Virus record (IMG/VR): IMGVR_UViG_3300034121_000706
Coordinates: 1-53,411 of that record
Source of the DNA: a virus
Length of the DNA stretch: 53,411 nucleotides
Reading direction: 5' to 3' (one strand)
Shown here: positions 1 through 53,411 of the stretch, piece by piece
How the letters are laid out: the number at the start of each line of letters is the position of its first letter
Numbering within the stretch: position 1 is the first letter of the stretch
Notes under the pieces: generated by a model
The model's database searches: none
What the model saw: only the letters and a program-made list of their open reading frames with translations
Told to the model about the DNA's origin: nothing
Program-made: the position numbers and the translations under genes

Positions 1-474
1 AATAGTTCCCTTTTTTAACATTGAACCATTATCTAAAATAATAGCATCACCATTTGATATACTGATATTAAAACCGCCTGTTGTATTTCCGTTTGTAAGT
101 GTTTGTTGCAAATCTTGCGAACCGCCCCCACCGCCCGAACTATCTATAATAGCATATCGAATACCATTAATCTTAAATACTAAGCTATCTAAATTTCTGT
201 AAAGTGTATCTACTTTGCGGATTGAACGAACCGCAGTAATTGAATCATTTAAAGCACTTTGTGTTACACCTGAACCTGAAAACGTCTGCCATGTTGCACG
301 ACCGTTTGCATCCGAAGTTAATACCTTACCATTGGATGCGCCTTTGATTAGGTAGATTGCCGAATCAAAACGCACACCCTTTGCAAACCATGTCGAATCT
401 CTAAACTTATTTACTATCTGCGACTGTGCAGACAATGAAAATAATAATAATAATATTGTTATCGCTTTTTTCAT
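1..474 (-). CDS. Partial secreted fibre-like protein (N-terminal 158 residues)
   Basis: The reading frame is open from ATG at 474 to the window edge, so only the N-terminus is present. It begins with a clear signal peptide: MKK, a hydrophobic run ITILLLLFSLS, then AQSQ. After this comes the motif GKVLTSDANGRATWQ, of a type common in tail-fibre and cell-surface proteins of Bacteroidota. Near residues 120-125 there is a five-glycine run followed by low-complexity, beta-prone sequence. It is the last of three signal-peptide proteins in the structural block and lies 4 nt beyond the stop of the preceding 120-aa gene. A receptor-binding or fibre role is inferred from position and motif. Confidence 0.7.
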   Translation of the reverse strand, partial: MKKAITILLLLFSLSAQSQIVNKFRDSTWFAKGVRFDSAIYLIKGASNGKVLTSDANGRATWQTFSGSGVTQSALNDSITAVRSIRKVDTLYRNLDSLVFKINGIRYAIIDSSGGGGGSQDLQQTLTNGNTTGGFNISISNGDAIILDNGSMLKKGTI

Positions 475-477
475 TAT

Positions 478-840
478 TTATATATAAATAAACTGTAAAA
501 TAGTTCCTGTATCAATAGACGATATAAACGTCACCGTGCCTGTTGTTGCATTTAATGAATAATCGGTTGGTATTCTTATTGAATTATCTGTAAATACCAT
601 TACAAGTGCTTTGCCTATTAGTAAATTGTCCTGTATCGTTGTAGTTCCTGTTGCAGTTTTAGTTAGATTTTTTACTTCACCAACCAAAACTGTATTTGTT
701 ACTGGTGCTGATCCAAGCGGATTTGATGGTGTTCCATTACCACTAATAGTACCATCAGTGAAAACCATGCTCAACCCCCTGTAAACCTCTACATTCACAA
801 CAACCGGTTCGCTTCTTATTTCTACTATAACTTCACCCAT
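478..840 (-). CDS. Small beta-rich fibre-associated protein
   Basis: The protein has 120 residues and is beta-prone throughout, with no signal peptide. It contains DGTISGNGTPSNPLG near residue 29, a segment like those in fibre proteins of Bacteroidota phages and prophages. Its start overlaps the end of the upstream 104-aa gene by 16 bp, and it is followed after 3 nt by the signal-peptide fibre gene, so the three form one operon end. The role as a virion or fibre-base component is inference from location; no family was recognised. Confidence 0.6.
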   Translation of the reverse strand: MGEVIVEIRSEPVVVNVEVYRGLSMVFTDGTISGNGTPSNPLGSAPVTNTVLVGEVKNLTKTATGTTTIQDNLLIGKALVMVFTDNSIRIPTDYSLNATTGTVTFISSIDTGTILQFIYI

Positions 841-1139
841 ATAATATCGTCTATTTTAAAGGTGAAGCCATCTGCTAAAACAACCGTTATTACAACTCTC
901 CATTGACCTACTTCCCAATCTATCAATGCATCAACTAATAGCGAAAACTGATTTGCCGTTGGTGGCGTTATTCCATTTCCAACAGTAAATGGTTTATCTA
1001 CACCATCGTAACTTGCTACTGCTGTAATAGTAGCGGTAGAAATAGGCATGGGTGTTCCGTCTGCATAACTACATACATAAGTTTGACCTATAAATGTTGT
1101 ACCCTGTCTGTGTTCTACCATAATAATCTGATGTATCAA
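825..1139 (-). CDS. Small Ig-like/BppU-like structural protein
   Basis: The protein has 104 residues. An internal start at Met7 (MVEHRQG) fits better with related proteins that begin with a basic residue followed by QGxTF. The pattern QGTTF, a beta-sandwich middle and the tail motif GQWRVVI resembles small phage proteins that join fibres to baseplates (BppU N-terminal-like). It is the first minus-strand gene after the divergent region at 1140-1211, so that spacer should hold its promoter. Function is inferred; similarity is by eye only. Confidence 0.55.
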   Translation of the reverse strand: MIHQIIMVEHRQGTTFIGQTYVCSYADGTPMPISTATITAVASYDGVDKPFTVGNGITPPTANQFSLLVDALIDWEVGQWRVVITVVLADGFTFKIDDIIWVKL

Positions 1140-1211
1140 AAATAAACCTTATTAAATATCTGTAAGCTAACTTTTGAGTTACAGAAGGCTTTAGTTGACT
1201 ATTTTTACAGC
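1140..1211. promoter_or_regulatory. Divergent spacer with inverted repeat
   Basis: This 72-bp gap separates a leftward gene (start 1139) from the rightward 1448-aa gene (start 1212), so it should promote both ways. It holds the inverted repeat CTGTAA-N13-TTACAG and, on the plus strand, AACTTTTG, one mismatch from the Bacteroidota -7 box TAnnTTTG. Parts of it (AATATCTGTAA, TTTTGA, TAGTTGAC, GCATGG, in order) recur at 14443-14516. Confidence 0.4.
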
Positions 1212-4200
1212 ATGGGTACTATTAAACAGAAGAATACTTTTGAAGGTGGATTAAATAAAGACACCACCCCTGAATCCATAAAAAATAATGAACTTATTGA
1301 TGCAGTTAATATGGATATTATCGGTGACGGTAAGTATTCAAAACTGCAAAATATTAAAGGCACAACTAAGGTTATTGATTATCTGCCAACAGGATATGAT
1401 ATAGCAACACTAAATGTACTCGGTGTATATGAGGTATATGTCAATTATGACTACAATTGTGATGCTGTATTCGAGAAAAAGCACGTTTCCTTAATCATTT
1501 TCTCATACGATGCAAATTCAGGTAGTGTTATTACATTGGTTGACCTTATAGATAATGCAAGACACCAACTTTACCCAAATACGACAGACGGCACAACACT
1601 TGATTTTCCACCACTCGGCACGTTAGATGCTTCCTACACAGAGGAACGTGGCACACCGCAGATATATTGGGATGATTTTAAAAACGTATTAAGAAGCCTT
1701 AATTTAAACGTATCGTGTAGTCCTACACTGCCACCACCGTCAATACGTGAACTTGAAGTGCGTAAACGGTATGCAGGTGGACAGCCAAATCTTGTTGCGA
1801 TAGAAGATGATGGCGTAGTACTATCCGGCACATATCAGTTTGCATTCAGATTTTATAATACCATTTCGGGTAACAGTTCTGATATATCCTTATTCTGTAA
1901 TCCAATATCAGTAGCAAAATCAGATTGTACTACTGTAAATTACGATGAACAATTAGGTGGTGAACTCGGTGAGATAATCAATAAAAAGATTGTATTGTCG
2001 GTTGACCTGACATCGGAAGCGCAATACTACGATGCAATACAGTTATACGTTATAAAGAATACCGATGGATTGCCGATACCATCAAATATTGTGTACCAAA
2101 CCGCACCAAAGAAGGATTGGTACGATAATCCTGACCGTATTATATATTCCAATCTTGGTATTGTGGAAACAACTATACCAGTTGAGAACGTGGTTACGGA
2201 AGATGCAGGAATTATGTGTGCGAAGACGCAGGTAATTAAGGATAACAGACTGTTTCGTGGCAATATCAGATATTATGACCGAACCAACGACAGAGGTGGT
2301 TCTACCATAGAAAATGCATACACAATAAAACGTGATGCTGATTTTAAATGTGGTGAAGAAAGCAACCGGCACAAAGGTTATTTCCGCAAAGAAGTATATC
2401 CTTTTGGTGTAGCCTACCACGATGAGTATATGAATTTTGGAAACGTAGAACCATTTGACTTTTCAGGTTTCTTTAAACAGAACACTCGCAGGACAACACC
2501 GTGTAACGGATATTCACACCCGACACCTACAACTTGGGTTGTGGTAATTGCCGATACTTCCGACCTGGCAATCGGTGATAGCGTATCATTCAACTCGAAT
2601 ATTGCACAGATTATCGGCATAACACCTACCACTATAACGATTAACGATGATATTGCCATTACATTAGGTGCTTCATTGAATATCCTGTACTCACAGAAAG
2701 GGAATCAAACTATGGATTGGGCGTGGAAATTCCCTGACCGTTCCGATAATCAGTTTGTATTAATGTCTGATGATGATAAACCGCAGTCAATAGGGTTACA
2801 TATAAAAGGAATTAAGAACCACCCTACTTGGGCGAAAGGCTTTGCTATTGTACGCCAAAAGCGTGTAAAGAATATACTATATCAATCACCGCATATACCA
2901 ACAGTCGGGGTTATGGGTGTGCCAACGCAGGGTATCGGTGCGATAAAGATTGATAAGAATACCAAAAAGATTACCGATGATGCGGATGCAGACTATAAAA
3001 AAGAGTTTGACTGCATACTGCCGAAAGTATTTGGTATGGGTATGGCTAAAAATATACCACGTTATCAGCTTAATTTCTACAATGATGCGGTAATGAAAAA
3101 ACGTGCTGAATGGTACGCTGCGTTCTACTCTTATTATCAAAATCACAATAAAGCCTACTCTAATACGCAAGATGCGGTAGGTTACGGTGCTGAAATACCT
3201 AATTACTGCTTAGTATATAATCCTGACTATATATTTAACAAATCAGGTAATCCAACATTCTACGATACCTTATCCGGTAACAACGAACTTGTAGTGGTAG
3301 ATGCAATCGCTTACAGGCGCAAGATTGTACACGAAGAAGATAACAAACTCAATATCAGCAATGCATATCAGGCGTTAAAACGTGAAAACTACTTTTATAA
3401 TTCAGGTGGCTATATTCAGTACCTATCAGGATTGAAGCAATATTTCACCAAATTACAGGATATTGATACCGATATTACCGATAATAAAATCATCAAAGAT
3501 TACCTATTGGTGTTAAATGGAGTTGAGCAATTCTTAACCAACAAGCCATTTAGTTCTGACGTATTCTATGATATTGACTATTGGGGTTACTTAGAAAAAC
3601 TATCCAATCAACAAGGTACATCAAATGCAATACCCGATACAACATCACAAGACCAATTCATAAACTCCGCAGCCAATCAGCGTTCTATACTGCTAAATAC
3701 AGATAAGAAACTGATTGACTTCACGTACTGGATATATGAGAAGTATTTTAACCAAAGCGTTAATCTATTCCCTTTTATCACGGCTTATACAGATAAAATA
3801 TACACTACATCACATTTAAACCGTACCGTAGGGGATATTAGAGATAAAGGTATTCGTGATATTGAAAACGATACAAGAGAACTGCCGGTACGAAACATAT
3901 TTATTGATGATGGACAAATCGCAGGTGGTTGTTACATAGTAAATAACGAAAGAGGATTATCGGACAGTCGCTATTCCAAAGTGTCAAACGAGTGGGTATT
4001 CACAGGCACATACGTTGCTTTGTCTGAATCAGACATTCTAAACAACACGCCAATAGATGTTGATATTTGGGGTGGTGACTGTTTTGTTTCTAAGTATTCC
4101 GTGAAAATTAATAACAACACCCAAAGGGTAAGTGATGTTTACACGAATATCCACGCAGAAGCAGATGATTACGACAGCAAGGGCACAATTCCCGATCCAT

Positions 4201-5558
4201 TGCAGTTTATGAAGAACACAAAGACAGGCTCATTTAAAGCAAATGTTGAGTTCCTAGAGTTATACTTGGAATCTGAAACGAATACTAATTACCATCAGGA
4301 GAAGAACGAGTACCCTGCATATAAAGGAAATCAGATAGCAAACTATTCTAATCCATATTTCTATCGTTACAATGGTTCGTATTCCGTAAACAATGAGAGC
4401 AAGGTATTTGTATCTAAGGATTTAGAAACGTTTACAGTAAACAAAACTTACTTTCCTGCACGTATAGTGTATAGCGACCAAAGGTTATACCAAGCAGACG
4501 GTAGTGGATTTATTGATACAGATGGATTTTCACGATTCGCAGTTCTAAACCGTAAAGATGAAGATGAGCAGTATGGACAGATAATAAAACTGATTGACTT
4601 TGGTGGTAACAATCTGTACGCTATTCAGGAACGCAAAGTTAAGGCAGAGCCAATCGGTATTGATATGGTACAACAAGGCGACAACCGTTCACTTGTATTA
4701 GGTACTGCATCTGTAATTGGTAATGGCGGTTACTACTTAGGTTTCAATAATGGAAGTCAACATATCCGTTCTGTAAAATCCCATAATGGGAACTGCTACT
4801 TTGTGGATGCAAAGAAGCAACAGGTTATCTCATTCGCTGACGGTGGGTTTGAGTTTGTTTCAGAACAGAACATGATTACATACTTCAAGAACCTACTGTT
4901 TAACGATACACAGATACGTGAGATTGATTTAAGTGGCTATATTGATGCCACACAGGACAATATGGAGTATATTATCAGTAAAAGGGTACATAGTTCCATT
5001 GCACAAGATATTGTTGTATTTAACGCTAAAAACAAGAAGTTTAAAACCCGTATCAATATTGGGAACGATATAATACTCAATGGTGTCTATGCAGGTCAAC
5101 AGTTATACCTACTTAACAAAGGAAGTGTTTATACCGCTTACACAAATAACCAACGTGGATTATGGTTTGGAACATACCGAAACTCATTATTCAAGTTTGT
5201 AGTTAATGATTATGCAGGGTTTGTAAAGATATTCAATGTATTCAACTTTGAAATGAAAGGTGGTTTCCTTGTAAATAAAGACAGAGGTAGTGCTACCGTT
5301 CCGAGTATTACTCCCGATTATCCTAATCAGGAAGCTGATTTATTAATACACGATACAAACAGTATTGCACCGCCACCATTCCAAATGCGTAACTATCAGT
5401 TTTGGTTAAACCGTATTCGTAACAAACAAGACAGAAGCAAGTTGCGTGGTGACTATATGGAAGTTGAGTTTGTGATTGCTAATGATGCAACAGATAACCG
5501 TGAAGTGGAGATAATGTCAATCAGTACAGATTGTGAAACGAGTTATAGAAATCGTTAA
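1212..5558 (+). CDS. Muzzle/nozzle-type tail protein candidate
   Basis: The 1448-residue protein has no signal peptide. Its N-terminus (F-E-G-G-L-N-K-D-T at 10-18, then ELIDAVNMD) has the pattern typical of P22 gp10/T7 gp12-type nozzle proteins and of crAss-like muzzle proteins: a GGLN(K/Q)D opening, then a conserved Asn-Met/Val-Asp segment. The rest is beta-rich, as in propeller-containing nozzle proteins. The domain near 1160-1290 (ISFADGGFEF, FNAKNKKF) looks like beta-propeller blades. It is the only plus-strand gene in the structural region, and its TAA overlaps the TAA of the opposing gene inside a shared TTAA. The name is inferred from the N-terminal pattern, size and neighbourhood. Confidence 0.6.
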   Translation: MGTIKQKNTFEGGLNKDTTPESIKNNELIDAVNMDIIGDGKYSKLQNIKGTTKVIDYLPTGYDIATLNVLGVYEVYVNYDYNCDAVFEKKHVSLIIFSYDANSGSVITLVDLIDNARHQLYPNTTDGTTLDFPPLGTLDASYTEERGTPQIYWDDFKNVLRSLNLNVSCSPTLPPPSIRELEVRKRYAGGQPNLVAIEDDGVVLSGTYQFAFRFYNTISGNSSDISLFCNPISVAKSDCTTVNYDEQLGGELGEIINKKIVLSVDLTSEAQYYDAIQLYVIKNTDGLPIPSNIVYQTAPKKDWYDNPDRIIYSNLGIVETTIPVENVVTEDAGIMCAKTQVIKDNRLFRGNIRYYDRTNDRGGSTIENAYTIKRDADFKCGEESNRHKGYFRKEVYPFGVAYHDEYMNFGNVEPFDFSGFFKQNTRRTTPCNGYSHPTPTTWVVVIADTSDLAIGDSVSFNSNIAQIIGITPTTITINDDIAITLGASLNILYSQKGNQTMDWAWKFPDRSDNQFVLMSDDDKPQSIGLHIKGIKNHPTWAKGFAIVRQKRVKNILYQSPHIPTVGVMGVPTQGIGAIKIDKNTKKITDDADADYKKEFDCILPKVFGMGMAKNIPRYQLNFYNDAVMKKRAEWYAAFYSYYQNHNKAYSNTQDAVGYGAEIPNYCLVYNPDYIFNKSGNPTFYDTLSGNNELVVVDAIAYRRKIVHEEDNKLNISNAYQALKRENYFYNSGGYIQYLSGLKQYFTKLQDIDTDITDNKIIKDYLLVLNGVEQFLTNKPFSSDVFYDIDYWGYLEKLSNQQGTSNAIPDTTSQDQFINSAANQRSILLNTDKKLIDFTYWIYEKYFNQSVNLFPFITAYTDKIYTTSHLNRTVGDIRDKGIRDIENDTRELPVRNIFIDDGQIAGGCYIVNNERGLSDSRYSKVSNEWVFTGTYVALSESDILNNTPIDVDIWGGDCFVSKYSVKINNNTQRVSDVYTNIHAEADDYDSKGTIPDPLQFMKNTKTGSFKANVEFLELYLESETNTNYHQEKNEYPAYKGNQIANYSNPYFYRYNGSYSVNNESKVFVSKDLETFTVNKTYFPARIVYSDQRLYQADGSGFIDTDGFSRFAVLNRKDEDEQYGQIIKLIDFGGNNLYAIQERKVKAEPIGIDMVQQGDNRSLVLGTASVIGNGGYYLGFNNGSQHIRSVKSHNGNCYFVDAKKQQVISFADGGFEFVSEQNMITYFKNLLFNDTQIREIDLSGYIDATQDNMEYIISKRVHSSIAQDIVVFNAKNKKFKTRINIGNDIILNGVYAGQQLYLLNKGSVYTAYTNNQRGLWFGTYRNSLFKFVVNDYAGFVKIFNVFNFEMKGGFLVNKDRGSATVPSITPDYPNQEADLLIHDTNSIAPPPFQMRNYQFWLNRIRNKQDRSKLRGDYMEVEFVIANDATDNREVEIMSISTDCETSYRNR

Positions 5559-6229
5559 TACAGCCGATTAACAAACATAGCAGGTGAGAATCCTGCATTA
5601 AGCCACGTTACACCCAATTTCTTTAATTCCAATGTATTTGGCATCATAATATTTCCGTATGCCTGGTCTGCAAGTTTAGTCCATAACTGATACTCGTATT
5701 GTACTTCGCTTTGTGGTGTACTATCCTTGAACTTATTGCGTTGTGTAGATTTGGTTTTCCAAATAATATACTGCTTGATTGCTCTACCTGCCTTGCCATC
5801 AACTAATGGTGTACCACACTCACCTAATGGCTGTCCGATATACTTCATTTTGGCTAATGTATATTGCTTACCGTTACTGCTGATATTGATATGTGTTGCA
5901 TTTTCACCTACCGTAACCTCGCAGGTTGACGTACAATTTTCACAGCAACTGCAACTCTCTGTATCGCTATCCATGTGCGGTTTAACACACGCACCGGCAT
6001 CGGTTTTTAATGTAATACTCAACGGTGCTACAAAATCCTTTGGTTTGCGGAACTGTAAATCATCAATAGGCAACCATTCTGTTTCTACTGCAAATAGCTT
6101 ACTGCCACCGATTGCTCTCATGGCTTCCTTACTCCATGTCAGCATAATAGGTAACATACTTTCATCCGGCAATGCTAATTCAACCATTACCTCTGCAATT
6201 AATTGTCGGGTACTAAGTTGGTATGCCAT
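5555..6229 (-). CDS. Probable connector/ring protein, Cys-rich insert
   Basis: The protein has 224 residues and is one of three consecutive genes of about 215-226 aa between the fibre gene and the muzzle candidate. That size and placement are typical of head-tail connector or ring proteins in podoviruses. Residues 1-60 are helical (LIAEVMVELALPDE, SKEAMRAIGG). A cysteine cluster, C-x-C-C-x2-C-x3-C, lies near residues 93-102 and may bind metal or form disulfides. Its start overlaps the upstream gene by 17 bp. Ring-protein identity is inferred. Confidence 0.55.
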   Translation of the reverse strand: MAYQLSTRQLIAEVMVELALPDESMLPIMLTWSKEAMRAIGGSKLFAVETEWLPIDDLQFRKPKDFVAPLSITLKTDAGACVKPHMDSDTESCSCCENCTSTCEVTVGENATHINISSNGKQYTLAKMKYIGQPLGECGTPLVDGKAGRAIKQYIIWKTKSTQRNKFKDSTPQSEVQYEYQLWTKLADQAYGNIMMPNTLELKKLGVTWLNAGFSPAMFVNRLY

Positions 6230-6857
6230 CGTCTTGTAAATCTATTTTGGTTTGTAATTCTCTTAATCCAATTTTCTCTGCCTGGTCTAATATGCTCGGT
6301 ATTAACTCGTCAACGATTGGGTAATTTTCCGTATCTGGCATATCCGTTGTATCACAACTCGCTATATACGCAGTCAGTTTACAGTAACTTGGGAACACGC
6401 CATTAAACAAATAAATCTTATCTGCTACACGAACAAAGTATGCGAACTTAGATGAAAACTCTAATTTTAAATTCATGCCTAATTGTGCGATATTCGTTAC
6501 TCGCATAATTTGATTACTGCCTTGCATTAACTGTACAATACCACCGTCATTCGGTAATGCTAATATTCCTTTTGTTGTACCATCGCTATTCTGTGGTAGT
6601 TGTATGTATTGTCGTGTATTGCAATTACCAATACAAGTATCTGTTTCAGTTTGTACCAATAGACAGTCGTATGGTTTAATTATTTGTGCAGGAACTTCGC
6701 CACCGTTTCTTTTATTAATCCATTCAGACATTAATGATGCGGATGCAGTATCTAACCAAAAGCGTATCTGTTCTCTTGGAATAGCAAAATCATCACTCGG
6801 TTTAGCGTGTGACAATCGCAATTCTACATCGCTTATCATGTTGTCTATACTCGGCAT
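6213..6857 (-). CDS. Probable connector/ring protein
   Basis: The protein has 214 residues, with a helical N-terminus (SDVELRLSHAKPSDDFAIPREQIRFWLD) followed by a beta-rich middle and a helical end (ELIPSILDQAEKIGLREL). The helix-beta-helix arrangement and placement match phage adaptor or ring proteins. A CIGNC pair sits near residue 75. Its ATG overlaps the preceding stop as TAATG, so translation is probably coupled. No specific family was recognised. Confidence 0.55.
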   Translation of the reverse strand: MPSIDNMISDVELRLSHAKPSDDFAIPREQIRFWLDTASASLMSEWINKRNGGEVPAQIIKPYDCLLVQTETDTCIGNCNTRQYIQLPQNSDGTTKGILALPNDGGIVQLMQGSNQIMRVTNIAQLGMNLKLEFSSKFAYFVRVADKIYLFNGVFPSYCKLTAYIASCDTTDMPDTENYPIVDELIPSILDQAEKIGLRELQTKIDLQDDGIPT

Positions 6858-7537
6858 TACTGTTTATTTTCCTGTGCCATTGCAGCTTCATTTAACTGCA
6901 CTTCACGTATTTTAATTGCATAATATTGTTCCATTCTTACCAACACATCATTTATAGCAGAATCACCCAAATCAGGATTAACATTATTCGTTGGTGTAGC
7001 AAGGTCTAATAATACCTTCTTTGGATAACGAGTAACCGTAAATGTAGCACTCCACGTTTGTTCGGGTAACACCTGAACGTAACCATCGTAACCTAACCAT
7101 ATAGGTCTGTTCACCTTTGGCTTTGTAAAAGCATTGCCTATTATCTGTGCGTAATCATTGTGCCGTACATAACGTGCTTTCCTTTTGGTGGCATCACTTT
7201 CATCCGATACAAGTGGTGTATTGATATGAAATAACTTTTGACTTCCTGTTAACTGTGCTTCAATAATTGCGTCTGTAATCTTGCCCGTGTTGTCACTGCT
7301 AACTGTAACCGGCTGAATTAATGATTTCCATTTATGTAAATCAGTCTGTGACATTTCAAAGGCATACGGCAAAGTACCGTTCTCACCACGTTTATTCTTA
7401 TTATTGAATTGGTCGGATAACACCGATAGTGATGCACGGTTGAATGTTTCCGTAAACTCGAAATCTTCTATTGAAGCATCACCGTACTTGTCAATCAGCG
7501 TGTTTAAAAACCTTGTGTATGTTTCGGCTATCGTCAT
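6857..7537 (-). CDS. Probable connector/ring protein
   Basis: The protein has 226 residues. The N-terminus (AETYTRFLNTLIDKYGDASI) is helical. The middle is mixed, with repeated basic segments such as TKRKARYVRHNDYAQII, and the end is a long helix (INDVLVRMEQYYAIKIREVQLNEAAM). It is joined to both neighbours by single-base TAATG overlaps, which implies coupled translation and a shared structure. An adaptor role next to the portal is inferred from synteny and size only. Confidence 0.55.
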   Translation of the reverse strand: MTIAETYTRFLNTLIDKYGDASIEDFEFTETFNRASLSVLSDQFNNKNKRGENGTLPYAFEMSQTDLHKWKSLIQPVTVSSDNTGKITDAIIEAQLTGSQKLFHINTPLVSDESDATKRKARYVRHNDYAQIIGNAFTKPKVNRPIWLGYDGYVQVLPEQTWSATFTVTRYPKKVLLDLATPTNNVNPDLGDSAINDVLVRMEQYYAIKIREVQLNEAAMAQENKQ

Positions 7538-9183
7538 TATGGCAAGTCATATTCTGTGATTGTGTATGGTACGTTTTCAAGTTCCGTTGGACACACATAA
7601 TTAGTATTTATGCCCGTAGGTATATCTATCGTAATATCAAGCAACTTTGGAATACTTGCACCATTTGTAACAAGCAACGTTATAACCAATTCTCCACCGT
7701 ATGTATTTGTTCTCGCTACTGTAAAGTTGCTGAACTTATACAAACTACTAACTACTAAATCTAATCCATTTGTAACAGATTGAAGTCCTGTAAAGACAGG
7801 TAGTGCAGGGTTTAGTATGGTAGAAACAACACCTGTGTCATTTGTCCACTTCATTGAGTAAATCTGTGGCGTTCCTATGTCGTTTGTTATAGATATAGAA
7901 TTATACACCCTCAACGATGTGCCTGATTGCATACATAAATCTATTAATCCAGTAACGTTTAGGTTGTTAGGCGAACTCGTTATACTGTTTGTTATATAAA
8001 TATATGCCGTATCGGTTTGTCCATAAATATCTGTAAGCGTATATCTTAATGTATCAATACCGTTTGACGTTGCCTGGTACTGCAAACTTGTACTTGTTAA
8101 TACGGCATTACCTTTTGATGCACCACGTATAAGTCCACTCGCAAACACCGTATATGGTATAACATCATTTGAACCTACATTAAATGTTTGTGAAGCAGAA
8201 CTTGAAACACTATAAATATCATCATTCGCAACTAAGGCAGACAATGAAAATATAGGCACACTGGATGTCAATGTACTATCTTGCGTTCCACAGTATTTAT
8301 TTGATGCACATTTTTCTTTCCAAAATCTTGCTGTAATTTTTATGCTTCTTGCACCCTGAATATATCCATAAGGAATAGTCCATGATGTAACCGCACCTAA
8401 TGTTGAAGTTCCGCTTATTAATCCGTTTGCCATTACTGCACCCGTGCTATCGTATAACGTATATATGTACTCAATTTTTGTAAGACACATATCTGCCGGT
8501 ACTGCACCTATGCTATATGATGTAGCACTAACCGTTGTCGTTCCCGCCATACTCCCTATTGAATTGGTAGCGTATAATCTCCATACCTTACAGCTATCTA
8601 CCGTTGGATTGGTTGTTAAACAGGCAATATCAATCAGCTTATTCATTATACTATCAAAGTTTCTCGGAACACCTAAACAACTTATATCTAAATTCCTAAC
8701 AATTTTAGATTTTACACTATCAATATCTACCGACAAATTAAACTGCAAAGATGCACCTACTATCTGTGATATAATGTTTACAGAACTATCAGAACTTATT
8801 ATAGATGTATTGTATGTAGATTCAAACTCTGTGGTTATATCTTCAATAGCATTCATTAAACTATCAATTCTATTAATAAGAGCCGTATCGCTACCAACAA
8901 GGCTATCTATTCTTGTTCTGTGTGCGCACAATGCATTATTGATACCTCTAAGGTGTCCGTTTAATGTAGCTGCGGTTGGTGAGTAACAAGTAGGTGTAGT
9001 GCCGTCAAAATGGTCTACCTCGCTTGTGTAACCGTTAAATCCTTGCTGTGGTGATGAGATACTACTCGGTGCTGTTAACCCTTTAGGACACGTAGGACAG
9101 TTAACCTGTCCATACGCATCCACAACAGCAAAAAGGGAAATCATTAGGACTATTAATCCTGTATTCTTAAATTTATTAAACAT
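7537..9183 (-). CDS. Secreted-type fibre/adhesin with Ig-like domain
   Basis: The protein has 548 residues. It starts with a signal peptide (basic start, hydrophobic LIVLMISLFAVV, then DAYGQ) followed by VNCPTC. Residues about 85-190 contain heptad-like segments with repeated IDSL/DSxxS motifs, suggesting a coiled-coil shaft. Residues about 315-400 have the pattern ANDD...VGSNDVIPY...DTLRYTLTD..G.TDTAYIYI, typical of cadherin-like 'tandem-95' Ig domains. The C-terminus is beta-rich. It lies between the ring proteins and small Cys-rich genes, so a virion fibre or receptor-binding protein is likely. A signal peptide on a virion protein is unusual. Confidence 0.65.
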   Translation of the reverse strand: MFNKFKNTGLIVLMISLFAVVDAYGQVNCPTCPKGLTAPSSISSPQQGFNGYTSEVDHFDGTTPTCYSPTAATLNGHLRGINNALCAHRTRIDSLVGSDTALINRIDSLMNAIEDITTEFESTYNTSIISSDSSVNIISQIVGASLQFNLSVDIDSVKSKIVRNLDISCLGVPRNFDSIMNKLIDIACLTTNPTVDSCKVWRLYATNSIGSMAGTTTVSATSYSIGAVPADMCLTKIEYIYTLYDSTGAVMANGLISGTSTLGAVTSWTIPYGYIQGARSIKITARFWKEKCASNKYCGTQDSTLTSSVPIFSLSALVANDDIYSVSSSASQTFNVGSNDVIPYTVFASGLIRGASKGNAVLTSTSLQYQATSNGIDTLRYTLTDIYGQTDTAYIYITNSITSSPNNLNVTGLIDLCMQSGTSLRVYNSISITNDIGTPQIYSMKWTNDTGVVSTILNPALPVFTGLQSVTNGLDLVVSSLYKFSNFTVARTNTYGGELVITLLVTNGASIPKLLDITIDIPTGINTNYVCPTELENVPYTITEYDLP

Positions 9184-9404
9184 TGTAGTCGTCTATAAAG
9201 GTTATCAATTTGTATTTCCGTTATGTATGTTCCTGCCGATTCAATGGCGTGTTTCAATGAATATACTTTTGCAATCTTTGCGCATAATCCACAATGGCTT
9301 TTACCGCAACAAACATATTCATTCAAACACACAACACTCTCTGCAAAGAACTGGTCTGTCCATAATAATATATTGGTCTTTTCCGTTGACGTTAGCATCC
9401 ACAA
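9153..9404 (-). CDS. Small Cys-rich structural-region protein
   Basis: The protein has 83 residues, with a cysteine-rich centre (CLNEYVCCGKSHCGLCAKIAKV) containing C-C-x4-C-x2-C. The flanks are helical. The end overlaps the next gene by 31 bp and the start overlaps the previous gene by 13 bp, a tight packing that supports a real gene. The start could instead be Met3. Function is unknown; a metal-binding or disulfide-linked virion part is possible. Confidence 0.55.
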   Translation of the reverse strand: MWMLTSTEKTNILLWTDQFFAESVVCLNEYVCCGKSHCGLCAKIAKVYSLKHAIESAGTYITEIQIDNLYRRLQCLINLRIQD

Positions 9405-9907
9405 TCAGTATTTAATCGCCCACATTCTAATCCCATTCTTTCAATCGCCATATCGGCACTTAATAAGTCATTACGTTCTACCAAAGCCTGTAATCCAATA
9501 AACTGTCCTTGCAAACAAAATAAACGTTCCCAAAATTTAGAACCCTCATATCCGCATTGTTTCTCCAATGACTTAGTTGAGTATTCCGCAAGACAGGCGC
9601 AAAATCTTTCGGTTACAATAACACCTAAAACTTTTTCATCACTTCTTTCTGCTTGACCTACTGCATTGGTTACTGTCATTAATATACTGTACCATCCATC
9701 GTGTGTAATCGGTATCAATATTTCTTCTACTGTTTGCTCATCGTATGTAACCTCAATAAGTTCACCGGTGCGCTTATCTGTAATAATAAAGTTCACCAAT
9801 GAATTTGCTCTCGTTGGATTCGCACCACCATAAACGGTAGTATCTGTAACATTGATACCTGTACCAACATTTACTATCTCGTAATCCATCAATAGTGTTA
9901 AAGCCAT
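9392..9907 (-). CDS. Structural-region protein with beta-sandwich and Cys-rich tail
   Basis: The protein has 171 residues. The N-terminal half (1-105) looks like a single beta-sandwich (LVNFIITDKRTGELIEVTY, GWYSILMTVTNA). The C-terminal half is helical with scattered cysteines and ends in CGRLNTDCGC. It is separated by 3 nt from the upstream 86-aa gene and overlaps the downstream 83-aa gene. No family was recognised; placement suggests a virion component. Confidence 0.55.
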   Translation of the reverse strand: MALTLLMDYEIVNVGTGINVTDTTVYGGANPTRANSLVNFIITDKRTGELIEVTYDEQTVEEILIPITHDGWYSILMTVTNAVGQAERSDEKVLGVIVTERFCACLAEYSTKSLEKQCGYEGSKFWERLFCLQGQFIGLQALVERNDLLSADMAIERMGLECGRLNTDCGC

Positions 9908-9910
9908 TTA

Positions 9911-10171
9911 TTACAGGGTGTTTTGTAGTATAAAAAATTCCATCTGTGACTGTGGCATCCGATACGTTAAAATCTCGTTCTTGTCCTTATCGAATACACG
10001 CAATCTGTCTTTCTGTTTTGCTATCTTCATCTTCATTTCGCCCTTCACAAAGTCTGCTTCGCAACAACAGGCTTTTACAAAATCCCAACCAAATAGTGTT
10101 GGATTGAAAGGTATGGTTTCGTTCCATACCTTTCCATCTTTCTTCTTCGGTATCACCAAACTACTCATCAT
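9911..10171 (-). CDS. Small hypothetical structural-region protein
   Basis: The protein has 86 residues, is basic, and contains a striking KACCCEADF triple cysteine near residue 34. The start is Met1 or Met2. It overlaps the end of the preceding 263-aa gene by 11 bp. The end (RMPQSQMEFFILQNTL) is beta-like. No function can be assigned from the sequence. Confidence 0.5.
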   Translation of the reverse strand: MMSSLVIPKKKDGKVWNETIPFNPTLFGWDFVKACCCEADFVKGEMKMKIAKQKDRLRVFDKDKNEILTYRMPQSQMEFFILQNTL

Positions 10172-10952
10172 CCTTTCCTTCGAGTTTGGCTTTAATTAAC
10201 GGTAACACATGAGCCATACTGGCATCGTCACCTTTTGTTTTGTTTTGCAAGTTTTTCAAAGCGTTTCTAAAATCAGTTCCGATTTGTTCCTCTGCGAAAA
10301 ATAATGCACCGGCACGTTCCTTTACTACTCTTAAATTGATTGCTCTGCGTAGTATCGCTTCAACTCTGAAACTTTCAAATAGCGTTCCTTTAGGTACACC
10401 GTCTTTCTGTTTCACATCAAGCATATCCAGGATGCGTTGCGGTTTGTTGTCAATGATGTCTGCAAAGTCAGGATCAGAAATGGTGTCAACTTCACGCATA
10501 CCCAAACAGATAGACAAATCTTTTAAATCTGCCTTTGGTAATCCTGCAACAACTAACAATGCTAATTGTCTGCCTTGTACCGATTTCTGTCTTTCAAGTT
10601 TGTTTTCCTGCGGATCAAACCATGATACTTTGTTTGTCAACTTCTGACTTCCTTTCGCCTTGCTGACAAGTTCATTGCTTTTCAGAAGTTCAATCATTTC
10701 TTCTTCATAGTACGGAACGATAATCTTCCGTGTCTTGTTCATGTCAAGTTCAACCAACCCGATTTCTCTGCCATCACTTCTTTTAGCAAGGAATGTGTCG
10801 GGTAATTTCAACTTTTCAATGTCGGCACGGCTGAAATATAATTTCTTTTTGTCACCGTTTTCGTTCTCCTTGTAACCATGTCGAAGTACCACCGAACCGC
10901 CTAAACAGTTAAACTCTACTCCTCCCTTTTGTTTTGTTGCTGTTGCTGTCAT
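10161..10952 (-). CDS. Hypothetical protein near the capsid gene
   Basis: The protein has 263 residues and a strongly charged mixed composition. Residues 1-110 look beta-rich (VEFNCLGGSVVLRHGYKENE) and residues 130-263 helical (QLALLVVAGLPKADLKDLSICLG, VEAILRRAINLRVVKERAGALFFAE). There is no signal peptide or membrane span. It sits two genes beyond the capsid gene, so a head-completion or assembly role is possible, but it is not a recognised family. Confidence 0.5.
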   Translation of the reverse strand: MTATATKQKGGVEFNCLGGSVVLRHGYKENENGDKKKLYFSRADIEKLKLPDTFLAKRSDGREIGLVELDMNKTRKIIVPYYEEEMIELLKSNELVSKAKGSQKLTNKVSWFDPQENKLERQKSVQGRQLALLVVAGLPKADLKDLSICLGMREVDTISDPDFADIIDNKPQRILDMLDVKQKDGVPKGTLFESFRVEAILRRAINLRVVKERAGALFFAEEQIGTDFRNALKNLQNKTKGDDASMAHVLPLIKAKLEGKDDE

Positions 10953-10973
10953 TTTTATTTATTTAGTTAAGAA

Positions 10974-11414
10974 TTACTGTACTGCTCTACTCGCTTCTAC
11001 CCACTTAACTCCATTAAAGACGTATCGGATAACTGCGCCTAATGTACTTGCAAGTGTAACCCTTCCGCCCGTACTTGCAGGTTCAGAATTGGTTGACATA
11101 AACTTAATTAAGTGAGAAGCACCGGATGCATTTGTGGCTATAACTACTACCTCATCACCCACATAGCTATTCTTTACAGAAGTAAACTTAACTGTAATAG
11201 AATCTGCTACTGACATTTTAACGATTGTCTTTCCTGCCTTTGGGTATAGGTAAGCTGTGTCTGCACCTGCGGTATCAACTACGGCAACGTAAGCATTTAA
11301 TTGTGCGCCTGCCGTGCGACCATAAGTAGACGTAACAAAACGTGGTTTTATGTTCTGTGCGTTTAACGCAACCGTGAACGATATTGCGAATAATAAGAAG
11401 ATTATTTTTTTCAT
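10974..11414 (-). CDS. Small secreted-type protein next to the capsid gene
   Basis: The protein has 146 residues, with a textbook signal peptide: MKK, IIFLLFAISFTVA, then LNAQ before NIKPRF. The mature part of about 126 residues is beta-rich, with Gly/Ala/Thr content like decoration or fibre domains (TGGRVTLASTLGAVIRYVFNG). It is the first gene after the capsid protein and lies beyond a strong hairpin at 11445-11469. It could be a decoration protein, but export would separate it from cytoplasmic capsid assembly, so its role is open. Confidence 0.6.
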   Translation of the reverse strand: MKKIIFLLFAISFTVALNAQNIKPRFVTSTYGRTAGAQLNAYVAVVDTAGADTAYLYPKAGKTIVKMSVADSITVKFTSVKNSYVGDEVVVIATNASGASHLIKFMSTNSEPASTGGRVTLASTLGAVIRYVFNGVKWVEASRAVQ

Positions 11415-11444
11415 TTGTTTATTTTTTGTTTGTTTTTATAAATA

Positions 11445-11469
11445 GGTAGCCACTTTTATTGTGGCTACC
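11445..11469. terminator. Perfect hairpin after the capsid gene
   Basis: GGTAGCCAC, a 7-nt loop and GTGGCTACC form a perfect 9-bp stem, 20 nt past the capsid stop. No T-run follows closely on either strand, so it may be a partial terminator or an mRNA 3'-end stabiliser. Confidence 0.6.
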
Positions 11470-11489
11470 ATTAGGTTTAAAGTTTCGTA

Positions 11490-12833
11490 CTATACTCCGT
11501 AGAAGAAGCCATGTGCGTTTAAGCATTTCATTACCAACATCATTTTAGATGAATATGCACGTTCAAAACATCTGTCGTTAGATGAACGAACACCACCATC
11601 CACTAAAGGAGTGTGACCGTTTTTCTGTGTCATAATCATTTTTTCAACTTTGCCTGTAAATCCTTTCACATACTTAATCTGTGTAGCAGCACCGTCTTTC
11701 GTTTTAGAAACGTTTAGGAACAACAATGAATTTGCATAGTTGATTCCACCGGAAACTGGCGCAGGAATTAAGTCAAAAATATGTAAGTTGTGTAAGTGTA
11801 AGATTGCACCTCCAAATGCGTAAGATGTAACATCGAATCCTGCTTTACCTGCACGTCTTTCAGCAGTAAATGAACCTGCACCGCCAACTGTAAAGTAGTC
11901 TTTCAACGCCTTCTTAGTTTTAGCAATAGCAGTAGAACCACCTAATACCAACCATTCGCCTTCTGCATACGGAGAGTTTTTCACCAGAGCAGTACAGATG
12001 TCTTGTAAATCATCTTCTGCAATGTTACCCGCCCATGTTCCAACAGTTCCGCCTGTCATAATGTTGGCAATAATACCATCACCTGAAATCGCACCACTTG
12101 TTAATGATGTAGGGGATGCCGTAGCTTCACCGAACAATACATAGTTAGATACCGCAAGGTTGAACTCTTTTACATGAGTTTGCTCGTCAATCGAGTGGTA
12201 GTATTTAACCGTACCTTCTTTATTTCCAACCCATGATAATTGAGATTCTTCATCATAGCAGAAATGTTTGTTCTGACTGATGATTTGCGCCACAGCAGTA
12301 CGCTGGTTTGGCTTGTAACGTCTGCCATCGCTTAACGTTCCACATGGTGCAGTAACGTTTGCTACCCACATAATTTGACCGGCTGCTGCAATGTTTGCTG
12401 CCAAAATAGCTTCACCGTCAACCGCTTCAACAGTTAATACGTGATTTGGTGTAGTTGCGATTTCAGTAACCTGTACCAATTTCTGTTTGTCACCACTTCC
12501 TGATGGCAATAAAATGTAGTCACCGATTGCAAAATACGGATCAGTTTCAGTCAACGTCAATTCCGCAGTAGTAGTACCACCACCAGTAGACGATGTAATT
12601 GTGTACAGTTTGATGATTGCGCCTTCTTCCGCCCAATTCAGTGTAGATGATTCCGCTACACCTTCACCGATGTATTCTAAGATTTGTGGCAAGTTGTATT
12701 TCTCTGCCGTTTTAGCGATTAATGCATCCCATGAAGGTTTGCCGTATGCAGATACAAATAAGTTATTGTACGTGCAATCCCCAACTCTTGTCGCCATTTC
12801 GTTGCTTGGGGTTACTGTTTCTGTGTAAGCCAT
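11490..12833 (-). CDS. Probable major capsid protein
   Basis: The protein has 447 residues and lies directly after a probable scaffold gene and before small head or fibre genes, the usual place for a major capsid protein. Residues 1-70 are helical (KPSWDALIAKTAEKYNLPQILEYI). A beta-rich insert spans about 78-160 (YFAIGDYILLPSG), like an inserted domain. Residues 165-260 read like a capsid P-domain/E-loop region (HFCYDEESQLSWVG), and the C-terminal half contains LVLGGSTAIAKTKKALKDYF. The HK97 fold is inferred from context and length; no signature motif is diagnostic. Confidence 0.7.
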   Translation of the reverse strand: MAYTETVTPSNEMATRVGDCTYNNLFVSAYGKPSWDALIAKTAEKYNLPQILEYIGEGVAESSTLNWAEEGAIIKLYTITSSTGGGTTTAELTLTETDPYFAIGDYILLPSGSGDKQKLVQVTEIATTPNHVLTVEAVDGEAILAANIAAAGQIMWVANVTAPCGTLSDGRRYKPNQRTAVAQIISQNKHFCYDEESQLSWVGNKEGTVKYYHSIDEQTHVKEFNLAVSNYVLFGEATASPTSLTSGAISGDGIIANIMTGGTVGTWAGNIAEDDLQDICTALVKNSPYAEGEWLVLGGSTAIAKTKKALKDYFTVGGAGSFTAERRAGKAGFDVTSYAFGGAILHLHNLHIFDLIPAPVSGGINYANSLLFLNVSKTKDGAATQIKYVKGFTGKVEKMIMTQKNGHTPLVDGGVRSSNDRCFERAYSSKMMLVMKCLNAHGFFYGV

Positions 12834-12885
12834 TTTTTATTTGGTTTTTCTTGTTTTTTTTAAAATTTGTTAATATCATGCTCTA

Positions 12886-13983
12886 CTACATCTGCGCTAT
12901 TGCTTCTGCAACAGAGTCTTTAATTGTAGCAGTTTGCGAATGTTGCGTTAGTTCCCGTCTTTCGGAGTTTTCTATTTTCTCAAAAACCTCTTTCTTTCCT
13001 TTGCTTCTTGCCTTTTCAAGTAGAAGTTCAGTGTTGCGTTTCCCATATTTCTCTCGGTAAATAATTCTCACCAATGCGTCTACATCGGGAAGTCCATCTT
13101 TATCAAGTGGCATAAGGTCTTGCAACGCTTGTTTCGGGTTTTTAAGAATGGTTGACAACTCCGCTTTTTCACTTTCCTTCACCTTTATCCCATCAACGCC
13201 TGTTAATGTTTGAATGGCTTTAGATACGTTGGTTGCGTACGCTTCATTCTTACGTGCTAAATTTTCCTGTGCTTGTGTGATTCCTTGCTCAATTTTGTTA
13301 ATCTCCGCTTGATACGATGCTTTTTCTGCATTAATCAGTTTTCTGCCTTCTAATTCCTTTTGGAATGCTGGTTGAGAATCTATATAATCCTCAAACTCCT
13401 GGCGTTTATCTTCCGGCAATTCAGATACATCTTTCACTCCGAACTGCTGTAAGATTCCGTATTTATAGGCTTCAACGGGACTTATACTATCGAGTGCGGT
13501 AAGCGTTTGTTTGTACTGCGTTAATTGCTGTACATCATTGGTATATGCCTTTAAGTCACCGCCATCCTTAACATAGTCGTTAAGTTTTTTGATTTCTTCG
13601 TTTGCATACACCTCATCCGCTTTCGCTTTCAAGGTCACATTTTCATTTTTCAAAGAACTGATAAACTCTTTTAGTTCACTCTTACTTTTTACTTCAACTC
13701 CAATTTCTTTTAATTCTTCGGGGTTGAATATTTCGTCTTTAGTCGCTTCCTGCTTTTGTTCTACATCTTCTTCGAGTTCGATTAAATCATCCTCTTTCTT
13801 TTCCTCTACTGCTTCTGTTTTATGCTCTGCAACAACTTCTGCTTTTTCTTCTTTTACGTCTTCCTGTTTAGGTGCTGACAATTCATCTGCGATGTTTTGT
13901 AAGTCCGAACTTTGTGTTTCAATCTTTGGCGCTTCTGTCGCTAAACTATCAGCGATGTTCTGCAATGTTTCATTTTCAGCCAT
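12886..13983 (-). CDS. Probable scaffold protein
   Basis: The chosen start is the Met of MAENETL at 13983, giving 365 residues; a longer frame begins at 14010. The protein is very acidic and Glu/Lys-rich with long predicted coiled coils (SELKEFISSLKNENVTLKAKAD; KASYQAEINKIEQGITQAQ). It ends in a helical basic stretch (EKARSKGKKEVFEKI). It lies immediately upstream of the capsid gene, which is typical of scaffolds. Two short motifs, LQNIADSLA and LQNIADEL, lie near the N-terminus and match one in the neighbouring 131-aa protein. Confidence 0.65.
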   Translation of the reverse strand: MAENETLQNIADSLATEAPKIETQSSDLQNIADELSAPKQEDVKEEKAEVVAEHKTEAVEEKKEDDLIELEEDVEQKQEATKDEIFNPEELKEIGVEVKSKSELKEFISSLKNENVTLKAKADEVYANEEIKKLNDYVKDGGDLKAYTNDVQQLTQYKQTLTALDSISPVEAYKYGILQQFGVKDVSELPEDKRQEFEDYIDSQPAFQKELEGRKLINAEKASYQAEINKIEQGITQAQENLARKNEAYATNVSKAIQTLTGVDGIKVKESEKAELSTILKNPKQALQDLMPLDKDGLPDVDALVRIIYREKYGKRNTELLLEKARSKGKKEVFEKIENSERRELTQHSQTATIKDSVAEAIAQM

Positions 13984-14012
13984 TTTTCCCTTTTTACTGT
14001 TTATAACCAAGC

Positions 14013-14033
14013 AAACTGATATTTCATCAGTTT
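14013..14033. terminator. Perfect hairpin between 131-aa gene and scaffold gene
   Basis: AAACTGAT, loop ATTTC and ATCAGTTT form an 8-bp stem touching the 131-aa gene stop. There is no T-run on the minus strand, so a processing or stability element is as likely as termination. The minus-strand sequence TCAGTTTG inside it is one mismatch from the -7 box TAnnTTTG. Confidence 0.4.
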
Positions 14034-14428
14034 TATTTTTTCCCTTTTTTCTTTGGAACTACCGGTTCTGTTGGTGTTTCAGTTAAATCATCTGCAATAC
14101 TCTGTGCAAAATCATTAACTGCTTCACTCTCTGCCTTTATTCCATTTTCTTCTTTAACCACTTCCGCTACCGTTGCAACCACCACTTTTTCTTTTTCAAG
14201 ATATTCTGTTATACCATTTACAATTCCGTCACGCAGTTTTTGTGCAATCAGATTGTTTATACCTAAGTTGCTACCTGCTTTTATCTGTAATTCTTCAATT
14301 AAACCAACAGACTTTGTTCTTTTGTTTTGTATATGGTAAGCATTGTTTTGTACACTGATAACACCATCACCGATTGGTAATCCAAATAGAATGGTATCAA
14401 CAACTGCACTTAATTTATCTTTTTCCAT
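14033..14428 (-). CDS. Small head-region protein sharing a scaffold motif
   Basis: The protein has 131 residues. The N-terminal 75 are mixed (TILFGLPIGDGVISVQNNAY), and the rest is an acidic linker ending in the basic tail PKKKGKK. The motif FAQSIADDL (107-115) resembles LQNIADSL and LQNIADEL in the scaffold gene just downstream. It is the first gene after the terminator at 14480-14503, so it may open the scaffold-capsid transcription unit. The motif may be a common capsid-binding site, but function is unknown. Confidence 0.55.
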   Translation of the reverse strand: MEKDKLSAVVDTILFGLPIGDGVISVQNNAYHIQNKRTKSVGLIEELQIKAGSNLGINNLIAQKLRDGIVNGITEYLEKEKVVVATVAEVVKEENGIKAESEAVNDFAQSIADDLTETPTEPVVPKKKGKK

Positions 14429-14479
14429 GTGTTAAAAATAATTGATAAATAATATCTGTAAACCAAGTTTTGAATAACG

Positions 14480-14503
14480 AAAAAAGCCAACTTGATAGTT
14501 GAC
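14480..14503 (-). terminator. Rho-independent terminator after the 445-aa gene
   Basis: On the minus strand the sequence reads GTCAACT, loop ATCA, AGTTGGC, then six T. The 7-bp stem (one G-U pair) with a T-tract 45 nt after the 14548 stop is a standard intrinsic terminator. It separates the ejection-protein genes from the scaffold-capsid cluster. Confidence 0.75.
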
Positions 14504-14547
14504 TTCCGAGCATGGACACCACACTCCTATTTATTGGGGAATAAATT

Positions 14548-15885
14548 TTACAATCCTAATTCATTGATTAAAGTTTGTGCCATACGGTGTTTGCTGCCAA
14601 TTTTGCCGTCTGTCATTCCTTTGATTAGTTCTTCGTATGTATATGGTTTTTTAGTTTTTGGATTTAATGTGTTTTTATACTCGTACATTAGTTTTTCTTT
14701 CGGTATCTGTGCTACTTTAGATGCGTATTGTGCGTAACCTTGTGGAGTTGCCATATACGACATATCGCCTTGTGATTTTAACGTGCTATCATCCCATGTT
14801 GGCTGTACTGTTGGTGTATTAGCTTGTTGCTGACCGTATGACAATAAAGAACCATCACCTTTAACGATTGGCTGTAATACACCTATTCCAGTCTGATTTT
14901 TACCATTCATTGTTTCGTATGTATTAGGTAATAAACCGCTTAGGTTAAATTGTGGAGTTGTGCTTGTTGTAGTTGGCTGTACTGTTGGTGTTGGTATAAC
15001 CTTAGGTGTAGGCATTGCAGTCATTGGCGTACTCATAGCCACATCTTGTTCCGTTAATACTTTCGGTGTTTGTTCTGCAAATAACTTATCGTTCTGTGCT
15101 GTACGTGCTAACACCGTTGCATTTTGACCTGCACCAATACCTGCATTAAATACATTACCAATACCCTTATTCACTAACTGCTCACCGTAGTTACGCCTTG
15201 CCTTAAATTCAGGTAAGTCAACATTTGTGAATTTATCAATTCTACCTTTTTGCATTGCGCTATCTTCCTGCATTTTTCTTGCAATCAATCCATCTAATAT
15301 TCCGCCTTGCTGTGTTTTAAATGCCAACTCACTTGCACCAATATTGCGTATTGCATCGTTATTAGCAGATGAATTAACTTGACTTTGCGCTGCGTAAGAT
15401 GCAACATCACCACCGCTTGATACTTTAGCTACCGCATCGTTCTTAGCGTTCTGCATAGCCATATCTCTCATCATCTTCTCACGGATAATCGGATCGCCAA
15501 TCTGTGATAATCTTTGTACGTCTGCTAATCGTGCTGATAGCTGTTGATTTGGTAACTGTTCGTATGGATATTTAGGTGCTTTCGTTTTGCCGAGTATTTT
15601 TGCACCGCCAATCATCTGACCTAAACCTAATACGCCACCTGCTGCATTCATAGCGGTATTTCCTATCTCTGCGGTTTTAGCAATTTTATTATCCGCTTTA
15701 CCTTTTGCTAATAGTGTTGCGTTGTATTCATCAGATGCTTTCTTTAGTAACTCGTCTTGTTTCTTATCACCTGTGCTAACAATAGTAGTTGTTCCATCAG
15801 GATTTAACATTAATCCCTTTGAAAGCAAATCTTTCCTTAGTGCTTCTAACTGTTCTTTAGTTAAATCGGTTGCCGTCTGTGCCAT
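14548..15885 (-). CDS. Candidate internal/ejection protein
   Basis: The protein has 445 residues. Residues about 70-105 are Gly/Ala-rich and hydrophobic (MNAAGGVLGLGQMIGGAKIL), a membrane-active look typical of podovirus ejection proteins. Residues 110-260 are Gln/Ala-rich helices. Residues 285-335 are Pro/Thr-rich low complexity (PTPKVIPTPTVQPTTTSTT). The end is a basic helical region (KNTLNPKTKKPYTYEELIKG). It overlaps the upstream 162-aa gene by 29 bp and ends before a terminator. The ejection role is inferred from composition and neighbours. Confidence 0.5.
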   Translation of the reverse strand: MAQTATDLTKEQLEALRKDLLSKGLMLNPDGTTTIVSTGDKKQDELLKKASDEYNATLLAKGKADNKIAKTAEIGNTAMNAAGGVLGLGQMIGGAKILGKTKAPKYPYEQLPNQQLSARLADVQRLSQIGDPIIREKMMRDMAMQNAKNDAVAKVSSGGDVASYAAQSQVNSSANNDAIRNIGASELAFKTQQGGILDGLIARKMQEDSAMQKGRIDKFTNVDLPEFKARRNYGEQLVNKGIGNVFNAGIGAGQNATVLARTAQNDKLFAEQTPKVLTEQDVAMSTPMTAMPTPKVIPTPTVQPTTTSTTPQFNLSGLLPNTYETMNGKNQTGIGVLQPIVKGDGSLLSYGQQQANTPTVQPTWDDSTLKSQGDMSYMATPQGYAQYASKVAQIPKEKLMYEYKNTLNPKTKKPYTYEELIKGMTDGKIGSKHRMAQTLINELGL

Positions 15886-16345
15886 ATTCTAAATCGCTTT
15901 CTCTGAAAAATCTGTTTTCTCTAATCTTTTCCTTTTGGAAGTCTGCCAAACTATCCATTTTTGCTTCTCTGTTTTCAAGTACAGGTTTTGCCTTATTCTC
16001 TGCAATTTTCTTTGCTATTAATCCACCAAACAGTTCCGCTATCGGAGATAGTATACCACCTACAACTGGGATTGTTTTCATTATCCCACCTGCGATACCT
16101 GCACCTCTCTGTTGTCCAAAGTCCTGTGCTTGTTTCATGGTATAATCGCCACCATAGTCAAAGTTACCTTGCGATAATACCTTTCCTATCTGTGCGATAC
16201 CCTCTATCCCACCTTTGGCTATGCTCATCGGATCTAAACCACCGAGCATATTACCCATGCCGCCACCGCTTTCCTGTTGACCTTGCATACGATTAGCCAT
16301 ATCTTTATTAAGATTGTCCTGCATATACTTGTCTACCATACCCAT
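15857..16345 (-). CDS. Small internal protein candidate with membrane segments
   Basis: The protein has 162 residues and is Met/Gly/Gln-rich at the start (MQGQQESGGGMGNMLGG). Two hydrophobic glycine-rich stretches follow (AKGGIEGIAQIGKVL; GIAGGIMKTIPVVGGILSPI), then a basic charged tail (KKIAENKAKPVLENREAKM). Such membrane-active sequences beside a giant polyvalent protein suggest an ejected or internal virion part. It lies 34 nt after the polyvalent gene in the same operon. No family was recognised. Confidence 0.5.
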   Translation of the reverse strand: MGMVDKYMQDNLNKDMANRMQGQQESGGGMGNMLGGLDPMSIAKGGIEGIAQIGKVLSQGNFDYGGDYTMKQAQDFGQQRGAGIAGGIMKTIPVVGGILSPIAELFGGLIAKKIAENKAKPVLENREAKMDSLADFQKEKIRENRFFRESDLEYGTDGNRFN

Positions 16346-16379
16346 ACTGTAAATTTACTTGTTTATTGCCATTAGCAAG

Positions 16380-19300
16380 TTACTTTTTGATAATCTGCTT
16401 TTTCATTTCACCACGTACCTTATTGTTTATCTGATTAAATACGGTTTCATTTATTCCGTAGAATGTCAACAAGTCAGCCATTAACATAATCTTAGCGTAA
16501 GTTTTTTGCTCATCTGTTAAACTTAGGCTTAAATCCCCATCCTGCGAACTACTCGTTTTTCTTAATTCTTCTTTAAGTTTAAAGTCAGAAGGGTTTTCTA
16601 TAAATGCTTTTAATACATCTGCCGGAACTGTGCTGTTGCTTACATCCATTCTGCCCTTAACGTTATTAAAGAACATATCTCGTCTTGTATATCTGCCGTT
16701 ATGTACAATAGTATAATCCTTCCCTTTGTAGGTAAATACTGAAACTTGTGATTGTGATTTGTAATCACCGAATGCGTTATTATCTGTTATGATATTAATA
16801 TCGTCTTTTAGGTTTAATAACTGATTGTAACCAACACCAACCGTACCGCCACTAAGTATATTAAAGTCCGTACTTCTGTTGTAATTTGGAATGATGCCGG
16901 TGTTTGTTTTAAATATGTGGTTATACAAAAAGTTTATGGCAGGTTTTGTAGCCATATTGTCAACCATTGGCATTGTTCCATACACTAAATCCTGCAATAT
17001 GTTATTTACAAAAGAAGATTTAATCTGTTCAGCTTTTCTAAGTTTCTCTAATTCAGCTTTTTCTTTTTCCGCTTCTGTTTCCTTTTCCTCATCATCATCA
17101 CCCAATCCAAGTTCTTTTAATAGTGCTGGTATTAATTGTGTTGCAACAAATGTTCCGATACCTAATTTAACGGCATTGAAAGCTATCTGTTCTGTTATAT
17201 ACGCACCAATATCACGACCTGCTTCTATCCTATCATCACCATTCGCTATATTCATGGTATTATCAACTAAACGTGCTTTTGCCTGTACTGCAAATGACAT
17301 GAATGGTAACGCTAATTGTGTTAATCCTTTTGCACTACCCCAAACTTCTGCTTGTCCTGCTTCTGTATTCGCACCTTGCGCTGTCTGAACCATTGTTTCA
17401 GCGTATGCCATCGCTTCCTTGTTTGGATTCTTAAATTCGTTATTTTCGTCAAATGCCAGGTTATTATCACGTAGGTATTTCTTGTAAAATGTGATCCATG
17501 AAATATCCGCAGCCAAAATATCAAAACTTCTTAATGGGTACATAGATAAATCCGAAAAGAAATCCCTGCCTTTGCCAATAGCTTTTAGTATTTTCTTAGC
17601 ATTGCCATCAGATATGTTTTTCTTAATGGTTGTGTTATCGTAATATCCACCTGCACCCTCTGCCCGTCTTGCACCAATCTCTGACTGTGCAAATAATTTC
17701 TGTAAATTCTCTTTCTGTCTTTTATTTCCAAATAACATAGTAAAATCCAAACCTTTTATATTTCCTTTACCTGCCGAGTTAAGGTATGTTGACATCAATA
17801 CAGTAGACTGCTTTAACACCTGCGTAATACTACCCAATGCAATAGTTCTTGATATTTTTGTAGCTTCATTCAGTAAATCATCCACAATCGTTGTTTCTTC
17901 GTATTTTGAAGTGCCAACTATTGTTTGTAATCTCTTTTTAAGTAAATCAAAGTTTTTAGCACCAAGTAATTCCCTTAGTTGCTTGTTATCAGAATTAAAT
18001 GCATTTGCAAGTGTGGTTATATCCGCAGATGTATTTATGTCATACTCGTTATCTCCGAGTGCCTTCATCTGTCTATTAATGAAATTAAAATCAAGTCCTG
18101 TGTTATCGTTTAATGATTCATAGTTTGCACGGTCAATCATTGACTTTGACTTCTTCTTTGTTATTCCTGTGCTACGTGCATCATTCATTAACTTCTCGCC
18201 AGTGTCACGTACCGTATCACCGGTTAAACTTGTAATGGATAATTTGGTGTATGAATTATATTCTTCAATTTCTTTATTGTGGAATAATAAAGAGTTCTCA
18301 CGGAAACGTGGTTTTTGTTCCGCATGATTGTCAGTAAAGAATTGCACCACTCGTTTGCCCTCTGAATCTATCTTAGACATATTATCGGCAATATCCTTTA
18401 GCTGTTGTCTGCCACCAATAACTTCATCTAATGCTTTCTGTAATAAGTCTGCTTGTTCCTTATACCCTTCTTTATTTATGGTTCGTAAGTTCTCAATATT
18501 CTTTTCAATGATTCTTTTCCACCGTGCAATATGTTCCGCTTCTTTAATATCGTCACCAATTTTTGTTTGTATAACTGCTGCGTATATGCTTTGTCGCATC
18601 TGACTGATAGGCTCAAATACAGATGATTTAAACTTCTCTGCCTTAAATGCCTTTTGCAGATTATGTGAATATGTTTTTGTTTTTGCAATACCACGCATTA
18701 GATTATTAATGCCTGACGCTTCCATTAACTTCGCACCAAGTTTTTTACCTTTTGCCATTGCAACAGATATTTGCTGAAAATTTCTGAACTTGCTTCCACC
18801 TTCTGACAGTTTTCTAAATTCACCGATTTCTGATTTAAGTGTATTCATCTTTGAATTTACTTCAACCGCTTTCTGTTGTGCTACAAACGCACCGCCACCG
18901 CTATAATCATTGTTCTGTGTAATGCCATTTATCAGCTTCAATACTCTTGCCATTTCAGTAGCAGTCATATCATCTAACTTCACGTTTAGTAAAGCATCAG
19001 TAATTTCTTTCTCTGCCGGTGACTGTGTAATTACACCAACTGAATTTGCCAATAGGTCTTTCAGTTCACCAATCTTGTTGTATGTTGCGGTAATGAAGTC
19101 CTGGCGTTTCTGTTCTGTCTTGATTTCTTTAAACGCTTCCACCATGTCACGTTCTTCATCTGTCAATCCGTACTTCTTAATATCATCTTTCGTGATAGAT
19201 TCAAATACTTCACGCTGTTGCGGTTCGTTTAAATCATCGAATGTTTTATCGTCACCGAATTTAGCTTTTGTTTTATTATCCAATACCGTAAAGAATGTCA

Positions 19301-22300
19301 TTGCATCGTCTTCTACAATATCGTTAATAGCGTTACTATTTATTTCGTCTTGTTGTGCTTTCACGTATGCCTGTACTTCATCGTACACTAATGTACTTTC
19401 CGCATCTGTCGGTTGTTTTACGACATTTGACGCTTGTTTCACTTTCTCTGCCAGTTCCACATACTTTGCAATATCACTAACGTCTAATGGATTTATAGTA
19501 GCAAAATCCTGTAATACCCCTGTAAGTTTACCCGACTGCACACCGCCCTTGCGTTTTGAACGTGCCTTAATTACTTCATATAATGTCTTTGCTTTTTGGT
19601 AAGTACGTTGGTCTGCTAAGTTTGCGATTTGGTTTATGATTTTACCTAAACGTACTGTACTGTTTTTCTCTACTGCGGTTGTGGCAAGGTTAATTAGTTT
19701 CTCTGCCTGTTTGCCCGTAATGCCGCCTAAATTGCCTTTAATTAATGCGGTGATATCAGCAACCATTTGTTTCTGTTGTTGCTTTAAACCCGCCTTATTT
19801 GCTGAATTATCGGCTTTTAGGTTATACACCAATAACTTGTATTTTATTTTTACCTTATCCGTTGCACTTAATGGCAGTGCTTCGTAAATCTTCTCTAATT
19901 GAGAAGTGGTAAACATCGCTTTTAGTGCAGGATTCTGTTTAATTTCTTCAATAAATGCGTCACGTTGGTCTGTATCAAAATTAAAGTCTGTTGCTTCTAA
20001 ATATGCTTGTGCTACATCGTATGCCTTTCCGATTTCTTCTTTTGATGGATTGTTGACTATCTGAAACAAAGGCTGTCCAAACTCTGCCATTTCTTTCAGT
20101 TCCGGTGTTATATCTATGGAATATTGGGTTGATGTTCCACCTGTTTCAGTTCCAGATGCCGCTTCTTGCGCTTGTTTCACGCTATTATACACACCAACTT
20201 TTTCTTCTCCACGCCATAATGTATATTTAATTCCGTCACTTGTGCCTATTTCATAGGTAATATCATCAAGTTCTGCTTTCCATTGTGGAAATTTACCTAT
20301 ATAACCAGTAACTTCCCAATCATTAAAGTAAACTTCATTTGAAGGTGAAGAATCAGATAATTTAACTTCAATTGCTTTCGGCTCTTGCTTAAACAAACTC
20401 TTTGCTACATTACCTACTATACCTAGACTACCTTCTGTTGGTGAACCATAAAAGCCTTTCATTCCTTTGCCACCAATTTTCAAATCCACTCCACGAACTG
20501 TATGAAATTCGGGGTTTTCTTTCATATTCTTTTTCCACTCTCTGCCCTTATTTCTATCAGCACCTTCAATAAGTTTTTGTGTCAAATCCTTACCAACAAT
20601 GCTTTCCATTTCTTGTGGCGTAACTTTCTTTCCGCTTCTTGAATATGGTTCAATTTCTTGCCCTTGTTTATCTTCTACAATTAGTTGATATGTTCCATCA
20701 TTGTTTTTACTTGCACTTGCAGCGTTAATTTGCTTACTCAAATCATATCTTTCATTCTGTTGCTCTCCTGTTGTCCAAGCTATTTTATCTACACCTTGTT
20801 TAACTGCTTCTTTAAGGGCTACTTTTAAACCAAGTTTAGTCCAAGCGTTTGTGTCGGTTACGAATGGTGCTTGTGGTGTTTTTCTTTCTTGATTAACTGC
20901 TTTATGCCATTTAAGCATTAAATCTTTATTGTCATAAGGCACTTGAAAATCATTAAGAATATCATTACTTTTAGCCATTGCCGTAGCCAAGCCTTTCCAA
21001 TCACTAAATCCTGCCGTTTCGTTCATTTTCTTCAAAACAACAACTGCATCTTTACCTAATTGAGTATCCCATTCAAAAGATGGTTCTTTAAATCCTTCTT
21101 TTTTCCCAGACTGCCCCCAATCGCTTTGTACTTCCTCCAAAAATAACACCTTATTGCCGTTCACATCGGTACGTGTATTCATTCTTAAATGAACAAGGAT
21201 ATTTGGCTCGTCAAAATGTGATGATTTGAATGTCTTTTTTCTTTGAGTATCAAGTTCGCTATTGTATTTAAAGCCTGAATAATATTTATTTAAAGCCTCG
21301 CTATAGCCACCTTTTTTCAAAGCATCCAAAGCCTCAATGGCTTCCGGATAATCCTTATCATTTTTAAATTCTTCACTTCTACCCTGTTCATCGTAAATTT
21401 TCATTCTACGCAAAGCACCTTCTGAATCGTTTAAGCCTAATTTTTCTAATGCCGGCTTGAGATACTTATCCCTAACTACATGATACGGCTCACCTTTTAT
21501 TTCTTTTTCAGGCATCGTAACCAACACCTCTTTGTAGTTGCTTTTTTCGCCTTCTAGTTGATAATCTGAGAATTTGGTTTGATTTCTAAAAGCCTCTTTC
21601 TTTTCGTCTGAGGACATATTGCGAATGTTGTCATTTATTTCATCAATTGCTATATCAATTGCATCTTCTTTGCCATCAGAATCATCTTTATATACTTCAA
21701 TTCTTCCATCATTATCAAAATTAACATACCATGATGTTTCATCTTCGTCAACAGAAGTTACATTGTTCCTGCGTATTTTTAATTCACCATCATCTTTCAC
21801 TACCTCAACAACTTCAATTCTATTTTCTTTTAGATACTGCTGAATTTCTGCTTTAGATACTGAACCTTGTTGTGAACTTAACCAATCCGTTAATCCTGTC
21901 CATTTCGCTTCATCGCCTTTGCCAAATTTATCTAGCCATTGTTTTGCCGGTAATTTATCAAATTTAGTTTCACCAATAATTTTTTCTAATGGAGAATAAA
22001 ATCCGTTTACTACTTCTGCGCCGCCATTAATTTCTTTTACCTTAATGTTTTCGCCTTGGAATGTAATTGTTTTTTCAGATGATTTCTGAGTACCAATTTT
22101 ACTATTTAAAATCTTACCACCCAATAATTCACCTACTACTTTTTTAGTGAACATATTGAACTTATCATCGGCACTAAGGTTTTTAATGCCTAATTTATCG
22201 CCTATGGTCTTAAAGAAATCAGATAGCCATTCTTTAAAGCGTTTCAGCATTGTAGGATTGCCATTGAATAACTGCTCACCTTTGTTTCCGATTGCAGTTA

Positions 22301-25300
22301 CAAGTGCTTCTGCCTGGATTTCAGCAATGGACTTTCCTTTGTATGCCGGATTCTTTTGTATCTCTGCGATTAATGCACGACCTTGTGGTGACAGTTTCAG
22401 TAATTCTATACCACGTTTAAATCCTTCGGGAAATACAGACTGCCATATGTGCCCGAATTCATGTATCGGTGTGTTTGCGTTAAGATTATCTGTATTTATG
22501 AATACTTTGCCATCGGGTGTTTTAAATCCGTAGATTGTGCCGTCTTTAGTTTTAACATCGGTTATCGCTATGCCTTTGTCTTGTAATTCTTTTTTAGCAT
22601 TTTCAAAATTATTCTTACCAAACAACTCTACTTTCACATTCGGAAATGCCTTTTTAAGTTTGTCTATCAGTTTCGTGAATACACTTTCTGATATTGGTGT
22701 GAATGATTTGTCTGTGGATTGTAGGTCTAAGTCTTTTTCTTCTTTGACTTGTTGGCTATTTTCGCTGCTGCTAATATCAGCGCTACTACCTTGCCTTTCC
22801 CCGCTTTTGTCTGTGGTTGTTTCGGTTGTTCCATTTGCTTGTTCATATTTTAGTGCTTCTTCCCAATTAATTGAACCATCTTCATTTACAAATTTAGCAT
22901 ATAAATCTGAATATTGCTTAAATTCTTTTTCATCAGATTCGGATATATTACTTAATGACTGCAATTCACTTTCAGATACATTATCATATTCTGATAAGAA
23001 ATCTGTTGTTTCATTTGCCTTCTGCGCCCAAAATAAATCTTCTCCGGTTACATCAATTCTCTCATAATTACCACCAAAACCACGTACAAGCGGTAACGAT
23101 TCCATGCTTCCGTACTCGTTTATTGCGTTGGCGACACGATTGATATTGGTAGATTCTGTTTTACCTGCGTCAATGTCTGCTTTTGCACGTCTGATTTCTT
23201 GCCAGGTTAAACCTAATTGCGATGCGTCAATATGATAATCAGTATCATTTCCGTTCCACTCAAACCAACTCTGTGCAATTTCTTTTACCTTTGCAATTAT
23301 ATCGGGAGATACCGAAACTTCTGTTGGTGCAATATTTATCTTTCTTATCTTCTTGCCTTTCTCGTTCAATACATCAATCTTATCACCTAATTTACCCTTT
23401 ACGGTATATCCTAAATCAGATGCAAGTTTCTGTATCTTCTGACGTATCTCTGACTTTCTTGTTTTCTTATTTGTCGGAGTAGAATTGTATTCACGCATTA
23501 AGCCAACTAATCTGTCGTGCTTATCGTTCTTTAGTTTCTGTTCGGATGATACTTGTTCAGCTTTCTTTTGTGGTTCTGCTTTGGGTTGTACTTCGTCAAC
23601 ATAAGACTTTTGCTCACCTTTAAACTTCACTTTTTCCTTATCGAATACCACTAATTCACCTTCTTGTGTCTTGCTTTCACGGAAATAGATACCATCGTAT
23701 CCTTGTGCCTTTAACTCGTTTGTGGTTAATTCAGCAAGTTTCTTTATTCCTTTATCGTTAAGATTGTCAAGCGTTACCCTACCATCAGGCAATTTTTGAT
23801 AGTCAACGGTATCAAATTCGTCAAACTTATCTTTATTGGCATTTAAAACTTCTTGTCTTTTGTCCACCAATCCATAGTCGCCGTTCTCCACCACAAGCGG
23901 ATTTTTGATGTCAACTTCTACCCTTTCTGCCTTATTGTCTTTGGTTTCGTAGCGATTGCCTTTTTCTGTGGAAACAAACGTGCCTAACGCTTGATTTTCA
24001 CCCATGTTTTTCCCTTTTACATGGGTAAGATTTTTGGATTTTATTTCATCAATAATAGCATTAGGCTTTTTTGTAAGTAATTCTTTTTTTAGATTATCTA
24101 CATATTTATCTACTAGCAATGCAGGTGGAACACCATTTGGATAATCTCTCTGTATTCTTTCTGCAATTATTACAGCATCATTTGCATTATCAAACTCAAT
24201 ATTTGATGCAGGCAATTGACTGTCTTTTTCACCAATATTTAACAGGACTTTATTGCCAAAGTCGTTTACTCTGTGTTTTTCAGTTTCATAATAAACATTT
24301 GAACCATTTCCTAATTGTCTAATAGGTTTTATCTCTTGTTCATTTTGTTGAACTTCTTTTCCGTTGGACACATTTTGTCCATCTCCTTGTTGAACTCCGT
24401 TATCGTTTTCTGGTGTTTGTTGTATTCCTGTGACGTTATTTTGTTCTTGCCCTGCGTTAATAGGTTCAACTGGTGTAATAGGATTCTCTTGCTCATCTTG
24501 TATTCTTTTATACTCTACATTCGCCTGATTAGATGCTTCATCTTGCGGTATAATTAATTCAGAACGGTCTTGTCCGAACTGCTCTTTCGCCTGTTCACGA
24601 TTAATAATTGTACCGTCTGACAGCTTAAACAACCCTTCCGCTTGTCTATCAACTTGCGAAATATCTTGTCCATCTGCTTGTGCTTTTAATATAGCTTCTG
24701 CATGGTTTTTACCTTCGTACTTCTTGCCATTAATATTGATAACCGCACTTGTAATTTGTACCGGTTCAACACCTTTCGGTTTATTCCTTACATCTGTTAA
24801 TGCGGATTTCTCTACTGTGATAATTCCATCTTCACCAATTTCAGGATTGTTGGTATTTATTACCACTTCACCATCTGCAAGGTCGTCAAGTATAGTAACT
24901 TCTGCACCATTGTAAGTTGCAATCTTATCTTCCTCTATCAGCGTATTCGGATTGGCAATATTACTCAATGCTTTTTCCTTGCCTTTATTGTACGTGCCGT
25001 CTGCAACTTCTTCTAAACGCTTATTAATGTCGTCTAACAGTAATTGATTCTTCTTATTCAACACTTCGTCATTCACCTGCGACATCGTATTTTTTAGCGT
25101 GTACTTTTTTAATAATAGTTCCGCTAAATCATCATGCAAATCTTCTTTAATAGTAGGCTTAACCGAATTGTACTGTTTCGATATTTCTTCAAATGCTTTT
25201 ACCTCGTAATCAAACTTACCTTGTTCAATATCTCCATCTGCCAACATCTTCTGTCGCATATCCACGAACTGTTGTGGATTATCAAGTGCGTTCTGTAATG

Positions 25301-27692
25301 CTATCTTGCGTTGTTCGGGTACTGAATTAGCAACTTCAATAGGTGTCATTAGTAAACTCGCCATCGTGGTAATCATAGCGGTTTCTATCGTCTGCTTGGT
25401 ATCAAAGAATGGTTTATTCAAATCTTCAAATCCTTGCTGACCGTTTTTCTGTGCTTTGGTATTGTAGTATGTTTCCGTTGCACGTTGTACTGCCGGTTCT
25501 AATACCAATTCCTCTAAGTTTTCACCGAACGTATTCTTTACACCTTCCTTAGCCATACGTTTAGCGTACTGTCCTATTGACATTTCGCCTGAACGGATTA
25601 ACTGCACATCTGCTTTGGATATATTGTTTGATATAAACTTACCTATACTTTTACTTGCCGTACCTTTTACGATATTGGCTTCCATTGGATTCACCAAAGT
25701 AACCATACCTGTCATTATAGACGTTAGTGTGGCAAAGTCATTCGCTTCTTGTGGTGTCAGTCCTGCTGTTAATCCGCTTTCGTACATATCTCCGTACATC
25801 TGTGCTGCGGAAACGCCTATTGTTGTTGCGGTTGATACCGTTCCTGCCGTTCCTGCACCCGCTACTAAACCTGTTGCACCGCCTGTCAATGCAGCAGTTG
25901 CCATCATCGTACCCATATCAAGTATCGTTGGTGTGGCTTTGGTAATTAATGTTGAGAAACTGAAATCACTTTCGGTTTTATATGCCGTTGGGTTTTCATT
26001 GTACTTATCTGTGATTTCCTTTTTAGTCTTATCATTTATATTCCTGAACTTATCATCACGTACATCGTTTTTAGGCTTACCGTTTTCATCTAACATTACT
26101 TTATAACCGTCTACATCTGCATACTTCTGTATAATATCACGTTGTACATCAGTAGCGGTAGGATTAAGTATGTCACGTTTCTTACTTGCGTAAATTGCCT
26201 GGTCGAACATTTTATCAAATACATCGTACTTGTTTTCGTCACCAATGGGATTTAAAATATCTAACATCTTTGGTACAGATGCCAATGCTTTTAGTGTTCT
26301 GCCTAATAGCTTATCGCCTTCATCTGCAACCTTTGCGCCTGTGAATGTTTTATCGGATTCTCCTGTAATCAAATTCTCTGCCATTACAACAGGACTTAAT
26401 TGAGATAGCGCACCCATAATATCACTCGCCTTTCCTAAGATACCTTTACTCTGATACGCTTTTTTCATCGCATCTTTTTTGGCTTGTGCCTTGTCGCCTT
26501 CATCTAATAATTTACGATATTCTGCAAATTCAGGTTTACTTATCTCTGAATTTGCATCATTAGTTAATTGGTTTATTTTGTCGTTTATATTAAGGTATGT
26601 TGTGAAATCTTCATCTTGTACTTTAGAATTTATACCTTCCTGTTTTTTTAGTATTTCTTCTCGTCTGCCATCTATATCTTTTTCAATCGCCTGTATCTGT
26701 GCTAACTTAGCATTGTACATAGGTTCAGCCTGTTCTTTTGGTAATTGATTTTCTGTAATCTGTTTTTCTATATCCTTTAATTCCAAAACAAGTTTATCGT
26801 ATTCAGATTTTCTTTTTGTAGAGTACAAACCAAACTGCTGTGCTTCTGCCTGTATCTGTGTATTCTGTTTTGCTATATCTGTAAAGAAATCTTCACCGAA
26901 CTTAGATTTTAAAACACTTTCGTATGACTTACCTCTATCATTTAATGCTCTTATCTGTGCATCGTAAATAGACATTTCACCATTATATGCCTGTGCGTTA
27001 TTATTAGAGTTTGACTGTATTTCAAAATCTAATTCTTCTGCCGTTTTATCTTTATTTAAAAAATATTTTAGTTGGTCTTTGTCTGTATTTAACAACTCCT
27101 CTGTTGATAGTGTATTCACAATACTAAGTTTGCTTACGGGAGTTATTCCTTTATCTAACACTACTGTATTATCAGAAGATTTGTCTGTAACATCAACTAA
27201 GTATGGATTTTCTTGTTGTGCTATTTCAGGTTGTTCAGAAACTGTTGTGCCTTGTCCTAAAATAGATTTATCGGCAAATCCTTTTTGTCCGTTATCTATC
27301 AAATAATCACCTGTAATTTGCTGTTCTTTTGTCGGTATTCCGATTGGCTTCTTTGTTGTTATTGGTGTTTTAGTGGTTGCTGTATTATTGAATGTAGGAA
27401 TTTTAAACATAGAACTATTAAAACCTAAATCTTGTGTAGTATATTTTAAAACTCCTACACCTTTAGTTGATGTTTGTTTTTGTGAAAACAGTTCGGGAAA
27501 TTTTGAGTTTATAGTTTTAAAGTCACTCTTGTATTGTGGATTGTTTGCTGTTGCCACATATTCTTGTAACAACTTTGTATCATATCCTTTAAGTTCAGGA
27601 AACTTTGAGTTTATAATATTCCAATCGCTTTTGTATTGCGGATTATTTGCAGTAGCAACATACTCCTGTAATATATCTTTTACTTCCGCCAT
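16380..27692 (-). CDS. Giant polyvalent virion protein (ART, zincin, LPD38-like)
   Basis: The protein has 3770 residues. Visible parts in order: two copies of a 27-residue unit (about 8-34 and 42-68); a helical charged region; a Gly/Ala-rich hydrophobic stretch near 590-650; an insert KYEGKNHAEAILKA near 986; an ADP-ribosyltransferase-like domain (about 1215-1358: HVKGK at 1224, GYDGIYF at 1331, then VVFDKEKVKF); a zinc metallopeptidase-like domain with HEFGH at 1744-1748; and a polyvalent domain from FYSPLEKII (1898) through LEEVQSDWG and WTTGEQQNERY to about 2440. Long coiled coils follow. A C-terminal LPD38-like part begins near 3268 and contains QLALPFMSF. Such proteins are thought to enter the host with phage DNA and act on host targets. 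Substrates cannot be told from sequence. Confidence 0.85.
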   Translation of the reverse strand: MAEVKDILQEYVATANNPQYKSDWNIINSKFPELKGYDTKLLQEYVATANNPQYKSDFKTINSKFPELFSQKQTSTKGVGVLKYTTQDLGFNSSMFKIPTFNNTATTKTPITTKKPIGIPTKEQQITGDYLIDNGQKGFADKSILGQGTTVSEQPEIAQQENPYLVDVTDKSSDNTVVLDKGITPVSKLSIVNTLSTEELLNTDKDQLKYFLNKDKTAEELDFEIQSNSNNNAQAYNGEMSIYDAQIRALNDRGKSYESVLKSKFGEDFFTDIAKQNTQIQAEAQQFGLYSTKRKSEYDKLVLELKDIEKQITENQLPKEQAEPMYNAKLAQIQAIEKDIDGRREEILKKQEGINSKVQDEDFTTYLNINDKINQLTNDANSEISKPEFAEYRKLLDEGDKAQAKKDAMKKAYQSKGILGKASDIMGALSQLSPVVMAENLITGESDKTFTGAKVADEGDKLLGRTLKALASVPKMLDILNPIGDENKYDVFDKMFDQAIYASKKRDILNPTATDVQRDIIQKYADVDGYKVMLDENGKPKNDVRDDKFRNINDKTKKEITDKYNENPTAYKTESDFSFSTLITKATPTILDMGTMMATAALTGGATGLVAGAGTAGTVSTATTIGVSAAQMYGDMYESGLTAGLTPQEANDFATLTSIMTGMVTLVNPMEANIVKGTASKSIGKFISNNISKADVQLIRSGEMSIGQYAKRMAKEGVKNTFGENLEELVLEPAVQRATETYYNTKAQKNGQQGFEDLNKPFFDTKQTIETAMITTMASLLMTPIEVANSVPEQRKIALQNALDNPQQFVDMRQKMLADGDIEQGKFDYEVKAFEEISKQYNSVKPTIKEDLHDDLAELLLKKYTLKNTMSQVNDEVLNKKNQLLLDDINKRLEEVADGTYNKGKEKALSNIANPNTLIEEDKIATYNGAEVTILDDLADGEVVINTNNPEIGEDGIITVEKSALTDVRNKPKGVEPVQITSAVININGKKYEGKNHAEAILKAQADGQDISQVDRQAEGLFKLSDGTIINREQAKEQFGQDRSELIIPQDEASNQANVEYKRIQDEQENPITPVEPINAGQEQNNVTGIQQTPENDNGVQQGDGQNVSNGKEVQQNEQEIKPIRQLGNGSNVYYETEKHRVNDFGNKVLLNIGEKDSQLPASNIEFDNANDAVIIAERIQRDYPNGVPPALLVDKYVDNLKKELLTKKPNAIIDEIKSKNLTHVKGKNMGENQALGTFVSTEKGNRYETKDNKAERVEVDIKNPLVVENGDYGLVDKRQEVLNANKDKFDEFDTVDYQKLPDGRVTLDNLNDKGIKKLAELTTNELKAQGYDGIYFRESKTQEGELVVFDKEKVKFKGEQKSYVDEVQPKAEPQKKAEQVSSEQKLKNDKHDRLVGLMREYNSTPTNKKTRKSEIRQKIQKLASDLGYTVKGKLGDKIDVLNEKGKKIRKINIAPTEVSVSPDIIAKVKEIAQSWFEWNGNDTDYHIDASQLGLTWQEIRRAKADIDAGKTESTNINRVANAINEYGSMESLPLVRGFGGNYERIDVTGEDLFWAQKANETTDFLSEYDNVSESELQSLSNISESDEKEFKQYSDLYAKFVNEDGSINWEEALKYEQANGTTETTTDKSGERQGSSADISSSENSQQVKEEKDLDLQSTDKSFTPISESVFTKLIDKLKKAFPNVKVELFGKNNFENAKKELQDKGIAITDVKTKDGTIYGFKTPDGKVFINTDNLNANTPIHEFGHIWQSVFPEGFKRGIELLKLSPQGRALIAEIQKNPAYKGKSIAEIQAEALVTAIGNKGEQLFNGNPTMLKRFKEWLSDFFKTIGDKLGIKNLSADDKFNMFTKKVVGELLGGKILNSKIGTQKSSEKTITFQGENIKVKEINGGAEVVNGFYSPLEKIIGETKFDKLPAKQWLDKFGKGDEAKWTGLTDWLSSQQGSVSKAEIQQYLKENRIEVVEVVKDDGELKIRRNNVTSVDEDETSWYVNFDNDGRIEVYKDDSDGKEDAIDIAIDEINDNIRNMSSDEKKEAFRNQTKFSDYQLEGEKSNYKEVLVTMPEKEIKGEPYHVVRDKYLKPALEKLGLNDSEGALRRMKIYDEQGRSEEFKNDKDYPEAIEALDALKKGGYSEALNKYYSGFKYNSELDTQRKKTFKSSHFDEPNILVHLRMNTRTDVNGNKVLFLEEVQSDWGQSGKKEGFKEPSFEWDTQLGKDAVVVLKKMNETAGFSDWKGLATAMAKSNDILNDFQVPYDNKDLMLKWHKAVNQERKTPQAPFVTDTNAWTKLGLKVALKEAVKQGVDKIAWTTGEQQNERYDLSKQINAASASKNNDGTYQLIVEDKQGQEIEPYSRSGKKVTPQEMESIVGKDLTQKLIEGADRNKGREWKKNMKENPEFHTVRGVDLKIGGKGMKGFYGSPTEGSLGIVGNVAKSLFKQEPKAIEVKLSDSSPSNEVYFNDWEVTGYIGKFPQWKAELDDITYEIGTSDGIKYTLWRGEEKVGVYNSVKQAQEAASGTETGGTSTQYSIDITPELKEMAEFGQPLFQIVNNPSKEEIGKAYDVAQAYLEATDFNFDTDQRDAFIEEIKQNPALKAMFTTSQLEKIYEALPLSATDKVKIKYKLLVYNLKADNSANKAGLKQQQKQMVADITALIKGNLGGITGKQAEKLINLATTAVEKNSTVRLGKIINQIANLADQRTYQKAKTLYEVIKARSKRKGGVQSGKLTGVLQDFATINPLDVSDIAKYVELAEKVKQASNVVKQPTDAESTLVYDEVQAYVKAQQDEINSNAINDIVEDDAMTFFTVLDNKTKAKFGDDKTFDDLNEPQQREVFESITKDDIKKYGLTDEERDMVEAFKEIKTEQKRQDFITATYNKIGELKDLLANSVGVITQSPAEKEITDALLNVKLDDMTATEMARVLKLINGITQNNDYSGGGAFVAQQKAVEVNSKMNTLKSEIGEFRKLSEGGSKFRNFQQISVAMAKGKKLGAKLMEASGINNLMRGIAKTKTYSHNLQKAFKAEKFKSSVFEPISQMRQSIYAAVIQTKIGDDIKEAEHIARWKRIIEKNIENLRTINKEGYKEQADLLQKALDEVIGGRQQLKDIADNMSKIDSEGKRVVQFFTDNHAEQKPRFRENSLLFHNKEIEEYNSYTKLSITSLTGDTVRDTGEKLMNDARSTGITKKKSKSMIDRANYESLNDNTGLDFNFINRQMKALGDNEYDINTSADITTLANAFNSDNKQLRELLGAKNFDLLKKRLQTIVGTSKYEETTIVDDLLNEATKISRTIALGSITQVLKQSTVLMSTYLNSAGKGNIKGLDFTMLFGNKRQKENLQKLFAQSEIGARRAEGAGGYYDNTTIKKNISDGNAKKILKAIGKGRDFFSDLSMYPLRSFDILAADISWITFYKKYLRDNNLAFDENNEFKNPNKEAMAYAETMVQTAQGANTEAGQAEVWGSAKGLTQLALPFMSFAVQAKARLVDNTMNIANGDDRIEAGRDIGAYITEQIAFNAVKLGIGTFVATQLIPALLKELGLGDDDEEKETEAEKEKAELEKLRKAEQIKSSFVNNILQDLVYGTMPMVDNMATKPAINFLYNHIFKTNTGIIPNYNRSTDFNILSGGTVGVGYNQLLNLKDDINIITDNNAFGDYKSQSQVSVFTYKGKDYTIVHNGRYTRRDMFFNNVKGRMDVSNSTVPADVLKAFIENPSDFKLKEELRKTSSSQDGDLSLSLTDEQKTYAKIMLMADLLTFYGINETVFNQINNKVRGEMKKQIIKK
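27390..27673 (-). repeat. Tandem 27-aa repeat encoded at the start of the polyvalent gene
   Basis: Two copies of LQEYVATANNPQYKSD followed by INSKFPEL are separated by a 7-residue linker (period 34 residues, 102 bp). They differ at a few residues only (WN to FK region), so the duplication is recent or under selection. Confidence 0.8.
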
Positions 27693-27694
27693 AT

Positions 27695-29023
27695 TTATCT
27701 GCTTTTTACCGTTGTTGTTGCCTTGTATTCTTTAGTCTTTTTTATGGTCGTTGCTTTCTCTGACTGCGTATTGGTAGTCTTTGTTTGAACTGGTACATCT
27801 TGCTGATTTGCTTCAACATTGTAGTACCCGTTATCATCCGTAAAATCGTACGTGCCTATCTGTTGACCTATCTGTTTTTCCTTATACCCGTATGCAGGTT
27901 TAAACCTATCCGCCAATGCTTGTTTTCCAACCTCATCATTACCATAAACACCGTCTATTTTATCACCATCGTAAACAATCACATAGTATTTGTCTTCTTT
28001 TAACGGTACACTCTGTTTTGTTCTTTTATCAACTCCTTTCGTTACTCCATATTTAGATAAATCACTACCCTTAACTGTTATTAAGGTTCTCGGACTTTCT
28101 TCTACCTTTCCAAAACTGTTATTTTGTAATATGCCGAAACTTCCGCTAAATGGTGTATTAGGTTTATTTAATACAAATTCTAATTTATCTTCAAATGTAC
28201 CACCGGCAACCTCTTGTTGTGATTTCAAGTTCTCAAACTTATCTCTTTGTAATCCTAAATTAGAATAATCCAATCTCATTTTATCTTTATGTTGTTGCAT
28301 ATCCAATGCTAACTTAGCAGCGAACTTACTGTCGTACATTGGAGGTATAAGGCTTTCACGTATTTGTGCGCCATCTTGCTCAATCTTATCAGCTAATTCA
28401 GGATTCTTAGACTTCATATCCTCTATCTGATTATCTACAAAATCATAATCATCTTTCCATCTTTGTAGATATGATTGATATTGATTCTGGTCGTATATTG
28501 CGATAGGTTTACTATACGCTTTTTGCAACCCTTTTATTTTTGCAAACGGATCTTCTATCTGATATTTACCTAACTGTTCAGAAGTAAACGGTTGTGTTGC
28601 ATCAGGACTACCCGATATAGTATTTGGATTTAACTTTCCTTTTTCAAATTGTAATTGGTTTTGTCTATAACCTTTCAATTCTTTGCCAGTCTGCAAAAAT
28701 TCCTGATACATCTTATTCCACTCTTGCGAGAATTGTAAGTGTGTTGGATTATTCTTCGGTTTCGTTACATCTATACCAACGGAACGACCTTTTACTGCAT
28801 AATCTTTCAGCTTTGTCGCTAAGTCAAAGTATTTCTGTGTTAAATCAGTATCGGTTTGTATGTCTTTTTCTGTGGTTACATCAGGAACGGATATATCGTC
28901 TAATGACGGTAATCCCCATGCAGCAGCACTCACATCACGCAAGTTTGGTAATGCCTGTTGGTATAACGGACTTTGTGGTACGTTCACATCTACAAGTCCT
29001 GCGCCTGTGTTTCCGTATATCAT
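27695..29023 (-). CDS. Hypothetical portal-adjacent protein
   Basis: The protein has 442 residues, is soluble, Gln/Lys-rich and mostly helical (NQIEDMKSKNPELADKIEQDG; LGLQRDKFENLKSQQ). The N-terminus (YGNTGAGLVDVNVPQSPLY) resembles the beginnings of internal virion proteins that pack around the portal. The C-terminal 60 residues are Thr/Lys-rich. It overlaps the portal stop by 4 bp (ATGA) and ends 2 nt before the polyvalent gene start, so the three are probably translated and assembled together. Identity is not known. Confidence 0.5.
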   Translation of the reverse strand: MIYGNTGAGLVDVNVPQSPLYQQALPNLRDVSAAAWGLPSLDDISVPDVTTEKDIQTDTDLTQKYFDLATKLKDYAVKGRSVGIDVTKPKNNPTHLQFSQEWNKMYQEFLQTGKELKGYRQNQLQFEKGKLNPNTISGSPDATQPFTSEQLGKYQIEDPFAKIKGLQKAYSKPIAIYDQNQYQSYLQRWKDDYDFVDNQIEDMKSKNPELADKIEQDGAQIRESLIPPMYDSKFAAKLALDMQQHKDKMRLDYSNLGLQRDKFENLKSQQEVAGGTFEDKLEFVLNKPNTPFSGSFGILQNNSFGKVEESPRTLITVKGSDLSKYGVTKGVDKRTKQSVPLKEDKYYVIVYDGDKIDGVYGNDEVGKQALADRFKPAYGYKEKQIGQQIGTYDFTDDNGYYNVEANQQDVPVQTKTTNTQSEKATTIKKTKEYKATTTVKSR

Positions 29024-31203
29024 ACTGTTTGTTCTTTACTTAATTCCTGTTTCTTTGTATCTTCCTTCATTGCCGTTTTCTGCAAATCTACATTTCCTTT
29101 GTACTGCGTTTTCTGCATTTCACGTTGCGTAATAGCCTGTTGTGTCTGCTGTCCTGCTTGTTGTTGCATCTGTGTATTTGCCAACATCGCTTCTTGTTGT
29201 GCCTGTTGCATTTGCATTTGCATCGCCTGGTCTTTCTGCTCTTTCTTCTTCATTACAGATATGTAGTCAACAACCGCACCCTTCACATCTTCCTGTGACT
29301 TCATTTCTAATTCCAATGCTTCGTGTAGTGGTAAGTTATGTTGTAATCCGGCAACGATATATTTTTCAAGAACGCTACGTGGCATGATCTGATTTCTTAC
29401 TACTATCTCATGCTCATCATCCGCAATATCTTCATCAATATCTAAGAAGTCAATATACAAGTCACCAATAATATCTCGCCATCTGTCAGGGTTATTCTTC
29501 CATGATATACGGATATGCTGTGCGTGTTTGGTAAGTAGCTTACTTTCAAACATAAAGAATCCACTGTAAAATCCTTTTGATGCTTTGGCACTCTGCGCAA
29601 TAGCCATTTCAGTCACACCGTTCAACTGATTTGCGGACTGAATAACACCTTGTCGTGCATCATTCATACCGCTAATGCTTTTCATTTCATTATCAGTAAA
29701 CGACATTAGATTCATTAATCCTGCAATCGTATTTCCTAAACCGCTATCGGTAGTATTACTTGCACCACCGCCCTGTATCGGTGCGCCTTCATTCTGTTGT
29801 GAGTTGTAAAATTCAACACCATGTCCTTTTAAATAATGGAACATTGTGTTAATTGCAGACTGTCCATCACCCCATTCTTTCGGCAATCTTGATGTATCAA
29901 TTCTTGTAACGCTACCATTAGACTTTGTAATTTCTAACTGCACTTTTGTCCATAAGTAGTTAATGAAATCCTGCGTTTGCATGATGTCCATAACCATAGA
30001 CTTGCTTTGTCCGTTAATATACAAAGGTCTGTATGATGTAATTGACGTTGTAGTGTGTCCGTAATCGGTATAGAATGTTGGTTGGTTCTCAACGTTTCCG
30101 TATTCCACTAAATATTTATCAGCAATTAGTGTTGCTTTCTTTAATACATTTCTTTCCTTGCGTACCACCTTGAACGATACTGCATCTGCGTACTTACGTT
30201 TATCAACCTTTTTGGTTGCTTCCTCACCTACCAATACCTCAAATGTTTCCAATCCGTTCTCATACACCGCTTCTACACCTGCAATCTTTTCAATATCCAC
30301 CCACTCCCAAGAAGATATTAATACCCTTGCTTGTCCTGTTTCGTATGGTTCAAAGTATTTTTGGTTATCAAACTCCACATAATACTCACCATTTGAAGAT
30401 GATACGTTGTTTTTTAAGCGTTCCTTTATTTCTTCAACCGCTTCTGCCGATAATTTATATTTCTCTGTCACTTCACGTACATCTCCGTAGTACACCTCAC
30501 CAATACCTTGTGTCTTAGACAAGAAATCATCGTCATTAACATTACGTGGGTAAAAGGTATTTAACGGTTGTACCCTTGCAATTTTTGGCATACCGTTTAT
30601 AATACTTGTACGTGCATGGCACTCACCGGCAACCACCGCATCTAATAGGAACTGTAACCTAATGTATCGGTAACTCCAATATTCAACCGTATATCTTAAA
30701 CACGCTTCAATAGCACGTTCCGATATATCTTTGATGTTTTCTAATTTTTCCTGTACATCTTCATCATCTTCAACTTCACTTGCAATATTGATACCGCTTT
30801 CTTCCGCAGCCATATCCATTAAAGGCTTAATTGACATATCTGCCAATACCTTTAATTTGTAATCCATTTTACGGGTTTTTGCTTCCTTGTTTACCGCATT
30901 CGCACTCGCTTCAAATCCTAAGTCAATCAAATCACCAATAAGTGTATTCACTTTGGTTTTGATTTTATTAAGATTCATGTAAACAACTGGCGTTGTCAGC
31001 TTGTTGTCGCCAACCTGAATATCGTAACCGCTAAATAAATCTGTGAATCCTGTGTCGCCTTGTGTGCCGTGAAAGTAATCGTAACATAACGACATTTGGC
31101 TTTTTAGAATAGAGTGCCTGTCAATAGACTGCTTCATAAGCCGTCTTATCCAGTCTTTATAATAATCTTCCGTATTGATTTTTTTATCAACCTCTTGAGC
31201 CAC
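29020..31203 (-). CDS. Portal protein
   Basis: The protein has 727 residues and lies in the usual place, after the terminase and before ejection and head genes. The N-terminal region is typical of large portals of podoviruses (DWIRRLMKQSIDRHSILKSQMSLCYDYFHG). It is followed by VYMNLNKIKTKVNTLIGDLIDLGFE, then a wing/stem-like helical region near 500-600 (SDTTDSGLG-type linkers, TEMAIAQSAKASKGFYSGFF). The C-terminal 100 residues are Gln/Met-rich coiled coil (MQQAQQEAMLANTQMQQQAG). The portal forms the dodecameric channel through which DNA enters and leaves the head. Assignment rests on size, context and overall pattern. Confidence 0.75.
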   Translation of the reverse strand: MAQEVDKKINTEDYYKDWIRRLMKQSIDRHSILKSQMSLCYDYFHGTQGDTGFTDLFSGYDIQVGDNKLTTPVVYMNLNKIKTKVNTLIGDLIDLGFEASANAVNKEAKTRKMDYKLKVLADMSIKPLMDMAAEESGINIASEVEDDEDVQEKLENIKDISERAIEACLRYTVEYWSYRYIRLQFLLDAVVAGECHARTSIINGMPKIARVQPLNTFYPRNVNDDDFLSKTQGIGEVYYGDVREVTEKYKLSAEAVEEIKERLKNNVSSSNGEYYVEFDNQKYFEPYETGQARVLISSWEWVDIEKIAGVEAVYENGLETFEVLVGEEATKKVDKRKYADAVSFKVVRKERNVLKKATLIADKYLVEYGNVENQPTFYTDYGHTTTSITSYRPLYINGQSKSMVMDIMQTQDFINYLWTKVQLEITKSNGSVTRIDTSRLPKEWGDGQSAINTMFHYLKGHGVEFYNSQQNEGAPIQGGGASNTTDSGLGNTIAGLMNLMSFTDNEMKSISGMNDARQGVIQSANQLNGVTEMAIAQSAKASKGFYSGFFMFESKLLTKHAQHIRISWKNNPDRWRDIIGDLYIDFLDIDEDIADDEHEIVVRNQIMPRSVLEKYIVAGLQHNLPLHEALELEMKSQEDVKGAVVDYISVMKKKEQKDQAMQMQMQQAQQEAMLANTQMQQQAGQQTQQAITQREMQKTQYKGNVDLQKTAMKEDTKKQELSKEQTV

Positions 31204-31223
31204 TCATTAAAATTTACACTAAA

Positions 31224-31883
31224 TTAAAGCATTTTAATCTTCTGTAAGTGATAGTTTAATATATCAGTCTGTATGCTTTTGTTCAAAAGATAAAACTTCA
31301 TATCCGAAACTTCGTTAAACCTACTTATAAACATTGGTAACACATCACATGGTTCGTGGTACATATACCTGGCATCCTTGTTGTAGTAATTTTCGTCAAC
31401 TACTTCTTTTTTAACCATTTCGGCTGCATACTTTATAACTTTTTCTGCTTTTATGTAGCAAGGGTTGTTTTCTTCTCTGCCAAATGTTCGGTACTCATGT
31501 CCTATTGATTTAAGAAATCCAGACAATATGCGTGAATTGTTGCGTTCAAAGTTTCCGTGTGTTTCAATCTTTGCCAAAAGGAACGGATATGCCATGTAAT
31601 GCATCAGTGAGTATAGTAATATCTGTTTTTTAGTTAAATCTATCAGGCTGTAATTGGTTTTAGGCTTCATTATTGTCAATAACTCATCCATATTCTCCTT
31701 TATGTAATCAAATATATGGCAACTATGTTCCGCATAGGTGTACACTTTTGCGGTTTGACCAGCAAACATAGGTGTTAAACTGATAGCGTATATGGCATCT
31801 GTTATCTCATACCCATTGTCAAGTACATTCTCGTCTAAACTCGTTAGGTGCATTTTTTTCTTACTTCGTGTCTTTAGTATCAT
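31224..31883 (-). CDS. Degenerate HD-domain (YfdR-type) protein
   Basis: The ATG at 31883 (219 aa) is preferred over 31928, because it lies 4 nt after the terminase stop instead of overlapping it. Residues 25-60 (ITDAIYAISLTPMFAGQ, then VYTYAEHSCHI) and 90-104 (LYSLMHYMAYPF) follow the layout of phage HD-type phosphohydrolases, whose consensus reads A-L/S-F-x-G-H, YSVA-Q/E-HS, A-L-L-H-D-A-x-E-A. The C-terminal MFISRFNEVSD also fits that family. However, the HD Asp is Tyr (H95-Y96), and the acidic residues of the next turn are Tyr99 and Ala104. The metal site therefore looks lost. A structural or regulatory role beside portal and terminase is inferred. Confidence 0.6.
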   Translation of the reverse strand: MILKTRSKKKMHLTSLDENVLDNGYEITDAIYAISLTPMFAGQTAKVYTYAEHSCHIFDYIKENMDELLTIMKPKTNYSLIDLTKKQILLYSLMHYMAYPFLLAKIETHGNFERNNSRILSGFLKSIGHEYRTFGREENNPCYIKAEKVIKYAAEMVKKEVVDENYYNKDARYMYHEPCDVLPMFISRFNEVSDMKFYLLNKSIQTDILNYHLQKIKML

Positions 31884-31887
31884 GGTA

Positions 31888-33864
31888 TTAAGTTTTTTTA
31901 AACCTGTTGTTTTCTCTTGTAAACCCAAATAACTTCTGTACTTGCCCTGTCGGCTTAACTATATTGTCACCCAATAATCTTTTTTGGCTGTCGTGTATTA
32001 AGCATCCACCTAATGCATCCACACTATCTAATTTCTTTGTCTGTACTGTATCATCGTACCGTGTCATATCCAATACAAGATTTGGAAAGTAGATTCTGTC
32101 GGAGTAATCCTCAACGTACTGTTGTAGGAAACTTCTGCGGTGGTCTTTCCAGTATTCATCTACCTTTAAGCCATATTCTTTGAAGTCAATATTTACATCA
32201 GATGCTTTTAATGGCTTACGTTGCATCAGATGTTTGGCGTTATCTAAAAACCAAATGTGTATCGGTGACGGTTCTCGTTCCACTAATGCCTTACAGTTAT
32301 ACCAGGTGCAAATCCGTGAACAGTATTCCGCAAACGTTCTCGGATCATCAGGATTATCTATGTACTCACATACAGGTAGGTAACCCATGCGTAAATGAAT
32401 ATCCAATTTCTGTTTTAGTGTAACTGCATCTTGTAATTGTGTGAATAACTGCTCTTTCTCAAAGTCATTCATTTTGACTTTTCGCTTGAATACATACATC
32501 GCACCCTTTGAGCCAATGGTTTGCTTCTGCTGAATACCGTATGCATCCACAAATGCTATGTATATTGCCGATGTTATACTTTCACGTTGCGGTGTTTCAA
32601 TAAACTTTACCTTACCGCCTTTCTTTGGGAAGAATATTATGCTTTTTCTGTTATCATCCCAATTCAACTCACCCTCTCTCATATAATTATCATTCGATGC
32701 GAGTACCTTTGATTGGTGAAATAACTTTGTTTTATTAAATATTGATGTGCCTGTGCTTTGTAGTGCTTCTTCTGGTGTTAATGGGAACTTCTGCATTTCC
32801 TCTGCTAACTGTTGGTCGTTATTGTACTGAAATAACTTGTACCGCTTAGTCATAATCTCAAATACTGCTTTTTCAATATCCTCGTTACCATAATCGTCAA
32901 CGTGCATACCTGCGAATGCGGGAACAAACCACCGTATTAAATCTCTTGTTTCTGCCCTATCCCAAAGTTCAATGTAGTCTTGCCCGAACTTATCAAAGTC
33001 ACCTGCCACACCTGTTAGAATTGGTACACCTACCCTTGTGATACCATTTTTTCCGTTTAACGCAGGTAGCGTATTGTCAACTAACTGTAAAAGGTTTTTT
33101 GTTTTACCGGATTCATCATGCCCCCAAATCCTTGCACCATACCCCTCCAATGATTCAGGCGTTGGCGCACGGCTGACAATACGGCTGTCGTTTCCCAATA
33201 TAATTGTATTACCGTCTTTGTCTTTTGTCTTTTTACCTACGTGGTACACACCACGATTGTTCTCTATTTCTGAATATCTTAGGTAACTTGGATAACGGTA
33301 AAAATTAAACTTTACTTTCTGTTGCAGAAATGAATCACTGGCAGCTTCATCTTTTGATGTAAGTAAGGCAGTCACCTCTTTGTTTACACTAATCACGGTA
33401 TTCATTGCGTGACCTAACTCTGCTGACTTACCTAAACCTCGCTTACTCAACCATATAATTCCTTGCCCTCTGTTGTCACCAAAGTAATTACTGTTACCAT
33501 ACAGGCAACTTTCGATTAATTCAAATGTTTTATTGGTGTACTCACGGTATTCAGGTCTTATTCCACCACCACCTGCTCTATCTAAAATGCTTGTATAGTT
33601 GACATACGAATACATTGTGCCGTTAAGCGCATCGTGTCCATTCTTCCACCTGCGGAAATATTCAAGCTGACGTTCCTCACGTTCTTCTTTTGTTTTTAAA
33701 TGCAGTAGTGATTGTGGTAGCGTAATCCGTTTATGTTTAATCAGATTAGGCTTCGGCATATACCCGTGTTGTTCGAGTGTGTCCATGTACCGCTTTGTAA
33801 TGTCCTTAATGGATTCCAAAGAGTTTGGTGTGAATATCTCGTTTATAGGGTTTTTGATTATCAC
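31888..33864 (-). CDS. terL: Terminase large subunit
   Basis: The protein has 658 residues. A Walker A-like motif, LSKRGLGKS, lies at 139-147 and a Walker B motif, ARIWGHDE, at 244-251, followed by SGKT. This is the ATPase that drives DNA into the procapsid. The C-terminal region carries nuclease-type acidic motifs: FVDAYG near 437 and VDALGGCLIHD near 630, the latter typical of the last acidic position in terminase nucleases. It opens the packaging genes and precedes the portal by one gene. No small terminase was recognised; the 90-aa or 64-aa genes upstream could hold that role but show no motif. Confidence 0.9.
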   Translation of the reverse strand: MIIKNPINEIFTPNSLESIKDITKRYMDTLEQHGYMPKPNLIKHKRITLPQSLLHLKTKEEREERQLEYFRRWKNGHDALNGTMYSYVNYTSILDRAGGGGIRPEYREYTNKTFELIESCLYGNSNYFGDNRGQGIIWLSKRGLGKSAELGHAMNTVISVNKEVTALLTSKDEAASDSFLQQKVKFNFYRYPSYLRYSEIENNRGVYHVGKKTKDKDGNTIILGNDSRIVSRAPTPESLEGYGARIWGHDESGKTKNLLQLVDNTLPALNGKNGITRVGVPILTGVAGDFDKFGQDYIELWDRAETRDLIRWFVPAFAGMHVDDYGNEDIEKAVFEIMTKRYKLFQYNNDQQLAEEMQKFPLTPEEALQSTGTSIFNKTKLFHQSKVLASNDNYMREGELNWDDNRKSIIFFPKKGGKVKFIETPQRESITSAIYIAFVDAYGIQQKQTIGSKGAMYVFKRKVKMNDFEKEQLFTQLQDAVTLKQKLDIHLRMGYLPVCEYIDNPDDPRTFAEYCSRICTWYNCKALVEREPSPIHIWFLDNAKHLMQRKPLKASDVNIDFKEYGLKVDEYWKDHRRSFLQQYVEDYSDRIYFPNLVLDMTRYDDTVQTKKLDSVDALGGCLIHDSQKRLLGDNIVKPTGQVQKLFGFTRENNRFKKT

Positions 33865-33870
33865 TTATAC

Positions 33871-34065
33871 TTATTGTTTTGCTTCTTTAATCCATAAATC
33901 AATCAATGCTTTTGTCTTTTCCATGTCTTGAATAAAACACCCCTTTCTTTCGGCACGGTCTATCCGTTTTATTAAATCAAATTGATATGCGTTCCAACCA
34001 CGTTGTTGTGCAATCTTATAAAGACTACCATTGCTGTTATCGTAGTATTCGGGTGTTTTAGACAT
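33871..34065 (-). CDS. DUF3310-like small protein
   Basis: The protein has 64 residues. The pattern SLYKIAQQ...FDLIKRIDRAERKG...DMEKTKALIDLWI matches by eye the DUF3310 family (segment DLI-K-I-x-RA-x-xKG, then DLEKAKxYL), a small phage family found near nucleotide and DNA genes. Its function is unknown. It overlaps the upstream gene by 8 bp and ends 6 nt before the terminase. Confidence 0.55.
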   Translation of the reverse strand: MSKTPEYYDNSNGSLYKIAQQRGWNAYQFDLIKRIDRAERKGCFIQDMEKTKALIDLWIKEAKQ

Positions 34066-34330
34066 TCAGTTTTGCTTTCAGTTTTTTCCACCACGACTTA
34101 ATTCTGTTTTTCAGTTTCACATCTTCGGCTTTCTTTTTCTCAATGTGCATTTCACGGATTTGCTTAATCAAAGACATCAGCATTTCAAATAATTCCATGC
34201 GTGTACAGTCCTCGAAATTCTTTCCGTTTAACATCTTCTCTTTTGCCACCATCAGGCGAAAGTCATTGCGTGACATTTCAACCTGTGGTGGTGGTGTTTG
34301 CTGTTGTGGTGCTTTCTTCATCTTATCCAT
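34058..34330 (-). CDS. Small basic helical protein
   Basis: The protein has 90 residues, with a proline/glutamine-rich start (QQQTPPPQ) followed by helices (NDFRLMVAKEKMLNGKNFEDC) and a very basic C-terminus ending KLKAKLNV. A coiled-coil interaction is likely. A small-terminase role is conceivable from its place next to the large terminase, but no HTH motif is obvious. Confidence 0.5.
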   Translation of the reverse strand: MDKMKKAPQQQTPPPQVEMSRNDFRLMVAKEKMLNGKNFEDCTRMELFEMLMSLIKQIREMHIEKKKAEDVKLKNRIKSWWKKLKAKLNV

Positions 34331-34353
34331 TTTTGCTGTTGTGGATTAATAAT

Positions 34354-34464
34354 TTACTTCCAAATTAGATATACTGTGTACATAACCGCAATACCGAGTG
34401 TGCAAATAAATAGCACGTACAATAATGCAAGAGTTCCGAATAATATGGATAGTATTTTGTTCAT
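34354..34464 (-). CDS. 36-aa single-span membrane microprotein
   Basis: Read directly from the DNA because it is only 36 codons. It begins MNKILSILFGTLALLYVLFIC and ends ...YLIWK. Nearly the whole protein is one hydrophobic helix with a charged N-terminus. It lies 3 nt after the SSB-like stop and 23 nt before the 90-aa gene, so it fits the operon. It could be a small membrane or lysis-related peptide; nothing in the sequence decides this. Confidence 0.6.
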   Translation of the reverse strand: MNKILSILFGTLALLYVLFICTLGIAVMYTVYLIWK

Positions 34465-34467
34465 AGA

Positions 34468-34860
34468 TTAGAACGGAAGATCAAGACTGTCACCAGGCAA
34501 CGCTTCTTGCGTCAAACCGTTTTCATCTACCTTAGAACTGAACTGTTCCTGCGATACGGCTTCTGCTTTCTTTTCCGATTTACTTGCGTTTACGGTTTTG
34601 TAAGCGGAAATATCCGTGTACCATTTACCTTGATACTCACGGCTTTTAAATGTGTATTCAACTTCAATAAAGTCACCGACCTTATTAAATTTTGCAAAGT
34701 CGTCAACGAATTTACCGTTGTCGCCCTTTGCTGACTTTGTAAACGTACAAGATTGTGGGTATTGTCCTTCTGTTTCCTGAACGACAAACATTACGCTTTT
34801 CCACTCGCCACGTTCTGTTACTGGCATAATTGCCGTGATTTTTCCTGAAAATTTCTGCAT
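34468..34860 (-). CDS. DUF3127 single-strand-binding-like protein
   Basis: The protein has 130 residues. The pattern FSGKITAIMPV..RGEWKSVMFVVQETEGQYPQ...VEYTFKSREYQGKWYTDISAYK is that of DUF3127, a family restricted largely to Bacteroidota and thought to be an OB-fold SSB analogue. The acidic, aromatic tip ends in DSLDLPF, reminiscent of the SSB C-terminal partner-binding tip. It probably protects phage single-stranded DNA in replication or recombination. Direct binding is inferred from family. Confidence 0.7.
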   Translation of the reverse strand: MQKFSGKITAIMPVTERGEWKSVMFVVQETEGQYPQSCTFTKSAKGDNGKFVDDFAKFNKVGDFIEVEYTFKSREYQGKWYTDISAYKTVNASKSEKKAEAVSQEQFSSKVDENGLTQEALPGDSLDLPF

Positions 34861-34880
34861 TTTTTATTTGTTTAATTGTG

Positions 34881-35264
34881 TTATTTATTATTCATATAAT
34901 CGTCAATAATCTTTTTGGCATTATCAAATCCGACTGCGAATACCGCATAGTAACCAACATTCAAAAGAATATTTAGCGTCTTGTTCTGCTCTTGGATATG
35001 CTGACCTTTACTTAAACTACCGTCTTTTAAATATGGACTACTATCGGTTGATTTAAGTTCCAATATCAATCCGTGATACTCTGAATTTGGTTTTAGGATT
35101 ATCATATCAGGTATCTTGTGTACCGACCTTTGTGCTTTTAATGATGTTGCTTGTCCCATTGTTAACCTTACACCACTGGCATCGCAAGTGAATACTATAT
35201 CAGGATATTGTAGTTTCAAATAACTACTTACCGCTTTTGATAGATTTTCTTCTTTCTTTGCCAT
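34881..35264 (-). CDS. VRR-NUC-like PD-(D/E)xK nuclease
   Basis: The protein has 127 residues. The core motif P52-D53, then E69-L-K71 (IPDMIILKP, LILELKS) with Q92 near the following helix is a PD-(D/E)xK nuclease site, as in VRR-NUC and holliday-junction-type phage nucleases. The fragment CDASGVRLTMGQATSLKAQ matches the early VRR-NUC strand. It overlaps the upstream gene by 1 bp (TAATG). Its substrate, branched or host DNA, is unknown. Confidence 0.7.
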   Translation of the reverse strand: MAKKEENLSKAVSSYLKLQYPDIVFTCDASGVRLTMGQATSLKAQRSVHKIPDMIILKPNSEYHGLILELKSTDSSPYLKDGSLSKGQHIQEQNKTLNILLNVGYYAVFAVGFDNAKKIIDDYMNNK

Positions 35265-35464
35265 TAATCCAAAATTAGTTTGGCATATATCCCATTAGCG
35301 TACCCTGTTTCCTTAACCTTTGTCTTTGACAACTCACCGAAGTAACGGTACTCGCCGTCAATACAGATAGTATCGTTCTTTGCGCTTTTGGTTACAGTCT
35401 TTTTCTTGTTGTTGACGTAAACCTTGTCGCCTTCTCGCAGTAGGTATATATCTATTGATGTCAT
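35264..35464 (-). CDS. Small hypothetical protein
   Basis: The protein has 66 residues and is mostly beta (IDIYLLREGDKVYVNNKKKTVTK; FGELSKTKVKETGYANG). It overlaps the upstream gene by 4 bp (ATGA) and the downstream gene by 1 bp. Such small Bacteroidota phage proteins lie next to DNA-metabolism genes; no function can be given. Confidence 0.5.
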   Translation of the reverse strand: MTSIDIYLLREGDKVYVNNKKKTVTKSAKNDTICIDGEYRYFGELSKTKVKETGYANGIYAKLILD

Positions 35465-35904
35465 GCGGTTGTTTTTAAAGTGAGTTCTTTGCCGGTAAGC
35501 GAGTGGTACAAGTTTTGGAGTTGATGAACTGTTTTTATTTCATACCGAAAGTCATAATAAAAAACCTGTTCTGTCGGTAAATCACCACCATCATCATCTA
35601 CATCTGATTTTTGGTGTATATAAAAATCATAGAAGTTCCATTGTGTATGTATTGATTTATACTTTGAGTTAAACCCAAACTTCTCCAACCATTCTTCTGT
35701 CAAGGGAATAGGTTCTGCTTCCGATACATACATTAATCCATCCTTTGACATATTCATCGGATTAAGATTTGTTCGTATAGTTTCAAGGTGAGAAGCAAAT
35801 CCATATTCATCATTCCAATCCATATTAGATTCTATGCCAATAATGTATTGTACCTCACCAGGAATGGTTACATAGTTCCCGATTCTATAATCTCTTGCTC
35901 TCAT
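35461..35904 (-). CDS. Hypothetical protein of a Bacteroidota prophage family
   Basis: The Met5 start at 35904 (147 aa) is favoured because the family starts with M-x-x-R-D-x-R-I-G-N. Conserved-looking parts are RIGNYV, EPIPLTEEWLEKFGF near 95 and the C-terminal VHQLQNLYHSLTGKEL. I recall this combination from many Bacteroidota prophage proteins without assigned function. The neighbours are the YegP-like gene and a 66-aa gene. Confidence 0.5.
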   Translation of the reverse strand: MRARDYRIGNYVTIPGEVQYIIGIESNMDWNDEYGFASHLETIRTNLNPMNMSKDGLMYVSEAEPIPLTEEWLEKFGFNSKYKSIHTQWNFYDFYIHQKSDVDDDGGDLPTEQVFYYDFRYEIKTVHQLQNLYHSLTGKELTLKTTA

Positions 35905-35905
35905 A

Positions 35906-36118
35906 TTACAGTACAATTTCTTTTTCTACTTTGCCGGTACAATCAATCACCCGAATAACTGTTTTACTATCTACCATAAACAATCCCGCCATTGCCTTAA
36001 TGTTTTTGAGTGCGGATTGCTTTGTCTTTAATGTTTTAGTACATACCAATACCTGATTGTTCTTGCCGTGATAGGACACATAGAACTGCTTGTCTTTTGA
36101 ACGATGAATCTTTATCAT
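35906..36118 (-). CDS. YegP-like (DUF1508) protein
   Basis: The Met22 start at 36118 gives 70 residues and leaves a 11-nt gap to the previous stop; the 36181 start would overlap it by 52 bp. The repeat pattern FYVSYHGKNNQVLV...KTKQSALKNIKAMAG fits the DUF1508/YegP fold, a small beta-alpha domain of unknown role. Its phage role is not known. Confidence 0.6.
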   Translation of the reverse strand: MIKIHRSKDKQFYVSYHGKNNQVLVCTKTLKTKQSALKNIKAMAGLFMVDSKTVIRVIDCTGKVEKEIVL

Positions 36119-36129
36119 ATTATTTAGTT

Positions 36130-36834
36130 TTAGTTTGAAAATAAAGTTACTGGCTTTGCAGGTCTGTCGCCATTTTGCCAATCACTGAACTTTTTATCAC
36201 CCATTTTCTTTATAAAGTGTTTTATATTATTTCTATATAACCCCACCCTGTGATTTGGGTTTACCGCAGCCTGACTATCATCATCCCCAATATCATTGTA
36301 ACCGGCTTCAATCATTTCTTTATGGTTTGGAAATACGTCACTATGCCTATCGGTATCTCTGTTTATTAAATAATCTTCCCTGCCACCAAAAGAAAATATA
36401 GTAATAAAGTTTTCAGGTAACTCTCCGATGCTCTTAAATAACGAAACCTCTTTTGTGTAGGTATAAAATATACACTGCGGGTTGCCATTCGCAAAATTTA
36501 TCCAATCCATTGCATATTGTAAACTAAAAAAATCACCTGCATCGTGTATGCGAATATATTTGCCATCGTATTTTTTAAGTTTCAACTCATCGTTTATTGC
36601 CTTAATCCACTCATCTCTTTTATTTAACACAAATTCAAGTTTCTCAATATGCGCCTTCCTTACATTACTGAACATAAAAGTTCCGTTCTTTGCATAACAA
36701 AAGGCTGCACAAACACCGGCATTAGGACAAGTATTAAATTTAGTTCCATTGGTTAACGTTACCCAATGTGCGGGTAATGTCCATCCATAAATACCTGTCT
36801 TTTTTAAATCCTTATTTTGTGTAAACAAATTCAT
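36130..36834 (-). CDS. Gp88-family iron-sulfur-like protein
   Basis: The protein has 234 residues. It begins TGIYGWTLPAHW and then has TCPNAGVCAAFCYAKNG with cysteines at 36, 42 and 46, the recognisable start of the phage Gp88 family (often radical SAM-like). A strand with YIRIHDAGDFFS follows. It overlaps the upstream microprotein by 4 bp (ATGA). Radical SAM chemistry is not proven and the substrate is unknown. Confidence 0.75.
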   Translation of the reverse strand: MNLFTQNKDLKKTGIYGWTLPAHWVTLTNGTKFNTCPNAGVCAAFCYAKNGTFMFSNVRKAHIEKLEFVLNKRDEWIKAINDELKLKKYDGKYIRIHDAGDFFSLQYAMDWINFANGNPQCIFYTYTKEVSLFKSIGELPENFITIFSFGGREDYLINRDTDRHSDVFPNHKEMIEAGYNDIGDDDSQAAVNPNHRVGLYRNNIKHFIKKMGDKKFSDWQNGDRPAKPVTLFSN

Positions 36835-36986
36835 TCTTTAGTTTTACCATTTTTATAAACCCAACCCCATCCGTAGAACACCTTTCGTAGTCCACACCTT
36901 TCACACACCTTATCTGCCACCTGATAACTACTCAACATCTTGACTTTACGCCACCGATGCATTCCGAAGTAGCACCATATACTCAT
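36831..36986 (-). CDS. 51-aa CxxC microprotein
   Basis: Read directly from the DNA. ATG at 36986 overlaps the 145-aa stop (4 bp), and the TGA overlaps the Gp88 start (4 bp), an arrangement typical of a coupled operon gene. The protein is basic and aromatic (IWCYFGMHRWRKVK) with CERCG at 28-32 as half a zinc finger; Cys5 could be the third ligand. It probably binds nucleic acid. Confidence 0.65.
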   Translation of the reverse strand: MSIWCYFGMHRWRKVKMLSSYQVADKVCERCGLRKVFYGWGWVYKNGKTKE

Positions 36987-37420
36987 ACAAAGAACCATTT
37001 TATCCAGTTCGGAATGCGGTCAAGTTTGTTTCGCAATTCATTATTGGCTTTACCCGATATTCGTGCAACTTCACGTTGATTCATTTCATTCATAGCCAAT
37101 ACCGCATATTGGTCGGATTCAAACTTCAACACTGATTTTAAGGTTTCTATCTCACCTCTAAGTGTAGTATTCTCACGCTTATCTAATTCGTGCAATTTCT
37201 CAAATGGAAGCAAACGTTTAATTTCTGCATTCAGTTTCGTAATATGCTGATTCAACTCGCCTATCTCAACCGTATAGCCGATGTTCTTTTCGTATATCTC
37301 ATCATACGCATCCTTGTTGTTCTTCGCAATCTCCGTCTGCGTAAGTACCTCTAATTTTAAAGCTGCAATCTCTACGTCATGCACCGTTGCTTTCTGTTTT
37401 GTGTTCTTTGTCTTTATCAT
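36983..37420 (-). CDS. Coiled-coil protein
   Basis: The protein has 145 residues and is almost entirely heptad-like from residue 12 to 120 (ALKLEVLTQTEIAKNNK; ITKLNAEIKRLLPFEKL). The C-terminus is IPNWIKWFFV, which could touch a membrane. It may organise phage protein assemblies or be a spanin-like part; no signal peptide is present. The gene sits 3 nt after the 195-aa gene. Confidence 0.5.
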   Translation of the reverse strand: MIKTKNTKQKATVHDVEIAALKLEVLTQTEIAKNNKDAYDEIYEKNIGYTVEIGELNQHITKLNAEIKRLLPFEKLHELDKRENTTLRGEIETLKSVLKFESDQYAVLAMNEMNQREVARISGKANNELRNKLDRIPNWIKWFFV

Positions 37421-37423
37421 ATT

Positions 37424-38011
37424 CTATAATTTATTTACATCTACATTATCAGCAGTATTCGTTTCAACCGTTTCCTTCTCCTTAACTTCCTCAATAACAT
37501 TATCCGGTACTTCATACTCAAAAGACAACTCCTTCTCAAAGAACTTAATCTGATCGTAGGTACTCTTTATCGTTTCATCCTTAATGCTCTTTGCCGTTGC
37601 ATTATATATCTTCACCTTCTCATCGGTATCATCCACATTCTTCAAACTCTTAATAAACTCCAACTGCGCATCCAGGTAATCTTCCAATACCTGTATCGTA
37701 TCACCAATCTTCTTACGTTTATTATTGTTTATGTCACGGTGATACACCACGATAGCATCCTCAACGTCTTTATTCTTTTTATCCAATATACGCTTACCTT
37801 TCACCGTTGGCTTATCCACCCACCACAACCCATCACATAACTTCAATGCCAGTAACCGTCTATCACCATCACTACGCATCCTGAATATTCCATTACTATC
37901 CGCCACATGAACCACATATTCCATTTCAGCACTATCCAACTTTGGAAACAGCTTCGCCAAACCCACATTGAGTTCAAATACATCTTTACCTGCTTCAATA
38001 CGGACTGTCAT
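37424..38011 (-). CDS. Hypothetical protein next to the methyltransferase
   Basis: The protein has 195 residues. The N-terminal 60 residues are beta-like (VRIEAGKDVFELNVGLAKLFPKL), followed by helices (LEDYLDAQLEFIKSLKN) and an acidic, Thr-rich tail. It overlaps the methyltransferase stop by 4 bp (ATGA), so the two are coupled. It might be a DNA or methyltransferase partner; the family is not recognised. Confidence 0.5.
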   Translation of the reverse strand: MTVRIEAGKDVFELNVGLAKLFPKLDSAEMEYVVHVADSNGIFRMRSDGDRRLLALKLCDGLWWVDKPTVKGKRILDKKNKDVEDAIVVYHRDINNNKRKKIGDTIQVLEDYLDAQLEFIKSLKNVDDTDEKVKIYNATAKSIKDETIKSTYDQIKFFEKELSFEYEVPDNVIEEVKEKETVETNTADNVDVNKL

Positions 38012-39360
38012 AATTTCAGTTTACTTATTATCTGTGCCAATACGTTTACCACAATCGAATTACCTGCCTGTTTGTATGCCTGACTGTTGCTGACAACCGA
38101 GAAATCGAATGTATCGGGAAAATCCATCAAGCGGAAACATTCTCTTGGTGTTAACTTTCTAATCCTTTTACTACTCTCCACCGCATTCGTATCACCTGTA
38201 TCTAAACAGTACGTGATTCCATCTGTCCAGGACAGATGCCCTGTACCGCCTTTACCTGTCGTACTTGAACGTGGCATCATGTTGTGGACTACAATATCTT
38301 CAACCTCATACAATCCTGTCTTTGCACCCAATCCACCACCTTCTGATTTTATTGTACAAGCAATACCATTATCATCGTATATTCTGCCTGCATCAGAATT
38401 GTTTTCATACAAACTACCAACCTGTGTTAGCTGCGGGATTGCTTGTACTTCTATCTGTTTTGGTTGCTTATAGTCAGTTGCAGTTAAGCAATTCATTAAT
38501 TTACTGTTCTCGCTAAACACCAAACCTCTCTCACCGCCTTTTTCTAAATCACCGACTATATCGTAATCCTGATTCAACTTCAAAATATTATCACTAATAT
38601 CTAATGAAGATGAAGATGAAGTAATCGCACCCGCAACACCTTCCTCATCCTTAAAGTTTATCTTACCTGCATTAAAGTTATCAGCACAATTGTTAAAATA
38701 CTCCAACATCTTATCACTTAAATAATACTTTTCATCCACTTCACTTTCCAAAACATCTTTCAACCTTTTAGTCAACGGTATCTCTTTTGGAAAACTAAAC
38801 ACATTATCTGCATCATCACGAATACCTATAATAAACACCCTCTCCCGATTCTGCGGTACACCAAAGTCTTTTGCATTCAGAACCTTCCAGTACACATGAT
38901 ACGGTACTGCACCATCATACGGAAAAACAATAGGCATACCATTAACCGATTTACCACCCAAGAGATGCAACCACTCACTAAAAGTTTTACCACCATCATC
39001 ACTCAATAAGCCTTTTACATTCTCGAATATGAAATAACGTGGCTTGTTCTTAACTATAAACTCATGTGAATTGAAAAACAAAATACCTCGCTTATCATCC
39101 TTACCTAACCGCTTACCGGCTAAACTGAAACTCTGACAAGGAGGACTCGTCATATAAATATCCAAACTATCGCCAGGTATCTCCCTCTCATAAACATCAC
39201 TCGGATAATAGTCAGGCTCACCGTAGTTGTGTATATAAGTCAATCTTGCATACTTATCCTTATCACAGGCAAAAACAGTCTTATGTTTTATACCCAATCG
39301 CATCAACGACTGCTCAAATGCACCTACTCCGCTAAAATCAGAACCTACTCTTATACTCAT
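38008..39360 (-). CDS. C5 cytosine-specific DNA methyltransferase
   Basis: The protein has 450 residues, with all ordered m5C motifs. Motif I is DFSGVGAFEQ (SAM binding). Motif IV is SPPCQSF with the catalytic Cys75. Motif VI is FENVKGL. Motif VIII is PQNRERVFIIGIR. Motif IX has RKLTPRECFRLMDFP and motif X has YKQAGNS. Between VIII and IX, a 200-residue target-recognition region determines site choice, which cannot be read. No restriction partner is seen, so it is probably an orphan enzyme that protects phage DNA. It overlaps both neighbours by 4 bp. Confidence 0.95.
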   Translation of the reverse strand: MSIRVGSDFSGVGAFEQSLMRLGIKHKTVFACDKDKYARLTYIHNYGEPDYYPSDVYEREIPGDSLDIYMTSPPCQSFSLAGKRLGKDDKRGILFFNSHEFIVKNKPRYFIFENVKGLLSDDGGKTFSEWLHLLGGKSVNGMPIVFPYDGAVPYHVYWKVLNAKDFGVPQNRERVFIIGIRDDADNVFSFPKEIPLTKRLKDVLESEVDEKYYLSDKMLEYFNNCADNFNAGKINFKDEEGVAGAITSSSSSLDISDNILKLNQDYDIVGDLEKGGERGLVFSENSKLMNCLTATDYKQPKQIEVQAIPQLTQVGSLYENNSDAGRIYDDNGIACTIKSEGGGLGAKTGLYEVEDIVVHNMMPRSSTTGKGGTGHLSWTDGITYCLDTGDTNAVESSKRIRKLTPRECFRLMDFPDTFDFSVVSNSQAYKQAGNSIVVNVLAQIISKLKL

Positions 39361-39662
39361 ATCTCGCTTTCAATATTATCGGTTACCACATCTCGAAATC
39401 CCAACAACTCCATGTACGGTACAAACACCCCAAACTCGTCAAATAACATATCAGAAATCTGCTTCGCCTTCTTTAAACTATGTATGCCATTACGCTGTAA
39501 TCTGTCAGCCGTTTGCCACTCATATCCGAACCCTTTTTTACGCATAGCACCACATACCATTGATGTCGTAATACCGCCTGAAAACCTCTCTATTACAGCC
39601 GTATGGTGATTTAAACACCAGTCGTACTTTGTAGGGTAATCCTTTCTTCTCCTTATTGCCAT
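39357..39662 (-). CDS. Small DNA-binding-like protein, first of the leftward operon
   Basis: The protein has 101 residues, is basic at the start (MAIRRRKDYP) and mixed beyond. TTSMVCGAMRKKGFGYEWQTADRLQRNG is helical, with an HTH-like look, but no motif is decisive. A perfect -7 element at 39708-39715 and about 46 nt of leader upstream mark it as the first gene of the leftward block. It overlaps the methyltransferase start by 4 bp. Confidence 0.5.
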   Translation of the reverse strand: MAIRRRKDYPTKYDWCLNHHTAVIERFSGGITTSMVCGAMRKKGFGYEWQTADRLQRNGIHSLKKAKQISDMLFDEFGVFVPYMELLGFRDVVTDNIESEI

Positions 39663-39707
39663 CTTATTATAATGTAGTTTTGCCGTTATAACTATTGTAT
39701 CACATTA

Positions 39708-39715
39708 CAAACATA
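39708..39715 (-). promoter_or_regulatory. Leftward promoter -7 element
   Basis: On the minus strand the sequence is TATGTTTG, a perfect TAnnTTTG. No clear TTG lies at the usual distance upstream. It sits 46 nt before the 39662 start codon. Confidence 0.5.
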
Positions 39716-40263
39716 CACCACTTTATCATAATATTACATAATTACCACATCTTACATTTCCACATTTCACGGTAATCATTAAAGTATTTTTTGTAACCAT
39801 TTACAGTGAGGTATTACCAGTGTTGGTATGGTATATGTGCGTGTGTTGTGGGTTGGAATAGAATAGAATAGGGGTGCGCACATCGGAAAGAAACTACCCC
39901 CATACTTAACAAGGGGTGGGGTGCTAAAGGATGCTTAAATAAATGATTTTCAGGCTCTACTTAACATAATGTAAATTATAAGACAATATTATGCAGTCCT
40001 TTGTTTTGCTATTATATACTGATAAAAAGAAATTTAGAAAGGAAATAGAACTAAAAAAGAATATCGGTTAGCTCCTCTCCTACCCTACTGCTATATATAT
40101 GAGTGCTATCTGTACGCTGTTTCCTTAAAGTATCTGTATATATATGCGTATTGCTTTTAAATATCGCCTGTATTTCGTCTTCGTTTGTGTTTTGTTCCTG
40201 GTGTTTGGTGGTTGTTCGCTTAATATTGTGCCGGTTAACTTACTGCGGATTGTGTATTATGTG

Positions 40264-40291
40264 TTGAGATTTAAAAAAATGATTATCTTTG
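40264..40291 (+). promoter_or_regulatory. Bacteroidota-type rightward promoter
   Basis: TTG (40264-40266), 17 nt, TATCTTTG (40284-40291) matches the -33/-7 consensus of the Bacteroidota housekeeping sigma factor. The expected start near 40298 leaves a leader of about 55 nt to the HTH gene at 40355. An overlapping 66-codon frame is therefore likely not a gene. Confidence 0.65.
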
Positions 40292-40354
40292 CGCTGTGGC
40301 TTCATATCCTTTTCAAGTTCACAATATTTATGCACATAAGGTAAAAGATATAAA

Positions 40355-40642
40355 ATGGCTCAAAGGATTAGAAATAATAGTTTAGCTAATTACCTGTATA
40401 ATGATTGCCGGATTATATTACTACATATTATTGGCAGTGATTATAAAAAGTTTGCAGATAATCACGGTATTAATGTTCAATCGGTTCAAAACTTCATTAA
40501 ATGGAATTATTCAGATTATGTACTGCATACATCAGATAAAGTGTATAGATATTTAAGCATAGAAAATTGTATTAAGATTCTAGAGTTATCCGGTTATGAA
40601 ATACGGTTAAGTTTAGTATTAAAAAATGATGTTGAAATTTAG
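40355..40642 (+). CDS. Small HTH regulator candidate
   Basis: The protein has 95 residues. KKFADNHGINVQSVQNFIKW (34-53) reads as an HTH with a typical N-x-x-S-V recognition helix. It is the first gene after the divergent switch and has its own promoter, both typical of a Cro-like or early regulator. The tail (IRLSLVLKNDVEI) is beta-like. Its targets may be the GTTAC repeats downstream. Confidence 0.55.
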   Translation: MAQRIRNNSLANYLYNDCRIILLHIIGSDYKKFADNHGINVQSVQNFIKWNYSDYVLHTSDKVYRYLSIENCIKILELSGYEIRLSLVLKNDVEI

Positions 40643-41189
40643 CGTATTTTTTACCTGTTTTAATGGTGTTATTTTCAATGATTTTTTAAGGTGTTAAAAT
40701 GGTATGTTTTAGGCTAAATAATGGCTAAAATGCATGTTTATGTTATTTTGTAACTGTTGTATGTTACTGTAATAGGCTTAATTATTGTTTTAAACTATCA
40801 AATTTCAATTATTTTATCTTTTTGGTGTATTGATACCACTTTTAATAAATAATGGCTTAAATATGGTTTAAATCAATTTTAGTTTTTAGATTTTTGTATT
40901 TCTGAAAGAAATATTTTAGTGTTATTGTTACTGTTACTCTTAAGCTTGTTACAATGTCTGTTGCATAATCTGTGACAATGTATGTTACAGAGATAAGTTT
41001 TATTGATTATCAGCTATTTGTGTAAAAAATGTGTATGTTTTTATTTTAGAGTTGAAAAAATAATATTTCAAAAGTTTTTCAAAATTATTTCAAAAACTTG
41101 CAAAAAAGTGGTAAAAATGGGCAATAAATATAGATTTTAATAATGTTTTAAAAATAGGCTGTTTTTAGTGGTTTATTTTGGTGGTTTTT
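40643..41189. other. AT-rich spacer with GTTAC repeats (547 bp)
   Basis: No gene is convincing. The spacer holds GTAAC-N8-GTTAC (40750-40767), two 24-bp imperfect direct repeats (40945-40992), and T/A-rich stretches with repeated TTTCAAAA near 41066-41100. Together with the RepL-like gene it is one of two candidate origin segments. Confidence 0.5.
40945..40992. repeat. 24-bp imperfect tandem repeat with dyad
   Basis: Two 24-bp units have the shared core GT[T/G]ACAATGT[C/A]TGTT[G/A]CA. The second unit also contains an inverted repeat, TCTGTGAC-N7-GTTACAGA (40969-40991), with 7 of 8 pairs. It may bind an initiator or regulator. Confidence 0.55.
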
Positions 41190-41546
41190 TTACCTGCCAT
41201 TTTTCAGATAATTTTTACTAATTAAATAGATATTTTGATAGTCTGTTTTTTGTATTATTTCATGCTGAATTAATGCATTGATTGATTTATAAAATACAGA
41301 CTTTTTGAGTCCTGTTTTTTCCTGGTTAATTACAATTTTACTTTTATTGATGCCAATATTTTTACAGATATATTGTATTAGTATTATTTCAGATGTAGTT
41401 AATAAATGTAATTTATCTATTAATGGAATAAAGAATTTTATAAATTTATCATTGCTGCCAGTGAATTGCTTTTTAGTTTTTAGCAGCATCATGTATTCAC
41501 CCGTTGAAGGATCAACAACCGGAATATTTATTTTAATTTGTTTCAC
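41190..41546 (-). CDS. RepL-like winged-helix replication protein candidate
   Basis: The protein has 118 residues. The C-terminal half (LTTSEIILIQYICKN..., then KIVINQEKTGLKKSVFYKSINALIQHEII, then NIYLISKNYLKNG) follows the RepL/plasmid-initiator winged-helix layout, in which the recognition helix sits in the KKSVFYKSI region and the wing ends with a Y-x-(I/L)-N-P-like strand. The N-terminus is a short beta segment (IKINIPVVDPSTGEYM). It is the only minus-strand gene in this region. Its upstream region holds tandem palindromes and AT-rich iterons. Assignment is by eye; other winged-helix regulators are possible. Confidence 0.55.
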   Translation of the reverse strand: MKQIKINIPVVDPSTGEYMMLLKTKKQFTGSNDKFIKFFIPLIDKLHLLTTSEIILIQYICKNIGINKSKIVINQEKTGLKKSVFYKSINALIQHEIIQKTDYQNIYLISKNYLKNGR

Positions 41547-41594
41547 TCTCTTTATATACTACTAAGAAGGAAATGTTAAAACAGTCGTAAAAAG

Positions 41595-41633
41595 TCCACG
41601 TTTTGTGGAAATTAGTCCACGCCGTGTGGACTA
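41595..41633. repeat. Two palindromes spaced 21 bp
   Basis: TCCAC-GTTTT-GTGGA and TAGTCCAC-GCCGT-GTGGACTA have centres about 21 bp apart, i.e. on the same DNA face. They lie 49 bp upstream of the RepL-like start and look like an operator or initiator-binding pair. Confidence 0.65.
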
Positions 41634-42012
41634 TCATAATAATATTATTAATGTGTTTATACACTCATTTATGTTAAATATTTCACCTTATAAGATGTGG
41701 CGCAAGTTGTCGGATAACTTAAACACACCTTATAAGGCTACTATATTTATATTATTTCTATTGGTTGAAATGTTCCGACATTCAACGCTATTATACAAAT
41801 ATACAATATAAACTGCCAGACTAAACAACATTTATGTACTTAGTATTTAGCTAAAATATACCTATTTTAATACATTAGATTATTTCTATATGTTAAATAT
41901 TACACTGCTTACATATTAAAATAAATACGGGTTAATCAATGTTTATTGATAGTTTAGTGTATATTGATATACTTGTTAATCAATCTAATATGTTAAATAT
42001 TCAATGTGCCTA

Positions 42013-42043
42013 TTGATAAATTGATTTATTATGCCTTACTTTG
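42013..42043 (+). promoter_or_regulatory. Candidate rightward promoter
   Basis: TTG (42013-42015), 20 nt, TTACTTTG (42036-42043) differs from the Bacteroidota consensus at one -7 position. It would start transcription about 27 nt before the 42077 gene. Confidence 0.4.
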
Positions 42044-42076
42044 TATCACATTAACAAACCGACTAAAAACAAGATT

Positions 42077-42232
42077 ATGAAAACAGTAATTAAAAAACCG
42101 AGAAAATTAACCAAACAGCTATTTGCATCTATTTATGATAGCGCACGAAAATTAAGAAGAACCGATCCAATACAGTTTGAAGTACTATACAACGACTGGA
42201 AAAGATTAAGACAAGGCATGATATACAGATAA
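42077..42232 (+). CDS. Small basic protein
   Basis: The start is ATG at 42077 rather than an upstream TTG that lies in the promoter. The protein has 51 residues, is strongly basic and helical (KKPRKLTKQLFASIYDSARKLRR), with a C-terminal YNDWKRLRQGM. A nucleic-acid-binding role is plausible but not shown. Confidence 0.5.
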   Translation: MKTVIKKPRKLTKQLFASIYDSARKLRRTDPIQFEVLYNDWKRLRQGMIYR

Positions 42233-42246
42233 TCTAAAACAAAAAA

Positions 42247-42268
42247 GCGCACACCGGCAAGTGTACGC
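42247..42268 (+). terminator. Near-perfect hairpin
   Basis: GCGCACAC, loop CGGCAA, GTGTACGC pairs at 7 of 8 positions between the 51-aa gene and the 224-aa gene. There is no T-run on the plus strand, so it may be a leader or attenuator. Confidence 0.35.
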
Positions 42269-42309
42269 AATAATTAACCTTAACCTTTCACAATTTAAAA
42301 TTAAATCTT

Positions 42310-42984
42310 ATGACAAATTTAGCACAAAACACAGAAACAAACAACAGCACAGTATTAGAACAAACACAATCTTGTTATAATCCTTACTTTGTAACACTAT
42401 CAGGAAAACAAAAGAAGGTTGATAGTATTAAATTTTACGACCACACAACAGGCGAAGTATTATTTTCACAAAATTGGTTTACAGACAGTCAATACGGCAG
42501 TAATAATGAAACGCCTAAAATTATATTCCCTTTTACATTTATACGCAAAACAGAAAAAGACTTAAACAGCGTAAAACCATTTTACAAAAAATTTCAGGAT
42601 CAATTTAATCTTAAATCTGATTTACATTCAGTGGTATTGTTTATACCAGTTAGTATGTTAGACAATTTTAAGGTTAAAAAAGATGTATTTCAGTTTGAAA
42701 CGGAAACAGATACTAATTATCGAGATTATTTTTACTTTGATGTTGTATGCGTTAAAGAACTATATAAAATTGACAAAGAAAACGACAAGCTAATATACTA
42801 CAATAGTGAAGAATTTAAACAAACATTAACCGGAAAAGGACACTATAAGAAAGTATTAAAACCATTAGGCGAAAAAGTGGAAATGATAGTAAACGCATTC
42901 AAAAGCGCAGGTATTGAAAATGCCGGAAGATACGAGATTGAAAAAATGTTAACAGTTTGTAACATTGAATTAATAAACTCTTAA
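42310..42984 (+). CDS. Hypothetical early protein
   Basis: The protein has 224 residues. The N-terminal 25 are Asn/Thr-rich and look disordered. The rest is a mixed fold (SGKQKKVDSIKFYDHTTGE; KKFQDQFNLKSDL), ending in a helix (VEMIVNAFKSAGIENAGRYEIEKM). No family was recognised. It lies after a hairpin and leads a run of small plus-strand genes. Confidence 0.5.
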   Translation: MTNLAQNTETNNSTVLEQTQSCYNPYFVTLSGKQKKVDSIKFYDHTTGEVLFSQNWFTDSQYGSNNETPKIIFPFTFIRKTEKDLNSVKPFYKKFQDQFNLKSDLHSVVLFIPVSMLDNFKVKKDVFQFETETDTNYRDYFYFDVVCVKELYKIDKENDKLIYYNSEEFKQTLTGKGHYKKVLKPLGEKVEMIVNAFKSAGIENAGRYEIEKMLTVCNIELINS

Positions 42985-42995
42985 AACCTACAAAA

Positions 42996-43223
42996 ATGAA
43001 AACTTACATAATAAGTAAAGACGGAGAAGTAAAAGCGGAACTGAACAACCAGGAAAGCGATATAAACGTGATAGGCAAAATGCAAAAATTACAAAGCCAA
43101 TCAACACATTGGGCGATAAAATACGAAGGTTGGAAAGTTGCGGAGATAGACGAAGAAACCGGAATTAAAAGCCAGTGGATAACAAAAGGAGATTTTTTAA
43201 TTATTTCAGAACCTATTAAATAA
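42996..43223 (+). CDS. Small hypothetical early protein
   Basis: The protein has 75 residues, beta-like (MKTYIISKDGEVKAELNN; WAIKYEGWKVAEIDEETG). It lies 11 nt after the 224-aa gene and 7 nt before the next. No motif or family is recognised. Confidence 0.5.
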   Translation: MKTYIISKDGEVKAELNNQESDINVIGKMQKLQSQSTHWAIKYEGWKVAEIDEETGIKSQWITKGDFLIISEPIK

Positions 43224-43230
43224 AAAGACA

Positions 43231-43482
43231 ATGAAAAAGCAAAATAAATACACCTACTTAAATGTAATTCAGCAAAATTATGGACAAGGTTGGGAAGATG
43301 TAAGCGAGTACGAAGCAAACAGCCAGTTTATTAACCTCGAAAAATCCGGAGTATTTTACGAAGATAAGAAAGGAAGAAAACGGGAATATTGGCTAACTAC
43401 CCACGATCTGAAAGAATACAGATTAACAGGTTATCCGACAAGGATAATAAACCGCAAAGAATTAAACAAAGCTATAATTTAA
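43231..43482 (+). CDS. Small hypothetical early protein
   Basis: The protein has 83 residues and is basic, with the pattern YLNVIQQNYGQGWEDVSEYE followed by YEDKKGRKREYWLTTHDLKEYR. The QxNYGxGWEDxS segment recurs in small Bacteroidota phage proteins of unknown role, as far as I can recall. It is in a tight cotranscribed run. Confidence 0.5.
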   Translation: MKKQNKYTYLNVIQQNYGQGWEDVSEYEANSQFINLEKSGVFYEDKKGRKREYWLTTHDLKEYRLTGYPTRIINRKELNKAII

Positions 43483-43501
43483 CCAAACTAAAAACAGTAC
43501 A

Positions 43502-44128
43502 ATGAAAACAATAACAATAAATCTATACAAGTTCAACGAACTTTCAGAAAAAGCAAAACAAACAGCAATTAATGATTATAGAAACGAACAAGACAACTAC
43601 ATTTATTATGATGAAATAATAGAAACCGTTAAAAAGTTAATTGATTTATTCAACCTTAAAACCGGAAACAGATACACAGATATAAGATGCAGCCATATAG
43701 ACGACACTATTTTAGAATTATCAGGAGTAAGACTTTATAAATATATTATGAATAATTACGGCAAGGAATTATTTACACCTAAGTTTAAAAAATGTATTGA
43801 CAGAGAAGTAAAAAGTAAATCATATATCTGTAAGGTTGACACTAATTGGAAAGGAGAAAAATACACGATGTTATATTATAAACACAAAACAGATAACAGT
43901 TGTGTATTAACAGGAGTGTGTTACGATGATGATATTTTAAAACCAGTGTACGACTTTTTAAGCAAACCTGATAAAAATACAACCTTTGAAGATTTAATCA
44001 GTGAAATTGAAAGCGCAATTAAAAAGACTTTTGATAATACCGAACAATGGCTAAATTCCGATGAATTTATAACGGAAGAAATAGAGAACAACGGATACGA
44101 CTTTACAGAAAACGGAAAAGTAGCCTAA
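43502..44128 (+). CDS. Hypothetical phage protein (YKFxELSxxAKQ family)
   Basis: The protein has 208 residues. The opening YKFNELSEKAKQTAINDYR and the ending EIENNGYDFTENGK match a phage protein family I recall without a solid function. The centre is helical with a Tyr/Asp-rich stretch. It is followed after 1 nt by the 64-aa gene. Confidence 0.55.
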   Translation: MKTITINLYKFNELSEKAKQTAINDYRNEQDNYIYYDEIIETVKKLIDLFNLKTGNRYTDIRCSHIDDTILELSGVRLYKYIMNNYGKELFTPKFKKCIDREVKSKSYICKVDTNWKGEKYTMLYYKHKTDNSCVLTGVCYDDDILKPVYDFLSKPDKNTTFEDLISEIESAIKKTFDNTEQWLNSDEFITEEIENNGYDFTENGKVA

Positions 44129-44129
44129 T

Positions 44130-44324
44130 ATGATAATCAAAACAATGAAATCCGCAGACCTCTTTGAAATCGACAAAGTGCAAATTTTCGACAGATTGAC
44201 AGGTAACTATATTTGTACAATGACATTAACAGACAGCGCCGGAGATTTACGCAACATTGCAGACTACCAACCGGAAATTAAGACAAAGGAAAGCGAAAAC
44301 CCGAAACAAACTAAATTATTTTAA
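44130..44324 (+). CDS. Small hypothetical protein
   Basis: The protein has 64 residues. A start at Met6 (44145) is equally plausible. The N-terminus is beta-like (DLFEIDKVQIFDRLTGNYICTM) and the C-terminus is polar. No function is indicated. Confidence 0.45.
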   Translation: MIIKTMKSADLFEIDKVQIFDRLTGNYICTMTLTDSAGDLRNIADYQPEIKTKESENPKQTKLF

Positions 44325-44342
44325 ACACTTAAAAAATATATC

Positions 44343-44633
44343 ATGCAGCTAATAATAACACGAAAGGCAAACGCAATAATAAAGAACCTAAACACGAATG
44401 AAAAAACTATGTACGAATATATAGTGGAATTAATTAAACAAGACAACGACCATATCCAAAAATGCGAAACGGAAAAGTATTTCCACGATGATAAAGAACA
44501 TTTTAATAAAGCAATAAGCCACCAGTTAAATTTGTCATTCAGGGCAAAGTATATAATACAAATTTTAGGACTTTATTTATACGATGATATAGAAACAAAA
44601 ACCATAACAGTAAAAGCAAGAAACGATAATTAA
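44343..44633 (+). CDS. Small hypothetical helical protein
   Basis: The protein has 96 residues and is helical (KTMYEYIVELIKQDNDHIQKC; HQLNLSFRAKYIIQIL). No family is recognised. Confidence 0.5.
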   Translation: MQLIITRKANAIIKNLNTNEKTMYEYIVELIKQDNDHIQKCETEKYFHDDKEHFNKAISHQLNLSFRAKYIIQILGLYLYDDIETKTITVKARNDN

Positions 44634-44702
44634 CCACCAAAACGAATTAACTAAACAACATAAACGAATATTAAATAATCAACCAATTTTAAAAACAATT
44701 TT

Positions 44703-44930
44703 ATGGCAAATTTAACCAAGTCAGAACGACACAACCGGATGTTAAATAAAACATTCAACCACTACAAAAACCACCAAAATAATTTACCACCTTGTCAGCT
44801 ATACGGCAGATTTTTAGAAATTGCAAAAGAAAAGCTAAATATTACAATAGATGAAGCGAGAAAACAATATGGACAGTACACAGTGCAGCAGTGGGAAATA
44901 TTATTAAAATTAGGTTGGAATAAATCTTAA
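44703..44930 (+). CDS. Small basic protein
   Basis: The protein has 75 residues, basic and His/Asn-rich (ERHNRMLNKTFNHYKNHQNN), with a helical tail (RKQYGQYTVQQWEILLKLGW). It could contact nucleic acid; no family is recognised. Confidence 0.5.
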   Translation: MANLTKSERHNRMLNKTFNHYKNHQNNLPPCQLYGRFLEIAKEKLNITIDEARKQYGQYTVQQWEILLKLGWNKS

Positions 44931-44942
44931 ACGGATCAAACT

Positions 44943-45004
44943 TCCACTAAACAGCAAGGTATTACCGGCAATTAATCAATTTTAAAACTAAAAATAATAA
45001 TTTT
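44943..45004 (+). repeat. Degenerate copy of the early leader repeat (D)
   Basis: TCCACTAAACAGCAAGG is followed by an AT-rich tail before ATG at 45005. It matches the better copies before 45319 and 46251 at the TCCACTAA..GCAAGG segment. Confidence 0.5.
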
Positions 45005-45256
45005 ATGAAAGTATTAATAAACACAATTTTCAGGGTAAATGTAGACGGAGAATTTAATTATATGTCTGTTAGAGAAATTGAACTATCAGGACTGAACACC
45101 GTACAACATAAAAGTAACGGATATTCACACGACTGGACAGAAATAGTGAAATTCTGCCCTGAAAGAGATACAGATTTAGAAATAAAGAACACAGTATATT
45201 TAACCAAACGACCAACCGGCAGAGTGCAGGGAAGTAGCACCGTATCATTTAGCTAA
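45005..45256 (+). CDS. Small hypothetical protein
   Basis: The protein has 83 residues, beta-like (VREIELSGLNTVQHK; TVYLTKRPTGRVQGSS). No family is recognised. The gene has a leader repeat directly upstream. Confidence 0.5.
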   Translation: MKVLINTIFRVNVDGEFNYMSVREIELSGLNTVQHKSNGYSHDWTEIVKFCPERDTDLEIKNTVYLTKRPTGRVQGSSTVSFS

Positions 45257-45260
45257 TCTT

Positions 45261-45318
45261 AAACCTCCACTAATCCGCAAGGCAGTAACAGAATTTTTAA
45301 CAAACTAAATTTAAGAAA
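45261..45318 (+). repeat. Early leader repeat (A)
   Basis: AAACCTCCACTAATCCGCAAGG, then AGTAACAGAATTTTTAACAAAC, directly before ATG at 45319. It has close copies at 46192-46250 (B) and 46757-46803 (C). Confidence 0.75.
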
Positions 45319-45873
45319 ATGAATAACGCAGAAATAAATCTAAAAATGAACACATTAAATTTAAGAGAAATAGCAGAACTAAATGGACTGACTTACGCAG
45401 AATCAACGAGCGGAAATAATGGTTATCCAAGCGGAATTAAAGGCATTATTTTAGGCTTTGAAACATTCGAGGAAGCAGAAGAATTAGCCGAAAAACACGG
45501 ACTAAGTATCGAAACATTTAAGAAAAAAGACGGCTGGCAACTTTGGGAAAGAACCGGAAATAAAGCATACGAACCATTTAAAAATAGTTGTGATGATTAT
45601 GGTGACAATTACAGCCAGTTAGAAAAAATGAGTGAAAAAGTATTTTTTGAATCAGAGGTAAAAGACAGCCTTGAAAATTTCGACAATTTAGAAGATTTAC
45701 AAAATTTCTTATCTAAAAAACAAAATTTATTTGACGAAGTTGAAATTTTGGAAATTGACGAAATAGTAATTACTTGTCAAGGCGAATATTACGAAACTAT
45801 CAAAAAAACAAGCATGATTTTTTCGCACGACACAAAAACAATAGTTATAGGATTAATATACAGAAACCAATAG
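45319..45873 (+). CDS. Hypothetical early protein
   Basis: The protein has 184 residues; Met10 is an alternative start. The segment GYPSGIKGIILGFETFEEAEELAEKHGL, then KKDGWQLWERTG resembles a small family common in Bacteroidota mobile elements. The C-terminal half is acidic (SLENFDNLEDLQNFLSKK). Function is unknown. Confidence 0.5.
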   Translation: MNNAEINLKMNTLNLREIAELNGLTYAESTSGNNGYPSGIKGIILGFETFEEAEELAEKHGLSIETFKKKDGWQLWERTGNKAYEPFKNSCDDYGDNYSQLEKMSEKVFFESEVKDSLENFDNLEDLQNFLSKKQNLFDEVEILEIDEIVITCQGEYYETIKKTSMIFSHDTKTIVIGLIYRNQ

Positions 45874-45934
45874 CAAGAAACGTAAATTAAATATTTATAA
45901 AATTATATTAAATAACCTCTTAAAATTTACAGCA

Positions 45935-46168
45935 ATGAAGAACACAATATACATCAACGCAAAGGAACTGATTAAAAAAGAAGCCAAAACGCTTAAAACA
46001 CAGAACCCAAAAGATAAAGCGTATATAAGATATAATCTTAACAATTTAGCCAATGAATTAATAAAACAATTTAATTGGTATGCGATGAAAGAAATGATAA
46101 CACAGAAAAAAGCTACAACATACGCTTATTGGCTAAGTTCGTACACAGCAAAACAACAACCGAAATAA
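45935..46168 (+). CDS. Small basic helical protein
   Basis: The protein has 77 residues. Lys-rich helices (KELIKKEAKTLKTQNPKDKAY; LANELIKQFNWYAMKEMI) suggest a nucleic-acid or membrane contact. No family is recognised. Confidence 0.45.
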   Translation: MKNTIYINAKELIKKEAKTLKTQNPKDKAYIRYNLNNLANELIKQFNWYAMKEMITQKKATTYAYWLSSYTAKQQPK

Positions 46169-46191
46169 AGCGTAATTAATCAAACCACTTT

Positions 46192-46250
46192 AAACCTCCA
46201 CTAATCCGCAAGGCAGCAAAAGAATTATTAACAAAGTAAAATTTAAAAGT
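46192..46250 (+). repeat. Early leader repeat (B)
   Basis: AAACCTCCACTAATCCGCAAGG is shared exactly with copy A, followed by a similar AT-rich run (GAATTATTAACAAA...) before ATG at 46251. Confidence 0.75.
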
Positions 46251-46463
46251 ATGAAAACAACATATAACGTCACAGAAGTTGAAAACCAAAAAGTACATAA
46301 ATTTAACACAATAAAAAAGGCGAAAGAATTTATTGAAAATTGGGGAATAACAAACAATCAACATACAGGTAAAGTAGATATTGACAAACGAACTATACTT
46401 TGGCATGTAGGAACATTTAAAAATCCAGTCATTCAATTTGAAAAAATAAACCACTTTAATTAA
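46251..46463 (+). CDS. Small hypothetical protein
   Basis: The protein has 70 residues (TYNVTEVENQKVHKFNTIKK; GKVDIDKRTILWHVGTF), an alpha-beta mix. No motif is recognised. It follows leader repeat B. Confidence 0.5.
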   Translation: MKTTYNVTEVENQKVHKFNTIKKAKEFIENWGITNNQHTGKVDIDKRTILWHVGTFKNPVIQFEKINHFN

Positions 46464-46478
46464 TCTAAATCAAACAAA

Positions 46479-46754
46479 ATGAACAAAGCACAAATCAAAA
46501 AAGCATTAGACTTTTACAAAGCATTAGCGCACCCCCTTAGTGATAAAATCCTACCGCTGATAAGCAAACGTGAATACCAGGTGCAAGAAATTTACAACAC
46601 CCTGAAATTGGAACAGTCAGCCGTAAGCGTACATTTAAACCGATTAAAAACGCATGGCATTGTATTATTCCGGCAAGACGGTAAGAAACGCCATTATAGG
46701 CTGAATGATGCAGTAATTGAGAAGGCGGAACAAGCTGCAAAGTTAGTATCTTAA
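46479..46754 (+). CDS. ArsR-family winged-helix regulator
   Basis: The protein has 91 residues. KALAHPLSDKILPLI is followed by a winged HTH: EYQVQEIYNTLKLEQSAVSVHLNRLKTHGIV, then the wing FRQDGKKRHYRL. The recognition helix is SAVSVHLNRLKTHG. No Cys metal site is present, so it probably responds to another signal or acts constitutively. It may control early genes. Confidence 0.85.
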   Translation: MNKAQIKKALDFYKALAHPLSDKILPLISKREYQVQEIYNTLKLEQSAVSVHLNRLKTHGIVLFRQDGKKRHYRLNDAVIEKAEQAAKLVS

Positions 46755-46756
46755 CT

Positions 46757-46803
46757 AAGGTGCAAGGTAGTAACAGAATTATTAACAAACTAAATTTAAG
46801 AAA
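46757..46803 (+). repeat. Early leader repeat (C)
   Basis: GCAAGGTAGTAACAGAATTATT... matches copy A at 43 of 45 positions up to and including the ATG at 46804, but lacks the front part CCTCCACTAATCC. Confidence 0.75.
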
Positions 46804-47136
46804 ATGAAAGCAACGTATCACGAATTAAAAGACAATATTAAAGACCTTAATATATCTATTGAAGATTTATATAAAGCAAAAGACAAACAAATTTTAATTT
46901 GGCTATCTGACAAAGATTATTACTTCACTTTAATATTGAAGTCAAACGGAAAGCCAGACTGTAAAATAAGTTCATTTACAGCAAATATTTGGGCAAGGAC
47001 AGACGCAGGAGTAAATTATAAAAAATACAAAGACACAGCCACGTTACAAAGAGAAGTAAAAAAACTTATTAAAAGTAAGATTGACACAAGCGGAGATATA
47101 TCATTCAGTCTTAATAACGAGGTACACATTTTTTAA
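46804..47136 (+). CDS. Hypothetical early protein
   Basis: The protein has 110 residues, a mixed alpha-beta look (YHELKDNIKDLNISIEDLYK; DYYFTLILKSNGKPDCKI). No family is recognised. It follows leader repeat C. Confidence 0.5.
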   Translation: MKATYHELKDNIKDLNISIEDLYKAKDKQILIWLSDKDYYFTLILKSNGKPDCKISSFTANIWARTDAGVNYKKYKDTATLQREVKKLIKSKIDTSGDISFSLNNEVHIF

Positions 47137-47195
47137 AAAAAAGCAAACCAATAACCAACCAACCGATTTTTAACAACTAACATAAATAAACAAGT

Positions 47196-47378
47196 ATGGA
47201 AATAAGCATTACAGTCAACGGCACAATGAAGATAGCTATGACACCAAAGACAGAGGTTATGAAGTATATGGCAGAACTCATTAAAGACGAAGCAACCTTT
47301 GTAGTTTCACGCCCAAATAATTCAAGCGAGATAGTATTCACACTGGTAAAAGAAAGGGCAATAACCGAACCAAAATAA
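47196..47378 (+). CDS. Small hypothetical protein
   Basis: The protein has 60 residues, beta-like (ISITVNGTMKIAMTPKTEV), with KERAITEPK at the end. No function is indicated. Confidence 0.45.
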   Translation: MEISITVNGTMKIAMTPKTEVMKYMAELIKDEATFVVSRPNNSSEIVFTLVKERAITEPK

Positions 47379-47405
47379 AAAAAGTTACATTTTTTTACAA
47401 ATAAG

Positions 47406-47436
47406 TTGCATAATTAAAAAACTTTACTTAATATTG
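47406..47436 (+). promoter_or_regulatory. Candidate internal promoter
   Basis: TTG (47406-47408), 20 nt, TAATATTG (47429-47436) has one mismatch to the -7 consensus. It lies about 38 nt before the 47474 gene. Confidence 0.4.
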
Positions 47437-47473
47437 TACTACAATTCTGAACTACAAACAAACGATACACCAA

Positions 47474-47848
47474 ATGCTGAAAGAAGAAATAAAAAAACGA
47501 TGCCTGGAAGATGCTGATTTATTCGCTGATTTATGCGCAACCACAGGCAAGATACCTAATGCTACTTTGCAGTTCCTTAACAGAAATTCAAGTATAGAAT
47601 TAAGAAGTTACGAGGTTATGACTGTAATTAAAAAGCACACAGGATTAACAGAAAAAGATATTTTAAATCCAATAATCAAACCAATGAAATACGCATTAAT
47701 CAACAGCAAAGGAATGTACTTACAGGCAGGTAGAGATTTCTCATTCACAGCATACAGCAAGGAAGCACTAACATTTAGCACCGGACAGGAAGCAGAACGC
47801 AGAAGTAAACAGTTGATGCGATTCGGAGTGAAGGTGGTTCAGGTATAA
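47474..47848 (+). CDS. Hypothetical regulator-like protein
   Basis: The protein has 124 residues. The N-terminal 65 residues are helical and look like a small DNA-binding domain (LFADLCATTGKIPNATLQFL; YEVMTVIKKHTGLTEKDI). The C-terminal part is beta (ALINSKGMYLQAGRDFSF). It lies between a candidate promoter and a hairpin. Family not recognised. Confidence 0.5.
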   Translation: MLKEEIKKRCLEDADLFADLCATTGKIPNATLQFLNRNSSIELRSYEVMTVIKKHTGLTEKDILNPIIKPMKYALINSKGMYLQAGRDFSFTAYSKEALTFSTGQEAERRSKQLMRFGVKVVQV

Positions 47849-47894
47849 TTTTTTCATAGGGTTGTTTTTAAGTAGTTTTGGTTAGCTACACACG

Positions 47895-47951
47895 GTAGGT
47901 CGGGAGTTTTAATTAGGGTTTTATGTTTCATTTCCCGACCTACTAATTTTT
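47895..47951 (+). terminator. Long-loop hairpin terminator or small RNA
   Basis: GTAGGTCGGGA, a 27-nt loop, TCCCGACCTAC form a perfect 11-bp stem (47895-47943), followed by five T near 47947. The long loop is atypical for a simple terminator, so a regulatory RNA is possible. Confidence 0.6.
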
Positions 47952-47997
47952 AAAAAGTTCTTTTACAATATACAATGCAGAACGATGATGTACTCCG

Positions 47998-48156
47998 ATG
48001 TCTTGGAGTGAGAAAGTAGAAGGTGTTTCTTATCGGGTTAATACTGCAATCAGTACCGTAAAATGTACGTTCTGCGCCAATTATGTTGGTACTCATAAGT
48101 ACATAAGATACACAAAGACTGGCAATCGGAAAGACGATACCCTTTTGGGTTTTTAA
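47998..48156 (+). CDS. 52-aa CxxC microprotein
   Basis: Read directly from the DNA: MSWSEKVEGVSYR...VKCTFCANYVGTHKYIRY...DTLLGF, with a CTFC knuckle at 23-26. It lies between the hairpin at 47895-47951 and the 61-aa gene. Half a zinc finger suggests nucleic-acid binding. There is no exact ribosome site, so confidence is moderate. Confidence 0.55.
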   Translation: MSWSEKVEGVSYRVNTAISTVKCTFCANYVGTHKYIRYTKTGNRKDDTLLGF

Positions 48157-48179
48157 ATCAAACAAATTAAATCAATAAT

Positions 48180-48365
48180 ATGAGTAACAGATACTACAAA
48201 GGCAATCCGATAAACAACAAAGCTATTGCCAAAGACTGCGAGGATATATTTTGCAAAACGTATATGGATAAGATACGGTTCGCTTGTGCTATCAATGCAG
48301 ACGGAAATAAGATATACCATATCGTAAGGATAGCCAATAAACAATCAGCAATAATCTTAAACTAA
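48180..48365 (+). CDS. Small hypothetical protein
   Basis: The protein has 61 residues (MSNRYYKGNPINNKAIAKDC; DKIRFACAINADGNKIYHIV). It is alpha-beta, with two cysteines. Family not recognised. Confidence 0.45.
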   Translation: MSNRYYKGNPINNKAIAKDCEDIFCKTYMDKIRFACAINADGNKIYHIVRIANKQSAIILN

Positions 48366-48372
48366 TAAACCA

Positions 48373-48543
48373 ATGACAAACAAACCAAAATACGACATAT
48401 TAGGTGAACGCATTGACGAACACAGCTACTACTCAAAAAAGCAACAGAAAGAATTTGACTTTTATCAGTTCTTTAAGGTAATCGGTATCGCATCAGGTGT
48501 AATATTACTCGCATCATTAATCTTTCAAATAATCATTAAGTAA
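48373..48543 (+). CDS. 56-aa membrane microprotein
   Basis: Read directly from the DNA: a charged N-terminal half (KKQQKEFDFYQFFK) followed by one hydrophobic span (VIGIASGVILLASLIFQIII) and a final Lys. Its stop overlaps the next ATG as TAATG. It could be a small inner-membrane protein of early takeover. Confidence 0.6.
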   Translation: MTNKPKYDILGERIDEHSYYSKKQQKEFDFYQFFKVIGIASGVILLASLIFQIIIK

Positions 48544-48731
48544 TGGCAGAACGAATAGCATTCACGTTGGTAATTAACAACAGAATACACACCGAAGATA
48601 GCTGCGGTAATTGCCGGAGAGAAATACAGACAACAAGCGAAAGCCTATTGTACGAACTACACAAGTTCGGATTAAAAAACACCGTTAACAGTCACGCCAT
48701 TTATTACACAATTAAAAGCAAAGCACTATGA
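48543..48731 (+). CDS. Small hypothetical protein
   Basis: The protein has 62 residues, with CGNC near 21-24 and a mixed fold (TTSESLLYELHKFGLKNTVN). It overlaps the next gene by 4 bp (ATGA). A zinc-knuckle role is possible. Confidence 0.5.
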   Translation: MAERIAFTLVINNRIHTEDSCGNCRREIQTTSESLLYELHKFGLKNTVNSHAIYYTIKSKAL

Positions 48732-49180
48732 GTTTACATCAAAAATACATCATCGTTAAGCGTACCGAGTACAACAATATGCTAAAGGAAATTGAAAGAA
48801 TCCGTAAGCGTGAAAAGCGGATTATCAATACGGTTGCCATAGCAGAAATAACATTGGAAGATATGAAAGAGATATTCGCATTCTGCCACGAAACAAAAAG
48901 CAGAGTACCTGATGTAGTTGAATTACGACACTTTTCCAGGTACTTCTTATGCATGAACACAGAGTACATTTTAAAGAGAATAGGCACGTTGACGAACTGC
49001 AAAGACCACGCAACTGTAATCCATAGCAGGAACAGTATAGAGCAACATATTAACCGCTATCCGAACACCATGAATGCATACATAGCATTCGAGGAAGAAA
49101 TTATGGGTAAGATTGAAAAGATATACAACGCACAGGTGCAAGTGCCGGTACAGGAAGAAGAATTGGAAATGGCGAGTTAA
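48728..49180 (+). CDS. DnaA domain IV-like DNA-binding protein
   Basis: The protein has 150 residues. From residue 60 the pattern VPDVVELRHFSRYFL...ILKRIGTLTNCKDHATVIHSRNSIEQHI follows DnaA domain IV, including the diagnostic D-H-x-T-V-(I/L)-H signature at 93-99. The AAA+ ATPase of DnaA is absent, so it can bind DnaA-box-like DNA but not assemble an ATP-dependent initiator by itself. The N-terminal 60 residues are helical (KEIERIRKREKRIINTVAIAE). It probably recruits or competes with host initiator. Confidence 0.75.
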   Translation: MSLHQKYIIVKRTEYNNMLKEIERIRKREKRIINTVAIAEITLEDMKEIFAFCHETKSRVPDVVELRHFSRYFLCMNTEYILKRIGTLTNCKDHATVIHSRNSIEQHINRYPNTMNAYIAFEEEIMGKIEKIYNAQVQVPVQEEELEMAS

Positions 49181-49187
49181 TTAAGTA

Positions 49188-49412
49188 ATGGGAAAAAGAG
49201 AGTTAACGAAGTACAGACAGTTATTGTTAAAAGCATTTAGGCTGAATCCGATTAAGATACATCATTCTACTGGACTTCCGATGAATGAAATAATATGGCA
49301 TATACAAGGGTTAGAAACGGAAAATGTAACGGAATTAACCATGCATAATCTATATGAAACAATCGAAAGCGAAATTAGCAAAACCAACAGTAAATTAAAT
49401 TTAGTACAATAA
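49188..49412 (+). CDS. Small helical protein
   Basis: The protein has 74 residues (RELTKYRQLLLKAFRLNPIK; ENVTELTMHNLYETIESEIS), possibly an HTH-like three-helix fold. It has a TAATG overlap with the next gene. No family is recognised. Confidence 0.5.
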   Translation: MGKRELTKYRQLLLKAFRLNPIKIHHSTGLPMNEIIWHIQGLETENVTELTMHNLYETIESEISKTNSKLNLVQ

Positions 49413-49672
49413 TGAGAAAAGAGATATTTATGGTATTTACAGGTTATGCTGAACTGGCATTTGGCAGCTTAGAAAAGGCAGAAAAATTCAAAAGTGAAAA
49501 AGGACTTAATACCATAATATTTAAGTACGGAGAAGAAAACCCAAACAAGATACCGGAGGTCAAAAGAGAAACAGATTACAGAAAGTGCAAAGACAATATG
49601 GCGACACTTAGTTATGGCTATGGCAAGTCAAGACAAAGTTTAACATCACGTTCAATGGATAGTAAATATTAA
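49412..49672 (+). CDS. Small hypothetical protein
   Basis: The protein has 86 residues, with an N-terminal alpha-beta part (IFMVFTGYAELAFGSLEKAE) and a polar Ser/Tyr/Arg C-terminus. It is adjacent to the 64-aa gene. Function is unknown. Confidence 0.5.
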   Translation: MRKEIFMVFTGYAELAFGSLEKAEKFKSEKGLNTIIFKYGEENPNKIPEVKRETDYRKCKDNMATLSYGYGKSRQSLTSRSMDSKY

Positions 49673-49676
49673 GACA

Positions 49677-49871
49677 ATGAGAACAGACGCAAATCAAATA
49701 CTAATGGATATGAATAAAGAGGTAGGCAAACAATCCATTCTGATAACTGTAATAAAAGACCTATCAATGTTCAGCCATACCAAGGAGTACAAGCAGTACC
49801 AAGTAATGTTGGAGGAATCAGAACAAAAATACGATGAATTGAAGAACGAATTAAATAACATTATAAAATAA
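49677..49871 (+). CDS. Small coiled-coil protein
   Basis: The protein has 64 residues, ending in a heptad helix (EESEQKYDELKNELNNII). It may oligomerise. It lies 7 nt before the homing endonuclease gene. Confidence 0.5.
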   Translation: MRTDANQILMDMNKEVGKQSILITVIKDLSMFSHTKEYKQYQVMLEESEQKYDELKNELNNIIK

Positions 49872-49878
49872 AAACAAA

Positions 49879-50433
49879 ATGCAACTCAAAAAAGCAAAAG
49901 ATAATTGGGTTAATATTCCTTTTGATTATGAATATGAAATAACAAGATTCGGTCACGTTAGAAATATTAATACAGGAAACGTAATAAGGCATTTTACCAA
50001 TAGAGGTGGATATAAGTATTGCACAGTAAGCAACAGTGGTAGGAAAAGGAATATAATGATACATAGACTTATTGCACCTGTATTTATTCCAAATCCAAAT
50101 AATAAGCCATCTATTAATCACATTAATTGCAACAAAACAGACAACAGAATAGAAAACTTAGAATGGTGTACGCCAAAAGAAAATGCAATACACGCAAGGC
50201 AGAATGGATTAACTGTAAATCCGCCTTCACAAAATGGAAAACTTGGTAAACTCAACAGTACATCAAAGCCAGTAAGGCAGATAGATTTATCCGGCAATAT
50301 TATTCGTGATTATGATTGCGCAAGACAAGCTATGGAATACGGATTTACACCATCACATATTAGCAGATGTTGTAATGGAACAAAAGAAAAATACAAAGGA
50401 TATAAATGGACTTTCATAAATAAAAACAAATAA
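49879..50433 (+). CDS. HNH homing endonuclease (NUMOD4-HNH)
   Basis: The protein has 184 residues. The NUMOD4-like start (NWVNIPFDYEYEITRFGHVRN) is followed by an HNH core: H62-R63, N80-H81, and N-R-I-E-N-L-E-W ending with CTPKENAIHA. The C-terminal 50 residues (RQIDLSGNIIRDYDCARQA, then KYKGYKWTF) look like a NUMOD1 DNA-binding domain. It is a freestanding mobile endonuclease inserted just before the Sak4-like gene. Confidence 0.85.
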   Translation: MQLKKAKDNWVNIPFDYEYEITRFGHVRNINTGNVIRHFTNRGGYKYCTVSNSGRKRNIMIHRLIAPVFIPNPNNKPSINHINCNKTDNRIENLEWCTPKENAIHARQNGLTVNPPSQNGKLGKLNSTSKPVRQIDLSGNIIRDYDCARQAMEYGFTPSHISRCCNGTKEKYKGYKWTFINKNK

Positions 50434-50437
50434 TAAA

Positions 50438-51385
50438 ATGGGAAAATTAAGACAGGCGACAAGAACAAGAGCCAAAATCAGATTAGGACTTTCAGCGGTT
50501 TCAGGTGGGGGTAAGACAATGAGTGCATTACTTATAGCTAAGGGTATTTGCGGTGATCTATCAAAAGTAGCATTAATAGACACAGAAAATGGAAGTGGTG
50601 ATTTATATGCACACTTAGGAAGCTATAACGTATTACCATTAGAACCCGATTTCACTCCTGAAAAATATATAAGTGCTATTCACGAATGCGAAAATGCCGG
50701 AATGGAAGTTATTATAATTGATTCCATAACGCATGAATGGGATGGCAAGGGCGGAATATTGGATATATCAAACTCAATGTCAGGGAACAGCTATACTAAT
50801 TGGGCAAAATTAACACCAAGACATCAAGCGTTTATTGATGCTATCCTACAATCAAAATGCCACATTATTACAACGGTAAGAAGAAAGCAGGATTACGAAA
50901 TGACAACCAATTCAAGTGGCAAGTTAGTTCCGCAAAAGGTTGGACTGAAAGAGGTAACAAGAGAAGGGTTTGAATATGAATTAACAATAAACTTAGAACT
51001 TGACACAAAGCACAATGCTTCTGCATCAAAAGACAGAACAGGTTTGTTTATTGGTAAGCCTGAATTTGTACCATCAGAAGAAACAGGGAAACTCATTAAA
51101 GATTGGTGCGAAACCGGTGTAGATGAAAGTACCGCCATTACAGACGCAGTTACAAAATTGGCTAACTGCAATACAGTAGATGAATTAAAAGCACTGAAAA
51201 TTGAATTACCTGACTTTGTGGTGAAATCACCAGTCTTTACCAAATCAGCAACAGAACGGTACAATGCTATTATAGCACAGTCACCGAAAGAACCGGCAGT
51301 AAATCAAGAATTAACCGAAGAAGAAAAGGCAGAGATAGCAAAGGAAGAAGCGGATTTATTTAGCAAACCCAAAAACAAGAAGTAA
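50438..51385 (+). CDS. Sak4/AAA_24-type ATPase
   Basis: The protein has 315 residues. A Walker A-like motif, LSAVSGGGKT, lies at 18-27 and a Walker B motif, VIIIDSITHEW, near 95-105. The middle contains LTPRHQAFIDAIL and HIITTVRRKQDYE (motifs typical of phage Sak4/AAA_24 proteins), and the C-terminus is acidic with KPKNKK. Such proteins act with SSB in single-strand annealing or recombination. It starts 4 nt after the homing endonuclease stop. Confidence 0.8.
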   Translation: MGKLRQATRTRAKIRLGLSAVSGGGKTMSALLIAKGICGDLSKVALIDTENGSGDLYAHLGSYNVLPLEPDFTPEKYISAIHECENAGMEVIIIDSITHEWDGKGGILDISNSMSGNSYTNWAKLTPRHQAFIDAILQSKCHIITTVRRKQDYEMTTNSSGKLVPQKVGLKEVTREGFEYELTINLELDTKHNASASKDRTGLFIGKPEFVPSEETGKLIKDWCETGVDESTAITDAVTKLANCNTVDELKALKIELPDFVVKSPVFTKSATERYNAIIAQSPKEPAVNQELTEEEKAEIAKEEADLFSKPKNKK

Positions 51386-51386
51386 T

Positions 51387-51557
51387 ATGCCAAAGGAATG
51401 CGAGGAATGTGACGGAACAGGTAAAGTATGTTATTCGTGCTGCGGTGACGACATAAAAGGAAATGACATTGATTTATGCCCTACCTGTTACGAGCATTGT
51501 AGCCTTGAAGAAGAAGATTGTGAATCGTGCAATGGAACAGGAATTATTGAAGATTAA
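51387..51557 (+). CDS. 56-aa DnaJ-type zinc-finger microprotein
   Basis: Read directly from the DNA: MPKECEECDGTGKVCYSCC, then CPTCYEHC, ending CESCNGTGIIED. Two complete CxxCxGxG repeats plus two CxxC-type pairs match the DnaJ Cys-rich zinc domain without J-domain. It starts 1 nt after the Sak4-like stop. It probably binds protein or DNA rather than acting as a chaperone. Confidence 0.7.
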   Translation: MPKECEECDGTGKVCYSCCGDDIKGNDIDLCPTCYEHCSLEEEDCESCNGTGIIED

Positions 51558-51568
51558 AATAACCACCA

Positions 51569-51964
51569 ATGACAACCACAGAGCAAATAAATATGATTTA
51601 TTCAGACACACAAGGAAGCCTATACGTGCTGAAATCAGGTGCAGTGGAGTTATCTCTTAACTGCGAGAAAAGAACACGCAAATTAGGTCATTTTGGTACA
51701 CCGCCAAACGGTGTGTTGTCATACTATAAACATGAGAAAGAAAAAGATGTATTTCGTAAGACAAATGCATGGAGTATTAATTGGAATGTTATACAATACT
51801 TACCGAGTGACAGCAGTATGATAAACATTAAATCGGAAGGTGGTATTTACCGTATCAGTAAGGAGAAGGCATTGAAAATGGGTGAGTTCATGTTTTTTAA
51901 GAATGCCGGTATTGAGAAGAAGATTTACGTGCGGAAGATATTTTTTGATGTGGATGGGTTATAA
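51569..51964 (+). CDS. Hypothetical protein
   Basis: The protein has 131 residues and is alpha-beta (ELSLNCEKRTRKLGHFGTPP; RISKEKALKMGEFMFFKNAG). It ends TAA just where a TAACG element begins. Function is unknown. Confidence 0.5.
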   Translation: MTTTEQINMIYSDTQGSLYVLKSGAVELSLNCEKRTRKLGHFGTPPNGVLSYYKHEKEKDVFRKTNAWSINWNVIQYLPSDSSMINIKSEGGIYRISKEKALKMGEFMFFKNAGIEKKIYVRKIFFDVDGL

Positions 51965-52035
51965 CGATTGGTGGCTTGGCGAAGTTGCCGAACACAAAAC
52001 TTCATTAGAATTACAAATTTTAAAATTAAGATAAA
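51962..52035 (+). repeat. TAACG junction element 1
   Basis: The stop codon of the 131-aa gene forms the start of TAACGATTGGTGGC. The same TAACG-type junction follows the next genes at 52255, 52554, 53035 and 53315. Confidence 0.4.
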
Positions 52036-52257
52036 ATGTCAATAGAAAACGAATACGGCAATTTTGCCAAACCGATGTTAGGCGAAGTGTATTTGGTTAA
52101 AAAAAATAAAAAGTTTATGAAAGGTCACGGATATAGCACATTAAATGGTTATAAATTTAATTGGACTTTTGATAAAAATGAAGCGAGGAAAATGGAGTAT
52201 TCAACTGCTAATAGTTTAGCTATATCAAGCGGTGGTTCTGTTTTACATTTCGCCTAA
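52036..52257 (+). CDS. Small cassette-like gene 1
   Basis: The protein has 73 residues, beta-like (GEVYLVKKNKKFMKGHGYS; GGSVLHFA). Family not recognised. It is flanked by TAACG elements. Confidence 0.5.
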   Translation: MSIENEYGNFAKPMLGEVYLVKKNKKFMKGHGYSTLNGYKFNWTFDKNEARKMEYSTANSLAISSGGSVLHFA

Positions 52258-52304
52258 CGATTTGCAGATTGGCGGTCGTTTTTTAACCAATTAAATAAAC
52301 GAAA
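52255..52304 (+). repeat. TAACG junction element 2
   Basis: TAACGATTTGCAGATTGGCG and further to 52282; 18 bp (CAGATTGGCGGTCGTTTT) are repeated exactly at 53045-53062. ATTGG-N13-CCAAT can pair. Confidence 0.6.
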
Positions 52305-52556
52305 ATGGAATTACAAACAGCAATAGAAATACTTGAATACCATCAGGAATGGAGATTAGGTAAAAGAGAAGATATGATTCACGAACCTAAAAAACTGATA
52401 GAGGCTTTGGATATAGTACTAAGCGAGGTTAAAAAATTTCGCATAGGTGCTGTTAGCGGTTCGTTGCTTGATGATAAGTGGAAACAATATAGAAATATTA
52501 CTAATAATGAAGATGCTTGGTGCTTTAAAGAGTGGTTAAAAAGCAATGACCGCTAA
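52305..52556 (+). CDS. Small cassette-like gene 2
   Basis: The protein has 83 residues, helical (ELQTAIEILEYHQEWRLGKR; KKLIEALDIVLSEVKKF). I recall a small family with E-(I/L)-L-E-x-H-Q-x-W at the start in Bacteroidota mobile DNA, function unknown. Confidence 0.5.
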   Translation: MELQTAIEILEYHQEWRLGKREDMIHEPKKLIEALDIVLSEVKKFRIGAVSGSLLDDKWKQYRNITNNEDAWCFKEWLKSNDR

Positions 52557-52618
52557 CGGTTCGCAGCTAAACGAGGTGGCTGATTATACCTCGAAACTTT
52601 AATTAAAGGAACAAAATT
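52554..52618 (+). repeat. TAACG junction element 3
   Basis: TAACGGTTCGCAGCTAAACG is followed by CGAGGT-N10-ACCTCG (52572-52593), a perfect 6-bp hairpin, before the 52619 gene. Confidence 0.5.
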
Positions 52619-52912
52619 ATGAATATAGACAAAACTCAATCAGAAGCAGAAAGCCAGCCATCTTGTTTAGGTGCTGTTATGCGTAGTGTTTCTGATGTTA
52701 TCAAAGAAGGTAGTATAGTTTGGGTAAAATCATCTAACCAACAAATTCATTGTGGAAGGGTGGATAAACTTTATCCCGAAACAAATGAAGCAATGGTATT
52801 TAATTTTGATGCTTGGACACATTGGCAAGTATCTTATGATAATATTGTAAGAGTAGGGGTAAAACATTTTAACGGTGATGGGTACAATGATTGGATGTCT
52901 AGGCTTCCTTAA
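52619..52912 (+). CDS. Small cassette-like gene 3
   Basis: The protein has 97 residues, beta-like (EGSIVWVKSSNQQIHCGRVD; EAMVFNFDAWTHWQVSY), possibly a Tudor- or KOW-like barrel. Function is unknown. Confidence 0.5.
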   Translation: MNIDKTQSEAESQPSCLGAVMRSVSDVIKEGSIVWVKSSNQQIHCGRVDKLYPETNEAMVFNFDAWTHWQVSYDNIVRVGVKHFNGDGYNDWMSRLP

Positions 52913-52944
52913 CATTACGCATAACTAATCGCTAACACTTTAAA

Positions 52945-53025
52945 ATGTACGCACAAATAAAGCCTACAACGTTTATTAGAAATGCTATAAGAGATATGGA
53001 AAGTGAATTGCGTAGTCGGTATTAG
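52945..53025 (+). CDS. Very small cassette-like ORF
   Basis: The 26-codon frame (MYAQIKPTTFIRNAIRDMES...) lies between a CGCTAAC element (52930) and a TAACG element (53035), like the other small genes. Reality is uncertain. Confidence 0.25.
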   Translation: MYAQIKPTTFIRNAIRDMESELRSRY

Positions 53026-53034
53026 AATTACCGC

Positions 53035-53071
53035 TAACGTTCCTCAGATTGGCGGTCGTTTTAATGCTGCC
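53035..53071 (+). repeat. TAACG junction element 4
   Basis: TAACGTTCCTCAGATTGGCG continues to 53062, with the 18-bp exact copy of element 2; ATTGGC/GCCAAT can pair. It follows the 26-codon frame. Confidence 0.6.
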
Positions 53072-53110
53072 AATGTGCTGTTATATTTAGGTTTTTAAAA
53101 CTTTAGACAA

Positions 53111-53311
53111 ATGACATTAAAAGAATTAAGAGAAAAAAGAAAGAAAGCAGAACCATTTTTTAGCGATTGCTGCAAAAAAAGTTTTGTTGGAAAAAGTAAT
53201 GGTTTATACACATACTATGTTTGTGAATGTGGCAAAAAAACAACACCAATAAACGGCAAAGGAAAAATGCTTGATTTATACGGATTAGTTAAACGAGTTT
53301 TAAAAACTTGA
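53111..53311 (+). CDS. Small zinc-ribbon-like protein
   Basis: The protein has 66 residues, with C20-C21 and C38-x-C40 (SDCCKKS; VCECGKK), a possible zinc ribbon, and a basic C-terminus. It follows the TAACG element at 53035 and precedes one at 53315. Confidence 0.5.
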   Translation: MTLKELREKRKKAEPFFSDCCKKSFVGKSNGLYTYYVCECGKKTTPINGKGKMLDLYGLVKRVLKT

Positions 53312-53355
53312 ATATAACGATTAACAGATTTATTTAGTTTATTAATTTATATATC

Positions 53356-53411
53356 ATGGAAGAAATAAAGAAAATATTTGAAGAAATAATGGATTATCAG
53401 ATGAATAATGT
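53356..53411 (+). CDS. Partial gene at window end
   Basis: An ATG at 53356 opens a frame that runs off the window (MEEIKKIFEEIMDY...). It lies about 37 nt after a TAACG junction and a short AT-rich leader. Its identity cannot be judged. Confidence 0.4.
   Translation, partial: MEEIKKIFEEIMDYQMNN

Follow-up and report, generated by a model that had tools for sequence, protein, structure and literature searches.

Phage polyvalent proteins (Iyer et al. 2017, PMC5512222) are encoded in portal/terminase contexts and join ART, zincin metallopeptidase (MPTase) and unnamed domains in exchangeable order; two RimI-like GNAT families have also been described in them. One polyvalent protein, PTXU04_00025, is needed for plaque formation by phage PTXU04 (PMC11879866). 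In crAss001, large cargo proteins (gp45-gp50), the three largest of which are RNA polymerase related, are stored in head and tail and are thought to be extruded through the portal and tail (PMC10172136). A further large protein, gp74 of the Tenacibaculum phage Gundel_1 (2482 aa), is encoded near the portal gene and annotated as a structural protein, as are its homologues in phi38:1 and the elemo phages; in all three cases "structural protein" is the annotation of the record, its experimental basis untraced.

Here we analyze a giant gene in a window of 53,411 nucleotides, which is one entire IMG/VR virus record. The product shares with the proteins of Iyer et al. its genomic context and its combination of domains, and differs from them in lacking LPD38, in carrying a large domain without a Pfam model (FYSPL, after its FYSPLEK motif), and in a tandem N-terminal motif for which term searches of that paper found no description. 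We consider it probable that the giant is an internal-virion polyvalent protein, carried as cargo and ejected, of a podovirus-like phage with, probably, a Bacteroidota host.

Results

A giant gene among the head and packaging genes

The frame of the giant gene is intact, with an ATG start and no internal stop (Table 1). A sequence-only reading had already reported the 3770-aa ORF and its share of about a fifth of the window, both of which hold (11,313 of 53,411 bases, 21%); the strand, which that reading did not give, is minus. Pfam and PHROGs searches with the giant alone returned nothing convincing, and relatives were therefore gathered: two loci through the C-terminal half, 80 through the FYSPL domain, 80 through the zincin, and a further 80 from bacterial and archaeal genomes. 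The same searches are consistent with the reported absence of an RNA polymerase domain, which sets the giant apart from the crAss001 cargo, to which it is likened by description. Residues 70-520 and 850-1120 are mostly without detected relatives, and residues 526-845 align with three other phage giants at E-values of 2e-5 to 4e-8 (small database).

Table 1 Features of the giant gene and its neighbourhood.
Feature	Position	Strand	Residues in giant	Basis or remark
Giant polyvalent protein	16380..27692	-	1-3770	ORF, 3770 aa
N-terminal motif, copy 1	27591..27674	-	7-34	ILQEYVATANNPQYKSDWNIINSKFPEL
N-terminal motif, copy 2	27489..27572	-	41-68	
Part common to other phage giants	25158..26117	-	526-845	L097, L099, L103
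ART domain	23622..24035	-	about 1220-1357	HMM and hhalign
Zincin-like metallopeptidase domain	22113..22703	-	1664-1860	
Unnamed FYSPL domain	20034..22025	-	1890-2553	possible GNAT-like core
C-terminal backbone	17130..19796	-	2633-3521	common to giants L164, L148
Hydrophobic segment, then acidic DDDEE	17118..17186	-	3503-3525	
Terminase large subunit (TerL)	31888..33864	-		phrog_6681, E 9.7e-32
Portal protein	29020..31203	-		phrog_6547, E 9.5e-53
442-aa gene, directly upstream of giant	27695..29023	-		position
162-aa glycine-rich gene, downstream; possible small internal virion protein	15857..16345	-		position, sequence
445-aa gene, downstream; possible internal virion protein	14548..15885	-		position, sequence
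Capsid-region protein	11490..12833	-		phrog_13704 "virion structural protein", E 6e-10

Along the minus strand, gene order is TerL, a 234-aa product, portal, the 442-aa product, the giant, the 162-aa product, the 445-aa product, a scaffold-like gene and the capsid-region gene, the last of which, by its position, likely encodes the major capsid protein. The 162-aa product had no Pfam or PHROG match and the 445-aa product no significant one. An upstream neighbour of 350-750 aa was present in 95 of the 117 related giants with an ORF directly upstream. The TerL is 20-26% identical to crassvirus terminases, and from this sequence comparison the phage may be a distant relative of the crassvirus order.

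Elsewhere in the window, the product of 38008-39360 (minus strand) resembles a C5-cytosine DNA methyltransferase by its SPPCQSFSLAG motif. Furthermore, a 59-nt element occurs in four plus-strand copies (44936-44994, 45259-45317, 46190-46248 and 46744-46802), each of which stops 2-11 bases ahead of where a small ORF begins on the same strand. The core of the element lies above chance (four matches, a number reached in none of 100 shuffles), and the element is possibly a shared promoter or leader.

ART and zincin domains

Built from 48 ART domains found in related phages, an HMM matched residues 1233-1356 of the giant with 42.7 bits, and hhalign returned 97.7% (E 1.5e-12), with control windows elsewhere in the giant scoring below 20. 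These results bear out the ART part that had been read from the segment GYDGIYF...VVFDKEKVKF (residues 1331-1357). The Pfam family PF18760 (ART-PolyVal) did not match the giant at E up to 1; it does match relatives such as L008, and was found by Pfam in 3 of 14 related giants. On its sequence, we file the domain as a putative ART that is related to ART-PolyVal and stands outside Pfam membership. Detection was by the profile route only, since a direct search for ART homologues found none in phages or viral contigs (plasmids only, at E≥2) and an earlier, too-short profile did not match the giant. The active site of ARTs is H-Y-D, with a first-strand motif that is usually YHGT. In the giant, candidates Y1248 and D1333 lie in the aligned region, and H1224 is assigned by position only; the first strand, expected to hold the histidine, falls outside the alignment, and its motif is divergent, which makes activity uncertain.

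The HEFGH motif of the zincin occupies residues 1744-1748, as had been reported, and supplies H1744, E1745 and H1748, with E1795 as the distal glutamate. The four corresponding alignment positions (H90, E91, H94, E141) are invariant in 51 of 51 sequences, supporting the zincin part; a PDB sequence search with the region gave no match to a zincin. L008 (11528-12160) and L009 (11474-12136), both outside the 51-sequence set, carry EEAGH in place of HExxH and keep the distal glutamate; judged by this replacement, their zincin copies are probably inactive. Gundel_1 gp74 contains a homologous zincin (27.6% over about 200 residues); however, no FYSPL domain was found in it by HMM, and its remainder is not alignable to the giant. 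The homology of the phi38:1 and elemo proteins reaches our giant through the Gundel_1 protein, not directly.

The chain thus holds at least two domains of disparate activity (ART, zincin and FYSPL), its gene sits among the virion genes of a portal/terminase phage, and ART and zincin are backed by profile and alignment evidence: the giant is a polyvalent protein, the kind to which it had been assigned. Domain order varies between phages, being ART-zincin-FYSPL in the giant, FYSPL-zincin in L002 and ART-FYSPL-zincin-LPD38 in L008; such variation is to be expected in polyvalent proteins (PMC5512222). L002, a 61 kb IMG/VR phage whose best FYSPL segment is 58% identical, has the zincin and a duplicated N-terminal motif, but divides these parts between two genes (1775 aa and 1527 aa) and places the zincin after FYSPL, not before.

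The FYSPL domain

FYSPLEK (residue 1898) and WTTGEQQ (residue 2306) had been suggested to mark a domain, and they belong to a true one, about 550-660 residues long, with more than 500 relatives (at least 556 viral stretches and 169 stretches of bacterial or archaeal genomes). FYSPL occurs on contigs (L170-L249) that belong to numerous bacterial phyla and to two MAGs of archaea (Nitrosotalea and Nitrosopumilus); these are probably prophages or contaminating phage contigs. Across 52 diverse sequences a polar set is conserved (H, R, R, E, E, Q, S, D, W, Q, D, R, Y), with the invariant positions at H2168, R2170, R2174, Q2189, S2190, D2191 and Y2415 of the giant, a pattern that would indicate an enzyme.

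Among 52 members, no Pfam family matched more than two, even at E 0.1, and none of the Acetyltransf families matched any; NCBIfam gave no match at all, acetyltransferases included, on 48 members, and a PDB sequence search gave no credible match. AlphaFold predicted the domain of the giant with a mean pLDDT of 73.6 and a confident core, and the compact homologue of L009 with 86.6. With Foldseek against the PDB, the best E-values of the two models were 0.45 and 0.058, the latter to an unrelated ATPase; the best GNAT-type E-value was 0.077, and TM-scores to GNATs were at most about 0.3, possibly owing to long insertions. Such values, none better than 0.058, together with the lack of Acetyltransf matches, would suit a separate fold that is GNAT-like only locally, which we regard as a substantial possibility, though one we are inclined to doubt; it concerns the fold and not the main account. 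Against it, GNAT-fold proteins, including SSAT, HAT1, GNA1 and ICL2, form the great majority of the best 50 PDB matches of each model. (ICL2 is counted for its acetyl-CoA-binding C-terminal domain, which is GNAT-like, on the assumption that this part is the one aligned.) Among viral models, the best 26 matches are phage proteins that are uncharacterised or of polyvalent type, and acetyltransferases lead the matches that follow; the predicted order of strands and helices fits, on our reading, beta-alpha-beta-beta-alpha-beta-alpha-beta. On balance we favour a GNAT-like fold for FYSPL, the nearest folds of its models being GNATs, without individual significance.

Because no Acetyltransf model matches, FYSPL is taken as distinct from the GNAT families of Iyer et al. 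(PMC5512222); it may equal an LPD of theirs for which no Pfam model exists. An endolysin role was also considered, as 47 of the 52 members match phrog_7348, labelled "endolysin". FYSPL matches only positions 1803-1967 or so of this profile, whose length is 2564. The label most likely belongs to a different stretch of it; we judged it probable spill-over and rejected the role.

N-terminal tandem duplication

The two N-terminal copies are identical at 24 of 28 residues, and at 13 of the 24 identical positions their codons differ; their self-alignment scores 127 (z 21.5). A homologous N-terminal repeat is carried by L123. A plus-strand ORF at 27373-27735, also repeat-like, was dismissed as the antisense of these repeats.

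Within residues 1-110 of related giants, we scored self-similarity by ungapped alignment of non-overlapping segments. The threshold, 40, was set once the FYSPL set had been inspected for the first time, and was then applied to the zincin and genome sets. The threshold was reached by 18 of 58 N-termini in the FYSPL set, versus 3 of 464 internal windows, and by 43 of 67 N-termini in the zincin set, versus 7 of 536 internal windows. After pooling and de-duplication, 59 of 120 giants had a duplication at positions 1-110; at seven other positions the counts were 4, 2, 1, 1, 0, 0 and 9 of 120, the nine being self-repeats in the last 110 residues, above the internal positions. When clusters of N-terminal sequences were counted instead, 21 out of 58 were duplicated, versus 2 out of 58 for residues 111-220 (Fisher 1e-5). 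Giants on genome contigs showed a weaker but present signal (8 of 40 N-terminal, 1 of 40 mid-protein). Other genes of at least 300 aa in the same loci were duplicated in 13 of 396 cases, which include several low-complexity sequences and two whose motifs are giant-like.

The duplicated motifs vary from phage to phage. In 58 repeat pairs, 349 of 734 identical residues (48%) have different codons, from which we take the copies to be old and conserved as protein sequence, and not to stem from recent slippage. No other protein of the window contained the motif clearly above background, so no partner is suggested. Literature term searches found no description of such a duplication, which does not by itself prove that none exists. 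We propose that the duplication is a tag for loading into the virion or for leading ejection.

C-terminal backbone

The C-terminal backbone aligns with the giants L164 (E 1e-16) and L148 (E 9e-10), and hhalign against the C-termini of other giants gave 97.8% and 90%, the latter for residues 3287-3482 against a set of 50 members. Only one hydrophobic segment is predicted in the giant. The LPD38-like C-terminus of the sequence-only reading did not survive: Pfam (LPD38 is PF18857) gave no match, and a local profile of 25 members gave 0.0 bits, with only the hydrophobic-acidic edge aligning. LPD38 is found in L008 and other relatives; in the giant it was rejected, the backbone matching other phage giants instead.

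A conserved backbone and a gene near the portal would also suit a protein that is mainly an ejectosome or channel component of the T7 gp16 type, its enzyme-like domains degenerate or serving assembly only, and the loss of the first zincin histidine in L008 and L009 points the same way. The giant, however, has its HEFGH and distal glutamate intact, and the polar residues of FYSPL are strongly conserved, unlike those of a decayed domain; we hold this explanation to be unlikely.

Discussion

The position of the gene, the upstream 350-750 aa gene and the structural-protein annotations of distant homologues favour virion cargo, which lends indirect support to the ejection put forward in the sequence-only reading. 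That the giant is instead a non-virion host-takeover protein made early is very improbable: although we infer its packaging in this phage, the gene sits inside the minus-strand head/packaging block, and a conserved upstream partner precedes most related giants, as here.

As cargo, the giant would be made late together with the head genes, enter the procapsid near the portal, and be expelled through the portal and a short tail, either before the DNA or together with it. Both ends would be structural: the duplicated N-terminal motif probably docks the giant in the virion or leads its exit, and the hydrophobic segment of the C-terminal backbone may help passage through the envelope. The middle would consist of exchangeable enzymes. 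T4 Alt modifies host proteins, and by analogy the ART likely does the same; the zincin likely cuts the giant itself, freeing modules, or host proteins; and the GNAT-like domain would be a further enzyme. The sequence-only reading had also suggested action against host targets or defences; a PADLOC search gave no defence-related match.

More tentatively, we suggest for phage giants that a phage-specific N-terminal tandem motif serves as a docking/loading tag for the virion, alongside a shared, widespread and unnamed GNAT-like domain. By doubling the avidity, two copies would bind the tag to a phage-specific partner, for example the portal, core or scaffold.

Among phage giants, FYSPL is a very common module that lacks annotation, and naming it would also correct the "endolysin" label that spills over in PHROGs. 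How phages choose and load their giant cargo is largely open. If the proposal is true, a tag that can be found through its own duplication would allow cargo to be catalogued from genome to genome, and would also aid loading tests in isolated phages.
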